From Algisphaera agarilytica (lineage in GTDB: Bacteria; Planctomycetota; Phycisphaerae; Phycisphaerales; Phycisphaeraceae): a stretch of DNA of 64,000 nucleotides. The notes below the pieces were generated by a model that saw only the letters and a program-made list of their open reading frames with translations, did not search any database and was not told the origin of the DNA. The stretch is from the NCBI RefSeq assembly GCF_014207595.1, contig NZ_JACHGY010000001.1:186001-250000 (forward strand), given 5' to 3'. Made by a program: the position numbers and the translations under genes. Positions 1-64,000 of this stretch are shown one piece after another. Within the stretch, counting starts at the first letter, position 1. Each line of letters starts with the position of its first letter.

Positions 1-1125
1 GAAGAGGGAATCGATCCAGTCGACGTAACGCTGGTACTCCGTGTCGTCGGTCGAGCTGAAGGCGGGCTTCCAGCCCGGGATGTCGGGGGCGGGGAAACGG
101 GCCGACTCGCGGGCCAGGCCCCACTGCAGCATCAGCGACAGCTTGGGGTTGGCCCGGTCGATCATGGGGGTGCCCTCGTAGCGGAACTGGGTCAGGCGGT
201 AGAAGTTGGTGTACGCCTCGGCCTCGTCTTCGGGGCGTTTGTTGAACAGCGACAGGCCGGGGATCTCGCCGTGCCCGAAGGTCGGCGCGAAATAGCGTGC
301 GACGTATTGCGGGTTCACGGTGCGTCGGAACCGAGCGAGCGGCGTCGGCTCCTGCCGGACGTCCACCTGGTCGTAGAGGTCGCGGGCCTGGACCCGGAAC
401 ATCAGGTCGAGCTGCTCGTGGCCGTCCAGCCGTTTGAACGCCCCGCGGTCTCGACGCCCGGTGGGCACCAAGCGGTTGTCGCTGTATTTCTGGAAGAACG
501 AATCGAGGGTTTCGTCGGAGATAACGATCCTCGGCTCGGTCGAGAGGTCCACCTCGTAGACCTTGATCAGGTTGATCTGCCGAGACGAAAGAAACTCATC
601 CCCCTCGACCTCGCCGCGTCGCTCGGGGCGTCGGGGCAGGTCTCGGCGAGGATTATCTGCGTCGTCGGCCCGGGTCTGTGCCAGCCGCTGATGGGCTTCC
701 ACGATCGCGAGCTCGTCACGCACCACCGGGTGCTCCGGGAAATCGCGGTCCAGCGACATCAACTCCAGCTTGGCCCAACGTAAGGCGTCGAGGTCCCGCA
801 TCTCTCGCGCAAGAGCCAGTCGGCCGGCAAGGTCATCCTTTGCCAATTCCGCACGTCGGCGTTGGTAAAGCTGCTCCGGGCTTTCGAGGATTTCGAATAC
901 CGCGATGTCTTCCTGGTCGAACGAGGCGTCGATGCCTTCCACGTTGAGCACCACCACCTCGGCGGTCTGCCGGATCAACTCCCCGCGGTAGACATTGCCG
1001 TCGTCGGTCTGGAGTCGGACGAGGGTCACCTCGGCGTTCGCCGATCCACTCACGGCCAACAGCCCAACCAAGCAGGCAGCCAACAACCACTTGGCAACAC
1101 GATCGCGGATCGGAATGGGAAGCAT
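1..1125 (-). CDS. Secreted protein of unknown function, C-terminus cut by window edge
   Basis: An open frame on the minus strand starts with ATG at 1125 and runs off the left edge without a stop, giving about 375 visible residues. The N-terminus has a basic start, a hydrophobic stretch (about residues 13-26) and an AxA-like site near SGSANA, so it is probably exported. Residues 30-70 read like a small beta domain (VTLVRLQTDDGNVYRGELI), of the kind that opens many planctomycete secreted proteins. A charged helical stretch follows, then a mixed region rich in aromatic and Arg residues. I recognise no enzyme motif and no CxxCH haem site in the visible part. The start was chosen because it gives a clean signal peptide. 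Function unknown. Confidence 0.7.
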   Translation of the reverse strand, partial: MLPIPIRDRVAKWLLAACLVGLLAVSGSANAEVTLVRLQTDDGNVYRGELIRQTAEVVVLNVEGIDASFDQEDIAVFEILESPEQLYQRRRAELAKDDLAGRLALAREMRDLDALRWAKLELMSLDRDFPEHPVVRDELAIVEAHQRLAQTRADDADNPRRDLPRRPERRGEVEGDEFLSSRQINLIKVYEVDLSTEPRIVISDETLDSFFQKYSDNRLVPTGRRDRGAFKRLDGHEQLDLMFRVQARDLYDQVDVRQEPTPLARFRRTVNPQYVARYFAPTFGHGEIPGLSLFNKRPEDEAEAYTNFYRLTQFRYEGTPMIDRANPKLSLMLQWGLARESARFPAPDIPGWKPAFSSTDDTEYQRYVDWIDSLF

Positions 1126-1239
1126 GGCGGGCTCCGGACGTCGGGGGATGAATCGCTTGCCCCAAGCGATCCGATGGCTTGAGGGATAAACGATTATAAA
1201 CCGCAGGGTCACCCCCCGGAAGACAATCGATAACGCCTC

Positions 1240-1257
1240 GGACGCGGAGGGGCGTCC
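1240..1257. other. GC-rich hairpin between two minus-strand genes
   Basis: GGACGC (1240-1245) and GCGTCC (1252-1257) form a 6-bp stem with a 6-nt loop, in the 209-bp gap downstream of the response regulator and upstream of the edge gene. There is no T-run on the minus strand, so it is at best a weak terminator. Nothing else is recognisable in 1126-1334. Confidence 0.3.
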
Positions 1258-1334
1258 TGAGTGTTCAAAAGTTGGAGGGCGGAATTAACGGTCGGGGCTG
1301 TATCGAGCTACCGGTCAAGCCGACTTGGCGGGGA

Positions 1335-1730
1335 TCAATCGCCGCCGAGCAGGTCTTCGGCGAGGGTGATCAGGCGTTCGAGCCGAACGGGCTTGAGCAG
1401 GTAGCCGTCCACTTCGAGGTTCTCGGCGTACTGCTGGTGGCGCTTGCCCTCGTTGGCGGTGACCATGATCACGCGGGGTGCCGACTCGAACTTCTTGACC
1501 TTTTCGAGGACCAGGAAGCCCGAGCGCTTGGGCAGCATCATGTCCAGCACCACCAGGTCCGGCGGGTCGCCTTCACAGATACGGACCGCGGAGTTGCCGT
1601 CGCCGCAGACCTGGGTCAGGGCGCCTTCGGCTTGCAGGGCGTGGTCGATCGCGGCGCGGATCTCCGGGTCGTCGTCGACCACCAGGATCTTCTTGTCTTT
1701 CAGGCGCAGCGGTTCGTCTTGGTCGCTCAT
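1335..1730 (-). CDS. Single-domain response regulator (CheY-like receiver)
   Basis: 131 residues, almost entirely one receiver domain. The acidic pocket (D19, D20), the phospho-acceptor D63 in LVVLDMM, the switch T91 in IMVTA and the conserved K113 in LLKP are all present, so phosphotransfer should work. There is no output domain, so it must act by protein-protein contact, as CheY or Spo0F do. The sensor kinase is not in the window. It is the last gene of a minus-strand run, about 200 bp after the LpxL-like gene, so co-transcription is uncertain. fliM, the classical CheY target, lies 7 kb away on the other strand; a link to motility is only a possibility. Confidence 0.93.
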   Translation of the reverse strand: MSDQDEPLRLKDKKILVVDDDPEIRAAIDHALQAEGALTQVCGDGNSAVRICEGDPPDLVVLDMMLPKRSGFLVLEKVKKFESAPRVIMVTANEGKRHQQYAENLEVDGYLLKPVRLERLITLAEDLLGGD

Positions 1731-1874
1731 GGTGAATCTCTTTCTGTCGTGCCCTTGTGTGGCACGCTCAATCGGGGGGCGGGATCGGGACCCGGTCGGT
1801 CCGCACCCGGCACGGAAACGATACCCCCGATGCCGTACCGGAAAAACCCGCGGACGCCGGATTATGCCCAGCTC

Positions 1875-1898
1875 CCTGCCCCGGTCAAGCCGGGCAGG
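1875..1898. repeat. TCAAG-loop hairpin (family copy 1)
   Basis: CCTGCCCCGG (1875-1884), loop TCAAG, CCGGGCAGG (1890-1898): a 9-bp stem with one bulged C, between the LpxL-like gene and the response regulator. It shares loop and general form with the hairpin at 27610-27628 and resembles 19471-19491. No T-run follows, so a classical terminator role is doubtful. Confidence 0.5.
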
Positions 1899-1932
1899 AA
1901 AAATCCCCGAGTCGTCCCGCCGCCGCGCCGGT

Positions 1933-2949
1933 TCAGGCCGTGTATTCCGGGGGCGGGTTTTCGAGCTGCCGCATGAGGTCGTCGGTCATCCACGGCAGAC
2001 CTTCAAGGTTGGTCCGCAACGCCCGGGGGATGGGCTGGCCCTTCTTCTCGTGGCGGGGGCGGCTCTTCCACCGGCGGTGGCTCCAGAGGAACTGGTCGGG
2101 GCGGTCGCGGACCATGGTCTCAAACGCCCGGCAGTACCGCGCGGTGATGTAATAGAGCGGGTTGGGCTGGGCCTCCCAGTCTTCCGGGCGGATGATGTCG
2201 GTGATGCCCATCTCGAACTTGAAGTCTTGGCCGATGCGGTGGGCGTAGCCGCAGACGATCGGCGCGTTGTGGGTCATCGCCAACAGCCCGATGGATTTAT
2301 AGGTGCTCGCAAAACGCCCGAAGAACGGCACGAAGATGCCCTTGTCCCCCGCGTTCTGGTCGGCGGTAAACGCCAACGCCCCGCCCTGCTCGAGGACCGA
2401 GACCATCCGCTCCGTAGCGTCGAACTTGGTCACGATCCGCATCCCCTGCTTCTCGCGGATGCCCAGCAGCCAATCATTGATCAGCTTGTTATCCAACGGC
2501 CGGGCGATCGTGTCCATGTCGTAGCCCAGGAGGGCCAAAAGATAGCCCAGGACTTCCCAGTTGCCCTGGTGCCCGGTGAGCAGGATGGTCGGGCCATCGG
2601 AATTGAGCAGATCGATCGCTTGGCCGAGGTTGACCATCTTGATGTGGTTCGGCCAGGAGTCGGCGTTGAGCACCTTCGGGGTGTGGAGGGTCTCGAACGC
2701 GAGCTGGATCAGGTGCTGCGTCGACTTCTTGGCACAGAGCCGGACCTGATCATCGGTCCAGTCGGGGAAGCACAGACGGATGTTGTGCTGAGCCCGCTTG
2801 CGGTGTTTAACGTCGAAGCGGTCGAGCTGCGCCCCGATGAACCGGGCGGTCTTCTGGCTCTGCTCGACCTCGAACCCGGTGACGGCAGTCGCCAGCAGAC
2901 GGGCGAGGAGGTATTCGACCTTTTCGTAGACCGGTCCCCTCTGGGCCAT
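1933..2949 (-). CDS. LpxL/HtrB-family lysophospholipid (lipid A) acyltransferase
   Basis: 338 residues, usual length for the Lip_A_acyltransferase family, which adds secondary acyl chains to Kdo2-lipid IVA or related lipids at the inner membrane. The HX4E catalytic motif is intact: H127 and E132 in TGHQGNWE. Further family blocks are FTADQNAGDKGIFVPFFG and the FLWSHRRWKSRP box near the C-terminus. The N-terminal hydrophobic anchor is weak. The gene follows the coiled-coil membrane protein by 50 bp on the same strand. Together with the LpxH-like protein at 28329 it supports an LPS-bearing outer membrane. The exact acyl acceptor and chain length cannot be told from sequence. Confidence 0.9.
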   Translation of the reverse strand: MAQRGPVYEKVEYLLARLLATAVTGFEVEQSQKTARFIGAQLDRFDVKHRKRAQHNIRLCFPDWTDDQVRLCAKKSTQHLIQLAFETLHTPKVLNADSWPNHIKMVNLGQAIDLLNSDGPTILLTGHQGNWEVLGYLLALLGYDMDTIARPLDNKLINDWLLGIREKQGMRIVTKFDATERMVSVLEQGGALAFTADQNAGDKGIFVPFFGRFASTYKSIGLLAMTHNAPIVCGYAHRIGQDFKFEMGITDIIRPEDWEAQPNPLYYITARYCRAFETMVRDRPDQFLWSHRRWKSRPRHEKKGQPIPRALRTNLEGLPWMTDDLMRQLENPPPEYTA

Positions 2950-2999
2950 GGAATCAGTCCCTGAGGCGGGCCGGTGTCAGGCACCCGCGCCGCGTGGCT

Positions 3000-4280
3000 T
3001 CAGCGTTCGAAGTAACCGATCAGGTCGAGGAAGCGGTTCTGGTTGAGCACCGGCACACCCAATTCGCGGGCCTTGGAGATCAGGTCTTGGTAGGCCTGAT
3101 AGTTTTCCAGGGCGGTGCGGAACTCACGCATCTTGATGAGGTCGAGTTCGTCCTCGGGGCGATCGGGCAGCACGGGCTCGATGCCCAGCACCAGGTAGTC
3201 GGTGGCGTAGTCGAGTTCCTCGGAGATCAGGCCGTCGAAACGGGTCACCAGGCTACGGACCTTGTCGTTGCCGTTCTCATCGAGGTCGCCGTCGTAGTTC
3301 AGGTCGAACTGGCCGAAAACATGGAACGAATAGAGGCGGTTCGGGTCGTAGACGACGTTGACCAGGATGTCGCCGTCGTTCACGACCGCACGGGGCTTGC
3401 GTTGCACGATGCGGGCGATGGCGCTGTTGGAGTTGATGTTGATCACCTCAACGACCGCCTTGCCTTCGGCTTGGGGGTCTTCGATCTTGACCACGTCGCC
3501 AGCATCATAGACCTGGAAGGCCATGCCCAAACGTAGGTTCGCGTCGCGGCCGATGTCGAGATAGATCTTGTTCTGGTCGGGGATCTGGGCCACGACGGTG
3601 GCGTCGGCCAGGGTCACGGGGATGTCTTCGGGACGTTTGCCACGCAGGACTTCGATGGTTTCACGCAGCTCGATGACCGTCCGCTCGCTGGCGGATGCCT
3701 CGGCCTGAGCATCGCTGGTCCGTTTCTTCCACTCGTTGATCTGGGCGTCGTAGTTATCGACCACATCTTCGATCGAGGAATCGATCAGCGACTTGAGGTT
3801 GGTGTTCTCTTGGGAAATCGCGCTGACCGTGGATTCCAGGGCGGTCACCTGAGCGGTGAGCTGTTTGGCTTGGGCGTCCTTCGCATCAACGGTCTGCTGG
3901 AGGTCGGCCTGGGCCTTCTGGGTGGCCTCGGTCTGGGTCTGAAGCTGGGCCTCGGCCGCGTTCCGGGCATTCGTCTGGGCCCCGAGATCGCTCTGCAGGA
4001 CACCGATCTGGGTGTCACGCTCGCCGACGGCGTTAAGCAGCTTGCGGACGGCCGTCCCCGAGCCTTCCGCAGTCAGCGCGGTGTAGGCGGGGTCGTTGCT
4101 GTCGGCACTATTGCGGACCGAATTCAACTCTGATTGGGCCGCTTCTGCGGCTTGTTCAGCGGCTTCAACCTTCGTATAGAACACGATGGCGAGGATCATG
4201 GAGATGAAGAAGCCAGCCCCAAAAAGGACCAAGCCCCAGATCGATCCGGTGCTGCCTCCGCCTGAACGTGCGCGTGCCAT
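3000..4280 (-). CDS. Membrane-anchored coiled-coil protein of unknown function
   Basis: 426 residues. The ATG at 4280 is preferred over an in-frame TTG at 4286 because AGGAG lies 8 nt upstream. One transmembrane segment occupies about residues 14-38, after a short basic cytoplasmic tail. A long Ala/Gln/Glu-rich coiled coil (about 40-220) follows, then a soluble C-terminal half with a beta-rich part (near PVTLADATVVAQIPDQNKIYL) and an alpha-helical end. It probably forms a trimeric or dimeric rod on the outside of the inner membrane. I recognise no named family. Spacing suggests transcription with the LpxL-like gene, so an envelope role is reasonable inference. Confidence 0.75.
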   Translation of the reverse strand: MARARSGGGSTGSIWGLVLFGAGFFISMILAIVFYTKVEAAEQAAEAAQSELNSVRNSADSNDPAYTALTAEGSGTAVRKLLNAVGERDTQIGVLQSDLGAQTNARNAAEAQLQTQTEATQKAQADLQQTVDAKDAQAKQLTAQVTALESTVSAISQENTNLKSLIDSSIEDVVDNYDAQINEWKKRTSDAQAEASASERTVIELRETIEVLRGKRPEDIPVTLADATVVAQIPDQNKIYLDIGRDANLRLGMAFQVYDAGDVVKIEDPQAEGKAVVEVININSNSAIARIVQRKPRAVVNDGDILVNVVYDPNRLYSFHVFGQFDLNYDGDLDENGNDKVRSLVTRFDGLISEELDYATDYLVLGIEPVLPDRPEDELDLIKMREFRTALENYQAYQDLISKARELGVPVLNQNRFLDLIGYFER

Positions 4281-4469
4281 ATGCAAACTCCTGAGAAACC
4301 AAAGGGGGCAACCCGCCGAACGCGGTGCCGGGAAGTTGTAAGTGTCTCCCCCGGATCGGTTTTCGTCAAGCCTCGCCCGTCCGAAGCCCCGGATTTACCG
4401 GACGCAGCGGGCGGGCCCGGAAAACGGGTCCCCAGACGCGGAGGACCCCGAGCCGCCGGGCGTGACGGA

Positions 4470-4958
4470 TCAGTCCATCTCGAAACGGTCGTCGAAGAGC
4501 TCGACGGTCATCTCGATCTCGACCGGGGCGTCCAGCGGCAGCGAGACGCAGCCCACCGCGGAGCGGGCGTGGTTGCCCTTCGGGCCCAGGACCTCCTGCA
4601 GCAGGCTGCTGGCGGCGTCGGCCACGAGGTGCTGATCCGTAAACTCCGGCGTGCTGGCGACAAACACGCCCACGCGGACCACCTGCTGGAACTTGCCCGT
4701 CAGGTGCCCGCTGAGCTCCGATTCGATCGCCGACAGGGCGTTGAGCACGCACTGCCGGGCACACTGCTTGGCGGTGTCCAGATCGACTTCGCCACCGACC
4801 TTGCCGGTCGCCAGCAGGCTCCCGTCGTCGGTCTTGGGCAGCTGGCCGCTGATGTACAGGGTGAAGTGGCTCTCGTTGGTGACGCGGTAGTTCGCGACCG
4901 CCGCGGGCACAGGCGGGAGTGTGAGGCCGAGTTGTTGGATCTTGGGTTGCAGGCTCAT
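4470..4958 (-). CDS. RidA/YjgF/YER057c-family protein
   Basis: 162 residues with the RidA fold signature: LYISGQLPKTDDGSL near the N-terminus, the VLNALSAIES helix, VVRVGVFVASTPEF, and the R132-containing ARSAVG block that in RidA binds the carboxylate of the 2-aminoacrylate/imine substrate. Family members hydrolyse reactive enamine/imine intermediates released by PLP enzymes and act as cytoplasmic trimers. The sequence is nearer the longer YjgH/RidA-2-like subgroup than E. coli RidA, so imine hydrolase activity is likely but not certain. It lies 73 bp downstream of the DsbD-like gene on the same strand. Confidence 0.88.
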   Translation of the reverse strand: MSLQPKIQQLGLTLPPVPAAVANYRVTNESHFTLYISGQLPKTDDGSLLATGKVGGEVDLDTAKQCARQCVLNALSAIESELSGHLTGKFQQVVRVGVFVASTPEFTDQHLVADAASSLLQEVLGPKGNHARSAVGCVSLPLDAPVEIEMTVELFDDRFEMD

Positions 4959-5031
4959 GCCGATAGTGTGGCCGGGCTAGGGGGTGGTGTCGAGTGTTAG
5001 TTTTCCCGTAACCCTACTCTGAGTTGGTCAG

Positions 5032-7020
5032 TCACCGCATCGCAACCTCACCCCAGGCCTTGGCACGCTCGATCGCGTCGGCCACCTGATCGATGGTGTA
5101 GAAGTCGGCCTTGAACACCTCGTTGCCCTGTCCGTCCAGCACCACCAGCAGCGGGATCGTTACGCGCCCCATCTTCTTGAGCAGGTTGTTCCCGTCGACG
5201 TTACGGCGGGATGTGATATCGACCTTCACCGGAGCAACACCAGGCTCGCGAAGCAACGCGGTAATCCGATCGCTTTCGAGCACGGCTTTTTCCAGAGCTT
5301 TGCAGTTGAGGCACCACTCGGCGGTGAAGTCGAGTAGTACGACACGCCCCGCGTCTTGCTGCTCGGCGAGCCGGTCCGGGGTGTAATAAATCCACGGGAT
5401 CCCTTCATCAAGCAATTCGTCGCCCGCTGCGCTCCCCCGTGCCGTATCTGGCCAGGCATTTGCGGCACCAAGCCAAACCCCAGAGGCGATCAACAACAGA
5501 CCGGAAACCGACACGAAACGCCGCCCACCCGAGGTCTGGCAGACCTTCGTCACCCCCCGCAGGATTAGCCAAATCCCCGCCGCCGCCACCAAAGCCCCCA
5601 CGAACCACCAATGCAGTTGGCTGTTGGCTTGCGTGCCGTCGGAGGTCAAGGCGACAATGCCCACGCCTAAAAAGAATGCCGCGGCCGCGAGCATCAGGAT
5701 GCCCATGGTCTGCTTGAGCAGTTCGCTTCCCGCCCCGGCCCTGGGCATCTTGTTGACGAGTTCAGGAAACAGCGTCAGCAAGAGATATGGCAAAGCCATA
5801 CCAAGGCCCAAAGCCGCAAACACCAAGAGCACGGTCACGACACCCTGCAGTGTTGCCCACGCGACCGCAGCCCCCATCAAAGGGCCGGCACAGGGTGTCG
5901 CCAGCACGGCGGTCATGATCCCAAAACCAAAAGATCCCGTCACCGTATCTCCGGTTGGGTTTATCTGGTAGACCGCACGCGGCAGATTGATCGTGAACAC
6001 ACCCAGCATCGAGACGGCCAAAACCGCAATCACAACCCCCACAGCAAGATTAAATTCGGGGTTCTGAAAAAGCTTGCTGATGGTGTCAAATTGTTTGAAA
6101 ACCACCATCGCCCCACCGATCACCAGCCAGAAGCCGATGATGCCTGACGCCATGACCAGCGCCAGCAGAATCGTTCGTTTACGCCCCCCGGCGGCGTTGC
6201 CGTGCTGCGCAAGGCTCATCACTTTCAGGGGCACCACCGGCAAGACGCAAGGCGTAAAATTTAAAATAAAACCCGCAGCCAACGCCACCGCCAATTTCTG
6301 AAAGAGAAACAGAGCCAACCATCCGCTGGGCATCGATTGATCCGACGGCTCAGCCGAGTTATCTTCGATTACTTGCGTTGGTTCTGGCACATCAAGGGGC
6401 TCACCTATCGCCGCCCAACCCGCCGGATCAAAACCAGCGAAAAGGTCCTGAGTCGCTTGATCAGATTCAGCGAGCTCGGTACCAACGGGTAACACCTCGA
6501 TCGACGTCGAAAGCTCAATCACCTCCGGCATCAGACACACCTTCGGGTCACAAGCCTGCACCTCGAGCTCAAGCTTGAAATCCAACGTCCCCGCCTCGAC
6601 CTCCGGGCTCAGCAGCAGCGGGACGTAGAGCACCACCTGGCCCTCGTAGACCAGGATGTCCTGGTCGGCGTACTCCACCGCGTAGGGCTTGGGCTCGGGG
6701 TATTGCACCTGGCCGACCTGAACGCCCGCCGGGGGATCGATCAGTTTCAGGGTTGTGGGGTATTGCCCGGGGAACCACGTGGGGCCGCTGCGGGGCGGAT
6801 CGGGGTTAATGTGGTATTTGTCGGCGATGTCGATCACCACCGCAATCGCTGTGGGGCTGCCGGTGTGGGTCTGGCCCGCGATCATCACCGCCTCGGCGGT
6901 CACAGGCTGGCTCGGCTCGAGGAGCCCAAAGTCCAGGGTCTGGCCGGACGTGTTTGCTCCGCCGAAACCGAGCAGAAGAAGCACGGCGAGGCAGAAGATG
7001 AATCGGGAGTGATAGTTCAT
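5032..7020 (-). CDS. dsbD: DsbD-like thiol:disulfide interchange protein
   Basis: 662 residues in the three-part DsbD layout. A signal peptide and N-terminal periplasmic alpha-type domain carry the pair C157/C162 (ACDPKVC). The polytopic membrane domain has the conserved C258 (FTPCVLP) and C377 (ATPCAGP). The C-terminal thioredoxin domain has W-C570-L-N-C573. Electrons pass from cytoplasmic thioredoxin across the membrane to periplasmic thiol proteins. The start MNYHSRF at 7020 is chosen over the in-frame ATG at 7038 because AGAAGG sits 6 nt upstream of it. The gene follows the secreted thioredoxin at 7133-7570, a likely redox partner. Confidence 0.93.
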   Translation of the reverse strand: MNYHSRFIFCLAVLLLLGFGGANTSGQTLDFGLLEPSQPVTAEAVMIAGQTHTGSPTAIAVVIDIADKYHINPDPPRSGPTWFPGQYPTTLKLIDPPAGVQVGQVQYPEPKPYAVEYADQDILVYEGQVVLYVPLLLSPEVEAGTLDFKLELEVQACDPKVCLMPEVIELSTSIEVLPVGTELAESDQATQDLFAGFDPAGWAAIGEPLDVPEPTQVIEDNSAEPSDQSMPSGWLALFLFQKLAVALAAGFILNFTPCVLPVVPLKVMSLAQHGNAAGGRKRTILLALVMASGIIGFWLVIGGAMVVFKQFDTISKLFQNPEFNLAVGVVIAVLAVSMLGVFTINLPRAVYQINPTGDTVTGSFGFGIMTAVLATPCAGPLMGAAVAWATLQGVVTVLLVFAALGLGMALPYLLLTLFPELVNKMPRAGAGSELLKQTMGILMLAAAAFFLGVGIVALTSDGTQANSQLHWWFVGALVAAAGIWLILRGVTKVCQTSGGRRFVSVSGLLLIASGVWLGAANAWPDTARGSAAGDELLDEGIPWIYYTPDRLAEQQDAGRVVLLDFTAEWCLNCKALEKAVLESDRITALLREPGVAPVKVDITSRRNVDGNNLLKKMGRVTIPLLVVLDGQGNEVFKADFYTIDQVADAIERAKAWGEVAMR

Positions 7021-7132
7021 GGCAAGCCTTCTTCCCATCCTAGCCCACCCCGACCCGGTGCAGTGAATTCGAGTCCGCCCAAAACGCGCCGCCGGGGGCT
7101 ACCCCGACGGGCGAGATCGATGTCGTGTGGGT

Positions 7133-7570
7133 TTACGCCGACGGCATGGCTTCGTTGATGGCCTTGACCATGTCCTTGAAACCCATGTCTTTGGTGAGCT
7201 TGGCCGCGACGCTCATGTCTTTGGGGTTGATCACGAGGATGAAGCCGGTCTTTCCGCCGAATTCGTCCCAGACCTCGCCGCCGCCCATGGCGTTCATGAG
7301 GTAGCCCGCCTGCTCTCGGCCGGGCGTCGTCGTCTGGTCGAGGTTCACGAACAACACCGGCTCGCTGTCGAGCTTGGTGGTGAGGTCCTCGAAGGTGTCG
7401 CCCATCGCCTTGCACGAGCCGCACCAGTCCGCGTGGAACTTGACCACGACCAGCTCGGCCTTAGCGCTCTTCTTCTCATCCGCGTCGCCCGCCACCGCCG
7501 TCGACACGTTCAACGCGCCCACCACGATCATCGCCAAGGCCAACATCCCGATTGCACTGATCCGCTTCAT
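7133..7570 (-). CDS. Secreted thioredoxin-family protein (WCGSC)
   Basis: 145 residues. A signal peptide (about 1-28, ending STAVAG) is followed by a thioredoxin domain with active site W49-C50-G-S-C53 and a Lys after it. The usual cis-Pro loop is replaced by KTGFILVINPKD, so the fold is somewhat divergent, closer to the Thioredoxin_7/DUF953-like secreted forms. It lies between the anti-sigma gene (45 bp upstream) and dsbD (113 bp downstream), so it probably receives electrons from DsbD in the periplasm and passes them to client disulfides. The clients are unknown; the Cys pair of the neighbouring anti-sigma factor is one candidate. Confidence 0.88.
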   Translation of the reverse strand: MKRISAIGMLALAMIVVGALNVSTAVAGDADEKKSAKAELVVVKFHADWCGSCKAMGDTFEDLTTKLDSEPVLFVNLDQTTTPGREQAGYLMNAMGGGEVWDEFGGKTGFILVINPKDMSVAAKLTKDMGFKDMVKAINEAMPSA

Positions 7571-7614
7571 CTTGAGTCTCCAGAAAAAGGTTGAAAGAAG
7601 TACGAGTCAAAAAT

Positions 7615-8235
7615 TCATCGCGAGCGGGCCAGGCCCATGACCAGCCCGGCCTCGGTCCAGAGTTCGACGTCGACGCCGTCGACCGTCGCGGTTGCGGGGT
7701 CGAGCTGGGCCAGGCGCTCATCGGGGCGGACCTGGTAGAGCGTGTACGCCCCGCCGTCGGCATCCACCACGCGGAGCTGCGCGGCCATGCACCCCTGCAC
7801 CGAGCAGTAACGCCCGCCCTGGAGGCTCAGGCCGCGCTCGGCGAGCGAGGCGGGCTCGATCGGGGTGAAGCCGAGCTTGTCGCTCATGAGCGAGAGGTCG
7901 GAAAAGACCACGGCTTCGTAATCGGGTTTGAGCGTCTTATTGTGGTTCAGCGCAATCTCCTGGGCGACCACACGGGTCAACCCCTCGCCGCCGGGCCACG
8001 CGAATACACCGCCGAGGACCAACGCCAGCAGCAAACCCGCCGCCAGGGCCATGCCCCTGGGCGACCCCGCCCAGAATGCCAGACCACGGGCAGCCCCCCC
8101 AGGCCGCCCGCGTCCGGGCGATGTCGCTTCGATGTCCCCGAGAATCTGGTTCAACTTCTCGGGGCGTAGCGTCTGCGATTCGTAGTAGGCGCGGACCTCG
8201 TCGCGGACGTCGGATTGGCGTTCATGATCGTTCAT
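7615..8235 (-). CDS. Membrane-spanning anti-sigma factor
   Basis: 206 residues: a charged N-terminal cytoplasmic part (about 1-60), one transmembrane helix (about 62-80) and an extracytoplasmic domain. It overlaps the stop of the ECF sigma gene by 4 bp (ATGA), the standard arrangement of sigma/anti-sigma pairs. No HxxxCxxC zinc anti-sigma motif is visible in the cytoplasmic part. The external domain has two cysteines, C144 and C149 (RYCSVQGC), next to a conserved-looking AAQLRV strand. With thioredoxin and dsbD directly downstream, a redox-controlled release of the sigma factor is a reasonable hypothesis. Assignment rests on gene order and topology more than on motif matches. Confidence 0.82.
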   Translation of the reverse strand: MNDHERQSDVRDEVRAYYESQTLRPEKLNQILGDIEATSPGRGRPGGAARGLAFWAGSPRGMALAAGLLLALVLGGVFAWPGGEGLTRVVAQEIALNHNKTLKPDYEAVVFSDLSLMSDKLGFTPIEPASLAERGLSLQGGRYCSVQGCMAAQLRVVDADGGAYTLYQVRPDERLAQLDPATATVDGVDVELWTEAGLVMGLARSR

Positions 8236-8750
8236 TGTTCCGCCTTTCTTCTGCTGGAGGTCTGGAGGTCGGATGCGGCCGGCTCACCCAAGCGGTCGCG
8301 GAGTTTCTTGCGGGCCCGGTGCAGCAGGCTGAGCACCGTGCCGCGTGGTCGGCCGAGCTGCTTGGCGGTCTCTCGGGCGGTGTACCCCTCGACCCAGGCC
8401 AGGAGGACCGCTTCGCGTTCGTCGTCGCTCAGGCAACGCAGCGCCGCCTCGACTGAGTCGGTCTGCACCAGCGTGGCCAGGACCCCGCCCTGGGCGTCCT
8501 CAGCGAACCGATACGCCTCGTCGCCCGTCTGCGTCTGGGGTCGGCGCTGCTGCTGGCGGTAGGCGTCGATGAACCGGTGCTTGATCGCCCGGAACAGCAG
8601 CCGACGCTTCCACGGGCCATCGGTCTTGGCCAGCGACAGGCACGCCTCGTGGAGCACGTCCTCCGCCGCCTCACGCTGGCGGGTCAACGCCAGGGCGTAG
8701 CGGTACCCGCTCTGGAGCAGGTCCTGCAGGTCTTCGGGTTCACGCGACAT
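8232..8750 (-). CDS. ECF-type RNA polymerase sigma factor
   Basis: 172 residues from the ATG at 8750. An in-frame upstream ATG at 8831 would add 27 residues unlike the family and was rejected. Region 2 is seen as YRYALALTRQREAAEDVLHEAC through KHRFIDAYRQQ, and region 4 as LSDDEREAVLLAWVEGYTARETAKQLGRPRGTV followed by LLHRARKKLRD. Regions 1 and 3 are absent, as in ECF sigmas. It directs RNA polymerase to a small regulon and is held by the overlapping anti-sigma factor. The pair probably controls itself and perhaps the thioredoxin/dsbD genes downstream. Confidence 0.93.
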   Translation of the reverse strand: MSREPEDLQDLLQSGYRYALALTRQREAAEDVLHEACLSLAKTDGPWKRRLLFRAIKHRFIDAYRQQQRRPQTQTGDEAYRFAEDAQGGVLATLVQTDSVEAALRCLSDDEREAVLLAWVEGYTARETAKQLGRPRGTVLSLLHRARKKLRDRLGEPAASDLQTSSRRKAEQ

Positions 8751-8807
8751 CGCCTTCACACCCTCACCAACGCCGATCGGGGCCGATTTGATTGCACGAA
8801 TCCGAAA

Positions 8808-8819
8808 AAATCCGGATTT
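8808..8819. promoter_or_regulatory. 12-bp palindrome in the sigma/fliM divergent promoter region
   Basis: AAATCCGGATTT is a perfect palindrome 58-69 bp upstream of the sigma start. A second CGGATT half (minus strand) lies 6 bp further on. The region 8751-8917 must hold promoters for both the sigma operon and fliM. The repeat could be a binding site or part of an autoregulated ECF promoter; this is inference. Confidence 0.35.
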
Positions 8820-8917
8820 GCAGACGATCACGCCCGTTGCCCGATAAAACCGTGTTGAGACTGCGCTTGCGTTAAGCCCTCCCGACGAGGCCCGCAGCGG
8901 TTTTTGAGACGAAACGA

Positions 8918-9940
8918 ATGGCAGAAGTCCTTGACCAGAATGAAGTTGACGCCCTGCTGGCCGCCGTGGATGCCGACGAGAGCGCTGCGGAAGCGTCCAA
9001 CGAGGCGAAGGTGTTTTCCACCCGCCGCCGCCCCGGCGACGAAGACCTCGAAATCCGCAGCTACGACTTCAAACGCCCCGAACGGGTCTCCAAGGACCAG
9101 ATGCGGGCCCTGGAAAACCTCCACGAGGCGTTCAGCCGGAACTTCGGGGCCGCCCTCTCAGGCTTCCTCCGCACGATTATGGAGGTCAAGGTCGCCAACA
9201 TCGAGCAGATGACCTTCAGCGAGTTCACCCACTCGCTGCCCAACCCGACCTGCTTCAATCTGCTGTCCTGCGATCCGCTGGAGGGCAACATCTGCTTCGA
9301 GATCAGCCCGCTGATCATCTACCCCGTCATCGACCGCCTGCTGGGCGGGTCCAACGCCGAGCTGTTCATCCCCCAGCGTCCGCTGACCGCGATCGAAAAC
9401 CGCCTGGTCAGTCAGATCCTGGCCCGGGCGATGACCGCGTTGCACGAGGCCTGGGCCAACATCATCGAGGCCGACTTCAAGCTCGAAGAGACCGAGTCCA
9501 ACCCCGCGCTGGTCCAGATCGTCCCGCCCAACGAGGTGGTCGTCGTGGTGGGCTTCGAGCTGAAGATGGGCAGCCGGGCGGGCACGATGAGCCTGTGCAT
9601 CCCATATGCCGTGATCGAGCCGGTCGTGGACAAGCTCAGCAGCCAATCCTGGTCGAGCTACAAGAAGCTCACCCGCGACGATCAGCTCCGCGAACGCATG
9701 GCCGGGTCGCTCGACTCGGCGCAAGTCGATGTCTCCGCCGTCATGGCCAACACCACCATGACCCTCCACGACCTGGTCAACCTCCAGGTCGGCGACCTCA
9801 TCCTCACCGACAAACCCGCCACTTCGCCGCTCGCGCTGACCGTCGAAGGCAAACGCAAGTTCATCGGCCAGCTAGGCCAACACCGCGGCAACCGCGCGTA
9901 CAAGGTGACGCGATCGATCCAGCCGAAGGACCGGGTGTGA
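8918..9940 (+). CDS. fliM: Flagellar motor switch protein FliM
   Basis: 340 residues, full family length. The N-terminal peptide LDQNEVDALLAA matches the EIDALL-type element that binds phosphorylated CheY. It is followed by the FliM middle domain (RRRPGDEDLEIRSYDFKRPERVSKDQMRALE, then FSEFTHSLPNPTCFNLLSCDPLEGN) and the C-terminal SpoA/FliN-like domain (VDVSAVMANTTMTLHDLVNLQVGDLI). FliM sits in the C-ring and sets rotation direction. No other flagellar gene is in the window, so fliM is isolated here. It implies a motile stage. Confidence 0.97.
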   Translation: MAEVLDQNEVDALLAAVDADESAAEASNEAKVFSTRRRPGDEDLEIRSYDFKRPERVSKDQMRALENLHEAFSRNFGAALSGFLRTIMEVKVANIEQMTFSEFTHSLPNPTCFNLLSCDPLEGNICFEISPLIIYPVIDRLLGGSNAELFIPQRPLTAIENRLVSQILARAMTALHEAWANIIEADFKLEETESNPALVQIVPPNEVVVVVGFELKMGSRAGTMSLCIPYAVIEPVVDKLSSQSWSSYKKLTRDDQLRERMAGSLDSAQVDVSAVMANTTMTLHDLVNLQVGDLILTDKPATSPLALTVEGKRKFIGQLGQHRGNRAYKVTRSIQPKDRV

Positions 9941-9975
9941 GGGAGTAGGGAGTAGGGAGTAGGGAGTAGGGAGTA
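9941..9975 (+). repeat. Heptanucleotide tandem repeat (GGGAGTA)x5
   Basis: Five exact copies of GGGAGTA directly after the fliM stop codon, ending in a partial GGGAA. Such short G-rich heptamer arrays occur in many bacterial intergenic regions and change copy number by slippage. Confidence 0.9.
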
Positions 9976-9996
9976 GGGAATCGTATTTCGAAAGCC

Positions 9997-10017
9997 CGCC
10001 GCTGCGTAGCTGCGGCG
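9997..10017. terminator. Hairpin downstream of fliM
   Basis: CGCCGC (9997-10002) and GCGGCG (10012-10017) form a 6-bp GC stem with a 9-nt loop, between the heptamer array and the next gene. No T-run follows. It may end fliM transcription weakly, or belong to a dispersed repeat family. Confidence 0.4.
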
Positions 10018-10035
10018 CGGCTCCTACCATCGCGT

Positions 10036-10626
10036 ATGCCCCCCACCTTCGCGATCGACCTCGGCAGCAAACTCGCGGGGACCACCGTCGTGGTCCAAGG
10101 CGACCCCGAAACCCAGACGCCCCTGTCCTTCCACGCCTCAGCGAAGAAGCAGGACGCCGACGCGATGATCGCGTCGCTGTTGAGCGCTCACCCCGCCGCC
10201 ACGGTCTACCTCGACGCCCCGCTCTCGCTGCCGGGCGTCTACCGCCAACTCGACGGCTTCGACGACTTCCACCTCCGCCGAGGCGACCGCGAACTCACCG
10301 CGATGTCCCCCATGTTCCTCGGCGGACTCACCGCCCGGGCCATGCGGCTCTCTGCGACGCACTCGCACTGCGTGTGGCACGAGGTCTACCCCGCCGCGCA
10401 AGCCAAACGCCTGGAACTTCCAAAGGATCAGTACAAAAAATCTACCGACGCGTTGCCTGAAATGACGCAGCAACTCGCCTCCTTGATCGGTGCCCCGTTT
10501 GATCGTCAAGTCGTCGCGACCTGGCACCACTTCGACGCCCTGCTCGCCTGGCTCACCGCCGAACGCCACGCAACAGGCGAAGCCCAAAGCTACGGGCACC
10601 CCGACGAAGGCGTCATCCTCGTCTAA
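10036..10626 (+). CDS. DUF429-like predicted RNase H-fold protein
   Basis: 196 residues. The opening FAIDLGSKLAGTT, the YLDAPLSLP strand and the EVYPAA block resemble the RNase H-like DUF429 family of predicted nucleases, whose members share D-G at strand 1, DAPL, EVYPAA and a C-terminal DALLAW-type helix. The candidate acidic centre is D8, D59-type in YLDAPL, and the D in HHFDALLAW. The biochemical function of the family is not established. There is no clear Shine-Dalgarno before the ATG. It ends 6 bp before the convergent DHOD-like gene. Confidence 0.72.
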   Translation: MPPTFAIDLGSKLAGTTVVVQGDPETQTPLSFHASAKKQDADAMIASLLSAHPAATVYLDAPLSLPGVYRQLDGFDDFHLRRGDRELTAMSPMFLGGLTARAMRLSATHSHCVWHEVYPAAQAKRLELPKDQYKKSTDALPEMTQQLASLIGAPFDRQVVATWHHFDALLAWLTAERHATGEAQSYGHPDEGVILV

Positions 10627-10632
10627 GCTGAT

Positions 10633-11445
10633 TCACCCCGCGACCAGCGCATCCGCCCGCTCGCGGATCGGCACCACACGTGCGTGGCTCACCAGCAAGA
10701 TCGGGCTCATCACGATCGTCCCGATCGCGTACGCATCCGCCCCCGCCGCTTGGTATTCGTCGAGCTCGGCCGCGCTGCGGATCCCGCCGCCGCCGATGAT
10801 CGCTACGTCTTGCCCCCACGGCAGGTCGCGGATCGCACGGATGCACTGCAACGCCACGGGCTTGAGCGGGTACCCGCTCATCCCCCCCGCCGGGACCGGC
10901 AGCGTGTTGCAGCAGTGAAACACCCGCACGCCCTGGTCGTAGGCCATCTGCGCCATCGCCTCATAATTCACCGGCGGCAGCTTCACGATCACCGGCACGC
11001 CCGTCGCCACCGCCCGCGTAAACAGATCCTCGGGCCAGTCGATGTGCCCGACATTCGGGCAGCTCATGTTCAACTCCATGCCCATCGGCTTCATCGCGGA
11101 CAGCCGCTCGATCAGGTCGAACCACTCGCCGTCGTTGAAGCCGTGGATCGACACCAGCTTGTCAGAGAGGTCGAGCTTGCCCGTGGCGACCTTCTTCTCG
11201 ACCCAGCCGATGCCGGGGTTGCGCAGCCCGATCTTGTTGATCCACGCGCGGGCCCGGGGGTAGTAGCGGACGGTCTTGAGGATCCGCCACACCCGGCCGG
11301 GCCGGTCCTCAACCGTAAACGTGCCCAGCGTGGCGGTGCAGCCCGAGGGCCGAATGTAGTTGCCGAACGGGGCCGAGACCGACAACGGCCTGATCCCGGG
11401 GACGACGGCTTGCAGGCGAGAAACTTGATCGGGGGATTCGCTCAT
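10633..11445 (-). CDS. Dihydroorotate dehydrogenase-like FMN TIM-barrel protein
   Basis: 270 residues from the ATG at 11445; the open frame continues upstream but only this start gives family-like sequence. Family blocks are ELNMSCPNVG (the Cys matches the class 1 catalytic Cys region), VPVIVKLPP, and the FMN phosphate site IIGGGGIRSAAELDEYQAAGADAYAIGT. It is shorter than the usual 300-340 residues, and the N-terminal part before LGTFTVEDRPG lacks the normal ASG/K-S-V-T substrate loop. It may therefore act on another substrate than dihydroorotate. It is divergent from comF with a 27-bp gap. Confidence 0.75.
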   Translation of the reverse strand: MSESPDQVSRLQAVVPGIRPLSVSAPFGNYIRPSGCTATLGTFTVEDRPGRVWRILKTVRYYPRARAWINKIGLRNPGIGWVEKKVATGKLDLSDKLVSIHGFNDGEWFDLIERLSAMKPMGMELNMSCPNVGHIDWPEDLFTRAVATGVPVIVKLPPVNYEAMAQMAYDQGVRVFHCCNTLPVPAGGMSGYPLKPVALQCIRAIRDLPWGQDVAIIGGGGIRSAAELDEYQAAGADAYAIGTIVMSPILLVSHARVVPIRERADALVAG

Positions 11446-11472
11446 GATCGGCTGGCGAGTATAACGAGACGT

Positions 11473-12186
11473 ATGCAACGGGTGTCCGGGTACCTGAAAA
11501 GCGTGTTGGACGAGGTGATGCCCCGCGGGGTGGCGGTCGCGTTGGACCAGGCCGAGGACTGGTCGGCCGACGCCGCCGAGCGGTATTGCCCGCGGTGTGG
11601 GGCCTCGGCCGGGCCGGGCGCGGTGACCGCCCGGGGATGTCCGTTCTGCCTCGACCAGACGATCCACTGGCACCGCCTCACCCGGCTCTCGGCCTACGCC
11701 GACCCGCTCGACGGCTGGATCAAGGCGATGAAGTTCGGCAAGCAGTGGAGCTGGGCGAGGTGGTTCGGCGAACAACTTGCCCAGCAACTCGGCAAGCCGC
11801 TGGATGAAAACAAACTCGTGGTCTGCCCGGTGCCGATGCCTTGGATGCGGCGGTGGTCGCGCGGGTTCAACCAGTCGCGGCTGATGGCCGAGGCGTTGGC
11901 GGATGTGCGCGGCTACCCGTGTCTCGAAGCGCTCAAACGCACCCGCCACACCGCGCCGCAGACGACGGTCGCGGCGTCACAACGCCCCGCGAACGTGCGC
12001 GGCTCGCTGGCGATGCGGCCCATCGACCTTACGGGATACGACGTGATTCTCGTCGACGACATCAAGACCACTGGATCGACGCTCAACGCTTGTGCGCGGC
12101 TACTCAAACAGGCCGGAGCCCGCAGCGTGCACGCCGCTGTCGCCGCGGTGGCGGACCCGAAAGGACAGCACTTCAAATCTTTGTAG
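11473..12186 (+). CDS. comF: ComF-family phosphoribosyltransferase
   Basis: 237 residues from the ATG at 11473. The N-terminal zinc ribbon has C39xxC42 and C56xxC59. A ComF linker follows (LSAYADPLDGWIKAMKFGKQ), then VVCPVPMPWMRRWSRGFNQS, and the type I PRTase loop VILVDDIKTTGST with the acidic pair that contacts PRPP. ComF proteins take part in natural transformation and in restart or repair of DNA synthesis; the substrate is unclear. The start follows the DHOD-like start by only 27 bp in the opposite direction, so the two share a promoter region. Confidence 0.93.
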   Translation: MQRVSGYLKSVLDEVMPRGVAVALDQAEDWSADAAERYCPRCGASAGPGAVTARGCPFCLDQTIHWHRLTRLSAYADPLDGWIKAMKFGKQWSWARWFGEQLAQQLGKPLDENKLVVCPVPMPWMRRWSRGFNQSRLMAEALADVRGYPCLEALKRTRHTAPQTTVAASQRPANVRGSLAMRPIDLTGYDVILVDDIKTTGSTLNACARLLKQAGARSVHAAVAAVADPKGQHFKSL

Positions 12187-12190
12187 TCAT

Positions 12191-12228
12191 TAGCCGCTTG
12201 CGGCTTAGCGCTAAGCCGCAAGCGGCTA
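12191..12228. repeat. Perfect 38-bp palindrome between convergent genes
   Basis: The arm TAGCCGCTTGCGGCTTAGC is followed immediately by its exact reverse complement, with no loop. It lies between the ends of comF and the oxidoreductase gene and can act as a terminator in both directions. The same 19-bp arm recurs at 26401-26453, which marks it as a dispersed REP-like element. Confidence 0.88.
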
Positions 12229-12233
12229 CGCGG

Positions 12234-13268
12234 TTACCACACCACCTCCACCTTGCGCCCCGCGTCGGCACTCTCCACCGCCGCGAGCACCATCGCCAGA
12301 CTCTTGATGTTGTCCTCGTACGGGCATTCGACCGACACCGCCCCATCCGACAGCACGTGCTCGGCAAACTGGCGAATCAGATAGCCGTGGCCCTCGTCGG
12401 CCATCTCGATAAGCGGGATGTCGACCTGCGTCTTCTCGCGGATGAACCCCTCAGTCTGGCCGGGCGTCACGACCTCGCACTTCATCGCGTCGGCCCCGTC
12501 CCAGGTGATCGTGCCCTTGGCCCCCACGATCCGCCAGTCGGCTTCCCACGTCGTGTCGCAGCCCTCGTTGCACCACGAACCGCGGTAGGTGTAGACGACG
12601 CCGTCGGTCATCTCGAAGATCGCCGTGGCACAGGCATGCCCGTCGTACCACGAGTGCTTGGGGTTCCACGCGTGGCAGTAGACGCTCACCGGATCGGCCC
12701 CCGAAACCTGCCGGGCGTTGTCGAACGTGTGGATCGCCATATCCAGCACCAGCGGGTGGGCCATCGCGTCGCGGAAGCCGCCGAAGTGGGCGCCGATGTA
12801 GAAATCGCTGTGCAGCTCCGCGAGATCACCGATCCCGTCCGCCGCGACAAACTTTTCGAGTGACTTGAACCCCACAAGCGGCCGACGCGTCTGCGTCACC
12901 GCGTAGGTCTTGCCCGAGGCCTTTGCCGCCGCGACCATCGCCCGGGCTTTATCGAGCGTGTCGCTCATCGGCTTCTCGCCCAGTACGTGACACCCCAACT
13001 CAAGCGCCTCGATCGTCACCTTGTCGTGAGCCACGGGCACCGTCACGTCGAACACCGCGTCCGCGCCGGTCGCCTCGACCGCGGCCTTGAGCGAGTCGAA
13101 GACCAGATCGTGCGAAAGCTCGAACCAGTCCGCCATCGCGACCGCCGCGTCGCGGTTCAGATCGACCAGTCCAACCAATTCGATCGTGTCGAGTTCCACC
13201 GCGTGCTTGACCCACTCACGGGCCATGCCGCCGCAGCCGACCACCACCGTCTTCATCTTCGACGCCAT
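12234..13268 (-). CDS. Gfo/Idh/MocA-family NAD(P)-dependent oxidoreductase
   Basis: 344 residues from the ATG at 13268, with AGGAG 6 nt upstream; a longer in-frame start was rejected. The N-terminal Rossmann motif is VVVGCGGMAREWV, and the EKP motif is in LGEKPMSD, where the Lys is the usual catalytic residue. The C-terminal alpha/beta domain continues with MAHPLVLDMAIHTFDNAR. Members oxidise or reduce sugar, inositol or amino-sugar hydroxyls; the substrate cannot be named from sequence. It is followed by a palindrome shared with comF, and stands apart from other sugar genes. Confidence 0.9.
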   Translation of the reverse strand: MASKMKTVVVGCGGMAREWVKHAVELDTIELVGLVDLNRDAAVAMADWFELSHDLVFDSLKAAVEATGADAVFDVTVPVAHDKVTIEALELGCHVLGEKPMSDTLDKARAMVAAAKASGKTYAVTQTRRPLVGFKSLEKFVAADGIGDLAELHSDFYIGAHFGGFRDAMAHPLVLDMAIHTFDNARQVSGADPVSVYCHAWNPKHSWYDGHACATAIFEMTDGVVYTYRGSWCNEGCDTTWEADWRIVGAKGTITWDGADAMKCEVVTPGQTEGFIREKTQVDIPLIEMADEGHGYLIRQFAEHVLSDGAVSVECPYEDNIKSLAMVLAAVESADAGRKVEVVW

Positions 13269-13295
13269 CGCAACTCCTGGGCGGGAATATTCAAC

Positions 13296-13358
13296 GTAGG
13301 GTGGGCACCGCCCACCACCAAGCATTTCGAAACTCTGCAGTGGGCGGTGCCACCCTAC
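13296..13358. repeat. Long inverted repeat between pheT and the oxidoreductase gene
   Basis: The left arm GTAGGGTGGGCACCGCCCAC (13296-13315) matches the reverse complement of the right arm at 13340-13358 except for one missing C. The spacer is 24 nt. It lies just downstream of the pheT stop, so it may terminate pheT, but its form is that of a dispersed palindromic repeat. Confidence 0.8.
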
Positions 13359-13374
13359 CGCAACGGCCCGAAGC

Positions 13375-15429
13375 TCAGCCGCGCAGCTCGGCCCCGACCG
13401 CTTCGGTCAGCGACTTGAGCACCGCTGCGACCTGCGGGTCGACCTGATCGTGACGCAAGGTCGTGGCGGGATCACGGAACGCCATCCGCAGACTCACGCT
13501 CTTCTTGCCCTTGGCGATGGGCTTGCCGCGGTACACGCCGATGAACGCGAGGTCTTCCATCATCTCCGGCTTCGCCGCGACGACGGCCGACTCGACCTGC
13601 GACCACGACACACCCTCATCAACGATCACCGACAAATCACGCTCAATGCCCGGGAACTTCGGCAGCGCCCCCACCTCACGCACCGGCGGGAACAACGCCA
13701 GGAGCGCCGCCAAATCCAACTCGGCTGCGACCTGGGCCGTCTGCACATCGAACCGGTCGCGTGTCTTGTCGCCGATCAGGCCCATGACGCCCACCGCTGT
13801 GTCGCCGACGAAGACCGTACCCGCCGCGGAGAACTCGCCGCCATTTTCGATCGGCTCGACGCGGACCGTGCCCAAGGCTTTCGCCCCGCCCAGCGCTTCG
13901 ACGACCTCGTCGATACCACCACGCAGTTCACGCAACGCCTCATCGACATCTTCCGCGTCACGCAGCATCGCCAGCATCACCGTCTCGACGGTTTGGCCGT
14001 CCACGACCTTCCACGTCGATGCGGTCTCGAACAGGCGGACGCCGTGGTTGCCCGCATCCTGGTTCAGCTTCCGGCAGGACAGCAAGCTCGGCAGCGCCGA
14101 CGGCCGGAGCATCGGCTCGTCTTTCTTGTGGTCGCCTTCGAGCATCAATGGTTCGGCCCCGTCGGGCAGGAACGGCTTGGCCAACTTCGGCCGGATGAAG
14201 CTGAAGGTGATCGTCTCGTGGTAGCCGTGGGCGACCATGACGTCGCCGATGGCCCTCTTCGCCTGCACGGTGGCCTGCGGCGGCTTGGCGATGAGCTCGA
14301 GCTTGGGCTTGATCGGGATCGCGTCCATGCCGTGGAGGCGGGCGATCTCTTCGATCAGGTCGACTTCACGTAACAGGTCGAGACGGAACGTCGGGATCAT
14401 CGCGGTGACGGTTTCGCCGTCGGCCGCGGCGTTGAGCCCGATACGGTTGAGGTAGTCTGCCTGCTGCTCGGCCGAGAGGTCCAGCCCCAGCAGCTGCCGG
14501 CAACGCTCGGCCCGCAGCGACAGCATGGCGGGCTCGTTCTCCTGGTCCGCCAACGGCCCGACGCGGATCACGCCGTCCGCCAGCGTGCCGCCCGCGAGTT
14601 CAACGATCAGTGCGGCAGCGCGTCGGCTGGCGGTGCCCACGCCGACCGGATCCACGCCACGCTCGAAGCGGAAACTCGAATCGCTGGCGAGCTTGAGCGC
14701 CCGGCTGGTCTTGCGGACCTGAAGCGGCTCGAAGATCGCCGACTCCAGCAAGATGTCGGTCGTCTCCTCGCCGACCTCCGAATCCAGCCCGCCCATCACG
14801 CCCGCCACGGCCTGGGGTTTCTCGGCGTCAGCAATCACCAGCATGCCTTCACGCAGCTCGTGCTTCGTGCCGTCGATCGCGTTGAACTTTTCGCCCTTGG
14901 TCGCGCCACGCACGACGACTTTCCGGCCCGCCAATTTGCCCATGTCGAAAGCGTGCAGCGGCTGGCCGAGTTCGAGCAGCAAGAGGTTGGTCACGTCCAC
15001 GACGTTGTTCACGCTGCGGAGCCCGACCGCTTCGAGCTTGGCGACCAGCCAATCCGGGCTCGGGCCGACCTTCACGCCGGTGATCACGCGGGCGGTGTAC
15101 AGCGGGCAGGCCTCGGGCTGGGTGCTGTGATCCACGCTGGTCAACGACTCGACCGATTCGCTGCCCGCGTCCGGCAGCTCGGCCGGGGGACGCTTGAGCT
15201 CGGCCCCGGTCGCCGCCGCGACCTCACGGGCCACGCCGACGTGGCTGAGGCAGTCGCCGCGGTTGGAAGTGACCTCGACATCGAACATGACATCGCCCTT
15301 GGCCGGGCCCTCGTCGATCTCGATGGTGTCTTCGATCGGGAAGCCGTGGCCGGTCAAGAGGTCGTCCACCGCGTCATGGGCGACGGGGGTGCCGAGGTAG
15401 TCGTTGAGCCAGTTCAGACTGATTTTCAT
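13375..15429 (-). CDS. pheT: Phenylalanyl-tRNA synthetase beta subunit
   Basis: 684 residues, shorter than the usual near 800 because the EMAP/tRNA-binding domain inserted after the first segment is missing. Present are the B1 start (MKISLNWLNDYLGTP), the B3/4 editing domain (NNVVDVTNLLLLELGQPLHAFD), the B5 domain, the catalytic-like core (YHETITFSF, FETASTW) and the C-terminal FDX-ACB anticodon-binding domain (FPGIERDLSVIVDEGVSWSQVE to VSLRMAFRDPATTLRHDQVD). The alpha subunit gene pheS is not adjacent. The short form occurs in several bacterial phyla. Confidence 0.97.
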   Translation of the reverse strand: MKISLNWLNDYLGTPVAHDAVDDLLTGHGFPIEDTIEIDEGPAKGDVMFDVEVTSNRGDCLSHVGVAREVAAATGAELKRPPAELPDAGSESVESLTSVDHSTQPEACPLYTARVITGVKVGPSPDWLVAKLEAVGLRSVNNVVDVTNLLLLELGQPLHAFDMGKLAGRKVVVRGATKGEKFNAIDGTKHELREGMLVIADAEKPQAVAGVMGGLDSEVGEETTDILLESAIFEPLQVRKTSRALKLASDSSFRFERGVDPVGVGTASRRAAALIVELAGGTLADGVIRVGPLADQENEPAMLSLRAERCRQLLGLDLSAEQQADYLNRIGLNAAADGETVTAMIPTFRLDLLREVDLIEEIARLHGMDAIPIKPKLELIAKPPQATVQAKRAIGDVMVAHGYHETITFSFIRPKLAKPFLPDGAEPLMLEGDHKKDEPMLRPSALPSLLSCRKLNQDAGNHGVRLFETASTWKVVDGQTVETVMLAMLRDAEDVDEALRELRGGIDEVVEALGGAKALGTVRVEPIENGGEFSAAGTVFVGDTAVGVMGLIGDKTRDRFDVQTAQVAAELDLAALLALFPPVREVGALPKFPGIERDLSVIVDEGVSWSQVESAVVAAKPEMMEDLAFIGVYRGKPIAKGKKSVSLRMAFRDPATTLRHDQVDPQVAAVLKSLTEAVGAELRG

Positions 15430-15509
15430 AGGGCCGAGAGTTTACCCGCCCCCGCCCGGCATCGCAGGGCAACCCACTTTCACACGCTTCACCGCTAACA
15501 TGCGGGATC

Positions 15510-16028
15510 ATGCTACTCCGCCGCCCCACTGCCCTATCGCCCGCCTGGCTCACCGCGGTGCTGCTGTGCGCGGGCGTGCTGGGTTTGGTCGGCTGTGAAT
15601 CGGCCGAGCGGCAGGCCGTGATCGAGGCCACCGCCTACCCACCGGACTTCACGCTCGAATTCTTCGTGCAGTCCCAGCCCTGGCCCGGCGAAACCCCCGC
15701 CCCCGACGAGCGACCCGCCCAGCACACCGTGACCCCCGACCGTACGCTCCGTGCCGCCCTGGGCCCGGGCGTCTCCCCGAAATTCCACCCGCCCGCCACC
15801 GCCACGCTCTCGCCCACCGACATGGCCGGGCTCTACCGGTTGGCCGAGCAAGCCGCGGCCCACGAGGCCACGCTGGTCCCCATGTCCGGGTCGTCCCACC
15901 CCGAGGTCGTCTACCGCCTGTCAATCACCGCCCGCGACCAAACCACCGACCTCCGCACCACCCCCGACCGCAATCCCCCCGCCAAACAGCTCCTGGACCG
16001 CCTGATCGAGCTCCGCGGCGGACGTTGA
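15510..16028 (+). CDS. Small lipoprotein of unknown function
   Basis: 172 residues. The N-terminal hydrophobic segment ends in LVGC (Cys near residue 30), a good lipobox, so the mature protein is probably lipid-anchored. The rest is Pro- and Thr-rich with a short region (FTLEFFVQSQPWP, VVYRLSITARD) that may form strands. No family recognised. It is divergent from pheT and 79 bp upstream of rpoZ on the same strand. Confidence 0.7.
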   Translation: MLLRRPTALSPAWLTAVLLCAGVLGLVGCESAERQAVIEATAYPPDFTLEFFVQSQPWPGETPAPDERPAQHTVTPDRTLRAALGPGVSPKFHPPATATLSPTDMAGLYRLAEQAAAHEATLVPMSGSSHPEVVYRLSITARDQTTDLRTTPDRNPPAKQLLDRLIELRGGR

Positions 16029-16107
16029 CGGTTTTCCGGGATTTGCCTACAATCTTGGATTCCCTCAACCCTCACCCGGCCCATCGGCCCAGGCCCCGGA
16101 GTCCCCC

Positions 16108-16317
16108 ATGATCGAAGCTCTCAAAGACGACACCGTGATCAACGCCCTCGGCGGACGCTTCAAGTTCACCTCGCTGGTCCAGCACCGCGTCCGTGAACTC
16201 ATGGACGGCGACCGCCCGCTGGTCGAACGCAACGGCCGCACCGACTTCGAAGTCGCCGTGCAGGAAGTCGTCGAAGGTAAGATCACCCTCGAGCTCCCCG
16301 CCGAAGACGAAGAGTAA
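16108..16317 (+). CDS. rpoZ: RNA polymerase omega subunit
   Basis: 69 residues. The block LGGRFKFTSLVQHRVRELMDG followed by FEVAVQEVVEGKI matches the RpoZ core (FxLVxxAxxRxxxL and the later AxxEixxGKI helix). It binds RNA polymerase beta-prime and helps assembly. Shine-Dalgarno GGAG lies about 6 nt before the ATG. The neighbour coaC is the usual rpoZ partner, which supports the call for such a small protein. A strong terminator follows. Confidence 0.85.
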   Translation: MIEALKDDTVINALGGRFKFTSLVQHRVRELMDGDRPLVERNGRTDFEVAVQEVVEGKITLELPAEDEE

Positions 16318-16343
16318 ACCTCTTCCCTCAACCGAATTCCATG

Positions 16344-16378
16344 AAGCCCACCGGTGAAATCATCGGTGGGCTTTTTCG
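16344..16378 (+). terminator. Rho-independent terminator after rpoZ
   Basis: AAGCCCACCG (16344-16353) pairs perfectly with CGGTGGGCTT (16364-16373) around a 10-nt loop, and the run CTTTTTCG follows. It separates rpoZ from coaC, so coaC either has its own promoter or depends on read-through. Confidence 0.88.
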
Positions 16379-16396
16379 TTGCTCTACAATGGTGGC

Positions 16397-16981
16397 ATGC
16401 CCGAAGACGCCTCCAACCTCGCCGGCCGCAAGATTCTCGTCGCCCTCACCGGCGGGATCGCCGCGTACAAGACCGCCACGCTCGTCAGCCGCCTCGCCCA
16501 AGCCGGGGCCGAGGTCCGCGTGATCATGACCGAGGCGGCCACGAAGTTCATCACCCCACTCACGCTCCAGTCCCTGTCGGGCCACCCCGTACTCACCAGC
16601 ATGTGGCAACACGACGACCGCCCCGACTCCCAACACGTCGGCCTCGCCCGCTGGTGCGACCAGATGGTCATCGCCCCCTGCTCCGCCGACATGCTCGCCA
16701 AGCTCGCCGCCGGACTCACCCCCGACTTGGTCAGCCTCACCGTCTGCGCCCTGCCCAGCGACACCCCGCTGCTCGTCGCCCCCGCGATGAACGCCGACAT
16801 GTGGGACTCACCGATCGTGCAACGCAATCTGCAAACCCTGCGCGACCTCCTGCCCAACTTCAACGAAGTCGGCCCCGCCAAGGGTTGGCAGGCCTGTCGC
16901 ACGAGTGGGAGCGGGCGGATGAGCGAGGCCGATGAAATCAAGCGAAGCCTAGTCGATATATCCATCGGTACTGATGAATGA
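16397..16981 (+). CDS. coaC: Phosphopantothenoylcysteine decarboxylase (CoaC-type flavoprotein)
   Basis: 194 residues from the ATG at 16397. FMN-binding start KILVALTGGIAAYK, catalytic His H80 (DSQHVGLARW), the PAMN substrate motif (129-132) and C167 in ACRTSGSGRM are all present, so the decarboxylase half of CoA synthesis is intact. The CoaB ligase half, normally fused behind it, is missing, so CoaB must be encoded elsewhere. The next gene overlaps its stop by 4 bp. Confidence 0.93.
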   Translation: MPEDASNLAGRKILVALTGGIAAYKTATLVSRLAQAGAEVRVIMTEAATKFITPLTLQSLSGHPVLTSMWQHDDRPDSQHVGLARWCDQMVIAPCSADMLAKLAAGLTPDLVSLTVCALPSDTPLLVAPAMNADMWDSPIVQRNLQTLRDLLPNFNEVGPAKGWQACRTSGSGRMSEADEIKRSLVDISIGTDE

Positions 16982-17628
16982 GCGATGCAACAACTCAACC
17001 AGCAACGCCTCATTCGTTCTGGTTGCGCGTTGCTTTCCAACCGGCCAGCCTCGAATACGCTGTTCTATATCTGCTCGCTGGAACGATCCTGATCATCGCA
17101 TCGGATGCCACGGTTCCTGCCTCATGGTCGATCTTTATTGGATCGAGCATGGTCTTTAGTGCTTGGTATCTCGCAGCAAGACTTGGCGTATTTTTCTTCG
17201 TTGCCGTACGCAAAAAAAGTAATGTTTTTTCTTATCTACCAAACTGGCTCGTTGCCATATTGCCACTGGTATTGATGTTAACTGCTTCTACTACAGATCT
17301 AGATCTCAAGGTCCGTCTTTGGCTATGCCAGAGTTCAATTCAAAAGGACGCAGAATGGATCATGGACCTACAAGAACACCAACAATTATATTTTGTTGAA
17401 AACAGCGGCCTACGCACTACCGGATTTTGGAGCTTGTTCACCGGGACGGTGTTTCATGCCGATAGCAAATCGGTCTGGTACAAAACGTCAAGGGGCGATT
17501 GGCTTGTAGGACGCGGTTCTATCTTCGGTGGAATCATCTACAGCCCGGATAATGAACCACATTTACCTGGCGACCTAGCTTGGAACCATCTATATGGCCC
17601 GTGGTGGGTTTGGCGCTGTACTGACTGA
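16978..17628 (+). CDS. AT-rich integral membrane protein, orphan
   Basis: 216 residues, overlapping the coaC stop by 4 bp (ATGA), so translation may be coupled. Three hydrophobic segments are visible (about 26-44, 50-76 and 85-105), followed by a soluble C-terminal half rich in Trp and Gly (FWSLFTGTVF, YGPWWVWRC). Base composition is clearly more AT-rich than the neighbours, with TTA, ATA and AAA codons, which suggests recent arrival. No family recognised. It ends 7 bp before the convergent cytochrome gene. Confidence 0.7.
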   Translation: MSDATTQPATPHSFWLRVAFQPASLEYAVLYLLAGTILIIASDATVPASWSIFIGSSMVFSAWYLAARLGVFFFVAVRKKSNVFSYLPNWLVAILPLVLMLTASTTDLDLKVRLWLCQSSIQKDAEWIMDLQEHQQLYFVENSGLRTTGFWSLFTGTVFHADSKSVWYKTSRGDWLVGRGSIFGGIIYSPDNEPHLPGDLAWNHLYGPWWVWRCTD

Positions 17629-17635
17629 GCAAACA

Positions 17636-18883
17636 CTATCGCTGCAGCCGTAGATCCCCCCGCTCGTTGAACGGGTCGGACCACTTCTCGTCGGTGTAGA
17701 CGTTGCTGCCGGTGAGGGTTTCGAGGAAGGCGATGAGGTCATGGCGTTCCTGGCGGGTGGCGTCGAGCAGCTGGGGTAGGCCGTCCTTGATCATGCGGGG
17801 GTCGAGGTTGGTGTTGTCGTCGTTGGGCTGGCGGAAGTCGTAGTGGGCGAAAAGCGCATTGATGTTCGTCGCGGCACCGGCGTGGAACATGCCGCCGTTG
17901 AGGTCCCCATCAGGATGGACGAGGTCACGCAGGGTGGGCGAGCGGGTCACGTTCAGGTCCACCGGATTGCCCCGGCCCGGCGGCGAAGGGCGCACAAAGC
18001 CGTTGTTCAGCGAGTCCGGCACGATCGCGAACTCGGGCGGCACGTGGCATTCGGCACAGTTGAACCCGCCGCCGACCCGCCGGGCCGCGAGGAAAGAATC
18101 GGTGCTGGCGTTACGGGCGTTCGGCCTCCGCCGTGGCGTATGCTCGTCCTCGACCCACTCGAAGTCTTCGAAGAACAGCCGCTTGCCGTTGTTCTCCGAG
18201 GCGGTGAAGTTCGGGAAGTCGTCCAGCTCCGAGTCGACCTGGGCCCGCCCCTCGTCGTACTTCGAGTCGAACGACTGGATGCTCCGGACAAACTGGGCTA
18301 GCGCCAACTGCATCCGCTCTTCGGTGATCTGGCTGTCGCCGAACGCCATCTTGAAGAGCTTGGGGTAGTAGCGGGTGTCTTCCATCTTCTCGATGAGTTC
18401 ATCGAAGCCGGGGCCGCCGTCTTCACCGCTGTACCCCATCTCGGCCTGGTTCCGGATGGGCAGGGTCATCTGCGCCTCAAGCGACTCGGCCGACTCGTCC
18501 CAGCGGAACTTTGTTTCGTCCCCGAATCGGACATTGACCAAACGCATCGAATGACGGTTGGTGAGTTGGCCGTCGATGCCTTCGCTGCGCTCGGCCGTGT
18601 CGGAGAAGGCGTGCTCCTGCTGATGGCAACTCGCACACGAGATCGAGTTGTCCGCCGAGAGTCGTTTGTCGTAGAACAGCACCCGGCCGAGGGTCGCGCC
18701 TTCGTCGGTGATCGGGTTGTTCAGAGGCGTGTTGTCTTGGGTGATGTAGGACGGGATGTCCTGGTCTGCGTAATTGAAAAGACGCGTGATGGTGATCACG
18801 CCCGTGACCTTCGACAGGGCCGGGCTCGCCGCGAACGCCAAGACCAATAGAACCAATAACAGAGCAACCGGCGGGTATCTCAT
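17636..18883 (-). CDS. Di-haem cytochrome c peroxidase/MauG-family protein
   Basis: 415 residues from the ATG at 18883, which opens a clean signal peptide. Two CxxCH haem c sites are seen: SCASCHQQEH in the N-terminal half and CAECHVPPEF in the C-terminal half. Conserved family context includes LGRVLFYDKRLSADNSISC and SPTLRDLVHPDG. Such periplasmic proteins reduce hydrogen peroxide or, in the MauG branch, oxidise protein residues. The partner gene downstream or upstream is not informative. CxxCH after ISCAS is typical for the low-potential peroxidatic haem. Confidence 0.9.
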   Translation of the reverse strand: MRYPPVALLLVLLVLAFAASPALSKVTGVITITRLFNYADQDIPSYITQDNTPLNNPITDEGATLGRVLFYDKRLSADNSISCASCHQQEHAFSDTAERSEGIDGQLTNRHSMRLVNVRFGDETKFRWDESAESLEAQMTLPIRNQAEMGYSGEDGGPGFDELIEKMEDTRYYPKLFKMAFGDSQITEERMQLALAQFVRSIQSFDSKYDEGRAQVDSELDDFPNFTASENNGKRLFFEDFEWVEDEHTPRRRPNARNASTDSFLAARRVGGGFNCAECHVPPEFAIVPDSLNNGFVRPSPPGRGNPVDLNVTRSPTLRDLVHPDGDLNGGMFHAGAATNINALFAHYDFRQPNDDNTNLDPRMIKDGLPQLLDATRQERHDLIAFLETLTGSNVYTDEKWSDPFNERGDLRLQR

Positions 18884-18923
18884 GGCCGTAGAACGCCACC
18901 AGCCCCCTGCTATTGCATCCAAT

Positions 18924-19394
18924 TCAGCTCAGCGTTTTCTCGACCTTCCAGCCAAACCCCTTGCGGTTGTCGATCCAGCGGAGCCAGGTCGGGCGGAAAC
19001 GATAAAAACTCTGCTGTTCTGCAGCCGAGCGGAGCTGAGGCATCGAATTCACAAACTCGAACTTGCCGGTGTACAGCTCCCAGACGTGGTTCCACTCGGC
19101 TTGACCGTGGGAGATGGCGAGGTCGACGGTGCCGTGGATCTGAAGGCCGTGGATGAGCTCGGGGACGTCCTGGTGGGCGTAGATGGTGACCGCGGCGCGG
19201 GGATTCTCAATCAGGTGCTGGCTGTGCTTGGAGTCGGTCGAGCTGATCCAGTGCAGGCACCAGTTGGCGTCGTGGGCGTATTGGAGGTTGGCGGCGTGGG
19301 GCTGGCCATCCGAGCCGAAGGTCGCGAGGCTCGCGGTCCGGCAGGTGGCGAGGAAGAGTTCGATTTCCTGATTGAAGGCGAGGTCGTCCGTCAT
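18924..19394 (-). CDS. Pyridoxamine 5'-phosphate oxidase-like flavin-binding protein
   Basis: 156 residues from the ATG at 19394. The split beta-barrel signature is seen in FLATCRTASLATFGSDGQPHAANLQYAHD and in the strand AAVTIYAHQ, with a C-terminal FEFVNSMPQL. Members bind FMN or F420, or act as general stress proteins; vitamin B6 synthesis itself is unlikely since the PdxH substrate residues are not evident. It lies between the cytochrome gene and dapL on the same strand. Confidence 0.82.
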   Translation of the reverse strand: MTDDLAFNQEIELFLATCRTASLATFGSDGQPHAANLQYAHDANWCLHWISSTDSKHSQHLIENPRAAVTIYAHQDVPELIHGLQIHGTVDLAISHGQAEWNHVWELYTGKFEFVNSMPQLRSAAEQQSFYRFRPTWLRWIDNRKGFGWKVEKTLS

Positions 19395-19470
19395 GGGGGC
19401 AGTATAAAGCCGCGGCCGACCGCGGGGTGCGGTCGGCCGGGAGGTTCGTTGCGATTGGGGAGCACAGGCA

Positions 19471-19491
19471 CCCCGGGTCATTGCCCCGGGG
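19471..19491. repeat. Hairpin after dapL (TCAAG family, divergent copy)
   Basis: CCCCGGG (19471-19477) and CCCGGGG (19485-19491) around a TCATTGC loop, followed by GCTAACG, just after the dapL stop on the minus strand. The trailing GCTAACG is shared with the copy at 27610-27628. Confidence 0.6.
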
Positions 19492-19500
19492 CTAACGTTT

Positions 19501-20736
19501 TTACACAGCCAGCTTGGCGCCGATGCGTTGGAGCGCTTCTTCGACGTTTTCACGGCTGTTGAAGGCGCTGATGCGGAAGTAGCCTTCGCCGGATGCGCCG
19601 AAGCCGCTACCGGGGGTGCCGACGACGTGGGCTTCGTTGAGAAGCTGGTCGAAGAAGTCCCAGGAGCTAACGCCGTCGGGGGTCTTGACCCAGACGTACG
19701 GGGCGTTGATCCCGCCGAACACGGTCATGCCCGCGGCGATCAGCCCTTCGCGGATCAGGCGGGCGTTTTCCATGTAGAAGCCGACCAGCTCTTCGATCTG
19801 GGCCTTTCCTTCTTCGCTGTAGGCCGCCTCGGCCCCGCGCTGGACGATGTAGGACACGCCGTTGAACTTGGTGGACTGACGGCGGTTCCACAGGCCGTGG
19901 ATCTCCACGTCGCTGCCGTCGCTGGCCTTGCCGGTCAGGCCCTTGGGCACGACGGTGAAGGCGCAACGCGTGCCGGTGAAGCCCGCGTTCTTCGAGAAGC
20001 TGCGGAACTCAATCGCGCACTTGCGAGCGCCTTCGATCTCGTAGATCGAGTGCGGCACGTCTTCATCGGTGATGAACGCGTGGTAGGCCGCATCGAACAG
20101 GATCAGCGTGTTGTTCGCCAGGGCGTAGTCGACCCACGCCTTGAGCGTCTCACGGCTGGCGGTCGCGCCGGTGGGGTTGTTGGGGTAGCAGAGGTACACC
20201 ACGTCCACAGGCGACTCGGGCAACGCGGGCTCGAAGCTGTTCGCATCGGTCATCGGCAGGTAGACCAGGCCTTCGTAACGCCCGTCTTCGTTGGCCCCGC
20301 CGGTGTGGCCGGCCATGACGTTGGTGTCGACATACACCGGGTAGACCGGGTCGCACACAGCGATGGTGTTATCGTGGCCGAGGATGTCTAGGATGTTGCC
20401 GCTGTCGCATTTGCTGCCGTCGGACACAAAGATCTCCGAGGCATCGATTTCGCAGCCGCGGGCCTTGTAGTCGTGGTCGGCGATGGCTTCACGCAGCCAG
20501 GCATAACCCTGCTCGGGGCCGTAGCCGTGGAAGGACTCGCTCTTGCCCATCTCGTTGACGGCGCGGATCATCGCGGTGCGGATCGCTTCGGGCAAAGGCT
20601 CGGTCACGTCACCGATGCCGAGCTTGATGAGCTTGGCCTCGGGGTTGGCTTCGGCAAAGGCGTTGACGCGGCGTGCGATCTCCGGGAAGAGGTAGCCGGC
20701 GGCGAGCTTGAGGTAATTGTCGTTGATACGGGCCAT
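19501..20736 (-). CDS. dapL: LL-diaminopimelate aminotransferase
   Basis: 411 residues from MARINDNY at 20736. The sequence follows DapL closely: [60 protein letters not shown], the YPNNPTGA block, and the PLP-binding Lys in [14 protein letters not shown]. It converts tetrahydrodipicolinate directly to LL-diaminopimelate, bypassing the acylated intermediates, for peptidoglycan and lysine. DapL is typical of the PVC superphylum, which fits the proposed host. It lies 100 bp downstream of alaS, with an inverted repeat between them. Confidence 0.96.
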
Positions 20737-20755
20737 GGTTAAATCCAATCATGTT

Positions 20756-20836
20756 GCCGCAGATTTCGCAGATGAACACAGATTAAAACCTGGTCATGCT
20801 GTTTCGAAAATCTGCGTAAATCTGTGAAATCTGTGG

Positions 20837-20837
<1 letters not shown>
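20756..20837. repeat. Imperfect inverted repeat (CAGATT family) between alaS and dapL
   Basis: The 29-bp arms 20756-20784 and 20809-20837 match in 24 positions as an inverted repeat. Each arm contains repeated CAGATT units (for example GCAGATTTCGCAGAT). The right arm overlaps the alaS stop codon. The spacer is 24 nt. It resembles CAGATT-type dispersed repeats. Confidence 0.8.
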
Positions 20838-23680
<2,843 letters not shown>

Positions 23681-23795
23681 AACGTTAAGTTTCTGGAGCG
23701 TAGGGCAGACGCGGAACGGGGTGCCGTCCGAGAACGCCGTGGGAATCGCGGAGTATAGCTGATCGACCACGCCGGGCGTGCTAGGCTTAGTCGCC

Positions 23796-25133
23796 ATGAT
23801 CGAACAGCCCACCGATCCGGATCGCCCCAACCTCGTCGTCATAGGCGGCGGTTTCGCGGGCCTGGCGTTCTGCCAGAACTGCAAGGTGCCCACCCGGCCC
23901 AACGCCCCGGCCCCCGAGATCATCCTGATCGACAAGCAGAACCACCACCTGTTCCAGCCGCTGCTGTACCAGGTCGCCATGGCGGGACTGGCCGCGACCG
24001 AGATCGCCGCCCCGCTGCGGGCCGTGCTGGGCAAACGCCAAGACATCACCTGCCTGATGGACGAGGCCACGTCGATCGACCCCGTCAACAAGAAAGTCGT
24101 CATGGGCGACCGCGAGATCGCCTACGACTACCTCGTCCTCGCCGCGGGCGGCCGGACCAGCTACTTCGGCAACGACCATTGGGAAAAACACGCCCCTGGG
24201 CTCAAGACGCTGCACGACGCCCTGCGTATCCGCCGCCGGGTGCTGACCGCGTTCGAGAAGGCCGAAACGATTCTCGACACCGCCGAGCAGGAACGGCTGA
24301 TGACCATCGTCGTGGTCGGCGGCGGGCCGACGGGCGTCGAGCTTGCCGGGGCGATGGGCGAGCTCGTGCAAAAAGTCTTCCACCGCGACTTCCGCCGGAT
24401 CGATGTGCGGACCGCCCGCGTGATCCTGATCGAAAGCAACGAGCGCCTGCTCAAGGTCTACCCCGAAGAACTCTCCGCCAGCGCCCAGCGCCAGCTCGAG
24501 CAGCTTGGCGTCGAAGTCCGGCTCGGGGTCCGCGTCAGCAACGTCCACGACACCCACGTCGAGCTCAACGACGGCACCTCGATCCAGACCCGCAACGTGC
24601 TCTGGGGCGCGGGCGTCGCCGCCAGCCCGTTGACCGCCGCCTTCGCCGACTCGGCCGAGCTCGACCGCGGCGGGCGGATCAAGGTCAACCCCGACCTCTC
24701 GGTGCCGGGCCATCCTGAGGTGTTTGCCGTGGGTGACCTCGTGAACCTCACCACCAAAGACGGCGACCCCGTGCCCGGCGTCGCGCCCGCGGCGCTACAG
24801 ATGGGCAAGCACGTCGCCAAGCTCGTGGAACACGAGTTCAAGCACGGCAAGCAGCCGCCCGAAGCCCGCGAGGCCTTCGAGTATTGGGACAAAGGCTCCA
24901 TGGCGACCATCGGCCGAAAGCGTGCGGTGGCGTGGGTGGGCAAGCTCAAGATCAGCGGCTTCTTCGCCTGGGTGGCGTGGCTGGGCATCCACCTGATGTT
25001 CCTCGTGACCTTCCGCAACAAGGTCAGCGTGCTGGTGCAGTGGTGCTATTCCTACCTCGCGTTCCGCCGCGGAGCCCGGATCATCATCCCGAAAAACGAC
25101 GACAAACCCGACCAGCCCGGGGTAAGGGATTAA
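23796..25133 (+). CDS. ndh: Type II NADH:quinone oxidoreductase
   Basis: 445 residues from the ATG at 23796. Two dinucleotide-binding folds are visible: FAD site VVIGGGFAGLAF at the N-terminus and NAD site VVVGGGPTGVELAGAMGEL near residue 170. The FAD-contacting FAVGDLVNL block and the C-terminal membrane-binding helices (FFAWVAWLGIHLMFLVTFRNK) are typical of NDH-2. It passes electrons from NADH to quinone without pumping protons. It stands alone, divergent from alaS. Confidence 0.94.
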   Translation: MIEQPTDPDRPNLVVIGGGFAGLAFCQNCKVPTRPNAPAPEIILIDKQNHHLFQPLLYQVAMAGLAATEIAAPLRAVLGKRQDITCLMDEATSIDPVNKKVVMGDREIAYDYLVLAAGGRTSYFGNDHWEKHAPGLKTLHDALRIRRRVLTAFEKAETILDTAEQERLMTIVVVGGGPTGVELAGAMGELVQKVFHRDFRRIDVRTARVILIESNERLLKVYPEELSASAQRQLEQLGVEVRLGVRVSNVHDTHVELNDGTSIQTRNVLWGAGVAASPLTAAFADSAELDRGGRIKVNPDLSVPGHPEVFAVGDLVNLTTKDGDPVPGVAPAALQMGKHVAKLVEHEFKHGKQPPEAREAFEYWDKGSMATIGRKRAVAWVGKLKISGFFAWVAWLGIHLMFLVTFRNKVSVLVQWCYSYLAFRRGARIIIPKNDDKPDQPGVRD

Positions 25134-25174
25134 CCGCCATCGCGGGCCACACGTTCGCGTTAAGATGATGCCGC

Positions 25175-26401
25175 ATGACCGCCGTCAACCTTTACTTCCA
25201 GATTCACCAGCCCCACCGCCTGCGACGGTACAGCGTCTTCGATGCCAGCTCCCACTACTTCGACGACGACGCCAACGAACAGATCCTGCGCAAAGTCGCG
25301 GCCAAGTGTTACCTCCCCGCGACCCGCATCCTGCTCCAGCAGGTCAAACGACACGCCGGCGACTTCCGCCTCGCGTTTTCCATCACCGGCTGCGTGCTCG
25401 ATCAGCTCCGCCAACACTCCCCGGATGTAGTCGACAACTTCCGCAAGCTCTCTCAGACCGGCTGCGTCGAGTTTCTCTCCGAGACCTACGACCACTCGCT
25501 GGCGTCGATCTATAACCACGACGAATTCATCAGCCAGGTGCTCCGCCACTCCGAGGTGATCGACGACCTGTTCGGCCAGACGCCGGTGGTCTTCCGCAAC
25601 ACCGAACTGATCTACAGCAACGCGTTGGCGAGCCTGGTGGACCACGCCGAGCCTTTCCGCGGCCGGTTCCGCGGCGTGCTGACCGAGGGGGCCGACCAGG
25701 TCCTGGCCGGCCGCTCGCCCAACCGGGTGTACGGCTCGCCCGAGGGCCTTCCCCTTCTGCTGAAAAACTACGAGCTCAGCGACGACATCGCGTTCCGCTT
25801 CACCAACCCGATCTCACCGGGCGTGAAGCTCAAAGCCACGCGGTACGCCGCGAAAATCGCTTCGCTGGAAGAGCAGGAAGCCGCGAAAACCGGCGGGGAC
25901 ATCTCCGAGAGCGTGTGCAACCTCTTCATGGACTTCGAGACGTTCGGCGAACACCAGTGGAAAGACACCGGCATCCTCGACTTCCTCGCCGAACTCCCCG
26001 GCGCAATACTTTCCTCGGGACAGCGTTTCCTGACCCCCCGTGAATCGATCGACGAGTTTGAGCCGGTGGACACGTTCGACTGCCCGCAGTCGATCAGCTG
26101 GGCCGACAGTGAACGCGACCTCTCGGCCTGGGCGGGCAACGCGATGCAGGCCTCGGCCCTGAACGAGCTGTACAAGCTCCGCGAATCCGCCATCAACTGC
26201 TCCGACCCCGAGGCCTACCGCGACTGGCGTCGGCTGAGCACTTCCGACCACTTCTACTACATGTGCACCAAGTACTACGCCGACGGCGACGTGCACCAGT
26301 ATTTCAGCCCGTACGAATCGCCGTACGACAGCTACATCAATTTCATGAACGTGCTCGACAACCTGCGGGCGCGCTGCGACGCCTCGGCCGCTCTGGCGTA
26401 A
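25175..26401 (+). CDS. Glycoside hydrolase family 57 enzyme (alpha-amylase-like)
   Basis: 408 residues. GH57 blocks are seen in order: QIHQPHRL near the N-terminus, FSITGCVLDQL, the nucleophile region VFRNTELIYSN with E144, and the acid/base region LFMDFETFGEHQWKD with D253. No signal peptide, so it acts in the cytoplasm, probably on glycogen or malto-oligosaccharides. GH57 also contains branching enzymes and alpha-galactosidases; the short length (408) and the FMDFETFGEHQ block favour the amylase-like subgroup. Stand-alone gene with a palindrome after it. Confidence 0.9.
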   Translation: MTAVNLYFQIHQPHRLRRYSVFDASSHYFDDDANEQILRKVAAKCYLPATRILLQQVKRHAGDFRLAFSITGCVLDQLRQHSPDVVDNFRKLSQTGCVEFLSETYDHSLASIYNHDEFISQVLRHSEVIDDLFGQTPVVFRNTELIYSNALASLVDHAEPFRGRFRGVLTEGADQVLAGRSPNRVYGSPEGLPLLLKNYELSDDIAFRFTNPISPGVKLKATRYAAKIASLEEQEAAKTGGDISESVCNLFMDFETFGEHQWKDTGILDFLAELPGAILSSGQRFLTPRESIDEFEPVDTFDCPQSISWADSERDLSAWAGNAMQASALNELYKLRESAINCSDPEAYRDWRRLSTSDHFYYMCTKYYADGDVHQYFSPYESPYDSYINFMNVLDNLRARCDASAALA

Positions 26402-26453
26402 GCCGCTTGCGGCTTAGCGCAACTCACAGCGACCCGCTAAGCCGCAAGCGGCT
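26401..26453. repeat. Inverted repeat, second copy of the AGCCGCTTGCGG element
   Basis: The arms AGCCGCTTGCGGCTTAGCG (26401-26419) and its exact reverse complement (26435-26453) flank a 15-nt loop. The same arms form the loop-less palindrome at 12191-12228. It lies between the convergent ends of the GH57 and esterase genes, and the left arm overlaps the GH57 stop codon. Confidence 0.88.
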
Positions 26454-26484
26454 ACGGGCAGCGAATCCGTAAACAACGAGATGT

Positions 26485-27540
26485 TCATTTCCCGGCCGCC
26501 GGGTTCGCCACGTCGACGCCCATCTCGGTTTTCATGCGGTCCAACACGCCGGGCAGGAGGATGAACGCGGTGTAGTGGTTGCCGTTCAGCCAGACGTGGT
26601 GGGAGTCTTCGAGGCCGATGGCTTGAGACAGCAGTTCCGCGTTTTTTGCGGGCACCACCGTGTCGTCTTTCGCGTTGAACATCCAGGTCGATTTCGGGTC
26701 CAGGCGGTGGGCGATGTGCAGGGGTTCCACCGGATCGATGAGAGCGCGGAGCTTATCGCCGGAGTAGCCGTAGTGCTGCAAGGCCCCCCGGACGTGGAAC
26801 GCGTCTTTCTGGCCGTTCTCGAGGATGTCCACACCGTCGCCGCCCGACAGGAAGAGGAATGTCTGGTTGAAGCAGCCGTCGAGCGCCGCGGCCGAGGTCG
26901 CAATAAAGCTGCCCAGGCTCGTGCCCTGGATGGCGATGCGGTCGTTGTCGATGTCCGCCAAGCCCGCTTCGTCGAAAGCGCAGATCACATCGTACGCCCG
27001 TCGGCAGTCGCCCACCGCCTGAGCCGCGTTAACCAGCGTGGTCACCCCGGTGAACTTCCGGTCTTCTTCCACCCGGCTGGCGTACCCGGGCAGTTCGATG
27101 ACAAAGGCGTGCACGCCGCGCTGCTTCAAACCTCTGGCAAGTAACGTCGCTACCGGCAGGTCGGGGTGGAGCGTGTGGACCAACAGTACGGCCGGGCTCT
27201 TGGGCCCTTGGGCATCAGGCCCCCGTCCATCATCCGCCTGAGCTTCTGCGGGGCGATACCAACGCAGCACCGCCGTATCGATCCCCTCATCCCCGCTGGG
27301 TTTGGGCGAAGCGAATGTGACCACCGCATCGAATTCCTGGCGCGGGGTCTCGTGGACTTCGAACGCAAACGGCCCGCCCTCCCACGCCAGCGTCGCCAAC
27401 ACGTCCCCGGCCTGAGCCTGACCGTCCACCACTTCGCCTAGACTATCGACCGCCTCGAACGCCCGAGGCGTGTCCTGCGACCACGCGGGCACCGCCGCGG
27501 CCGACCACACCACCAGGGCCAAAAGGAGAATTCGCATCAT
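26485..27540 (-). CDS. Secreted alpha/beta hydrolase
   Basis: 351 residues with a signal peptide (about 1-21, ending AWSQ). The catalytic triad can be placed: nucleophile Ser in IAIQGTSLGSF, Asp in FNAKDDTVVP, His in LNGNHYTAF. The fold is that of the acetyl-xylan-esterase/dienelactone-hydrolase-like superfamily; the substrate is unknown. It is exported, so probably acts on an extracellular ester or peptide. Convergent with GH57. Confidence 0.82.
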   Translation of the reverse strand: MMRILLLALVVWSAAAVPAWSQDTPRAFEAVDSLGEVVDGQAQAGDVLATLAWEGGPFAFEVHETPRQEFDAVVTFASPKPSGDEGIDTAVLRWYRPAEAQADDGRGPDAQGPKSPAVLLVHTLHPDLPVATLLARGLKQRGVHAFVIELPGYASRVEEDRKFTGVTTLVNAAQAVGDCRRAYDVICAFDEAGLADIDNDRIAIQGTSLGSFIATSAAALDGCFNQTFLFLSGGDGVDILENGQKDAFHVRGALQHYGYSGDKLRALIDPVEPLHIAHRLDPKSTWMFNAKDDTVVPAKNAELLSQAIGLEDSHHVWLNGNHYTAFILLPGVLDRMKTEMGVDVANPAAGK

Positions 27541-27609
27541 CCAAACATGATATCGACCGTTTGGGCGATTCGATCCCTCGGTTGCGGTTCGGGTTGAAGC
27601 GAACCGACG

Positions 27610-27628
27610 CGCGGGGTCAAGCCCCGCG
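27610..27628. repeat. TCAAG-loop hairpin (family copy 2)
   Basis: CGCGGGG (27610-27616), loop TCAAG, CCCCGCG (27622-27628), then GCTAACG. It lies between two minus-strand genes. Loop and trailing sequence match the copies at 1875-1898 and 19471-19491. Confidence 0.65.
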
Positions 27629-27656
27629 GCTAACGCGTGTTACGCAATCTGGAGCT

Positions 27657-28049
27657 TCACACCCGGTCGAACGCGCTGCTCGCCCGCTTCTCGGCACCGC
27701 AGTAAATGCATCGCATGTGCCGTTCGGACATCGGGCGTGAGCACTTGTGGCACTTGACCACGCCGACCTTGGTGGCCTTGCCGTCCGCCTGCCCGTCCAT
27801 CAGATCGATGGTTTGCACGCGATCGAGCAGGTCTTGCTCCGTCAGATTGGTCTTGTCCTGGAGTAGCGACCACATCGCCATGCAGACCAGAGACAAACGC
27901 TCGAAGCGGTCTTCGAGGAACTGCACATCGCGCTGGGTCCGCCGGGAAGCACCGGCCTCGCGGACCTTGTCTTTCATGCGTCGCTGGCTCTCGCCACTCG
28001 AGCTGCTACCACTATGGGTCGAGTAACCGAACATTGCTGAATCCAACAT
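27657..28049 (-). CDS. Small protein with C-terminal zinc ribbon
   Basis: 130 residues from the ATG at 28049, with GAGGAGA about 5 nt upstream. The N-terminus is Ser/Gly-rich, a charged helical middle follows (VQFLEDRFERLSLVCMAMWSLL), and the C-terminus has two CxxC pairs (CHKCSRP...CIYCG), a rubredoxin-like zinc ribbon. No signal peptide. Possibly a nucleic acid-binding or regulatory protein; no family recognised. Confidence 0.78.
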   Translation of the reverse strand: MLDSAMFGYSTHSGSSSSGESQRRMKDKVREAGASRRTQRDVQFLEDRFERLSLVCMAMWSLLQDKTNLTEQDLLDRVQTIDLMDGQADGKATKVGVVKCHKCSRPMSERHMRCIYCGAEKRASSAFDRV

Positions 28050-28328
28050 GGTGTCTCCTCGTTGGGGCCCCACGGCCGATGATCACGGTTCTTTGTTGGC
28101 CCTAGGTTAACACCCCACCAAAGTTCAAGAATGGGAAAACACCCCCCGTTTCCCCCAGCTTCACCTTGGGTTACGTCGTTTTCTCGAGGTTATTCACGTT
28201 TTTCTCATGCGGTCTGCATCAACGGCTCACACATGCCGCCGATAGTTCTGCGCCAAGGATGGGTTATCCCACACTTGGCCCCGGGCAAGGACGCGCGGGC
28301 GAGTGGTGTGACCCCACGGAGACGCAGG

Positions 28329-29294
28329 ATGACGCTCGACTACCGAACGGTATTTATCAGTGACACGCACCTGGGCAGCCGCGGATGCCAGGCGGCCGCC
28401 CTCTCGAAATTCATTAAGTACGTCCGCTGCGATCGGCTGTACCTGGTCGGCGATATCGTCGACATGTGGCGGCTCAAGCAGCGCTGGTACTGGCCCGGCG
28501 AACACAACAACGTGCTCCGCCGCATCCTCAACCAGACCAAGCACCACACCGACGTCGTCCTCGTCCCCGGCAACCACGACGAGGCCGCCCGGCAGTTCCT
28601 CCACTCGGACTTCGGCGGCATCCGCGTGCTGCCGTACGCCGTGCACGTCACCGCCGACGACCGCCGCCTGCTGGTGATCCACGGCGACCAGTTCGACCTG
28701 GTCGTCAAGCACTCCCGCTTCGTCTCCATGCTCGGCGGCAAGGCCTACGAAGCGCTCATCGCCTTCAACCGCCGCTACAACCAGGCGCGCGTCAAGCTCG
28801 GCCTGCCCTACCAATCGCTGTCCAAGACGATCAAGGGCAAGGTCAAATCGGCCTGCATGTTCATCAGCAAATTCGAAGAAACCCTTGCTCAAGAAGCCGA
28901 GAAACGCGGCCTCGACGGCGTGGTCTGCGGCCACATCCACGAGCCCGCCGCCCGCGAAGCGAACTCCGAGCACCCCACGTCGTATTACAACTGCGGCGAC
29001 TGGGTCGAAAGCTGCACCGCCATGGTCGAGCACCACGACGGCCGCATGGAAGTGATCGACGGCATCAAGGCCGTCGAAGACATGCTCGCCCGTGACCAGG
29101 CCGCTCTGGGCCAACCCGACCCGCCCTCGCTCCACGAGCTGATCCGCAGCGACCGGGGCCTTGATCTGGGTGAACAATGGCGCGTAACGATGGGACACAA
29201 CCGGAGCCGCCGCCGTCCGGAGACGGCGCAAGCCCAGGCGAGCGAAGCAGAACTGGTGATCCCCTCGGCGACGACCAACGGAAAACACCAATGA
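28329..29294 (+). CDS. LpxH-like UDP-2,3-diacylglucosamine diphosphatase family protein
   Basis: 321 residues from the ATG at 28329. The calcineurin-like metallophosphoesterase motifs are in order: FISDTHLGSRG, VGDIVDMW, VPGNHDE, VIHGDQFD and VCGHIHEPA. This subgroup resembles the UDP-2,3-diacylglucosamine pyrophosphatases that release lipid X in lipid A synthesis, but it carries a longer C-terminus (after EDMLARDQ) than E. coli LpxH (240). It overlaps the next gene (GT4) by 4 bp. The upstream 280 bp are non-coding and relatively T-rich on the plus strand. Confidence 0.87.
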   Translation: MTLDYRTVFISDTHLGSRGCQAAALSKFIKYVRCDRLYLVGDIVDMWRLKQRWYWPGEHNNVLRRILNQTKHHTDVVLVPGNHDEAARQFLHSDFGGIRVLPYAVHVTADDRRLLVIHGDQFDLVVKHSRFVSMLGGKAYEALIAFNRRYNQARVKLGLPYQSLSKTIKGKVKSACMFISKFEETLAQEAEKRGLDGVVCGHIHEPAAREANSEHPTSYYNCGDWVESCTAMVEHHDGRMEVIDGIKAVEDMLARDQAALGQPDPPSLHELIRSDRGLDLGEQWRVTMGHNRSRRRPETAQAQASEAELVIPSATTNGKHQ

Positions 29295-30328
29295 AAATCG
29301 CATTGCTGACCGACGCTTGGGAACCACAGGTCAACGGGGTCGTGCGCACCTGGCAGCACGTCATCGCCGAATCCGAAAAGCGTGGCCACGAGTTCACCAT
29401 CATCCACCCCGGGATGTTCAAGACCGTCGGCGCCCCGAAGTACCCCGAGATCCGCCTGGCGATCTGGCCCTACGGCAAGACGTACAAAACCCTCGACGAG
29501 TACCAGCCCGACGCGATCCACATCGCCACCGAGGGACCCATCGGCCGGGCCGGTCGGCGGTACTGCCTCCGCAACAAGCTGCCATTCACCACCAGCTACC
29601 ACACGCAGTTCCCCCACTACCTCAAGGCCTACTTCGGCATCCCCAAATTCGCCACCTACAAATTCATCCGCTGGTTCCACGGCAAGGCCCACGCCACCCT
29701 CGCCCCCACCCAGACCGTCGTCGATGAGCTCCACGCCAACGGCCTGCCCACCGCCAAGACCTGGTCCCGCGGGGCCGACACCAAGCTGTTCCGCATGCAG
29801 GAGAAGACGCTCTTCGAAGACCTGCCCCGGCCGATCTTTCTGAACGCGGGTCGTGTTGCGGTGGAGAAAAACATCGAAGCCTTTCTTGAGCTCGACCTGC
29901 CCGGCACGAAAGTCGTCGTTGGTGACGGGCCCGTAAAAGCCAAGCTCGAAAAGCAGTACCCCGATGTGCATTGGACCGGCTACCAGTTCGGCGAAGACCT
30001 CGCCCGCCACTACGCCAGCGCGGATGTGTTCGTCTTCCCCAGCCTGACCGACACCTTCGGCGTGGTCATGCTCGAAGCCAACGCCAGCGGCCTCCCAGTC
30101 GCCGCCTACCCCGTCACCGGCCCCATCGACGTCGTCGAGCCCGGCGTCACCGGCGTGCTCAACCAAGACCTCCGCCAAGCCTGCCTCGACGCGGTCCACC
30201 TCAACCCCCAGGACTGCCGCGACTACGCCCTGCAAAATTCCTGGGGCCGTTGTGCGGAGATCGTGCTCGAGACGGTGCAACGCATTGAACGACCTGCATC
30301 ACAGACCGCGGTCGCGGCCTCGGCATAA
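29291..30328 (+). CDS. GT4-family glycosyltransferase
   Basis: 345 residues from the ATG at 29291, overlapping the upstream stop by 4 bp. The N-terminal start MKIALLTDAWEPQVNGVV, the GRVAVEKN donor motif and the acidic FPSLTDTFGVVMLEAN block are typical of GT4 (GT-B) mannosyl/glucosyltransferases such as MgtA/PimB-like enzymes. The pairing with an LpxH-like phosphatase suggests a glycolipid role at the inner membrane. The donor and acceptor are not known from sequence. Confidence 0.9.
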   Translation: MKIALLTDAWEPQVNGVVRTWQHVIAESEKRGHEFTIIHPGMFKTVGAPKYPEIRLAIWPYGKTYKTLDEYQPDAIHIATEGPIGRAGRRYCLRNKLPFTTSYHTQFPHYLKAYFGIPKFATYKFIRWFHGKAHATLAPTQTVVDELHANGLPTAKTWSRGADTKLFRMQEKTLFEDLPRPIFLNAGRVAVEKNIEAFLELDLPGTKVVVGDGPVKAKLEKQYPDVHWTGYQFGEDLARHYASADVFVFPSLTDTFGVVMLEANASGLPVAAYPVTGPIDVVEPGVTGVLNQDLRQACLDAVHLNPQDCRDYALQNSWGRCAEIVLETVQRIERPASQTAVAASA

Positions 30329-30340
30329 AACATGGTTTTC

Positions 30341-30409
30341 GTAGGTCAGGCATGCTTGCCTGACACCGATTCACAGTGACTCCCCGTCAGGCAGGCATGC
30401 CTGACCTAC
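30341..30409. repeat. Long inverted repeat between convergent genes
   Basis: Arms 30341-30364 and 30386-30409 (24 bp) are reverse complements with one mismatch; each holds the core GTAGGTCAGGCATGC. The spacer is 21 nt. It lies between the ends of the GT4 gene and the orphan gene at 30434, so it may terminate both. Confidence 0.85.
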
Positions 30410-30433
30410 GGACTTGGGCTTAACAAATACAGC

Positions 30434-30988
30434 TCATTTACGAGTCAATGCCTCAAGTAAGGATTTTCTGTAATCAATATCCTTCTCATTCCAATATACG
30501 AGGCGGTTCTTTAAATCGACATTTAGAAAAGATTCGTAGTAGGCCTCTTCATCAAGAGGCTCTCCGCCTTTACCAAAAAGCTTCAACTTCACGCACATAT
30601 TTGAAAAATCTAAATCACCTTGGTGAAGCGCAATCGCAGTAAAGCTTTCTCGATCGACCATTCCATTGAGATCTGAGCCCATTCCGTATAGATGGCCTAT
30701 CGCAGAGATCAGGCGATCGCTCTCAGCACCAGACCTAATGAAGCTCACACCTTTTCGATAGACGTGTGCGTTGATCAGATTCATATCATTGTCAAACCCG
30801 CTCTCGATCGTGCGGTCAAAGGTAATTTCCATACCGAGTACTTCATCGCAATACGATGCAGCTAGGCTCAAGGAATAGAAGTCACCTTCATCCGCAAGCC
30901 TTGTGATCTGAAAAGTTAAATCGACATAGCCGTCAGCACTAAATTGGTCTAGCACAGGATAGCCATCAACCCCGAGTTTTAAATTCAT
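30434..30988 (-). CDS. AT-rich orphan protein
   Basis: 184 residues from the ATG at 30988, chosen because AGGG lies 5 nt upstream; a GTG at 31024 is the alternative. No signal peptide or transmembrane segment is evident. The sequence has long stretches of acidic/aromatic beta-like sequence (VDLTFQITRLADEGDFYSLSL) and looks like a small globular protein, similar in feel to immunity or antitoxin-type proteins, but no family is recognised. Base composition is much more AT-rich than the neighbours. Confidence 0.65.
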   Translation of the reverse strand: MNLKLGVDGYPVLDQFSADGYVDLTFQITRLADEGDFYSLSLAASYCDEVLGMEITFDRTIESGFDNDMNLINAHVYRKGVSFIRSGAESDRLISAIGHLYGMGSDLNGMVDRESFTAIALHQGDLDFSNMCVKLKLFGKGGEPLDEEAYYESFLNVDLKNRLVYWNEKDIDYRKSLLEALTRK

Positions 30989-31080
30989 GTGATCCCTAAC
31001 CTTCCGGTCGCTAGACGATATCACTAATCAATACAGAGCCATGTTACGAACCAACTAAAAAGATCGAAAGGCTGAACACT

Positions 31081-31998
31081 TCAGTGCTGCGATGCCTCTA
31101 ACACGCCACCCAACAACAACCCCGCCACAATCACCGCGATGGCGATGCGGTAGTAGCCGAAGACTTCCATGCCGTGCTTCTTGAGGTAGGCGACCATCCA
31201 GGTCACTGCCGCCACGGCCGAGGCCCAGGCGGCGACGCTGCCGATGATCATGTTCGCCCAGCCGTACTGCTCGGCCATCGCCAAGACCATCATCATCTCC
31301 TGCGGTTGGCCGTCGACCATGACGACCGCCGTGTCGAGCACCGCCTTGTACACCGTCGCGGCGCACAGCGTAATGACGCCCAGCAGGAAGCTGAACTCCA
31401 CCGCCGAGGCGAGCGACATACCCACGAGCACGCCGCCGACGATCGTTACCAGCGATCGGCTCGTGCCCGGCCACATCGCGATGCACTGGATCAACCCGAT
31501 CGCCAGCGCCATCCGCCAGGTCATCGCGTCGAGGCCCTGGCCCTTTTCGCCGGTGTCGCCCTTGCGTTTCTTCCACCACACCGTGGCGAGGATCGCGACG
31601 CCGCCGACAAACCACGCGATCACGATCGGCCACATGCCGAACAGCTTCTCTTCGATCCAGTCGTCAAACAGCAGGCCGATCACCGCCGCGGGCATGAACG
31701 CCACGAGCATGTTCAGCCCGATGCGGAAGCCCGCCTCGTCGCCACGGCCGACGCCGACCTTGCCCGCCCAGCCGATCGAACACTGCTTGACCCGCCGCCA
31801 GTACAGCCCGAGCACGGCGATGATCGCCCCGCCCTGGATACAGATCGCGTACGCATTCGCCGCCGCGTTGGCCTCGGCCGACTCGGTCCCGATGCCCAGG
31901 AGGGCCTGCACCACCAGCAGGTGCCCGGTCGAGCTCACCGGCAGATACTCGGTCAGCCCCTCCACCACGCCGAGAATGATCGCTTGCCACCATGTCAT
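31081..31998 (-). CDS. uppP: Undecaprenyl-diphosphate phosphatase
   Basis: 305 residues from the ATG at 31998; a longer frame upstream has no family character. The two BacA motifs are present: EGLTEYLPVSSTGH (residues 13-26) and the PGTSRS block near residue 190. The protein has about eight hydrophobic segments. It recycles the lipid carrier for peptidoglycan and other wall polymers, and gives bacitracin tolerance. A stretch of polar residues around WKKRKGDTGEKG marks a cytoplasmic loop. Confidence 0.95.
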   Translation of the reverse strand: MTWWQAIILGVVEGLTEYLPVSSTGHLLVVQALLGIGTESAEANAAANAYAICIQGGAIIAVLGLYWRRVKQCSIGWAGKVGVGRGDEAGFRIGLNMLVAFMPAAVIGLLFDDWIEEKLFGMWPIVIAWFVGGVAILATVWWKKRKGDTGEKGQGLDAMTWRMALAIGLIQCIAMWPGTSRSLVTIVGGVLVGMSLASAVEFSFLLGVITLCAATVYKAVLDTAVVMVDGQPQEMMMVLAMAEQYGWANMIIGSVAAWASAVAAVTWMVAYLKKHGMEVFGYYRIAIAVIVAGLLLGGVLEASQH

Positions 31999-32146
31999 AA
32001 AATGGGTTTCCTGTGTCCTGATCGCGGTTTTCGGCCCGCCGGGGCCGAACTGGGCCAAGCGTACCACCGTTTCGCCCCGCCGCCAGAGGCATCGGTTAAT
32101 AACTTGTTGGGACTACACTTGAAACCCCAAACACATCGTATATCAT

Positions 32147-32168
32147 TTCATCCGGATAATAGGATGAA
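32147..32168. promoter_or_regulatory. Inverted repeat upstream of metH, candidate operator
   Basis: TTCATCC (32147-32153) and GGATGAA (32162-32168) form a perfect 7-bp inverted repeat with an 8-nt spacer, in an AT-rich stretch 38-59 bp upstream of metH. Its size and position suit a dimeric regulator controlling methionine synthesis. No cobalamin or SAM riboswitch landmarks were seen. Confidence 0.4.
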
Positions 32169-32205
32169 TTAACCGCCAGCCGCCCCCCGGCCGAGAAACC
32201 CGCAC

Positions 32206-35200
32206 ATGAGCCTCTTCACCCAACAACTGCAGAAACGCGTCCTCTTCCTCGACGGCGCGATGGGCACCTCGATCCACAACATCGAGGACCTGGACCTCGA
32301 GCGTGACTACCTCGGCCGGGAGAACTGCACCGAGGTCCTGCTGCTCACCCGACCCGAGGTGATCCAGGGCATCCACGAGTCGTTCCTCGAAGCGGGCAGC
32401 GACGCGGTCGAGACCGACTCGTTCAACGCCCAGCTCCACACCATGGAAGACCAGGACCTGGTCGACGAGGTGTACAAGCTCAACGTCCTCGCCGCCCAGG
32501 TCGCCCGCAAGGCCTGCGACAAATACGCCACACCCGAACGCCCCAAGTTCGTCGTCGGCTCGATGGGCCCGGGCACCAAACTCGTCACCCTCGGCAACAT
32601 CGGCTGGGACGAGATGCTCAAGTCCTACGAAGAGCAGGTCCGCGGCCTGCTCGACGGCGGCGCCGACGTTTTATTGCTCGAAACCGCGCAGGACATCCTG
32701 CAGGTCAAATGTGCCCTCAACGCGGCGCTCAACGTGCTGGAAGAAAAAGGCCTGAAGCCCGACACCGGCACGCCCGAAAGCATCGCCGACGAAACCTCCA
32801 TCCCAATCATGGTGCAGGTCACCATCGAGCAGTTCGGCACCACGCTCGTCGGCACCGACATGGCGGGCGTCGTTGCGGCGTTGCGTGACTACCCGATCTA
32901 CTCGCTGGGCATGAACTGCGCGACCGGCCCGGTCGAGATGGCCGAGCACGTCAACTACCTCGCCAAGAACTGGGACCGCGGCATCAGCCTGCTGCCCAAC
33001 GCGGGTCTGCCCACGCTGGTCGAGGGCAAGACGATCTTCCCGCTGCAGCCCGAGCCGTTCGCCGAGAAGATGGCCGACTTCGTGAAGACCGCCGGACTCA
33101 ACGTCGTTGGCGGATGCTGCGGCACCACGCCCGGCCACATCAAGGCCCTCACCGAACACGTCGGCCTCGACACCCCGCCCGCCGAGGTCGAGAAGAAGCC
33201 CTGGAAGCCTCAGATCGCCTCACTCATGGGCGCGGTCGAGTACCGCCAGGACAACTCGATCCTCAACGTCGGCGAGCGCACCAACGCCTCGGGCTCGCGC
33301 AAGTTCAAACGCCTGCTCGAAGAGGAAAACTGGGACGAGATCATGTCGCTGGCCAAGGAGATGGTCCGCGAAGGTTCGCACGTGATCGACGTCAACGTCG
33401 ACTACGCCGGGCGTGACAACGTCGCGGACATGCAGAAAATCGTCGGCCTGCTCGTGCAGCAGGTCAACGCCCCGCTCATGCTCGACTCGACCCAACCCGC
33501 CACCATCGAAGCGGGCCTCAAGGCCGCGGGCGGCAAATGCCTCATTAACTCCGGCAACCTCGAAGACGGCGAAGAGAAGTTCGCCGTGATGTGCAACCTC
33601 GCCAAGCAGTACGGCGCAGGCCTCGTGCTCGGCTGCATCGACGAAGACCCCGAAGAAGCAATGGCGCGGACGCGCGAGCGCAAGCTGTCGATCGCCGAGC
33701 GGATGCACAAGCTCGCCACCGAGAAGTACGGCCTCAAAGAAGAAGACCTGATGTTCGACCCGTTGGTCCTGCCGGTCTCCACCGGCATGGAGCAGGACAA
33801 ACACTCGGGCCTCGAAACCATCGAAGGCACCCGCCTCATCAGCGAGCGCTTCCCCAACTGCCAGATCACCTGCGGCCTGTCGAACATCAGCTTCGGCCTC
33901 AAGCCCGCGGCCCGGCAGGTGCTCAACAGCGTGTTCCTCTACGAACTGGTCCAGGCCGGCATGACCAGCGCGATCCTGCACGTCAGCAAGATCCTGCCCA
34001 AAAACCGCATCCCTGAAGAGCAGTGGGACGCAGCGCTGGATGTGCTCTATGCCCGGGACGCCGCGTCGCCCGTCACGCTCGAAGACGGCAGCGAGACCAC
34101 CGACCCGCTGCAGATCTTCATCAACCTGTATCCCGACGGAGCCGAAGTGCAGTCGACCAAGGTCGATCTCGCCGACCTCCCACTGGAAGAACGGCTGCGC
34201 AAGCACATCATCGACGGCGAAAAGCAGGGCCTCGAAGAAACCCTCGACGAAGCCCGTGAGAAATACCCCCCGCTGGACATCGTCAACGACCACCTTCTCG
34301 ACGGCATGCGCGTCGTGGGCGACCTGTTCGGCAGCGGCCAGATGCAGCTGCCGTTCGTGCTGCAGTCCGCCCAGGTCATGAAGGCCGCCGTGGCCTGCCT
34401 CGAACCCTACATGGAAAAAACAGACGACGCGGGTAAGGGCACCATGCTGCTCGCCACCGTCCGCGGCGACGTCCACGACATCGGGAAGAACCTCGTCGAC
34501 ATCATCCTGACCAACAACGGCTACACCGTGCACAACATCGGCATCAAGGTGCCGATCAACGAGATCGTCGCCAAGTACCACGAGACCAAGCCTGACGCGA
34601 TCGGCTTGTCGGGCCTGCTCGTGAAGTCCGTCAACGTGATGGAAGAAAACCTCAAGGAACTTAACAGCCTCGGCATCCAGGTCCCCATGATCCTCGGCGG
34701 CGCTGCGCTGCAACGCTCCTACTGCGAAGGCCACCTCCGCGACACCTACGAAGGCAAGACCTACCACGGCACCGACGCCTTCGAAGGCCTTCGCCTCATG
34801 GACTACGTCTGCGCCAACCGCTTCGACGAACTCGAAGCCGAGATCGAAGAACGTAAGACCAAGCGTGAGGTGAAAGAAGAAAAGGTCGCCGAGCTCCAGG
34901 CCCGAGCCGACGAGCGCAAGGCCGCCGACGGCGGTGTCGCCACCCTCCCTGCCCGCTCCGACACCAAGATCCTCGACGACGTCCCCACGCCGCCCTTCTA
35001 CGGCAGCCGGGTCGTCGAAGACATCGACCTCGACCAGATCTACCCCTACGTCAACGAGACCGCCCTCTTTAAGACTCAATGGCAGTTCGTCCGTGGCAGC
35101 AAGTCCTCGGCCGAGTACGACGCCCAGCTCGAAGACGAGGTCCGCCCGATCTTCGACCGCTACAAGCGGGACATGAAAGCGCAGAACATCCTGCAGGGCA

Positions 35201-35778
35201 AAGTGGTTTATGGCTTCTGGCCGTGTAACGCCGACGGCGATGACCTGGTGATCTACGACCCCGAAGACCACGACAAGGAAATCGAACGCTTCACCAACTT
35301 CCCCCGCCAACACGAGCGCAAACGCCTGTGCATCTCCGACTTCTTCCTGCCCGTGGACTCGGGCAAGAAGGATGTGCTACCGCTGCAGTGCGTCACCATG
35401 GGCCAAGAGATCAGCCGCGTCGCCAAGGAGTACTTCGACGCCGACAACTACACCGAGTACCTCTACGCTCACGGCATGGGCGTCGAATGCGCCGAGGCCC
35501 TCGCCGAACTGTGGCACAAACGCATCCGCGCCGAGCTGGGCATCGGCAACGACGACAGCCCGAAGATCAAACAACTCTTCACTCAGAAGTATCGCGGCAG
35601 TCGCTACAGCTTCGGCTACCCCTCGTGTCCGGAAATGCAGGACCAGGAAATCCTCTTCCGCCTCCTCAAGCCCGAACGCATCGGCTGCGAACTCACCGAG
35701 AACTGGCAGATCGACCCCGAGCAATCCACGAGCGCCATCGTCGTCCACCACCCGGATGCGAAGTACTTCAATCTTTAG
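32206..35778 (+). CDS. metH: Cobalamin-dependent methionine synthase
   Basis: 1,190 residues, full four-module length. The homocysteine-binding domain (1-330) ends in VVGGCCGTTPGHIKAL with the zinc Cys pair. The pterin/methyl-THF domain starts near NVGERTNASGSRKF (about 350). The B12 cap and Rossmann domain carry D755-V-H757-D-I-G, where His757 is the lower axial cobalt ligand. A charged linker (KTKREVKEEKVAELQ) leads to the AdoMet activation domain with RGSRYSFGYPSCPEM. It makes methionine from homocysteine and depends on vitamin B12. Stand-alone gene. Confidence 0.98.
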   Translation: MSLFTQQLQKRVLFLDGAMGTSIHNIEDLDLERDYLGRENCTEVLLLTRPEVIQGIHESFLEAGSDAVETDSFNAQLHTMEDQDLVDEVYKLNVLAAQVARKACDKYATPERPKFVVGSMGPGTKLVTLGNIGWDEMLKSYEEQVRGLLDGGADVLLLETAQDILQVKCALNAALNVLEEKGLKPDTGTPESIADETSIPIMVQVTIEQFGTTLVGTDMAGVVAALRDYPIYSLGMNCATGPVEMAEHVNYLAKNWDRGISLLPNAGLPTLVEGKTIFPLQPEPFAEKMADFVKTAGLNVVGGCCGTTPGHIKALTEHVGLDTPPAEVEKKPWKPQIASLMGAVEYRQDNSILNVGERTNASGSRKFKRLLEEENWDEIMSLAKEMVREGSHVIDVNVDYAGRDNVADMQKIVGLLVQQVNAPLMLDSTQPATIEAGLKAAGGKCLINSGNLEDGEEKFAVMCNLAKQYGAGLVLGCIDEDPEEAMARTRERKLSIAERMHKLATEKYGLKEEDLMFDPLVLPVSTGMEQDKHSGLETIEGTRLISERFPNCQITCGLSNISFGLKPAARQVLNSVFLYELVQAGMTSAILHVSKILPKNRIPEEQWDAALDVLYARDAASPVTLEDGSETTDPLQIFINLYPDGAEVQSTKVDLADLPLEERLRKHIIDGEKQGLEETLDEAREKYPPLDIVNDHLLDGMRVVGDLFGSGQMQLPFVLQSAQVMKAAVACLEPYMEKTDDAGKGTMLLATVRGDVHDIGKNLVDIILTNNGYTVHNIGIKVPINEIVAKYHETKPDAIGLSGLLVKSVNVMEENLKELNSLGIQVPMILGGAALQRSYCEGHLRDTYEGKTYHGTDAFEGLRLMDYVCANRFDELEAEIEERKTKREVKEEKVAELQARADERKAADGGVATLPARSDTKILDDVPTPPFYGSRVVEDIDLDQIYPYVNETALFKTQWQFVRGSKSSAEYDAQLEDEVRPIFDRYKRDMKAQNILQGKVVYGFWPCNADGDDLVIYDPEDHDKEIERFTNFPRQHERKRLCISDFFLPVDSGKKDVLPLQCVTMGQEISRVAKEYFDADNYTEYLYAHGMGVECAEALAELWHKRIRAELGIGNDDSPKIKQLFTQKYRGSRYSFGYPSCPEMQDQEILFRLLKPERIGCELTENWQIDPEQSTSAIVVHHPDAKYFNL

Positions 35779-35827
35779 GCTTCACGACAATGTCGCTTAC
35801 TCGCTCACCGCTTCATCTATCACTTTC

Positions 35828-36052
35828 TCAACTCGCTCGAGGACCAGTGTTTTTTCTCCAATAAATAACGCCCAGCGTTACCCCTAGCACGAATATCATT
35901 AGTCCAAGTAATAACCCGCCATACACTGACGTCATAATATGTGGCTCGAACGGATCGGCTGGGGTGTGATTAAACACAGACTCGGCCATCCAAGATACGC
36001 CAAGGACAACTCCAATTGGAGTCACCGCCGCCAAGAGTGTCATTAGAAACAC
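35828..36052 (-). CDS. Small AT-rich membrane protein, uncertain
   Basis: 74 residues from a GTG at 36052; an ATG at 36043 would shorten it by three. Two hydrophobic segments are seen (about 1-20 and 44-65) separated by an acidic loop, ending in YWRKN. No ribosome-binding site or family is obvious. It is AT-rich and lies in the 524-bp gap between metH and the LEPR-box protein gene. It may be a genuine small gene or a chance frame. Confidence 0.4.
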   Translation of the reverse strand: MFLMTLLAAVTPIGVVLGVSWMAESVFNHTPADPFEPHIMTSVYGGLLLGLMIFVLGVTLGVIYWRKNTGPRAS

Positions 36053-36188
36053 AATCCATATTGCTACGAGCGTAGTTTTGGTTCGTTATTCCATATCAAT
36101 AAGTTTACTTAGCCGGCGAGGAATGTCTCGAAGCAAAGTAAATTGCGATTCTATTTTCACATTCTATTGCGCCCTATCGAACAACCAC

Positions 36189-36268
36189 CGCCCCGGGGCG
36201 GGGCTGGGGGAGTCGGCCACAAGGAGCATCAAGAAGCGCAGCTCGCCCAGCGCCCGCCTCGGGGCGGG
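36189..36268. other. GC-rich hairpins downstream of the LEPR-box protein gene
   Basis: Two GC hairpins lie in the non-coding 250 bp at 36053-36302: the palindrome CGCCCCGGGGCG (36189-36200), and CCCGCC (36253-36258) with GGCGGG (36263-36268). They follow the stop of the gene at 36303 on the minus strand and may stop transcription, but without T-runs. Confidence 0.4.
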
Positions 36269-36302
36269 ATGTTCCCTGATCGAATTGGCCCGTCGTTCCG
36301 GC

Positions 36303-39300
36303 TTAAACCGACGGGAAGGTGAGTCGGCCGACGTTGCCGTTGAGGTCGACCCAGTACATGAAGCCGTCCACGCCCATGGTCATCTCGACCACGTTGCCGG
36401 GGGTGTCGGCGGCGGTCACCTCGCGGTCAAACGTGCCGTCGGCGTTGAACAGCGCAGCCTGGATGGTGGGCTTCTGGTAGTCGAGGAAGAACAAGGCGTT
36501 TTCGTAGCCGGTGTAGGTGCTGCCGGTGTTGAAGTCGCCCAGGATGATGGCTCGGGCGCCGTCGCTGTGGGACTTGGCCCAGAACGGCGCGGTGACATCG
36601 GGGTTGGAGGCGTAGAAGGCCTGGGCCTCGCTGAGGTTCTGGTAGCCGGTGACCTGCTGCAGGCTCACCCCGTTGCCGCCCTCGTAGTACGGCCAGCCGA
36701 AGTTCTCGCCGCCGCCCGCGCCGCCGAGGCCGACCGGAGCCGAAGCGACGTTGATTTCTTCCCAGCGGTTCCAGCCGACGTCGCCGATGTAGAGCTCGCC
36801 GGTGTTGGGGTTGATGGCGTTGCGGTAGGGGTTACGCAGGCCGAAGGCGTAGACCTTCGAGCGGTTGCTGTCGGGGTCGCCATCGTAGAACGGGTTGTCG
36901 CTCAGGCCCTGGCCGGTAAGCGGATCGACGCGGAGGACCTTGCCCGAGAGGTTATCGATGTCCTGGACGCGGGTGGTGCGTGGGTCGACGTTGCCGTAGG
37001 ACGTGCCGTCGCCGATGGTGACGTAGAGGCTGCCGTCGAGGCCGAAGTCCAGGCCGCCGATGGTGTGGCTCTGGCTGTCGGTGGCGATGAAGTCGCGGAT
37101 GGGGTCGCCGTTTTCGTCGTAGCCGGACGGGGGCAGGCTGAAGTTTCCGGTGGAGTCGAGGTCGGGCCGGACGATGTTGTCCCAGGTTGAGTTGGTGCCG
37201 AGGATCACGAGTTCGCTGCCCGCGACGGCGGTGGTGTAGCCGGTGCTGGCGTCGGCGGTGAACCGGCTGACGCGGGCGCCGCGGTTGCCGAACTGATCCG
37301 GCGCGGCCAAGCCGGACTGCCCGACGGTCTCGGGCGGGTCATAGGTGTAGGCCATGTAGATGTAGGGCGTGTTCGGGAAGTCGGGGTGGAGCGCCAGGCC
37401 CAGCGCCCCGCGGTCCCGCACGTTGTTCACCGCGGCGCGGTGGTCGACGAACAGCGTCGGCGTCGAGCCGCCCGGGGCCACGGTGTAGACCCGGCCGTCC
37501 TTCTGCAGGATGAACATGGTGCCGTCGGCGGTGAACTCGATCGCGGTGGGCTGGCTCAGCCCGGACACGACGACCTCGGTTTCTAGCCTGGTCAACTGCT
37601 CGACCGGCACCGCCGTCTCGCTAAAGAGCGCTGCGGTCGGGACGAGCTCTTCCACCTGGCTGGCGCTCGACCAGAACAGCTCCATCACCGCGGCGCCGCC
37701 GGCCTCGAAGTATTCGATCTCGATGTCAACCTTCTCGCCCGCCACGAGATCGATCGAGCCGGTGTGCGAGGTCGCCCCTTGTAGGATGAACTTGTCAATG
37801 ACGGTTTGGCCGTTGACCTTCAGGCGGACGCCGTCGTCGCTCACGGTGCGGAAGGTGTAGGTCTCGGTGAACTCGGCCTGGACCTGGCCCGTCCAGCGGA
37901 TGCTGAACGTGTCGGCCCCGAGCACCGGGTCGGGCGAGCCGCCGCCCCAGTTGAAGTTGATCGTCGGGTCGTTGCGACGCAGCGCGATGTTGGTGAAGTT
38001 CTGGTTGTCGAAGTACTCGCCCAGCAGGCCGTTGCCGACGATGGGCTGTTCATCGTCTTCGATGTTGATCAGGGCCGTGCGTGGTGCGCCGAGCCCCGCT
38101 CCGCCGCCGACGCGGTCGAGCGACACGCCGAAGGACTCGGTGCCCTCGATGTCGGTGTCGTTGATCAGGTCGATGCGGATTTCGGCGACGGTCTGTCCGT
38201 CTTCAAACACCACGGTGCCCGAGGCCGCGACGTAGTCCGCGCCCGCCAGCGCGGTGCCGTCGATCACGACGAAGTCGGCTTCGACCCGCCCGTCCGATCC
38301 GCCGGTGCGCCGGACGGGGATGACCACCTGGGCGTCGGTTTCTACGACGTCAAAGCTCGATCCGCCGAGGGCAAGCGTGCCACGGTTCACGGCCTCGACG
38401 GTCACCGCGACGTTGGCCGTGGCGGTCGCGCCGTTGGCGTCGATGATCGTATAGGTGAAGCTGTCCGCTCCGCTGAAGCCCGCTTGCGGGGTGTAGAGCA
38501 GGTCAGAGCCGCTGATGGCGACTGAGCCGTTTGCACCTTGCGTGACCGAGTCGATCGAGATCGCATCGCCGCCGGGGTCCGAGTCGTTGGCCAGCACGCC
38601 GACCGACGCGGTGCCCGAGTCCTGCTCAAGGGTGAGCGTGTCGTCCACGGCGGTGGGCGGGGTGTTGCGGAGGGTGATGTTGACGTTGGCCGAGTCGAAC
38701 CCGCCCCGGCCGTCGGTGATCTGCACGATGAACGGGTCGTCGCCGAGGATGCCATCCGGCGCGGTGTAGTAGACCAGACCGTTCTCGATGCGGGCCGAGC
38801 CCGCGCCTGGTGCGAGGAGGATCTGCGAGGCGGACAGGTTGTCGCCGTCGTCGTCGCTGTCGTTGAGGGTGACGTCGATGACGATCTCGCCAAGGCCCTG
38901 GTCGACGATCACATCGTCGGGGTTGGCATACGGCGTGGCGTTGGCCGTGCCGGGAGCGACCTGGATCACCGAGTAGGCGATGTCGGTACCGCCGCGGCCG
39001 TCGGACAGTTCGTAGACATAGAAGTCCTGCCCGGTGAATCCGGTCGCGGGGGTGTAGACGGTGTTGCCGTTGACAATCTCGACCGAGCCGCTTTGCACCT
39101 CGAGGATGGCCGAGACGAACAGCGGGTCGCCGTCCGGGTCCGAGTCGTTGGCGAGCACGTCCAGCGCGATTGGCGTGCCGTTGTTCTCGACGTTGAACGC
39201 GTCCTGGTCGGCGTAGGGCGTGTTGTTCGATCCCGCCGCGAGCGTGATGTCGAGGACGACGTAGGCGATGTTGGTCCCGCCGTTGCCGTCGGACAGCGTG

Positions 39301-39611
39301 TAGATGAAGAAGTCCAGATCGGTCTGGCCGACCTGCGGGGTGAACCGCACGTTCTGGCCGTCGTTGATGATCTCGGCGGTGGCGAACTGCGGGTCGGTGA
39401 TTGATTCGATACGCAGCGGGTCGCCATCCGCGTCGGTGTCGTTGCTCAAGAGGTCGAGCACCACCGCCGCGCCGTTGTCGTTGATGATGCTGATGTTGTC
39501 CTGGTCGGCGTAGGGTGAGGCGTTGAACAACACCCTCGGCTCCATCGCTTCAAACTGCGGCATGCCCTCGCACTCCACAAACCTATCGATAGCACGCGTA
39601 AAGAAATGCAT
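36303..39611 (-). CDS. Large LEPR-box surface protein with cadherin-like repeats, Calx-beta, PA14 and sorbosone dehydrogenase domains
   Basis: 1,102 residues from the ATG at 39611, with GGAGAGGG upstream. The N-terminus carries E24-P25-R26-V27-L28-F29, the planctomycete LEPR box thought to direct export. Four tandem-95/cadherin-like repeats follow (about 33-400; each has an SNDTDADGDPL-type calcium site), then a Calx-beta domain (about 405-515), a PA14 lectin-like domain (about 525-660) and a glucose/sorbosone dehydrogenase propeller (about 680-1100; GALGLALHPDFP, LSGKVLRVDP, YGDVGWNRWEEI-type block). Probably a cell-surface oxidoreductase for sugars using PQQ, with the other domains for binding. 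Confidence 0.88.
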   Translation of the reverse strand: MHFFTRAIDRFVECEGMPQFEAMEPRVLFNASPYADQDNISIINDNGAAVVLDLLSNDTDADGDPLRIESITDPQFATAEIINDGQNVRFTPQVGQTDLDFFIYTLSDGNGGTNIAYVVLDITLAAGSNNTPYADQDAFNVENNGTPIALDVLANDSDPDGDPLFVSAILEVQSGSVEIVNGNTVYTPATGFTGQDFYVYELSDGRGGTDIAYSVIQVAPGTANATPYANPDDVIVDQGLGEIVIDVTLNDSDDDGDNLSASQILLAPGAGSARIENGLVYYTAPDGILGDDPFIVQITDGRGGFDSANVNITLRNTPPTAVDDTLTLEQDSGTASVGVLANDSDPGGDAISIDSVTQGANGSVAISGSDLLYTPQAGFSGADSFTYTIIDANGATATANVAVTVEAVNRGTLALGGSSFDVVETDAQVVIPVRRTGGSDGRVEADFVVIDGTALAGADYVAASGTVVFEDGQTVAEIRIDLINDTDIEGTESFGVSLDRVGGGAGLGAPRTALINIEDDEQPIVGNGLLGEYFDNQNFTNIALRRNDPTINFNWGGGSPDPVLGADTFSIRWTGQVQAEFTETYTFRTVSDDGVRLKVNGQTVIDKFILQGATSHTGSIDLVAGEKVDIEIEYFEAGGAAVMELFWSSASQVEELVPTAALFSETAVPVEQLTRLETEVVVSGLSQPTAIEFTADGTMFILQKDGRVYTVAPGGSTPTLFVDHRAAVNNVRDRGALGLALHPDFPNTPYIYMAYTYDPPETVGQSGLAAPDQFGNRGARVSRFTADASTGYTTAVAGSELVILGTNSTWDNIVRPDLDSTGNFSLPPSGYDENGDPIRDFIATDSQSHTIGGLDFGLDGSLYVTIGDGTSYGNVDPRTTRVQDIDNLSGKVLRVDPLTGQGLSDNPFYDGDPDSNRSKVYAFGLRNPYRNAINPNTGELYIGDVGWNRWEEINVASAPVGLGGAGGGENFGWPYYEGGNGVSLQQVTGYQNLSEAQAFYASNPDVTAPFWAKSHSDGARAIILGDFNTGSTYTGYENALFFLDYQKPTIQAALFNADGTFDREVTAADTPGNVVEMTMGVDGFMYWVDLNGNVGRLTFPSV

Positions 39612-39791
39612 CTTCCCTCTCCTGAAAACTAGATGTGCTCCACCGACCACCCGGTCCTGCGGAATTTGCGAATCGATATCGAGTATAGCGAAATGAACAG
39701 CGCACAAAACCCGCGATCACGCGGTTTGCGCTAGGTGTTTACAGCAGACGACTCAGATTGCCCAAAGACCCTAGATTCAAATCCTCTCGGA

Positions 39792-40451
39792 TCAGCCCGC
39801 GCCCATCGCCGCGATGAATTCGTCCGCCTCGGCGATGCTCTGGTTCATCTCGGCGATCAACGCCTCGATGCCGTCGACCAGCTCATCCGCGTTTTCTTGC
39901 AGCGTCGCCAAAGCCTGAGCGTTGAGCGAACTCTTGAGGAAGATCACCCGCCCCTTAAAACTCTCGAGCACCGGGTCCATCTTGTCGGCCGCCTCGTCCA
40001 TCTTGGCGACCATCGCATCGAAGGACGCCTGGGTGTCGTCACGCTGCTTGATCATGGCCTTCTTGTATTCGGGGACGGTCTGCTCCTCGATGTCGCTTTC
40101 CCACTCCTTGAAGAACACGGCACCCAGTCGTTTGACCCCGCCGATCTCGTCGCGGAAGTCGTCCGCCTGGGCGTAGCAGCGGTCATAGCTCTTCTGCAGT
40201 TTCTTGTACGCGTCTTCGAGTTCGCCGCCATCAAATTCATACGTCGCGCGGAACTGATCCAACGCGCTGGTGAACTCCACCTTGGCCGCTTCTTGTCGAG
40301 AGCGGGTGTCCTGCACCTGATCGACCAGCAGATCACGCGACTCCCAGCCGAGCTGTTTCCACGCCGCGACGTAGGTTGAGGTGCAACCGCTGCCCACCAG
40401 CAACCCCGCCATCACCACCAACACACCAACGTTTCGAGCTGTGAATAACAT
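39792..40451 (-). CDS. DUF2959-family lipoprotein
   Basis: 219 residues. The N-terminal hydrophobic segment ends GSGC, a plausible lipobox, so the protein is probably lipid-anchored. The rest is alpha-helical: WKQLGWESRDLLVDQVQDTRSRQEAAKVEFTSALDQF opens the DUF2959 signature, and the block AMIKQRDDTQASFD continues it. Function of the family is not known. It follows the fructosamine kinase gene by 48 bp on the same strand. Confidence 0.82.
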   Translation of the reverse strand: MLFTARNVGVLVVMAGLLVGSGCTSTYVAAWKQLGWESRDLLVDQVQDTRSRQEAAKVEFTSALDQFRATYEFDGGELEDAYKKLQKSYDRCYAQADDFRDEIGGVKRLGAVFFKEWESDIEEQTVPEYKKAMIKQRDDTQASFDAMVAKMDEAADKMDPVLESFKGRVIFLKSSLNAQALATLQENADELVDGIEALIAEMNQSIAEADEFIAAMGAG

Positions 40452-40499
40452 CGCGTTCTCCTGATCAAAAAAAGTTCCCCGATTGCTCCAGAGCTTGCA

Positions 40500-41354
40500 T
40501 CATACCAGCCGGTCGAGTAACGCCCGACACTGCGATTCATATCCGCCGCCGAAGTGCCAGAGGTGGCTGAGCAGGTGGTGGAGGCGGTAGATCTCGACGC
40601 GCCGCTCCCAGCCGTCCTGAAGCGGCCAGACTTCCCGATACGCCGCCTCGAAGCGCGACCCGAAGCCAAACAGCCGGGTCATGCCGAACTCGACTTCGCG
40701 GTTCGTGTAGCTGCACGCCGGGTCGTAGATCCACACCCGGCCGTCGCGGTCGGCACACGCGTTGCCCGACCACAAATCGCCGTGGATCAACACCGGGGGC
40801 TCATCCGAACCGGCCAAGACGTCTTCCAACCGATCCGCCAAACGCCGCCCCCGATCAACCACCTGCGGATAGGCCGACAAACGCTCGATCAAAGGCAACA
40901 GCCGACGCTCACGCCAGAACGTGATGTAACCTTCCGACATCGTGTTGCCCTGGGGCAGCCGCCCAAGGTAATTGTCGGCTTCGAAACCAAAACCCTCGTC
41001 ACGCTGTGATCGCTGGTGCAACTGTGCCAATCCGTGTCCGAGCTTCTCCTCGAAATCGGCCGACTTCCCCCCGATGTCGATTAACTCCAGCACCAGATAA
41101 TCCCGCCCCACCGCCAACACCTCGGGGACTCCGAGCGCCCCGGCCGCGTTTCTCAACGCATCCAACCCCGCCGCCTCCGCTTCGAACAAGCCCGGAAGCG
41201 TCCCCGCATTCGTATTGGTCTTCACGAACACCCCGCGCCCATCGCTGAGCTCCCACGCCGCGGCCTGATTGATATCGCCGCCACCAACCGCAGAACGCTG
41301 GGTCACGCTTGCGCCCAGCTCACGCTCGATCTGGCGCTGGGTGTCGGGGTTCAC
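40500..41354 (-). CDS. Fructosamine/ketosamine-3-kinase family protein
   Basis: 284 residues, the usual length. The aminoglycoside-kinase-like fold has the catalytic loop HGDLWSGN and the metal-binding IYDPACSYTNREVEFGM block. Bacterial homologues phosphorylate ribulosamines and erythrulosamines on glycated proteins, so that the sugar falls off (deglycation). The start overlaps the end of the LMW phosphatase gene by 4 bp. Co-occurrence of these two enzymes is known in bacteria and fits a repair role. Confidence 0.93.
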   Translation of the reverse strand: MNPDTQRQIERELGASVTQRSAVGGGDINQAAAWELSDGRGVFVKTNTNAGTLPGLFEAEAAGLDALRNAAGALGVPEVLAVGRDYLVLELIDIGGKSADFEEKLGHGLAQLHQRSQRDEGFGFEADNYLGRLPQGNTMSEGYITFWRERRLLPLIERLSAYPQVVDRGRRLADRLEDVLAGSDEPPVLIHGDLWSGNACADRDGRVWIYDPACSYTNREVEFGMTRLFGFGSRFEAAYREVWPLQDGWERRVEIYRLHHLLSHLWHFGGGYESQCRALLDRLV

Positions 41355-41860
41355 GCGGCGTCGCTTTCGCCGGTGAGGTGTTCAAGGATCGCCGGGCAGG
41401 CCGACTCGATCATGTCGAGCACTTCCTCGAAGCCCGCCGCCCCGCCGTAGTACGGGTCGGGCACGCTGCGCACTTCGTCGCGGTCGCTCCAAGACACGCC
41501 CGGCAAGAACTCGCCCAGCATTTTGATCCGGCCGAGCTGCTCGTCGTTGATCGTCATGGCCGCGAGGTCGTCGTAGTTCGCCCGGTCCATCGCGACGATC
41601 AGCGTGAACGACTCGATGTCGTTCTGCGTGACCTTGCGGGCTCTGCTCGTCAGACGGTAGCCCCGCTTCTCCGCCGCCGTCTGCATGCGTTGGTCGGCGG
41701 GGTTGCCCGTGTGATAGCCGATCGTGCCCGCCGAGTCGACGACGATGTCCCGGCTAAGCCCACGCTCATCGACCAGCCCCTGGAACACCCCCTCGCCCGT
41801 GGGCGATCGGCAGATGTTGCCCATGCACACAAACAGCACGCTCTTGGAATCCTGAGTCAT
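41351..41860 (-). CDS. Low molecular weight protein-tyrosine phosphatase
   Basis: 169 residues from the ATG at 41860. The active-site loop is V-C12-M-G-N-I-C17-R18-S, with C12 as nucleophile, and the general acid Asp lies in VPDPYYGG. The family removes phosphate from Tyr or from small sugar phosphates. Overlaps the fructosamine kinase gene by 4 bp and follows the YceI fusion by 23 bp. Whether the substrate is protein phosphotyrosine or a pentose phosphate cannot be told. Confidence 0.94.
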   Translation of the reverse strand: MTQDSKSVLFVCMGNICRSPTGEGVFQGLVDERGLSRDIVVDSAGTIGYHTGNPADQRMQTAAEKRGYRLTSRARKVTQNDIESFTLIVAMDRANYDDLAAMTINDEQLGRIKMLGEFLPGVSWSDRDEVRSVPDPYYGGAAGFEEVLDMIESACPAILEHLTGESDAA

Positions 41861-41883
41861 GCGGGCATGATAGCCCGGCGAAC

Positions 41884-43359
41884 TCACGCGGGTTCGAAGA
41901 CGAGGTGGCAGGTGTAGATAAGCGTATCGTTCGTCGGTGCGTCGCCGGGCGGGCCCTCGATGCCGAACGGGTCGAGCAGGCGGACCTCCCATCGGCCGTC
42001 GATCGACAGCCGCGGCTTGCCGTCCTCACCGAGGAACGCCTCGATGCTCGCCGGCACGGAGAGCGGGATCGTGATCCCCTTCATCGTGAACTGGCCGTGC
42101 ATCACCGCCGCGGCGACCGTGCCGAAGGCGGGCTGGTCGAACTCGGTCTCGATCTTCTCGATCACGAAGAACGACTCGGGGTGCGAATCGACCTCGAGCA
42201 TCGTGGTGTGGATCGAATCGTCCAGGTCTTCCTCGCCCATCGTCACCGTCGACGGGTCGGCCACAAATCGGCCGCGCATGCCTTCGAGCGACAACCCCTC
42301 GCCCAGCGTCAACTCGCCGCTCACGGAAGTCACTTCGCCGGCATACGCATCGAGCGGTGCGGGGAACTTGAACTGCACCGCCGGCCGCATGTTCTGCGCC
42401 AACTCATCAACCACCCACTCGCGCACGATCTCCACGTTCGCCAACGCCTCGGCCGACGCGCCTTCGGGCTTGGGCGGCAGCGGCAAACCCAGCTCTTCCC
42501 AAGACACCACGGGCGTGCCGCTGGGCACCACGTCAAACCCATCGCCCAGCCGCGACTCGCCGAGCTGGCGTGCGATCTCGTCGGCCAAGATTTTTGCGCC
42601 ACGCGCAAACACCTCGTCCGCTTGATCGATCGGCCCCTTGAGCGAGCCGTCCATCAGCGTGAACACCGGCTCGTGGCAATGGAACTGCGAGTACAGCCCG
42701 AGGCTGAGGTAAAGCGTGCCGTCCGCCGCTAGGTAGGGGTAGTAGTCGGTGTAGAACATCCGGTCGCTACGCCCGAGATCGACACGGTCCTGCCAGACGA
42801 ATCGCTCGTCCGCCGAACCGATCGCCTCGGCCATCGACGCGGCGGTGATTTCCACGCCCTTCGCCGACGCCCCTTCACCCAACACCAGATCGGTCACCTT
42901 GATCGGCGTGGCCACCTTGGCGTTACCCAGATCCCACACCGGCAGCGACTCACGCACCAGCGTCGCGCCCTCCTGCGGCAGGAAACGAGACGTGCGGATG
43001 AAGTTCCGCACCCGGTCCGGCGTCGCGTAACGCCCCTGGTAAATCGATCGCCCCAGATGGTTCTGGTACGCGATCAACGGCGTGATCCCCACCCCCTCGG
43101 GAACACCCGCCGACTCACCCACTTCCAGGACGGTCAGCGCGGTACCCGATGCCTTGGCCAACTTCTCGAGCTCGGGCAGGTCGTTGCTGGCAAAGCGTTC
43201 TGCCAACTCCGACGCGCCGGGCTGCACAAAGACGATCAGCTGCTCCGCAGGTGTTTCCGGCGTCTCGTCCGCCATCGCGGAACCGCCGCCGAGCAACACC
43301 AACGCGGTCAAGACCGCCAGCCGCTGACACCATCGGGGGGTGGGAAAGAGCCGATTCAT
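41884..43359 (-). CDS. Secreted protein with degenerate thioredoxin-like N-terminus and YceI-like C-terminus
   Basis: 491 residues with a signal peptide (about 1-30). The segment about 40-130 (LIVFVQPGASELAERFASNDLPELEKLAK, then EGVGITPLIAYQN with a cis-Pro-like position) resembles a thioredoxin fold but has no CxxC. The middle (about 130-330) is unassigned. The end (about 335-491; VTSVSGELTLGEGLSLEGMRGRFVADPST) is a YceI-type lipocalin-like domain. It overlaps the upstream YceI gene by 4 bp. YceI domains bind polyisoprenoid chains in the periplasm. Confidence 0.75.
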   Translation of the reverse strand: MNRLFPTPRWCQRLAVLTALVLLGGGSAMADETPETPAEQLIVFVQPGASELAERFASNDLPELEKLAKASGTALTVLEVGESAGVPEGVGITPLIAYQNHLGRSIYQGRYATPDRVRNFIRTSRFLPQEGATLVRESLPVWDLGNAKVATPIKVTDLVLGEGASAKGVEITAASMAEAIGSADERFVWQDRVDLGRSDRMFYTDYYPYLAADGTLYLSLGLYSQFHCHEPVFTLMDGSLKGPIDQADEVFARGAKILADEIARQLGESRLGDGFDVVPSGTPVVSWEELGLPLPPKPEGASAEALANVEIVREWVVDELAQNMRPAVQFKFPAPLDAYAGEVTSVSGELTLGEGLSLEGMRGRFVADPSTVTMGEEDLDDSIHTTMLEVDSHPESFFVIEKIETEFDQPAFGTVAAAVMHGQFTMKGITIPLSVPASIEAFLGEDGKPRLSIDGRWEVRLLDPFGIEGPPGDAPTNDTLIYTCHLVFEPA

Positions 43360-43988
43360 TTCGAGTACCCAGCGATCGGCACCATGACCGTGATTTTTTC
43401 GCCGACCTTATCGGTGGGAGCGTTTTCGTTGATGCCCAGGTCCAGGCGGCTGATGTTGAACATCGAACGCAGCACCAGCAGGTCGCCGGACTTTGCCCCT
43501 CCGCGTTTCTCCGCGCCGTCGGCCACATGGGTCACTTCGATCATGACCGACAGCGGCAGCTCTTTCCCGCCGAACGACATGGTGCCGTGTACGTCGAGCA
43601 TGTGGCCCTCGTCGTCGGTCGGCTCGGCGCTGACCACTTTGTCGAAGGTCAGCGTGGCGGGGAATTCGCCGGAGAAGTTCATCCATTTGGCGCCCTTGAG
43701 GGCTTTGGTCATGCCATCATGGATAAACGAGATCTCACCGATATCGACGGTGATTTCGCCGTCGAACGAAGTGGGGTCGGCCGGGTCGTAGCTGACCACG
43801 CCCGCCACGCCACCGATCATGCCGGTGATGGGTTCGAGCTCGGAGTCGACCACGAACACGATGCCGTTGACACCTTTGGGGTCCTTGAAGTCGAACTCGA
43901 CCGGCTCAGCCGAGGCCGCCAGGCCCGCGCCAAGGGTGATTGCCGCCGCCGTCATCGCCGCCAAGGTCCGCTGTGTGAATCGCATCAT
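43356..43988 (-). CDS. YceI-family periplasmic protein
   Basis: 210 residues from the ATG at 43988 (a second ATG is adjacent), with AGGAG upstream. A signal peptide ends near ASAEP. The mature part has the YceI barrel: DSELEPITGMIGGVAGVVSYDPADP and a later LPLSVMIEVTHVADG. First gene of a four-gene operon with overlaps of 4, a gap of 23 and an overlap of 4 bp. YceI proteins bind lipid or quinone precursors in the periplasm. Confidence 0.85.
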   Translation of the reverse strand: MMRFTQRTLAAMTAAAITLGAGLAASAEPVEFDFKDPKGVNGIVFVVDSELEPITGMIGGVAGVVSYDPADPTSFDGEITVDIGEISFIHDGMTKALKGAKWMNFSGEFPATLTFDKVVSAEPTDDEGHMLDVHGTMSFGGKELPLSVMIEVTHVADGAEKRGGAKSGDLLVLRSMFNISRLDLGINENAPTDKVGEKITVMVPIAGYSK

Positions 43989-44128
43989 CGTTGAGGTCTC
44001 CTGAGTATCCGAAAGGGTTTGAAACGGCCGCGGCCGCGTGACATAGACGTTCGAACAAGTATAGCCCCCCACTCCGCCGTTTCCCGTTCGCCAAACGAGA
44101 ACTTTTCGCTACACTGTGCATCCCTGCA

Positions 44129-44201
44129 GGGGCCATAGCTCAGTTGGGAGAGCGCCTGCTTTGCAAGCAGGAAGTCGCCGGTTCGAGCCCGGCTGGCTCC
44201 A
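44129..44201 (+). tRNA. tRNA-Ala (anticodon UGC)
   Basis: 73-nt cloverleaf. Acceptor GGGGCCA pairs with TGGCTCC, leaving discriminator A at 44201. The D arm GCTCAGTTGGGAGAGC, the anticodon stem CCTGC/GCAGG with loop TTTGCAA (anticodon TGC), and the T arm CCGGTTCGAGCCCGG are all regular. CCA is not encoded. It is the only RNA gene seen, directly before the alginate locus. Confidence 0.96.
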
Positions 44202-44215
44202 TTCGCAAAACTACT

Positions 44216-44262
44216 GGTCAGACGTGTAGTTAAACACGTACCCGCCTCAGGCGGCGCTGACC
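44216..44262. other. Three-way-junction inverted repeat downstream of tRNA-Ala
   Basis: GGTCAG (44216-44221) pairs with CTGACC (44257-44262) and encloses two perfect hairpins, ACGTGT/ACACGT (44222-44227/44234-44239) and CCGCC/GGCGG (44242-44246/44250-44254). The rest of the gap 44202-44434 shows no gene; two short open frames there overlap the PL6 gene and are not credible. Confidence 0.5.
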
Positions 44263-44434
44263 GGAACGCAACTCACCATGCGGTCATTACCGCAATGCGT
44301 TTCGGAGAGTGTCACGCCTACAACGCCACAACCCATGCATCGATTGCATCGCCCCAGAAGAAAGGCTGTGGTCATTCTTTCTGATAGGCCTGATCACGCG
44401 CAGCGTTGGGAATAATAAACAGAGATTATCCCAC

Positions 44435-45832
44435 TTATTCCCCGCCCCAATCCGGACCAACATCGTCATACGTAAGTGGCGATTCAAGTACCGCAAGGCC
44501 GGTGTCGGATTTCGGCGCTAATGGCTCAAGTGAATCCGCAGACAGATTCGCCCCGACCCGGCCAAATGCAGGGCTGCCCGATATCCGCCACAAGCCATCG
44601 CTTCCCACCACACCATCCAACTCAACCTCTTGCACCCCCTCACGCGGCGAAATCCCTAACGGGGCTCCATAGACCACATTGTTGATCCATTTCCAGTCCG
44701 TATCGATTCCGCCTTCGAAAATCGGAGCATGAGTTGAGTACAACATGTTGTTGGCGATAACCAAGGCTTCAGGCAAAAGTGAGCGGTTTCGTTCACCAAT
44801 CCCCCAATCAAAGGTAATCGCAGCACCCTTGACGTCAATGATGGTGTTGTTTTCAATCCGGACACGTTTGACCTGTTCGTACCCGTTGTCTTTCGTGTTG
44901 ACGATACCCGCCGCAAAAGAGATAGCACCGTCCATGCGATCATCGATCTGGGCTATGTAGTTGTTCCTGATGACATGGTCTTCACCGATGATGCGGATCC
45001 CACCCGAGCGTGGCTTTTCGTTACCAAGAAAGTAGTTCTGCTCAACCAGAGCTCTGTGCCCGTGACGCAAGGTCAATGTGCCGGCTGACTCGCGGAAGGT
45101 GTTCGCGCGGAACACGTTGTCACAGGCCTTATTTGAAATGATCTCGATTTCGCCGTCGACACGTTCGAAGAGATTTCTTTCCACCAACACCGCGGTGCTG
45201 GTCTCGTGGTATGTGCTTGTCCCGATGCGGATCGTTTCGAACCCGTTTCCGTCGCCCGGCGGACGGTCAAGAAAATGGTTGTTGTCGATACGGTGGTGGG
45301 TGGTGATCTGATCACTGACCCATACACACACGGTCACACCCGAGTGGTTCTGGCCTTTGAATCGGCAGTGATCCACGCGATTATGCTGGCCGTATAGCGA
45401 CACCCAGAAATAGCGGGTCTTGGGGTCTTCGGGGTTGTATTCCTTGATTTGCGTGTTCGTCAGCCGGCAGTGGACGGCGTCTCCCAACGGCCCGCGGAAT
45501 TGGATCACGTGACTCAGATCACCGGGTGCGCCGCCGACAAAATTGAGGCCGCTGACCATCAAATGACTGCCAGAGATTGAAAGGTTGGACCGGCCGGTTA
45601 GCGTGACGCCGCCAGGGGTCTGGGCTCGTAAGGTGATCGGGTCCGTCTTGGTACCGTGTCCGGCAAAGACAAGTTCGGCGTCGGTCCAAACCCCGTCGGA
45701 CATCACCACCGTATCGCCCGGCCGGATCGATTCCATTGCGGCCTCGAGTTCTTCAATATTCTGGACCACAACCTCTGTCGCATGGCTCAAGGAAAGCGGG
45801 CAAAGGAAAAGCAGTAGGACGAATAATCTCAT
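44435..45832 (-). CDS. PL6-family alginate lyase, short form
   Basis: 465 residues from the ATG at 45832, with signal peptide 1-19 (LSLSHA). The rest is a right-handed parallel beta-helix opening NIEELEAAMESIRPGDTVVMSDG. PL6 catalytic blocks are present: GEIEIISNKAC (about 229, with the calcium-site Glu residues and the Lys) and TLTLRHGHRALVEQNYFLG (about 256, with the Arg). It cuts alginate by beta-elimination; chondroitin/dermatan lyases are the alternative within the family, less likely beside PL7. It overlaps the stop of the long PL6 by 4 bp and ends the operon. It lacks the tail modules of its neighbour. Confidence 0.92.
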   Translation of the reverse strand: MRLFVLLLFLCPLSLSHATEVVVQNIEELEAAMESIRPGDTVVMSDGVWTDAELVFAGHGTKTDPITLRAQTPGGVTLTGRSNLSISGSHLMVSGLNFVGGAPGDLSHVIQFRGPLGDAVHCRLTNTQIKEYNPEDPKTRYFWVSLYGQHNRVDHCRFKGQNHSGVTVCVWVSDQITTHHRIDNNHFLDRPPGDGNGFETIRIGTSTYHETSTAVLVERNLFERVDGEIEIISNKACDNVFRANTFRESAGTLTLRHGHRALVEQNYFLGNEKPRSGGIRIIGEDHVIRNNYIAQIDDRMDGAISFAAGIVNTKDNGYEQVKRVRIENNTIIDVKGAAITFDWGIGERNRSLLPEALVIANNMLYSTHAPIFEGGIDTDWKWINNVVYGAPLGISPREGVQEVELDGVVGSDGLWRISGSPAFGRVGANLSADSLEPLAPKSDTGLAVLESPLTYDDVGPDWGGE

Positions 45833-48087
45833 ATCGATGACCTCAGTTTCTGTTCGGTTCTTGAGAAAAGCTGCGGTAGCACCAGGATCAACACCGCCAA
45901 ACCACCCGGCTCGGGGATCTGCAATTGCCCACTGATATTGGTTCCACCGGCGCCAAAATTGTCCGCCCAAACGGTGTAGTCCGCCGCATCGACCACGCCG
46001 TTTCCGTTGCCGTCTGCGGCGAGGTTGGTGGTTGAACCGAAGCTGTCGGCCCAGACGGTGTAGTCCGCCGCGTCTACCGTTCCGTTTAGGTTGTAATCCC
46101 CGGAGATGACCATTGCTTCCAGCAACGCATCGAGTTCACCGGAAGTAAGATCACTATCCATGTGAAATATAAACGCATCAAGCTGCGCATCACGCTCTCG
46201 GCGGCCCAAACGAAACTCCAGGGGCATACCGACGTTGGACTCGCTGATGACAAACGTCTCGCCCGTTACCCAATCAAATAGACCATCGCTAGACAACGTC
46301 TCGGTGACGCTTGGGTCTGCATCGAACCCGTCAGGAGAATAAAAAGAATCGGTCGAGCTACTGAATCCGCGCGCCCGGTAGTAAGCGGTATACACCCCCG
46401 CGTTGCTAAACAACAGGTCATAAACGGCGAGGGTTTCGTGGGAAACGCTCAGATCAGTACGGGACCCGGAGGGGGATTCGAGGGCTGCACCGTTCGAAGC
46501 CGCGACATCCTGAACGGCGGTCCACACGTCGCCGTCGCTGTCGGGGTCAAGGATGTGCGAGTAATCCTCGGCCTCAATCACGAGGTACGGCCCACTCGGT
46601 GCCGTGGGGATGCCGAGAATCCAATCCGCGCCGACGTCATCAGTGGTCAACGGCTTACGGACGATCTGCGCGGTTGAAAATTCATCGGCTCCGATGTCGA
46701 CCACACCGATACGGGCCTGGCCATCCATATCGGTGGTGATCGAACTGAGAGCGATTCCGCCTTCGATCGCGGGGCTGCTGGAAGACAGCCGCCACAAGCC
46801 ATCGCCCCCCACCTCGAGCAACGGATCGACTTCGTTGATGCCTGGGCGTGAGGGAATACCAAGGCTTGTGCCGTAGGCGATGTTGTTCTGCCAGGTCCAT
46901 CCACTGCCTTCATTACCATCGAACAGCGGGTCTTGGGAGGAGTAGATCAGGTTGTTGGCGAGGGTCACGTATTCGGCCAAAACAGTACGGTCGCTTGTGC
47001 CCAGGCCATGGTCGAGCTTGATGGCAGCACCATCGACATCAACAATCGTGTTGTTGGCGATCAGGGCGTTCTTGACCTGCTGATATCCGTTTGCGGGTGT
47101 ATTTTCGACACCCGCAGATATCGAGATTGCGCCATCGGCCCGGCCGTCGGTGTTGGCGATGTAGTTATTGATGATGACGTGATCTTCACCGATCACGCGG
47201 ATGCCTCCGGTACCGGCCTTGTCTTCCCCGAGAAAGAAATTGCCTTCTACGGTGGCACGATGGCCGTGGCGAAGGGTGAGGGTGCCGGCCGCTTCGCGAA
47301 AGGTGTTGTATTGAAAAGTATTCTCGTTCGACTTGTTCGAGATGATCTCGATCTCACCGTCGGTACGCTCGAAGAGGTTATTTTCGACGACAATGTTGGC
47401 GTTGGTGCTGCCGAAGGCACTGGTTCCCAACCGGATAGTTTCATAGCCGTTCTCCGGTCCCTGAGGTCGATCGGCGAAGTAGTTTGAGTCGATTCGGTGG
47501 TTGGCCGTACTGCCGTCGAGCCAGGCGACCAAGGTGACACCCGAATGGCTTTGACCGGAAAAGGTTGAGTGATCGACTCGGTTGTTTTGGCCGTAGAGCG
47601 AAACCCAGAAGTACCGCGTGCCCGAGTCGCTGGGGTTGTAGTCTTTGATCTGGGTATTGGTGACACGGCTGTAGCTGGCGTTGCCCTCCGAGCCACGGAA
47701 TTGGATGACGTGATCACCTTCGCCAAGCGATCCATTCTCGAAATTCAGTCCATCCACGACAAGGTGGCTACCGGAGATGGCAAGCATGGAGGTGCCGGTG
47801 AGCGTGACACCCCCGGGCGTCTGGGCGCGAAGCGTGATCTCGCTGCCAGTCGTACCAAAGCCCGCAAAGTCGATTTGCTGGTCCACCCATGTGCCGTTGG
47901 TCATCACCAGCGTGTCGCCGGGCTGGGCCGTCTGCATCGCGGCCGAGATATCCGCGGCAGAAGAGACCGCGATCTCAGCCGCACTAAGCGGCATTGCCAT
48001 ACAGAGCCAGGTAGATGAAAAACCTACCGACACCTGTATGAACAGTGCTTTTGAAAAACTAGATACCAAAACCGTATTCCAATTCAA
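45829..48087 (-). CDS. PL6-family alginate lyase with CBM-like, dockerin-like and PEP-CTERM modules
   Basis: 752 residues from a TTG at 48087; no in-frame ATG is nearer. Signal peptide about 1-37. The PL6 beta-helix spans about 38-450 with EIEIISNKS (about 249) and TLRHGHR (about 270). A jelly-roll region near 497-650 opens YLVIEAEDYSHI, like CBM6/35. Two calcium-loop repeats (GDYNLNGTVDAADYTVW, DGNGNGVVDAADYTVW; about 663-712) are dockerin-like. The end is a PEP-CTERM tail: P725-E-P, hydrophobic segment, basic end. An exosortase should anchor it at the surface. It is 52 bp downstream of the esterase gene. Confidence 0.92.
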   Translation of the reverse strand: MNWNTVLVSSFSKALFIQVSVGFSSTWLCMAMPLSAAEIAVSSAADISAAMQTAQPGDTLVMTNGTWVDQQIDFAGFGTTGSEITLRAQTPGGVTLTGTSMLAISGSHLVVDGLNFENGSLGEGDHVIQFRGSEGNASYSRVTNTQIKDYNPSDSGTRYFWVSLYGQNNRVDHSTFSGQSHSGVTLVAWLDGSTANHRIDSNYFADRPQGPENGYETIRLGTSAFGSTNANIVVENNLFERTDGEIEIISNKSNENTFQYNTFREAAGTLTLRHGHRATVEGNFFLGEDKAGTGGIRVIGEDHVIINNYIANTDGRADGAISISAGVENTPANGYQQVKNALIANNTIVDVDGAAIKLDHGLGTSDRTVLAEYVTLANNLIYSSQDPLFDGNEGSGWTWQNNIAYGTSLGIPSRPGINEVDPLLEVGGDGLWRLSSSSPAIEGGIALSSITTDMDGQARIGVVDIGADEFSTAQIVRKPLTTDDVGADWILGIPTAPSGPYLVIEAEDYSHILDPDSDGDVWTAVQDVAASNGAALESPSGSRTDLSVSHETLAVYDLLFSNAGVYTAYYRARGFSSSTDSFYSPDGFDADPSVTETLSSDGLFDWVTGETFVISESNVGMPLEFRLGRRERDAQLDAFIFHMDSDLTSGELDALLEAMVISGDYNLNGTVDAADYTVWADSFGSTTNLAADGNGNGVVDAADYTVWADNFGAGGTNISGQLQIPEPGGLAVLILVLPQLFSRTEQKLRSSI

Positions 48088-48139
48088 AGCAAGCGAAATG
48101 CATTCAACTCAACCCATTCCATTTAGCCCTAACGGACAC

Positions 48140-49663
48140 TCACCGGCTGTCCTGGGTAATGCCTTCCCAGTCATCGGTACGGAACGGCGAAGCAGGAAGG
48201 CCCTCCGCGTTAATCAGATTGGCCCAGTACGGGTTGTCCGCCCAGGCATAGCGCACCGCCAACGGCGTCTTGACCTTGGCTTCAGAGACGACCAACCGAT
48301 CACCTTCAACCACGGCTTTGGCCCAGCGGAACTTGCGGTCCGATCCGGCGATCACAAAGCCTTTGATGGGGCCTCCTCCTCGAGCTTCGAGGCCAGACCC
48401 GATGTTCTCGAACTCGAGATAAACCTTGTCGTCAACAATCTCATAACCGGTGTAGATCGGCCCGCTGTGGATGAGGTCATTACCATACGCCTCGGACAGG
48501 GCCCAACGCGCCAGCCGTTTGCCGATGGGCTCTTTATCAACCGGGTGGATGTCGGTGGGATCGCCGATATCGATCGTGACCGCAAGCCCAACTTCGTCTA
48601 ACTCCTGCGAGACATGCAGCTGTGCCTCCCGCAGTTCCGCCCAGCTATAGACACCAGGCGGAACGCGCGGCGGGACTTCGTAATTGGGCAGCTGCACCAC
48701 ACCAAATGGCAGAGAGCCCTGCCCCCAATGATCGCGCCATGAGTGAATCATCTCGCCGAGCAGTGGCTCGTACTGCATCGCCCGCCAAGTGTTCGACTCG
48801 CCTTGGTACCACACCGCCCCGCGCACCGCGTAGGGAATCAGCGGGTGGACCATCGCGTTGAACAAACCACCAGGAGCGTAGCGAGCCGGAGGCTCTGAAG
48901 GCTTCTTGGCCTGAGGATCACCTGCAGCGACCGCGGATTCGTAGGCTTTTAGATCCGCTTTGTACTTTGCGATACGAGCTTCCCAACGCTCGGGTATGGG
49001 GCTGAGTTCGGGATTGGCCGAGAGACGGCTCAGTGGTGTCCACGCTTCCGCGGGCGTGCCGCCATAGGCAGTGTGGATCAAGCCAACCGTCACACCGAGC
49101 TCACGCTGCAACTCCGCCCCCATAAAGTAGGCCACGGCACTGAACATCCGTGCCTCGGACGGCTCACATTCAGCCCAGCGGGCATCGACATCATCCTGAG
49201 GCTCGTCCGCGATAGCCCGATCAACACGGAACAGCCGGAGCCCTTCACGTTGTAGATCACGCTCGATTCTCTCATCGTCCCAAATCTTGATCAGGCGCAT
49301 ATCCATATTGGATTGCCCCGAGCAGAGCCATACCTCGCCGACCATGACGTCCACGAGTTTCAGGTCGGTGTTTCCCGAGTTCACTTTCAACTCGTAGGGA
49401 CCACCCGCGGGCATCGACTGAAACGCCGCCTTCCATCGCCCTTCCGCATCCGCCCGGGTTGTCACGGTTTGTCCATTGAAAACCAGCGACACTTCCTGCT
49501 GCGGCTCAGCCCATCCCCAAATGGGCACTTCCTTATCGCGTTGCAGCACCATGTGGTCGGCGAACACAGCTGGCAGCCTGAGCGATTGCGACATCGCGCT
49601 TGTCACACAAAAAAGCAGGATCAGCCACAAGCCATGAGTAGCGAGTAAACCACGGCTTTGCAT
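48140..49663 (-). CDS. Sialate O-acetylesterase-like SGNH hydrolase
   Basis: 507 residues with an N-terminal signal peptide (about 8-27). Catalytic elements: S118 in CSGQSNM, WYQGESN and the Asp/His pair in DPTDIHP. The opening LPAVFADHMVLQRDKEVPIWGWAE is the beta domain of this family. Its start overlaps the stop of the PL7 gene by 1 bp (TAATG), so translation is coupled. Such enzymes remove acetyl groups from sugars. In an alginate locus the probable substrate is O-acetyl mannuronate; sialic acid is not suggested by any neighbour. Confidence 0.9.
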   Translation of the reverse strand: MQSRGLLATHGLWLILLFCVTSAMSQSLRLPAVFADHMVLQRDKEVPIWGWAEPQQEVSLVFNGQTVTTRADAEGRWKAAFQSMPAGGPYELKVNSGNTDLKLVDVMVGEVWLCSGQSNMDMRLIKIWDDERIERDLQREGLRLFRVDRAIADEPQDDVDARWAECEPSEARMFSAVAYFMGAELQRELGVTVGLIHTAYGGTPAEAWTPLSRLSANPELSPIPERWEARIAKYKADLKAYESAVAAGDPQAKKPSEPPARYAPGGLFNAMVHPLIPYAVRGAVWYQGESNTWRAMQYEPLLGEMIHSWRDHWGQGSLPFGVVQLPNYEVPPRVPPGVYSWAELREAQLHVSQELDEVGLAVTIDIGDPTDIHPVDKEPIGKRLARWALSEAYGNDLIHSGPIYTGYEIVDDKVYLEFENIGSGLEARGGGPIKGFVIAGSDRKFRWAKAVVEGDRLVVSEAKVKTPLAVRYAWADNPYWANLINAEGLPASPFRTDDWEGITQDSR

Positions 49664-50475
49664 TACTCGGGCTCCGCAGAGTCAGCGGCCTCATCGGCAA
49701 CTGCAAGAGGCTCGGGCTTATCAAATGTATCGAGGAATACGAGGGATTCGAACTCGACCTTAGACGTGCCCGGGTCTTGGTTGTACACCCCAGCCTTGAA
49801 GTAGCTCGGCAAACCATTCCAGTAATTCACATCCATATCGACTTTGGTCTCGCCTTCAATCGTTACAACCATCCGCCCTTGGTGGATCACGATCTCCGCA
49901 TCGAAGAACCCATCGGGACGCGGGCCAAGGTCAATGTTCTTCGTCGCCAGGTTATCGAGCGAGATCGGCTTGCTGGGGTCTTGGGGGATGCGGATCGCAG
50001 CCCAGAGGTGATCCTGGGTCTTGCGGTAATCGCCTCGCCGTGTGATACGTAGCAGGGGCTTGTTGAGTCCGTCGTCACCGCTCTTCTTGTCATGAATCTG
50101 AAGGAAGGTGAACTGCTCAAGGCCAGGCGTTTCTGGGACATGGACGCGGACCCTGGCGAGCAGGCGTTGAGGTGTTTGGGTAGCGGTATCCCAATCACCG
50201 GTCATCTGGCGCAGCTCGGAACGCTTGCTATCGCCGGTGACCGTAAAGGTCATGTAACGCTTCGATTCATCGAGGAAGAAGTATTCGTTGGCTGCACCCC
50301 TGAACTTTCCCTGGTTGATCTTGGTGGGCGAACTCGTCGGGGCCTGGAGCTTCGAGTCATCCAACACCGATCGGAATTGCTCCAAGTCGTACGGCACAGC
50401 CTGGCTAGACGCGGGTTGCAACCCGACCATCAATACCACTGCCACGAATAATCGCATCTGTAATCGCAAGACCAT
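49663..50475 (-). CDS. PL7-family alginate lyase
   Basis: 270 residues. The three PL7 signatures are intact: R85-S-E-L-R-Q, Q126-I-H and Y225-F-K-A-G-V-Y-N-Q. These supply the Arg, Gln, His and Tyr of the catalytic groove. A signal peptide is present (SQAVPYD end). The ATG at 50475 has a GGAGG only 1 nt upstream; a TTG at 50469 would have it at 7 nt, and MRLF at 50457 is a third option. It makes unsaturated alginate oligosaccharides outside the inner membrane. The gene lies 42 bp after the symporter. Confidence 0.94.
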   Translation of the reverse strand: MVLRLQMRLFVAVVLMVGLQPASSQAVPYDLEQFRSVLDDSKLQAPTSSPTKINQGKFRGAANEYFFLDESKRYMTFTVTGDSKRSELRQMTGDWDTATQTPQRLLARVRVHVPETPGLEQFTFLQIHDKKSGDDGLNKPLLRITRRGDYRKTQDHLWAAIRIPQDPSKPISLDNLATKNIDLGPRPDGFFDAEIVIHQGRMVVTIEGETKVDMDVNYWNGLPSYFKAGVYNQDPGTSKVEFESLVFLDTFDKPEPLAVADEAADSAEPE

Positions 50476-50517
50476 GCCTCCATTTGAGTTGTTTATTTGC
50501 TATTCAAAAGCGAGGAA

Positions 50518-52308
50518 TCACGAGGGCTCTGCAGCAGTTTCAATCCCCATCGCCTCGGGCTTAGGTTGCGGTGCGCGCGAGCCCGCCCAATACAACAGGC
50601 CGCCGATTACCCCCACGAATCCGCCTACAAATAGGATGCCCAGCCGGCCCTCGAGCGGATTTGGCAGCACAATCAAGCAGCAGATGAACCCACCGATCAC
50701 GATGGCGAAACTACCCATGATTTTCAATTGACTCAGATCATTGCCCTCGCCGACCTCGGCCTTGAAGTCGATCGGTCGATGCATCTTCTCGAAGAATTCA
50801 TCGACCTGGCCTTGGTACGCAGGTGAAGCTGTCGGCCAGAACGGGATGGTCAACAAAAACCCGACCGCTCCCGCCGCGGAATTCGCAAAGACAACTGTCG
50901 CAAACGCCCAGGTAGTTCCAAATAGCGCTTCGCTGTAGAACCCCATGGCCGAAACCGTGAATCCCAGCGTAATCGAAGCGATCGCGGACCAGGCTGGGGC
51001 GCGGCGGATCAACAACGCCAGAAGCATCGGGATCGCCATAGGCAAGGCTAACATCGCGCCAACGTCAAGCATCAGGTCAAATACGCCCTTGCCATCCTGG
51101 GCCACAAAATACAACGTCAAGCCGATGATGGAGAGACCAAAACCCAGCGACGCGATCTGCGCCATACGCAATCGCGGTTTGGCATGATCCATCTTGACGC
51201 CAAACAGGCGAGCAAGCGCGGGAATGATGTCGCGAACCAACATGGCAGCGTTCTTGTTCAGGCCGCTGTCCATCGAGCTCATCGTTGCGGAAAGCATCGC
51301 AACCACCATCAGCCCGGTCATGCCGACCGGCAAGAGGTTCATGCTGGCCACGGCGTAAGACGCTTCTTTACGCTTGTCTTCCGCCATCCCCAATACGCCC
51401 ATGACATCGGCCTCAAACAACAACCGCCCGGTCATCGGGGGGATGAACCAGATCACAGACCCCATGACCATTAAAAGCCCGGCGAGCAAAGCCGCTTTAC
51501 GGGCGTCCAGGCCGGTCTTCACCGCGTAGTAGCGTTGCGACGCCATGACCGTATTCATCTTGACGATCTGTGCCAGGAAGATTGCCGACGCCCAAATCCA
51601 GGTGTACGTGTTTTTACCGGTGAATCGCCCTTCCTTGTTGATCACCGCGTAGTCATCGGTCAAGCCTTTGGAGTCGATCTGTGAGAACAAACCGCCAACG
51701 CCCCCGAGTTCCCGGAGGCAGAGGTAAGCCATCAGGATCGTGATCGGAATCAGAATCAGCGTCTGAAGGAAATCGGTCGCCATCACCGCCCAGCTGCCGC
51801 CGACGGTCGAGTAGATGAGCACGATAACCCCGATAACAATCACGACGTGCTCGACTTTGTAGCCAAAAACCGCCGAGCAGAAGATGGAGAGTCCAAAGAG
51901 CCATAACGAGGCATACGCAAGGCCAAGGACCACAAAAATCCAGGCGTAAAGTTGCTGAGTCGCCGGACCAAACCGCGCGCGGATGGCTTCGGGAACCGTC
52001 ACCACGCGCAACTGACGGAACCAGGGGGCAAAGATCACCCCCGCCACAAGATATCCCGCAGCGTTGGCCATGAAGATGATCATGACCGACCACCCCGCCT
52101 CGTAGGCCGCCCCAGCCGCCCCGGTAAACGTCCACGCGCTGAACTGGACCATAAACGCACTGGCCCCGACCAACCACCACGTGCCCTTACAGCCGTTACG
52201 GAAGTAATCGCTATCGTCTTTGTTGAACCGCTTGACGACTGCGCCGATCGCGATCAGCAAGACGAGGTAGACGCCAATGACGGAATATTCAATCCAACCG
52301 TTGGACAA
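50518..52308 (-). CDS. SSS-family sodium/solute symporter (putative oligoalginate importer)
   Basis: 596 residues from a TTG at 52308, no ATG being in frame nearby. About 13-14 hydrophobic segments are visible. The sodium-site region SAWTFTGAAGAAYEAG and the SSMDSGLNKNAAMLVRD block are typical of the solute:sodium symporter family. A long hydrophilic loop with a charged end sits after the 12th segment. Its place directly upstream of PL7, esterase and PL6 genes suggests uptake of uronate oligomers or monomers. It is not of the TonB type, so outer-membrane passage must use something else. Confidence 0.88.
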   Translation of the reverse strand: MSNGWIEYSVIGVYLVLLIAIGAVVKRFNKDDSDYFRNGCKGTWWLVGASAFMVQFSAWTFTGAAGAAYEAGWSVMIIFMANAAGYLVAGVIFAPWFRQLRVVTVPEAIRARFGPATQQLYAWIFVVLGLAYASLWLFGLSIFCSAVFGYKVEHVVIVIGVIVLIYSTVGGSWAVMATDFLQTLILIPITILMAYLCLRELGGVGGLFSQIDSKGLTDDYAVINKEGRFTGKNTYTWIWASAIFLAQIVKMNTVMASQRYYAVKTGLDARKAALLAGLLMVMGSVIWFIPPMTGRLLFEADVMGVLGMAEDKRKEASYAVASMNLLPVGMTGLMVVAMLSATMSSMDSGLNKNAAMLVRDIIPALARLFGVKMDHAKPRLRMAQIASLGFGLSIIGLTLYFVAQDGKGVFDLMLDVGAMLALPMAIPMLLALLIRRAPAWSAIASITLGFTVSAMGFYSEALFGTTWAFATVVFANSAAGAVGFLLTIPFWPTASPAYQGQVDEFFEKMHRPIDFKAEVGEGNDLSQLKIMGSFAIVIGGFICCLIVLPNPLEGRLGILFVGGFVGVIGGLLYWAGSRAPQPKPEAMGIETAAEPS

Positions 52309-52358
52309 TGTTCGCTCGCAGTAGCAAAGAATATCAGTGCGGGAAGAGGAAAAACAGA

Positions 52359-52378
52359 GTGTGCGTTTTACCGCTCAC
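52359..52378. promoter_or_regulatory. Candidate LacI-family operator upstream of the symporter
   Basis: GTGTGCGTTTTACCGCTCAC has 14 of 20 positions in two-fold symmetry (GTG-GCG-T..A-CGC-CAC), with centre at TTT/A. It lies 51 bp upstream of the TTG start of the symporter, the first gene of a five-gene lyase operon. A similar CGGTTTAACC is found at 54331-54340. A LacI regulator is encoded in the locus. Confidence 0.5.
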
Positions 52379-52418
52379 CCTATTAATTTGAGAGTTGTAT
52401 CCGGAGTGTGCCAATGAA

Positions 52419-53273
52419 TTATTGATGGCCGCCGTAGTCATACCCACGAGTCCCAAGGGGATCCCGTAGAGTAACCGCCGCCTCATCGGTTGTAACCGAA
52501 GCCGCATGGCCATCGACATAAACATAATTGGCTCGCGCATCGAATTCATCGAAGTCCAAACCGCTGTGGCGATCCGGCTCGCCGCCGCGGAAGCGGCGAT
52601 TGATGTCGGGATTAAGACGCCAGAACACGCTTCCGCTCGAAATCGTGGGCTTCAAACCATACGGTTCAAAACTATCACCATTAATGATCCAATTCGAGGG
52701 GCCGGTCATTTGATCATACTTGAACCAACCTGTAGTCGAATCGCCCGTACTGCTCGAGTCGTGTGGAGTTGGATCGTATTCAGGCCAATTCAAAGTAGTA
52801 GGGGTGGGTGTGCCGTTCAAAATTTGAGGGACTGATCCCTGGATCAAGTAGGGGCTCATACCATATCCCGTTTTTGAATCCCCAGTGCCAGTCGCTTCGG
52901 TACGCGACAGGTCAAACTCAGGGCATGTGAAGTTTTCGCTGATGAATTTATCACGATCGCCAGTTGCAATATCTCGTTTGGCCTGATTCATGGTGTAAGC
53001 CAATACTTCGTACCAGAACACATTGTTGCTGCCTGCACCGCTAGGATCTAGGTTGGTAAGAGACGTTAGCTGCTGGCCAGGTACGATTACATCCTTGTAG
53101 TCATTCCCATAGACCGCATGAGCTTGTCCAATACCGCGAAGATTGCTTAAACACGCCATATCGCGAGCTGCTTTTCGTGCTGCCCCCAGTGCAGGAAGCA
53201 AAATCCCAATCAGCAAAGCAATAATAGAAATCACCACTAAAAGTTCAATCAGGGTAAAAGCGTGACGTTTCAT
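52419..53273 (-). CDS. Prepilin-type protein with H-X9-DG tail
   Basis: 284 residues. The N-terminus has the type IV pilin/T2SS signal MKRHA^[18 protein letters not shown] with the conserved Glu at +5 of the mature protein. Hydrophobic residues to about 27, then a large extracellular domain with two Cys (ACLSN, FTCPEF), and the H-X9-DG signature in the [13 protein letters not shown] ... YVDGHAAS region near the end. GGAG lies 8 nt before the ATG. Planctomycete genomes hold many such proteins of unknown use; here it belongs to the alginate locus. Confidence 0.88.
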
Positions 53274-53330
53274 GGGACATCTCCGAGTGGAGTAAAGGTG
53301 TTCAGATAAGAAAAGCAGGGAAACTCCCGA

Positions 53331-53345
53331 CGCCGCCTCTCGGCG
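53331..53345 (-). terminator. Weak hairpin between the PEP-CTERM and prepilin genes
   Basis: On the minus strand CGCCG, loop AGAGG and CGGCG form a 5-bp stem, followed 8-25 nt later by a T-rich stretch (TTTCCCTGCTTTTC). It may attenuate rather than stop transcription between the two genes. Confidence 0.3.
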
Positions 53346-53369
53346 ACATCGGATAGGAGGGGATTCGAC

Positions 53370-54272
53370 TTATTTGCTCGACCGACGACGCAGCAGGGCT
53401 AGACCACCCAGGCTGATCAGAGCCATCGAGCCGGGCTCGGGAATTGGGTTGTACACGACGTTGACGCGGGTCAGGTCGATACCGTTGTCCATCTCACCAG
53501 GGGTATTCGACGTGCCGAATGCATTGGTGGACGCCCCGAAGGCGAGCATGCCGAAATCGAACGATACCGGGCTGTCGTCAGTATCGCTGTGGGTGACACC
53601 CAGAAAGGTCGAGGAGATATCCAGTTCATCCGCGAGGGTACGCTCGATGGTGATACTGAGTGTATACGCGGTGTTGGGGGCGAAGACGTAGCCCATGTCA
53701 GCACTGCTGCTCAACGAGCTGATCCCCGTGTTCGTACCCAGTAGACGGCCGGAGGTCGACGGGTCGGACCGGCGTATCTGGATGTCCGTAGCAGGGTCTG
53801 ACGGCTCGACGTCCAGCTCGACCATAAAGCCGGGCAGTCCGCTGTAGTCGGCGTTGGGACTAGCCGTGCTGTAAGACGTGTTCTGGGCGAGCTGGCTCGC
53901 ATTATCACGGCCGAGGTGATCAAACACCCCAAACTTGAAGTCATCACCGCCGGTGGTACTGATCGAAGTTGGGGTGGTGAAATCGATGGTGGCGACAAGG
54001 CTCTCGCCCTGAGCGAGACTAACGGTGTCAAACAGGGCGTGCATTTGACGGCCCGAGGGGCCGGTGACCAGGCCGATGGAGTTCGCGTTGAACTCGATGG
54101 CGGTGGAGCTTGACGAGCCGAAGTACGCAGCATCGGTCGAAACCGTGCCGTCCACGGCGAAGTTGTCGTCAACCACGACCACTTGGCCGACTGCGGGCAA
54201 CGAAAGCGCTGCAGAGGCAACAGCCAACGCTGCGACATGCTTGAGTTCAACAACGGCTAGTGAGTTCGACAT
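53370..54272 (-). CDS. PEP-CTERM protein, probably surface beta-sandwich
   Basis: 300 residues from the ATG at 54272, with GGAGGAA upstream. Signal peptide about 1-29 (LPAVGQ). The mature part is beta-rich (VVVVDDNFAVDG, FTTPTSISTTGGDDFKFGVFDHLG, AYTLSITIERTLADELDI), without a recognised family. It ends PIPEPGSMALISLGGLALLRRRSSK: PEP box, hydrophobic segment and basic tail, as exosortase substrates have. It probably binds polysaccharide at the surface; inference from context. About 90 bp downstream of the LacI gene. Confidence 0.85.
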   Translation of the reverse strand: MSNSLAVVELKHVAALAVASAALSLPAVGQVVVVDDNFAVDGTVSTDAAYFGSSSSTAIEFNANSIGLVTGPSGRQMHALFDTVSLAQGESLVATIDFTTPTSISTTGGDDFKFGVFDHLGRDNASQLAQNTSYSTASPNADYSGLPGFMVELDVEPSDPATDIQIRRSDPSTSGRLLGTNTGISSLSSSADMGYVFAPNTAYTLSITIERTLADELDISSTFLGVTHSDTDDSPVSFDFGMLAFGASTNAFGTSNTPGEMDNGIDLTRVNVVYNPIPEPGSMALISLGGLALLRRRSSK

Positions 54273-54363
54273 AATCAATTCCTCCAATGATGAGCGAAGA
54301 AGCATCAGAAAATGAAACAAGAAGAGAGAACGGTTTAACCAAAGCGCCCGAGGCCAAGCCGGC

Positions 54364-55398
54364 TTAGTCGACATCCACGAGATCCACGAGCGTGGGCTCG
54401 ACCAGAATGTTGGCACGGGCGTAGATCTCGGGCTTATCGATACGCTGCATCAGCTGTTCAACCGCGAGGGTGCCGATACGGTCCGGGCGGATGTCGATGG
54501 TGGCGATCTGAGGCGACAGGCCCGCCAGCATGGGGTCGTTGTCACACGCCACGACTGTGACGTCACGGCCCGGCTCGATAACACGGCTACGTAAAGCCTC
54601 AAACACCATGGGCGTCATCTGACCACGCGGGACAAACAACCCCGTCGGCGGCTCGGGCAAAGCGGCAAGACGGTCGATCAAGCTGTTGATAAATTCACGC
54701 TTGGCCCGGAAGTCGCCCGCTGCGAAGCTGGGCGATTCCTGGTCACGAATGATTTCACAGGCCACACCAGCGTCTTCAGCCGCCTGGGCGAATGACTCGG
54801 CCCGAACAGGGAAGCCTAGGTGAGTCGCATCGACATAAAGAAAAGCCACGCGGCGGTGGCCCCGGTCGATGAGATACTCCGCCGCAAGCCGGCCGATGGC
54901 GTCGTTGTCGGTGACCACGCGGTCACCCCAATAGCCCGAGCGCGATCGTGCACTCATTACCCAGACTGCCGGAAAACGACGAAGCTTTTCAGCAAACTCA
55001 CCCCGAGGGGCGTTGCCGTGCAGGATCAGGCCGTCGATCTCACCCCGATCAACCACCGAAGGCAGCCGGGTGTTATCACGGACCTGGCCAAGCGTCATGC
55101 TGTAGCCCTGATCGCCGAGCGCGGTTTCAACCGCATGGATCGCTGCCGCAGAAGCCGGGGCGATCAGGGGCGTCGCCTCGGTCCCAATCATCAAGACCGC
55201 CACATTTCCGGTTCGTGCCGCCCGGCCCGATTTGGGCTGAGGGCCGCGACGCTTGACCGGCGGGACATAGCTGAGCTTTCGCATCGCAGCCTGAACCCGA
55301 GACGCCACCTCGACCGAGACACCGGGCTTTTGGTTGATGACCCTCGACACGGTGGTGTGTGAACACCCGGCAAGTTTGGCGACCTCGACAATTGACAT
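54364..55398 (-). CDS. LacI/GalR-family transcriptional regulator
   Basis: 344 residues. N-terminal helix-turn-helix IVEVAKLAGCSHTTVSRVINQKPGVS, hinge near LSYVPP, then the periplasmic-binding-protein-like effector domain (about 60-340) with GLILHGNAP and VVACDNDPMLAGLSPQIATIDI. It is divergent from the PF05426 lyase gene and upstream of the PEP-CTERM, prepilin, symporter and lyase genes. It is likely to repress both arms until a uronate-type inducer binds; its own gene may be autoregulated from the AT-rich 225-bp region. Confidence 0.94.
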   Translation of the reverse strand: MSIVEVAKLAGCSHTTVSRVINQKPGVSVEVASRVQAAMRKLSYVPPVKRRGPQPKSGRAARTGNVAVLMIGTEATPLIAPASAAAIHAVETALGDQGYSMTLGQVRDNTRLPSVVDRGEIDGLILHGNAPRGEFAEKLRRFPAVWVMSARSRSGYWGDRVVTDNDAIGRLAAEYLIDRGHRRVAFLYVDATHLGFPVRAESFAQAAEDAGVACEIIRDQESPSFAAGDFRAKREFINSLIDRLAALPEPPTGLFVPRGQMTPMVFEALRSRVIEPGRDVTVVACDNDPMLAGLSPQIATIDIRPDRIGTLAVEQLMQRIDKPEIYARANILVEPTLVDLVDVD

Positions 55399-55470
55399 GC
55401 CTCACAGTGTAACAGGACAAAACCGCAAGTCAATGGAAATTCAAAGAAATTAAAATTAAATCAACACACT

Positions 55471-55497
55471 TTAATTACATGTTTTTATTGTACTTAA
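55471..55497. promoter_or_regulatory. Candidate operator in the divergent promoter region
   Basis: TTAATTACA (55471-55479) and TGTACTTAA (55489-55497) are inverted repeats with 8 of 9 pairs matching and a 9-nt spacer. They lie in the 225-bp AT-rich gap between the LacI gene and the plus-arm operon, where a regulator of both could bind. Confidence 0.4.
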
Positions 55498-55538
55498 GAC
55501 TTTTATGTCATATTTTCACAATTTATCATGTTAAATAC

Positions 55539-55567
55539 TTGCACATAAATCTGCGGACTGTTATCGT
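55539..55567 (+). promoter_or_regulatory. Candidate sigma-70 promoter of the plus arm
   Basis: TTGCAC (55539-55544), 17-nt spacer, TATCGT (55562-55567), 57 bp before the ATG of the PF05426-type lyase. Spacing is optimal; the -10 box is weak. The ATG itself has only GGA 12 nt upstream. Confidence 0.45.
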
Positions 55568-55623
55568 GTTTTCTTAACCTTATCCCCTCACATACAACTC
55601 TCGACCACGATGGAATTCACATC

Positions 55624-56874
55624 ATGAATCAAGCCTCTCCACTTAAAACAGGACTATGTGCCGCCGGCCTTTTCTTTGGGCTCACGACTGCAGCCTGCAA
55701 CGCCGCCCCACCCCAAGAGCTTCCCGAGGTATATCTGACCGATCCTGCCCGACTGGCCGAGGTCCAGGCTCGCGTCCAAGCAGGCGACCCCGCGCTCGAA
55801 CCCGCTGTAGCCGCGCTCATCGAAATCGCTGAAGAGACCATGGAACTCCCCATGGTGTCGATCGCCGACAAGCCTTCGACGCCTCCCAGCGGCAACAAGA
55901 ACGACTACGTCAGCCTCTCCCCTTATTGGTGGCCCAACCCCGACACCGAGGACGGACTGCCCTACGTTCGACGTGACGGCGAAATCAACCCCGAACGTGA
56001 TCTCTATGACGTCAACAAACTCGGCGACTTCGGCAAGGTCGTGAGCTGGTGCGGCTTCGCCTACTACTTCACCGGTGATGAACGCTTCGCAGAAGAAGCG
56101 GTGAAGCGTATCGAACATTTCCTGATCGATCCCGAAACCCGGATGACGCCCCGGATGCAGTACGGCCAGTTCGTTCCCGGCGTGAACAACGGCCGGAAGT
56201 ACGGCGTCATCGAAACACTCCGACTCCGTTGGGTGCCCGACGCGATCAGCCTCCTCGAAGGCTCTGAAGCGATGACCCCCGAGGTCATGTCCGGCGCGAG
56301 GCAATGGTTTGCCGATTACGCCATCTGGTTGAACACCAGCGAGTTCGGTACCGGCGAGCGAGACGGACCGAACAACCACGGCACCTGGGCGGAAGCTCAG
56401 ATCGCCTACTACTCCGCTTTCGCGGGGGACTGGGACACCGTCAAAGAAATGGCCGATCGCGTGCCCGAACGGATCGCTCACCAGTTCGAGCCCAATGGCG
56501 AACAGCCCATTGAGATCGAACGGACCAAAGGCCTGGACTACACCGAGTTCAATCTCCGCGCGATGACCGAACTGGCGGTCTTGGCCGAGCGCGTTGGCGT
56601 GGATCTATGGTCTTTCCAGACCGATGACGGCCGGAGCATCCGCCAGGGCTTCGACTTTGCTATGCCCTACTTCGCCAGCGAAGCCGATTGGCCCTATAAG
56701 CAAATCACCCCGCATCAGAAGAAACACGACTGGTATGTGCAGTCGCTGCGGCGGGCCTCGATCGCCTATGACGACCCTCGCTTTGAAGAAGTCATCTCCA
56801 AACTCGACGGCATCACCGGCAAAGGCATCGTCTTCCGCGACCTGATCATCTCGCTTCCGGCTGAATCCGAGTAA
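55624..56874 (+). CDS. Alginate_lyase (PF05426)-type polysaccharide lyase, PL38-like
   Basis: 416 residues with an N-terminal signal peptide (about 1-28). Typical blocks: KNDYVSLSPYWWPNPDTEDGLPYVRRDGEINPE, GVNNGRKYGVIETLRLRWVPDA and GPNNHGTWAEAQ, which are shared by the alpha/alpha-toroid Alginate_lyase families (PL5/PL38). The Asn-Asn-His pair and the Tyr-rich blocks match the neutraliser and base regions of that fold. It probably attacks uronate polymers; glucuronan or other polyuronates are possible as well as alginate. First gene of the plus arm. Confidence 0.88.
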   Translation: MNQASPLKTGLCAAGLFFGLTTAACNAAPPQELPEVYLTDPARLAEVQARVQAGDPALEPAVAALIEIAEETMELPMVSIADKPSTPPSGNKNDYVSLSPYWWPNPDTEDGLPYVRRDGEINPERDLYDVNKLGDFGKVVSWCGFAYYFTGDERFAEEAVKRIEHFLIDPETRMTPRMQYGQFVPGVNNGRKYGVIETLRLRWVPDAISLLEGSEAMTPEVMSGARQWFADYAIWLNTSEFGTGERDGPNNHGTWAEAQIAYYSAFAGDWDTVKEMADRVPERIAHQFEPNGEQPIEIERTKGLDYTEFNLRAMTELAVLAERVGVDLWSFQTDDGRSIRQGFDFAMPYFASEADWPYKQITPHQKKHDWYVQSLRRASIAYDDPRFEEVISKLDGITGKGIVFRDLIISLPAESE

Positions 56875-56939
56875 ATCCGCCGCCGATTCACCAACCCTTT
56901 TTACTGACTCAGATAAGCATCTCCAAGGAGTAAAACCCG

Positions 56940-57932
56940 ATGAAGTACGCACGGCTCGGCGAGACCGACATCAAAGTCTCAAAGATCGCATTCGGATGTA
57001 TGTCCACGGTCGCCAACCCGACCTACGATGGCCTCGAAGACGCCGAGGGTATTGCCACGATCCGCTCGGCCCTCGACCACGGCATCAACTTCTTCGACAC
57101 CGCACCCGCCTACGGCGATGGCGCGTCCGAAGACCTGCTCGGCCGAGCGTTGCAGGACGTCCGGGACCAAGTCATTATCGCCAACAAGGTCAGCAGCCAG
57201 GTGATGTCAGCAAAAGAGGTCGTTGAAGAGTGCGAGAAGAGCCTCAAACTCCTCCGCACCGACTATATGGACCTCTACCAGATCCACTGGCCTCGCCGTC
57301 AAGTGCCCCTCGAAGAAACGCTCAAGGCGATGGACGACCTGCTCAAGCAGGGCAAGGTCCGTTCCCTGGGGGTGTGCAACTTCGGCATCGAAGACCTGAC
57401 CGAAGCGTTAGGAAGCGATGTGCCGTTGGTGTCCAACCAGATCGCTTACAGCCTGCTATCTCGGGCTGTGGAATTCGAGGTAGAAGGGTTGTGCGAACGA
57501 TACGGGATCGGGTTCCTGTGCTACTCGCCACTCGCCCAGGCTTTGCTGGCCGGCAAGTATGAGTCCGCCGACGACGTTCCCCCGGAACGGGCACGAACAC
57601 GTATGTTCTCAAAGGATCGCCCCCAGTCCCGTCACGACGAAGACGGCTGCGAAGAACAAGTCTTCGCCGCGATCGCCGCGATCCGAAAGATCAGCCATCG
57701 CGTGGGCCGCTCCATGGCCGATGTTTCTCTTGCATGGCTGCTACACCAAGATTCGGTGACATCCATTCTCGTCGGCGCCAGTCGGCCAGACCAGGTCGCG
57801 CGGAACGCCGCTTCGGCCCAGGTCCAACTGTCCCAGGACGACTTGGACGAACTGGATGCGGTGACCCAACCCGTGAAGTTGGCTATGGGCGGCAGCCTCG
57901 ATATGTGGGCAACCCCGTCGCGCATCCGCTGA
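56940..57932 (+). CDS. Aldo/keto reductase
   Basis: 330 residues, with AAGGAG upstream. The catalytic tetrad is D53, Y58 (FFDTAPAYGDGAS), K83 (IIANKV) and H116 (LYQIHW). NADPH site near VTSILVGASRPDQVARNA. No signal peptide: cytoplasmic. In this operon it may reduce 4-deoxy-L-erythro-5-hexoseulose uronate (DEH) or a uronate to the alcohol, a step done by an SDR-type DEH reductase in known alginate degraders. It follows the lyase gene by 65 bp. Confidence 0.92.
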   Translation: MKYARLGETDIKVSKIAFGCMSTVANPTYDGLEDAEGIATIRSALDHGINFFDTAPAYGDGASEDLLGRALQDVRDQVIIANKVSSQVMSAKEVVEECEKSLKLLRTDYMDLYQIHWPRRQVPLEETLKAMDDLLKQGKVRSLGVCNFGIEDLTEALGSDVPLVSNQIAYSLLSRAVEFEVEGLCERYGIGFLCYSPLAQALLAGKYESADDVPPERARTRMFSKDRPQSRHDEDGCEEQVFAAIAAIRKISHRVGRSMADVSLAWLLHQDSVTSILVGASRPDQVARNAASAQVQLSQDDLDELDAVTQPVKLAMGGSLDMWATPSRIR

Positions 57933-57971
57933 TTCAGCGTCCAGCGCTTAATGTCCTCTTGAGAGCCCATC

Positions 57972-59054
57972 ATGATTAGCGAAGCAAGCCAACCTGTTCA
58001 CCCGATCCGCACCGGTATTGTTGGCCTGGGACGCAGCGGATGGAACATCCACGCCAAGACCCTGGCGGCACTACCCAAACACTTCCGGGTTTCGGCCGTG
58101 ACCGATCCCGAATCCGAGCGCTGCCTCGAAGCCCGGCAGGGATTGGGGTGTCGAATCTACAACGACTTCGCAGAAATCATCAATGACGACGCACTCGACC
58201 TGATCGTCATCGCCAGCCCGAACCATCTGCATACCGACCAAGCGATCCAAGCGATGGCAGCGGGCAAGCATGTCGTATGCGAGAAGCCGTTCGCACTGAG
58301 TATTGAAGATGCCGACCGTGCAATAGCCGCCGCCGAAGCTTACGACCGCGTACTCAGCCCCTTCCAACACAGGCGGTACGAGTCACACTTCCTCAAGGTG
58401 CAAGAGATCATCGAATCGGGCGCACTGGGCCGTATCGTGCAGGTGCGTATGGTCTGGCACCAGTTCACCCGCCGATGGGACTGGCAGACCCTGCGTCGCT
58501 TTGGCGGTGGGCTACTCAACAACAACGGCTCGCACCTGATGGACCACGCTTTGCAGCTCCTACCCCCCGATGTCGAGCCCGACGTGTGTGCGGACCTCAA
58601 GCAGGTGCTGACGCTGGGCGATACCGAAGACCACATCAAGATTGTGATGAAGGCCGAAGGCTGCCCGACATTGGATGTCGAACTTAGCAACGCCGTGGCG
58701 TACCCCCAAGACCGCTGGCTGATCAAAGGGGATCGCGGCGGTTTGCGTGGAACGCCCGAACACCTGCAGTGGCGCACGATGGATTGGGACGCTCTCCCCC
58801 CACGCCGGCTTGAAACCGCCGCCGCGACCGGACGTGAGTACAGCAAAGACGACATCACTTGGACCGAACATACTTGGTCCCCCCCCGCCGACGAACCCTC
58901 GGCCTACGAACGTTACTACCAAGACCTGTATACAACGATCCGAACCGGACAACCTCTGGCAATCCAACCACAAAGCGTCCGCCGACTGATCCGAGTGCTT
59001 GAACGCTGCTACGAACAATGCGACGTCATGCCCGCGTCACCAACCTCGCTTTGA
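57972..59054 (+). CDS. Gfo/Idh/MocA-family oxidoreductase
   Basis: 360 residues. The Rossmann motif is GIVGLGRSGWNIHAK, with EKP in VVCEKPFALS and the substrate-binding helix GGGLLNNNGSHLMDHALQLL. It has no signal peptide. Members of this clade oxidise or reduce carbons of uronates and other sugars with NAD(P). Gap to the preceding AKR gene is 39 bp; the next gene may start 38 bp after its stop. It is a different subgroup from the oxidoreductase at 12234. Confidence 0.9.
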   Translation: MISEASQPVHPIRTGIVGLGRSGWNIHAKTLAALPKHFRVSAVTDPESERCLEARQGLGCRIYNDFAEIINDDALDLIVIASPNHLHTDQAIQAMAAGKHVVCEKPFALSIEDADRAIAAAEAYDRVLSPFQHRRYESHFLKVQEIIESGALGRIVQVRMVWHQFTRRWDWQTLRRFGGGLLNNNGSHLMDHALQLLPPDVEPDVCADLKQVLTLGDTEDHIKIVMKAEGCPTLDVELSNAVAYPQDRWLIKGDRGGLRGTPEHLQWRTMDWDALPPRRLETAAATGREYSKDDITWTEHTWSPPADEPSAYERYYQDLYTTIRTGQPLAIQPQSVRRLIRVLERCYEQCDVMPASPTSL

Positions 59055-59092
59055 ACCTATCCCTCGAACAAGCTCTCGGAGGCCCTTCGAAG

Positions 59093-59974
59093 ATGTACCC
59101 CAGCCTGATGCCCGATCTCATCGGCATCGACCTCAAACCCCATCAATCGATCGAGCTTGCCGCCAAGCACGGCTTCGCCGGAGTTGATCTCCGGCTCACG
59201 CGTCACTTGGCCTGGATTGAGGCGTATGGCCCCGAGGCCCTCGCCGATCTCATGGACGAACACGGAATCCGTGCGGGTTACGCCTCTATGCTGACAAGGA
59301 CGCTCTCGGCTTCGCCTCCCGAATGGAACGAAACCCTCGAACTGCTCCCACGGATATGCCGCTGCGCCGAATCACTCGGCTACACCCGCGCGGGTGTGGT
59401 GGTCTTGCCTTACGACGATCGGTTGGACTTCCCCGCTAATCGCAAGCACCACCTTGATCGTCTGGCCCAAGTCGCGCCGATCATGAACGACCACGGGATC
59501 CGTATTGGGCTCGAATACGTTTCACCCAAAACCCGCCGTGCCGACGCCACGTTCACGTTCATCCACAATATGAACATGATGCTGGAGCTGCTGGCTGACG
59601 CCCGCCAACCCAACCTCGGCCTGATGCTCGACAGCTTCCACTGGCACGCCGCGAGTGAATCAACGCAGAACATTTCACAACTCAACCGCGAGCAAGTCGT
59701 GGTCGTCCATGTTAACGACGCCCCACGCGACACCCCGGTAGAACAACTCGACATCCGTGAACGAGAGCTACCCGGACAGACCGGAGTGATCAATCTCAAC
59801 GGCTTTATCCAAGCCCTGGCAGAACTCGGCTACGACGGACCCGTTACGTCGGAACCCACCAATGATCGCTGGCCGAGCACTCCGGCAGATATCGCCGCCA
59901 ACCAGACCTACCAGTCCATTCACAACATGATTGCATCTGCCCGGTCTAACACGAACAACAGGGCGTCATCTTGA
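59093..59974 (+). CDS. Sugar phosphate isomerase/epimerase-like (AP endonuclease-2 superfamily) TIM barrel
   Basis: 293 residues from MYPSLMPDLIG at 59093; GGAGG lies 10 nt upstream. An alternative ATG at 59018 overlaps the previous gene by 37 bp. Motifs of the xylose-isomerase-like barrel are RIGLEYVSPKTRR (metal Glu), LGLMLDSFHWH (Asp/His), VVVHVNDAPRD and PVTSEPTND (metal Glu). Probably isomerises or epimerises a keto-uronate or derivative. Its stop overlaps the next start by 4 bp. Confidence 0.87.
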   Translation: MYPSLMPDLIGIDLKPHQSIELAAKHGFAGVDLRLTRHLAWIEAYGPEALADLMDEHGIRAGYASMLTRTLSASPPEWNETLELLPRICRCAESLGYTRAGVVVLPYDDRLDFPANRKHHLDRLAQVAPIMNDHGIRIGLEYVSPKTRRADATFTFIHNMNMMLELLADARQPNLGLMLDSFHWHAASESTQNISQLNREQVVVVHVNDAPRDTPVEQLDIRERELPGQTGVINLNGFIQALAELGYDGPVTSEPTNDRWPSTPADIAANQTYQSIHNMIASARSNTNNRASS

Positions 59975-61215
59975 TAACGATCCGTGACATCCGCGTCATT
60001 CTTACCGCACCAATGGGTAGAAACTTGTTGGTCGTCAAAGTCGAAACCTCCGAGCCCGGACTCTACGGCCTGGGCTGCGGCACGTTTACCCAACGATACT
60101 TGCCTGTGCGTTCAGCCGTGTTGGACTATCTCCGCCCCTTGCTGGTTGGCCGTGATATCGCCCGGATCGAGGAGCTATGGCGGCTCATGATGTTCAACAG
60201 CTATTGGCGTAACGGCCCTGTATTGAACAACGCGGTGAGTGGCGTCGACATGGCGCTGTGGGACCTCAAAGGCAAACTCGCTAAGATGCCGCTTTATGAC
60301 CTATGGGGCGGAAAATGCAGAGAGGCTGCTGCCGTTTATCAACACGCCGACGGTGAGACACTCGAGGAGCTCTCGGACCACGTGCAACAACAACTCGACC
60401 AGGGCATGCGCCATGTCCGCATCCGATTCGGAGGCAGCGCTGCCGGAACCCGCGCAAGCGGAGAAACCGGCGGCTTGGCTTACGGCGGGCCCTCCGACTC
60501 ACCCGCCCGACGCCCCGACGGAGCATTGGAAGGCGCCTACTTCGACCCGCGCCACTACACCCTCTCCACGCTCAAAGCGTTGCAGCACGTCCGCGAACGA
60601 TTCGGTGATCAAATCGAACTGCTCCACGATGTGCACGAACGACTCACACCGATCGATGCGATCGGCTTCGCCAAAGACTGCGAAGAGTTCAAGCTGTTCT
60701 TCCTGGAGGACGCCTTGTCACCTGAGGATGGAGCGTGGTTCGAGAAGATGCGTTCCGCGACCACCACACCCATCGCCGTCGGCGAGCTGTTCAATCATCC
60801 GAATGAATGGATGCCGCTGATCGAAAACCGCTGGATCGATTTCATCCGGATGCACGTTAGTCAGATGGGCGGATTGACCCCTGCCCGCAAAGTCACCGCG
60901 ACCGCCGAATCCTTCGGCATACGCACCGCCTGGCACGGCCCCGGCGACGTTTCTCCGGTGGGTCATGCCGCCAACCTTCACCTCAACCTCACCGCCCCGA
61001 ACTTCGGCATCCAGGAGCTGCAGCCGTTCACCGGCCCTACCCCAGAGGTCTTCCCCGGATGCCCGGAATACCGCGACGGCTATTTCTACCCAAACACCAA
61101 GCCCGGCATCGGTGTCGATCTGAACGAAGCTCTCGCCGAAAAATATCCGTGCGATCCATCCGTTATCCAGTGGACGCAAGCTCGGCTACCCGATGGAACT
61201 TTGGTTAAGCCATAG
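59971..61215 (+). CDS. ManD-type enolase-superfamily sugar acid dehydratase
   Basis: 414 residues from a TTG at 59971, overlapping the previous stop by 4 bp. The metal ligands D220 (LLHDVHER), E246 (FFLEDAL) and E272 (GELFNHPNEW) are in place, as are H222 and the WHGPGDVSPVGHAANLH block. This pattern is that of the D-mannonate dehydratase (ManD/RspA) subgroup, which makes 2-keto-3-deoxy-D-gluconate from D-mannonate (some members prefer D-gluconate). In an alginate locus, mannonate could come from mannuronate after reduction. Last gene of the plus arm. Confidence 0.92.
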   Translation: MITIRDIRVILTAPMGRNLLVVKVETSEPGLYGLGCGTFTQRYLPVRSAVLDYLRPLLVGRDIARIEELWRLMMFNSYWRNGPVLNNAVSGVDMALWDLKGKLAKMPLYDLWGGKCREAAAVYQHADGETLEELSDHVQQQLDQGMRHVRIRFGGSAAGTRASGETGGLAYGGPSDSPARRPDGALEGAYFDPRHYTLSTLKALQHVRERFGDQIELLHDVHERLTPIDAIGFAKDCEEFKLFFLEDALSPEDGAWFEKMRSATTTPIAVGELFNHPNEWMPLIENRWIDFIRMHVSQMGGLTPARKVTATAESFGIRTAWHGPGDVSPVGHAANLHLNLTAPNFGIQELQPFTGPTPEVFPGCPEYRDGYFYPNTKPGIGVDLNEALAEKYPCDPSVIQWTQARLPDGTLVKP

Positions 61216-61280
61216 CCAACCGCTCCCCCACCCAGTAGCGATTGTGTGATCGCTTGAATCGCATCAACTACACCTTCTCC

Positions 61281-61299
61281 TCCGCTGCTGCGTAGCGGA
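61281..61299. terminator. Hairpin between convergent ManD and HrpA genes
   Basis: TCCGCT (61281-61286) and AGCGGA (61294-61299) form a 6-bp stem with a 7-nt loop, in the 94-bp gap between two gene ends. No T-run is near; a weak bidirectional terminator. Confidence 0.4.
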
Positions 61300-61309
61300 T
61301 GGGGGCCGG

Positions 61310-64000
61310 TTAGCGCACGCGCTGAGCTTTCTTCCACTGCTTATCAAGCCGTTTGTCTGACACCGGGATCGAGGTGCCCAGCTCCTGAGCAAACAGCGAC
61401 ACCCGCCACTCCTCGAGCATCCAGCGGTAGGTCGTGAGTTCGTCGTTGCCCGGCTTCGCGTCCGCGGCAAAACGACGATAAGGGTCGAGACGTGAGGCGA
61501 GTTGGGCCGCCAAAGTCTGGTCACGATCGACTTTTCCTTCGTCGAGCTTGCGCAGCCGGGCCTGTGCTGCGCTCAGGTAACGTGGCAGGTGCGCAAGCCA
61601 TTCGGCCGGGGTCTGCTTCACGAAGCCCGGGGGCAGGAGTTCGTGCAGCTGCTCCTGCGTCTGCCGGATCGCAGGCTCCCAGCCCGGCGGGCAATTCGCG
61701 GCCAGTTTGTCGAGTTCCAGTTTTAGCTGTTGAGCCCTCTGCAACACGGACAGCGTGAGCGACACGCCACGGGTAAGCGCTGCGTCCAACTCATCCCGCC
61801 CTGCAGCGAGCAACGCCTCGAACGCCGCCGACGATCGCGGCGGGTAGTCGGCGATGCGCTGGCGATAAACCTCGCTCACCGCATGCTCAGCGAGTTGTTG
61901 CGACAAATCGTCATAGCTCCCCATCGGGCTGTACAGCAGCCGGAGCTGGTCGGCCTCGGGGGCATACTTAATCTGATCCCGCAGTATCGGCTCCTGCACC
62001 AGCGTCGCCAAACGCAACACCCCGGCGCGGTGCATCGCCTCGGCTCGCTCGGGCGTCTCCACCGTACTCAGCCCGATCGTGCTTCCCTCGTCGATCAGCG
62101 TGGGATACGCCAGCAGCGTGTAGCCCGCGGGGTTGATCTCGACCTGCACCGGCAACTCGTCGATGTCCGGCCACTCGCGCAACCCCTCGCGTTGCCACGC
62201 CGGGTCGCTGAGGTTCGCCGCGGCCTGCCCCGCTTCTGCGCCGAGGTCGTCTTGCAGCTTGCCAACGTCGCGCCCCTGCTCGAGCACCTTACCGGACTCG
62301 TCGACCACCGCGATGTTCATCTGGTGATGCGCTTCGATCTTCGAGAGATCGAACAACGCCGGGTCCAGCCGTTCCCCGGCGATATCACTGAGCGCCTCCG
62401 CCACCGCCTCGAGAAACTCGCCCTCACCAAACGCGATACGTTCCACCGCCTCGGCGGCCGAGGTCGGCGCGGGGACCAGAGGCTTGCGGTACTGCTTGGG
62501 CAGGCTGCGGATCAGCGCCGCGATGCGTTCGGCCAGCAGACCGGGCACACACCAATCCACCACCGTCGGCTGCAGCCGCCCCAGCGCGTGCAGGGGAACC
62601 TGAAGCGTCACGCCGTCGTCCGCTGCACCCGAGTCGTACTTGTAATCCAGCGAAAGTTTCATCCCCGCCGCCGCCAGGTGATCCGGCCGGCCGTCGTCTT
62701 CCGGCGCGTCACCCGCAAGCAGGTCCGACTCCTGCATGAACAACACCTGCGGGTCGTCGCGCTCGGCCTGCTTGCGGAAGCGGTTGAGCTCGGCCACGCC
62801 GAACACGTCCGCGGGCAAACGTTTGTCGTAGAACTCGAAACGCGCCTCGGCGTCGGCGATCAGATCGAACCGCCGCTGCTTGGCCTGCATCTTCTCAATG
62901 CGTTCGCGGAGCTGGCGGTTGTGATCGAAGAACGGGGCGCGGATGTCGGCGTCCTGCTCAACCAACGCCTCCTGAATGAACATCTGCCGGGCGAGCGCGG
63001 GCTCAACCTTGGCAAAACGGATACGGCGTTTGGGCACCAGCACCAGCCCAAACAGCGACGCCTTCTCGAACGCCGCCACGAAACCGCCCCGCCTCACCCA
63101 GTGCGGCTCGCGGTGCGTCAGCTTCACCAGCGAACCCGCGATCGGCTCGACCCAGTCCGGGTTGATCTGGGCACACGTCCTCGCAAACTGCTGCGAGGTC
63201 ACCACGATCTCGGCGCACACGATCCAACGCGGCTTGTTCTTGTTCTTCGCCAGTGCCGAGCCCGGCCAGAGCTTGAGCTTGGTGTTGTGAGCCCCGGTGT
63301 ATTCATACACATCGGTCTTGAGCGCGACGTTCGACAACAAACCCGCGAGCAACGCTCGGTGCACCGCGTCGCTCATCTTGTCGATGCCGTCTTCACCCGT
63401 GACCCGCCGGGACGATTTAAGCCCGGCCTGCTTGGAGAGGTCCACGAGCTGCCGGTGTAGGTCGAACCACTCGCGCAGCCGTGGGTAGCTGATGAAGTGT
63501 TTCTGGCAGCTCTTGCGGAACTGGTTGTTGGACAGCCGGGCCTTCTCTTCGTGGACGAAGTCCCAGAGCTTGAGCAGCGACAGGAAATCGCTGGCCGGAT
63601 GAATAAACGCGGCGTGAGCCTGATCGGCGGCCTGGGCGTGTTCGTTCGGACGCAGCCTCGGGTCCTGGCCCTCTAGGGCCGAGGCGATGATGAGTACCTC
63701 CGCGAGGCTGCCTTCGTCCGCTGCGGCGAGCACCATCCGCCCCACCCGCGGGTCGATCGGCAGCTTGGCGAGTTGCTTGCCGATGGGTGTGAGCCGTCCG
63801 TCCGGATGGATCGCCCCGAGCTCACGCAGGGTCTGCGTGCCTTCACGGATCGCCGCGGCCTTGGGGGGTTCGAGGAAGGGGAACGTCTCGATGTCGCCCA
63901 GGCGCAGCGCCGCCATGCGCAGGATGACCGCGGCCAAACTGGTGCGCAAAATCTCGGGGGTGGTAAACGCATCGCGCTCGGCAAACTGCTCTTCGCTGCA
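61310..64000 (-). CDS. hrpA: HrpA-type ATP-dependent RNA helicase, N-terminus cut by window edge
   Basis: 896 visible residues; the frame is still open at the right edge, so the helicase core is missing. The visible start (SEEQFAERDAFTTPEILRTSLAAVILRMAALRLGDIETFPFLEPP) is the winged-helix part following the RecA2 domain. It continues through the HA2 domain (LAKLPIDPRVGRMVLAAADEG) and the DUF3418 C-terminal domain (EWLAHLPRYLSAAQARLRKLDEGKVDRD). HrpA unwinds structured RNA and rescues collided ribosomes in other bacteria. Confidence 0.94.
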   Translation of the reverse strand, partial: CSEEQFAERDAFTTPEILRTSLAAVILRMAALRLGDIETFPFLEPPKAAAIREGTQTLRELGAIHPDGRLTPIGKQLAKLPIDPRVGRMVLAAADEGSLAEVLIIASALEGQDPRLRPNEHAQAADQAHAAFIHPASDFLSLLKLWDFVHEEKARLSNNQFRKSCQKHFISYPRLREWFDLHRQLVDLSKQAGLKSSRRVTGEDGIDKMSDAVHRALLAGLLSNVALKTDVYEYTGAHNTKLKLWPGSALAKNKNKPRWIVCAEIVVTSQQFARTCAQINPDWVEPIAGSLVKLTHREPHWVRRGGFVAAFEKASLFGLVLVPKRRIRFAKVEPALARQMFIQEALVEQDADIRAPFFDHNRQLRERIEKMQAKQRRFDLIADAEARFEFYDKRLPADVFGVAELNRFRKQAERDDPQVLFMQESDLLAGDAPEDDGRPDHLAAAGMKLSLDYKYDSGAADDGVTLQVPLHALGRLQPTVVDWCVPGLLAERIAALIRSLPKQYRKPLVPAPTSAAEAVERIAFGEGEFLEAVAEALSDIAGERLDPALFDLSKIEAHHQMNIAVVDESGKVLEQGRDVGKLQDDLGAEAGQAAANLSDPAWQREGLREWPDIDELPVQVEINPAGYTLLAYPTLIDEGSTIGLSTVETPERAEAMHRAGVLRLATLVQEPILRDQIKYAPEADQLRLLYSPMGSYDDLSQQLAEHAVSEVYRQRIADYPPRSSAAFEALLAAGRDELDAALTRGVSLTLSVLQRAQQLKLELDKLAANCPPGWEPAIRQTQEQLHELLPPGFVKQTPAEWLAHLPRYLSAAQARLRKLDEGKVDRDQTLAAQLASRLDPYRRFAADAKPGNDELTTYRWMLEEWRVSLFAQELGTSIPVSDKRLDKQWKKAQRVR

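Follow-up and report, generated by a model that had tools for sequence, protein, structure and literature searches.

In bacteria, the canonical alginate pathway comprises KdgF, an SDR-type DEH reductase, KdgK and KDPG aldolase. Bacterial DEH reductases have been assigned to the SDR or beta-HAD superfamilies, and aldo-keto reductase (AKR)-type DEH reductases have been reported for abalone and a brown alga (PMC8778563). The DEH reductase of Sphingomonas also oxidizes D-gluconate (to L-guluronate) and D-mannonate, at 79% and 37%, respectively, of the efficiency with KDG (PMC6011931). Flavobacterium UMI-01 applies an oxidative pathway. FlRed oxidizes DEHU to 2-keto-3-deoxyglucarate, followed by FlDet and FlDeg, and the pathway as described there has no aldonate step (PMC8563752). 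The products of exo-acting lyases, and of some endo-acting ones, include saturated mannuronate and guluronate besides unsaturated units (PMC5809466). The alginate pathways presented in PMC8286568, PMC13390454 and PMC8778563 trace the unsaturated monomer only, and a literature search found no report of a mannuronate or guluronate reductase, a mannuronate isomerase or D-mannuronate catabolism.

The locus of Algisphaera agarilytica described here shares with the canonical pathway the lyases, an SSS-type transporter and a probable entry from KDG to KDPG, for which kinase and aldolase genes are present in the genome. It differs in its upper enzymes, namely an AKR, a Gfo/Idh/MocA oxidoreductase, a TIM barrel protein and a ManD-type dehydratase. 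No convincing KdgF was found among the 11 cupin matches of the genome, and kinase and aldolase are encoded outside the locus. The proposed AKR reaction, DEH to KDG, is that of abalone HdRed, to which the enzyme is likened at the superfamily level; HdRed is eukaryotic, unlike the bacterial AKR (PMC8778563). Like the UMI-01 pathway, the locus departs from the standard DEH route. The fungal D-galacturonate pathway (Gar1/GaaA, Lgd1 and an aldolase) resembles the proposed route in that a uronate is first reduced at C1 and the resulting aldonate is then dehydrated, yielding a 2-keto-3-deoxy acid (PMC6353982). This is an analogy and not a membership, as the locus would act on other uronates with bacterial enzymes, and KDG would be phosphorylated before cleavage. 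With the UxaC-UxuB-UxuA glucuronate pathway of E. coli (PMC6353982), the conversion of D-mannonate into KDG would be the common step. A gene for a UxuA-type mannonate dehydratase is located elsewhere in the source genome; ManD belongs to the enolase superfamily, whereas UxuA represents a different Pfam family.

Organization of the locus

The window, the whole stretch of 64,000 nucleotides analyzed (C1:186001-250000), contains four enzyme ORFs on the plus strand beside alginate lyase genes, as the initial annotation had stated for 56940-61215; ORF coordinates and Pfam matches agree with it. The genes are, by position in the window:

44435..45970, minus strand, second PF14592 (PL6-type) lyase (Pfam)
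45829..48087, minus strand, PF14592 (PL6-type) lyase (Pfam)
48140..49663, minus strand, SASA-family acetylesterase (Pfam)
49663..50475, minus strand, PF08787 (PL7-type) alginate lyase (Pfam)
50518..52308, minus strand, sodium:solute symporter, proposed monomer importer (Pfam SSF)
54364..55398, minus strand, LacI-family regulator, divergent from the block (Pfam)
55624..56874, plus strand, PF05426 alginate-lyase-family gene, first gene of the block (Pfam 248.7 bits)
56940-57932, plus strand, AKR, 330 aa (Pfam Aldo_ket_red 250 bits)
57972-59054, plus strand, Gfo/Idh/MocA oxidoreductase, 360 aa (Pfam GFO_IDH_MocA 97 bits)
59018-59974, plus strand, xylose-isomerase-like TIM barrel, 318 aa (Pfam AP_endonuc_2 105 bits)
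59971-61215, plus strand, ManD-subgroup enolase-superfamily dehydratase, 414 aa, TTG start (MR_MLE_N 67 bits, MR_MLE_C 148 bits)

The PF05426 lyase is probably exported. Among solved chains it is closest to 3nfv ('alginate lyase', 292 bits), followed by 8bdq ('Alginate lyase family protein', 202 bits), and we take it to belong probably to CAZy PL38. The true start of the TIM gene is probably near 59093, at MYPSL, a start common to several relatives; in the longer ORF, the pLDDT of residues 1-23 is below 50. All four block enzymes look soluble.

Enzymes of the block

In each of the four enzymes the family residues are intact. The AKR belongs to its superfamily by the Pfam score and by D53, Y58, K83 and H116, invariant in 11 sequences and presumably the Asp-Tyr-Lys-His tetrad. 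General stress protein 69, MtmW and IolS are the nearest solved chains (148-156 bits). The enzyme is proposed as a candidate C1 reductase of DEH and uronates. The Gfo/Idh/MocA enzyme exceeds the cut-offs of PF01408, PF22725 and PF02894. K105 of the EKP motif, H188, D191 and D45 are invariant in 11 sequences. Its score against TIGR04380, the equivalog model of inositol 2-dehydrogenase IolG, is 111.3 and stays below the cut-off of 355.

The TIM barrel superimposes on 3u0h (Z 31.9, rmsd 2.5, 277 residues aligned) and on IolI (Z 30.1, rmsd 2.9, 275 aligned). E166, D205, H231 and E279 are invariant in 11 sequences, and we take them to be the likely metal ligands. Fold and candidate ligands assign the protein to the IolI-like/xylose-isomerase-like TIM barrels, and an isomerase or epimerase is proposed. 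A KdgF-like role, considered in the initial annotation, finds no support, since fold and conserved residues match those of xylose-isomerase-like isomerases and epimerases instead.

The dehydratase is placed in the ManD subgroup by fold and by sequence similarity to solved members, i.e. 4ihc (Z 56.1, rmsd 1.5, 394 aligned; 502 bits by sequence) and 3tw9 (Z 56.0, rmsd 1.8, 395 aligned). D220, H222, E246, E272, R293 and H322 are invariant in 11 sequences; D220, H222, E246 and E272 presumably represent the metal ligands and the DxH base. The scores stay below the cut-offs of the NCBIfam ManD equivalog NF043051 (391.1 versus 550) and of PRK15072 (387.9 versus 430). One of the nearest structures is titled gluconate dehydratase and one contains bound D-gluconate. 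D-gluconate is likewise present in 3qke, an entry titled D-mannonate dehydratase; therefore, a gluconate ligand is not decisive for the substrate. The nearest structures point to D-gluconate as a substrate as likely as D-mannonate, and the enzyme is proposed as a candidate D-mannonate/D-gluconate dehydratase. Judging by PDB titles and by the title of PMC4007978, the ManD subgroup includes mannonate and gluconate dehydratases.

Distribution in the order and candidate textbook-pathway genes in the genome

Of 201 genomes from the order, 11 carry the AKR-Gfo-TIM trio in this arrangement. This gene order recurs across six genera and hence exceeds chance. Immediately upstream of the trio, 10 of these 11 genomes carry a lyase gene. 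A PL6-family lyase was found in 10 of the 201 genomes, each of which possesses the trio (Fisher p 4.7e-16 by genome and 3.7e-8 by genus, uncorrected for shared descent). An alginate-linked, non-standard set for monomer processing had been postulated, and this association supports it. In eight of the 10 genomes a PL6 gene and the block share a contig and are at most 10 kb apart; in the other two the block is on a short contig. One genome, G085, has the block, and PL6 was not found in it. Gene neighborhoods were read for 16 of the 18 other genomes with a TIM match (all but G151 and G006) and did not include the second match of G085. In a wider Gfo search, eight of the best 80 of 545 loci hold the trio, and all eight come from records labeled Phycisphaera, Phycisphaeraceae, Phycisphaerales, Phycisphaerae or (syqfu) Planctomycetes; the Gfo group as such extends to Chloroflexota and archaea.

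The symporter gene is also present in loci of relatives. The LacI gene adjoins the block in eight of the 10 other block genomes, the remaining two having short contigs, and may co-regulate it. A search for a LacI operator across the promoter regions of nine loci gave AT-rich, uneven best symmetric words and no nameable operator. A shared site may exist, because the best words of 14 and 16 bases scored above five simple shuffles. Mirror-tree comparisons, which included every block genome except G109 (10 in total, fewer for some pairs), were mixed: rho was 0.88 for lyase and TIM, 0.00 for ManD and TIM, and -0.03 for ManD and LacI.

ManD adjoins the trio in seven of the 11 block genomes, is located elsewhere in one and was not found in three. 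It is an accessory and not an obligate partner of the trio. Neither ManD nor UxuA was found in G031, G043 and G109, two of them 95% and one 88% complete; the ManD query retrieved two partial enolase-superfamily stretches in each (best E 7.4e-19 to 3.2e-18). UxuA as a stand-in for ManD, which would have backed a D-mannonate intermediate, was thus not seen in these three genomes. D-mannonate cannot be the sole outlet, because three of 11 block genomes lack a detectable ManD or UxuA. The initial annotation had assigned mannonate from saturated mannuronate ends to ManD. Its chemistry holds, as a C1 reduction of mannuronate gives D-mannonate; the dehydratase is not obligate and its nearest structures point equally to D-gluconate.

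The whole genome contains four PF01081, 11 PF07883, nine PF00294 and 17 PF13561 matches, none of them inside the window. The statement that KdgF, an SDR DEH reductase, KdgK and KDPG aldolase are missing there thus holds at the family level. The further claim, that the block stands in place of the usual DEH pathway, applies to the locus but not to the genome, which has kinase-like and aldolase genes and SDR candidates elsewhere. A genome search, as the initial annotation had proposed, revealed KDG-kinase-like genes and four KDPG-aldolase genes; SDR reductases emerged as candidates only. Two aldolase genes are located beside KDG-kinase-like genes, at C1:1128-1130 kb and 1942-1943 kb (family-level matches). 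The aldolase at L042:11988-12662 exceeds the TIGR01182 cut-off (221 versus 156); the scores of the kinases against KDG-kinase models fall short of the cut-offs. Two of the 11 Cupin_2 matches, from a search at the family level, are in ORFs shorter than 200 aa. The better of these two small cupins is TM1459-like, and none of its PDB matches is named KdgF. KduI was not detected in the source genome (G000; no PF04962 match at E 0.001). Three SDR candidates with suggestive context or score were obtained from the 17 PF13561 matches, four of which were scanned against NCBIfam.

Candidate route and alternatives

The block probably channels the sugar acids of alginate to one shared intermediate by enzymes other than those of the textbook route, the last steps of which are encoded elsewhere. 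As the cytosolic monomer-processing arm of the locus, it would receive DEH, formed by the lyases from unsaturated units, and the saturated units mannuronate and guluronate, released at chain ends, all three imported by the symporter. The AKR would act on the C1 aldehyde, converting DEH into KDG, D-mannuronate into D-mannonate and L-guluronate into D-gluconate; chemically, a C1 reduction of the two saturated uronates gives these two aldonates. Both aldonates would be dehydrated to KDG by the ManD-type enzyme. TIM barrel and Gfo/Idh/MocA enzyme may form an isomerase/NAD(H)-oxidoreductase pair on a parallel aldose-ketose route, from the uronate via the ketouronate to the aldonate, or from DEH via its 2,5-diketo isomer to KDG. 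KDG kinase and KDPG aldolase, both encoded outside the locus, would complete the degradation. We give this overall route, with its completion elsewhere in the genome, somewhat less than an even chance. Its narrower form, in which a single AKR reduces all three monomers at C1 and one dual-specificity dehydratase takes D-mannonate and D-gluconate to KDG, is unlikely. Counting against the main reading, the divergence of ManD does not track that of the TIM barrel, genomic SDRs could reduce DEH, one of them being enriched in block genomes, ManD scores under both curated cut-offs, and G085 has a block without PL6.

Alternatively, DEH may be the substrate of an SDR whose gene is outside the locus and pass through KDG kinase and KDPG aldolase as in the textbook pathway, leaving the block for saturated end sugars or another dietary uronate; this is rather unlikely. 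The candidate SDR is beside a GH88-like gene, near the kinase/aldolase pair at 1942 kb, or KduD-like. The first, with its GH88-like neighbor at C1:733-736 kb, resembles a cluster of GH88-like, SDR, aldolase and kinase genes in G016/G021, and was found at 60% identity or more in six of 11 block genomes versus four of 190 others. It also occurs in genomes in which PL6 was not found (G052, G035, G151 and G020), however, the PL6-bearing G061 has an only 50% identical protein, and a GH88-like partner indicates unsaturated glucuronyl sugars. Across the order, this SDR is thus not linked to alginate exclusively. Another SDR, at C1:1946.8 kb, is separated by about 3 kb from the kinase of the 1942-1943 kb pair, and the KduD-like SDR at 3521 kb reached 329.6 bits versus a cut-off of 338.85, but all candidates are outside the alginate locus. 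A replacement of KduI and KduD by TIM and Gfo is improbable: the TIM barrel would form the 2,5-diketo acid from DEH, and Gfo or AKR would reduce it to KDG, with ManD as an extra. The missing KduI match, the sugar-isomerase fold and residues of the TIM barrel and the three genomes with a trio and neither ManD nor UxuA are consistent with it. Nevertheless, KduI and trio coexist in G031, G109 and, by a weaker match, G039, and the TIM group is one without an activity known to us. A 3-keto-sugar route on uronide oligomers is very improbable. Gfo and TIM would perform a C3 oxidation and an elimination of the glycosidic bond before reduction by the AKR. Gfo and a xylose-isomerase-like TIM barrel are a recurring gene pair, and Gfo shows 97 bits to DgpA2 and weak matches to glycoside and disaccharide 3-dehydrogenase models (42 and 45 bits versus cut-offs of 750 and 650). 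The nearest folds of the TIM barrel are isomerases and epimerases, though, and none of its five NCBIfam matches is a 3-keto-glycoside lyase.

If the narrower form, with one AKR and one dual-specificity dehydratase, is true, the AKR would be an AKR-type DEH reductase of bacterial origin, and the 2022 review (PMC8778563) lists no such enzyme. The mannonate and gluconate specificities in the ManD subgroup would match the two epimers of alginate, and the block might explain why this subgroup contains both dehydratases. It would also supply candidate genes for the further metabolism of saturated mannuronate and guluronate ends, for which the literature search gave none. As its four enzymes look soluble and are encoded together, the conserved block makes this gap experimentally tractable.

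Gene content of the probable alginate locus

Four ORFs on one strand, spaced by 39 bases or overlapping as called, form the block:

56940-57932, forward strand, AKR, an aldo-keto reductase
57972-59054, forward strand, Gfo, a Gfo/Idh/MocA oxidoreductase
59018-59974, forward strand, TIM, a xylose-isomerase-like TIM barrel
59971-61215, forward strand, ManD, a mandelate-racemase-like enolase-superfamily protein

ORF calling reproduced the positions in the initial annotation, and Pfam agreed with its family names. A PF05426 lyase gene ends 65 bases before the block. The opposite strand carries, in order, genes for a LacI regulator, a PEP-CTERM protein, a pseudopilin-like protein, an SSF symporter, a PF08787 lyase, a SASA esterase and two PF14592 (PL6) lyases. 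Since three lyase families share one locus, all of which we take from family knowledge to act on alginate, alginate is the likely substrate. The pseudopilin-like gene (N_methyl motif, window 52419-53273) has counterparts in the loci of relatives. In a study on Verrucomicrobiota, the 17 genes over-expressed on alginate include a pseudopilin (PMC13274419). The SASA-family acetylesterase (window 48140-49663) recurs in the alginate loci of several relatives, which suggests use of O-acetylated alginate, perhaps of bacterial origin.

Distribution in the order and association with PL6 lyases

Searches covered 201 genomes of this order: 200 taken from a larger group, plus the one that contains the window. 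TIM was present in 19 genomes (E 1e-20) and ManD in 12 (E 1e-60). Twenty neighbourhoods were read, revealing the order AKR-Gfo-TIM in G061, G016, G021, G031, G039, G043, G082, G085, G109 and G121; with the window's own genome, 11 of 201 carry this trio. A GDSL hydrolase gene separates Gfo and TIM in G085. The lyase is located directly upstream of the trio in 10 of the 11, G121 being the exception. The other nine TIM matches share 33 to 41% identity; those read had different surroundings, three of them, judged by eye, beside a serine hydroxymethyltransferase-like gene. AKR was found in 15 genomes (E 1e-60), with at least 53% identity in exactly the 11 block genomes and 45 to 50% in G079, G154, G142 and G030. 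A twelfth block occurs in the named record UBA1926 (L117), its ManD only 41% identical. Among the best 80 of at least 545 Gfo-relative loci, eight contain the trio, e.g. in 'Phycisphaera sp. isolate g3_MAG_00007' and 'Planctomycetes bacterium syqfu'.

PF14592 was detected in 10 of 201 genomes (E 1e-10), and all ten possess the block; only G085 has the block without a PL6 match. Fisher's test of the association gave p 4.7e-16 when genomes are counted and p 3.7e-8 when genera are counted, neither value being corrected for descent; all five PL6 genera are among the six block genera of 116. In eight of the ten PL6 genomes the block and a PL6 gene share a contig and are no more than 10 kb apart; in the remaining two, G061 and G082, the block sits on short contigs of 10.5 and 7.3 kb. 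The trio goes with PL6 within this order, the strongest new result. Second loci in UBA7800 and 3_bin.56 (L148 and L162) comprise genes for a PF05426-like lyase, a pilin-like protein, a Gfo with 45-49% identity, a symporter of the SSS family and one more protein, assigned to GH20 by Pfam for L148 only. BLAST found no match to AKR or TIM of the block in either.

ManD comes immediately after TIM in 7 of 11 block genomes. G121 encodes it at another place, and searches of G031, G043 and G109 (95, 95 and 88% complete) did not find it. With at least 60% identity it occurs in 8/11 block genomes versus 1/190 others (p 2.6e-11). ManD is an accessory of the block. Pairwise divergences, for 10 of the 11 genomes, gave rho 0.00 for ManD versus TIM (28 pairs) and 0.88 for the lyase versus TIM (36 pairs). 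In G121 (L089:5822-9092), genes for a D-2-hydroxyacid dehydrogenase, another TIM barrel and a divergent protein of the enolase superfamily (28.4 bits, slightly below cut-off) occupy the position of ManD.

Protein features and proposed reactions

AKR has the tetrad D53, Y58, K83 and H116; the roles of this and the other residues named for the trio are presumed from their families. Among solved chains, General stress protein 69, MtmW and IolS come closest to AKR (148 to 156 bits), which reaches no NCBIfam cut-off. Gfo residues K105, H188, D191 and D45 are invariant in 11 sequences, and the acidic D45 suggests NAD(H) as cofactor. In TIM (model pLDDT 86.9), E166, D205, H231 and E279 are invariant in 11 sequences. 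Its fold matches 3u0h first (Z 31.9, rmsd 2.5, 277 aligned), then IolI (Z 30.1, 2.9, 275), two barrels (Z 27.4 and 26.6) and ketose 3-epimerases (Z near 25). The ManD-type model (pLDDT 85.1) has two tied top matches, 4ihc, 'probable mannonate dehydratase' (Z 56.1, 1.5, 394), and 3tw9, 'gluconate dehydratase' (Z 56.0, 1.8, 395). Entries whose function is not stated, e.g. 3gy1 (Z 54.9), stand between this pair and 3t6c, 'with bound d-gluconate and mg' (Z 54.3, 1.9, 407). The titled mannonate dehydratases from Chromohalobacter (3pk7) and Novosphingobium (2qjm) follow with Z 52.2 (1.9, 385) and Z 51.6 (1.7, 382). In sequence comparisons the scores are 497 to 502 bits for 4ihc, 3tw9 and 3t6c and 279 to 320 bits for the enzymes from Chromohalobacter and Novosphingobium. 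Bound gluconate is not decisive for the substrate, because 3qke, a Chromohalobacter entry titled D-mannonate dehydratase, also binds D-gluconate. Neither of the two NCBIfam ManD models gives the protein a score above its cut-off. It belongs to the ManD subgroup, its nearest branch includes a titled gluconate dehydratase, and it is a putative D-mannonate/D-gluconate dehydratase.

Turning the Fischer projections by script, C1 reduction converts D-mannuronate into D-mannonate and L-guluronate into D-gluconate. Both aldonates are dehydrated to one product, 2-keto-3-deoxygluconate (KDG), so a C1 reductase and a dual-specificity dehydratase could channel all three monomers of alginate into KDG. The proposed ManD route from mannuronate is thus chemically sound as far as D-mannonate. 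As sole intermediate of the trio, D-mannonate is disfavoured, since G031, G043 and G109 show neither ManD nor UxuA, a mannonate dehydratase of another family. The fungal galacturonate pathway follows the same logic of reduction and dehydration (PMC6353982). A Sphingomonas reductase of DEH, the unsaturated alginate monomer, acts in the oxidative direction on D-gluconate and D-mannonate with 79% and 37% of the efficiency that it shows on KDG; the product named for D-gluconate is L-guluronate (PMC6011931). DEH reductases are assigned to the SDR or beta-HAD superfamilies in bacteria and to the AKR superfamily in eukaryotes in a 2022 review (PMC8778563). For a Verrucomicrobiota alginate degrader, DehR, KduD, KdgF, UxuA and UxuB are annotated for uronate metabolism (PMC13274419). 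No description of the block was found in the openly licensed literature on alginate and Planctomycetes/Phycisphaer, alginate and mannonate dehydratase, mannuronate and aldo-keto reductases, or mannuronate/guluronate enzymes.

Parts of the usual DEH pathway elsewhere in the genome

Profile matches across the whole genome (4.17 Mb, 99.75% complete; window C1:186001-250000) include none to PF01081, PF07883, PF00294 or PF13561 in the window, in agreement with the initial annotation. Its further claim, that the block stands in place of the usual pathway, holds for the window but, in the genome as a whole, may hold for the upper half of that pathway only. Four KDPG-aldolase-family genes are present, and those at 1129 kb and 1942 kb adjoin PfkB kinases. 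An aldolase/kinase fusion and KDG kinases are the NCBIfam models that match these kinases best, all with scores below cut-off. Outside the window the genome therefore has the pathway's lower half. A second KDG-kinase-like/KDPG-aldolase cluster (L043:8702-13348) also contains genes for an aldehyde dehydrogenase and for one more protein of the enolase superfamily. UxuA is located at 2729 kb (481 bits); KduI gave no match in the genome. Eleven Cupin_2 matches were obtained, only two within ORFs below 200 aa; the better of these is TM1459-like, and none of its 33 PDB matches names KdgF. The proposed search for kdgK, kdgA and a DEH reductase thus yielded kinase-like and aldolase pairs, and SDRs as candidates: a KduD-like SDR at 3521 kb (329.6 bits versus a cut-off of 338.85), one about 3 kb from the 1942-1943 kb kinase, and one at 735 kb adjoining a protein weakly similar to unsaturated glucuronyl hydrolases (38.6 bits).

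The DEH reductase could be an SDR of the 735 kb type, which occurs with at least 60% identity in 6 of the 11 block genomes versus 4 of 190 others. This SDR is also present in G052, G035, G151 and G020, genomes in which PL6 was not found, and the SDR of G061 is only 50% identical. Its partner gene is GH88-like, adjoining the SDR in all eight loci read, of 33 genomes matched (in L238 the SDR itself was missed by the ORF caller). An aldolase and a kinase then follow in G016 and G021; in G121 and G052 the short stretch that was read shows only the aldolase. The genomes without a PL6 match, the GH88-like partner and the divergence in G061 suggest a broader job of this SDR on unsaturated uronates. 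The partner is about 470 aa long and resembles GH88 only weakly. It is conserved next to the SDR (L233-L240), in some genomes together with KDPG aldolase and KDG kinase, and possibly represents a divergent family of unsaturated uronyl hydrolases.

The block is a real, conserved, alginate-linked enzyme set; the case for its replacing the usual pathway is incomplete. Relatives of Gfo, at least 545 confirmed, occur in Planctomycetota, Chloroflexota, archaea and others. In 23 of the best 80 loci a different protein family is encoded nearby, mostly adjoining Gfo; the sole tested example is again AP_endonuc_2. With this recurrent neighbour, oxidoreductase and isomerase-like barrel may form a pair of general occurrence, joined to alginate use in this order.
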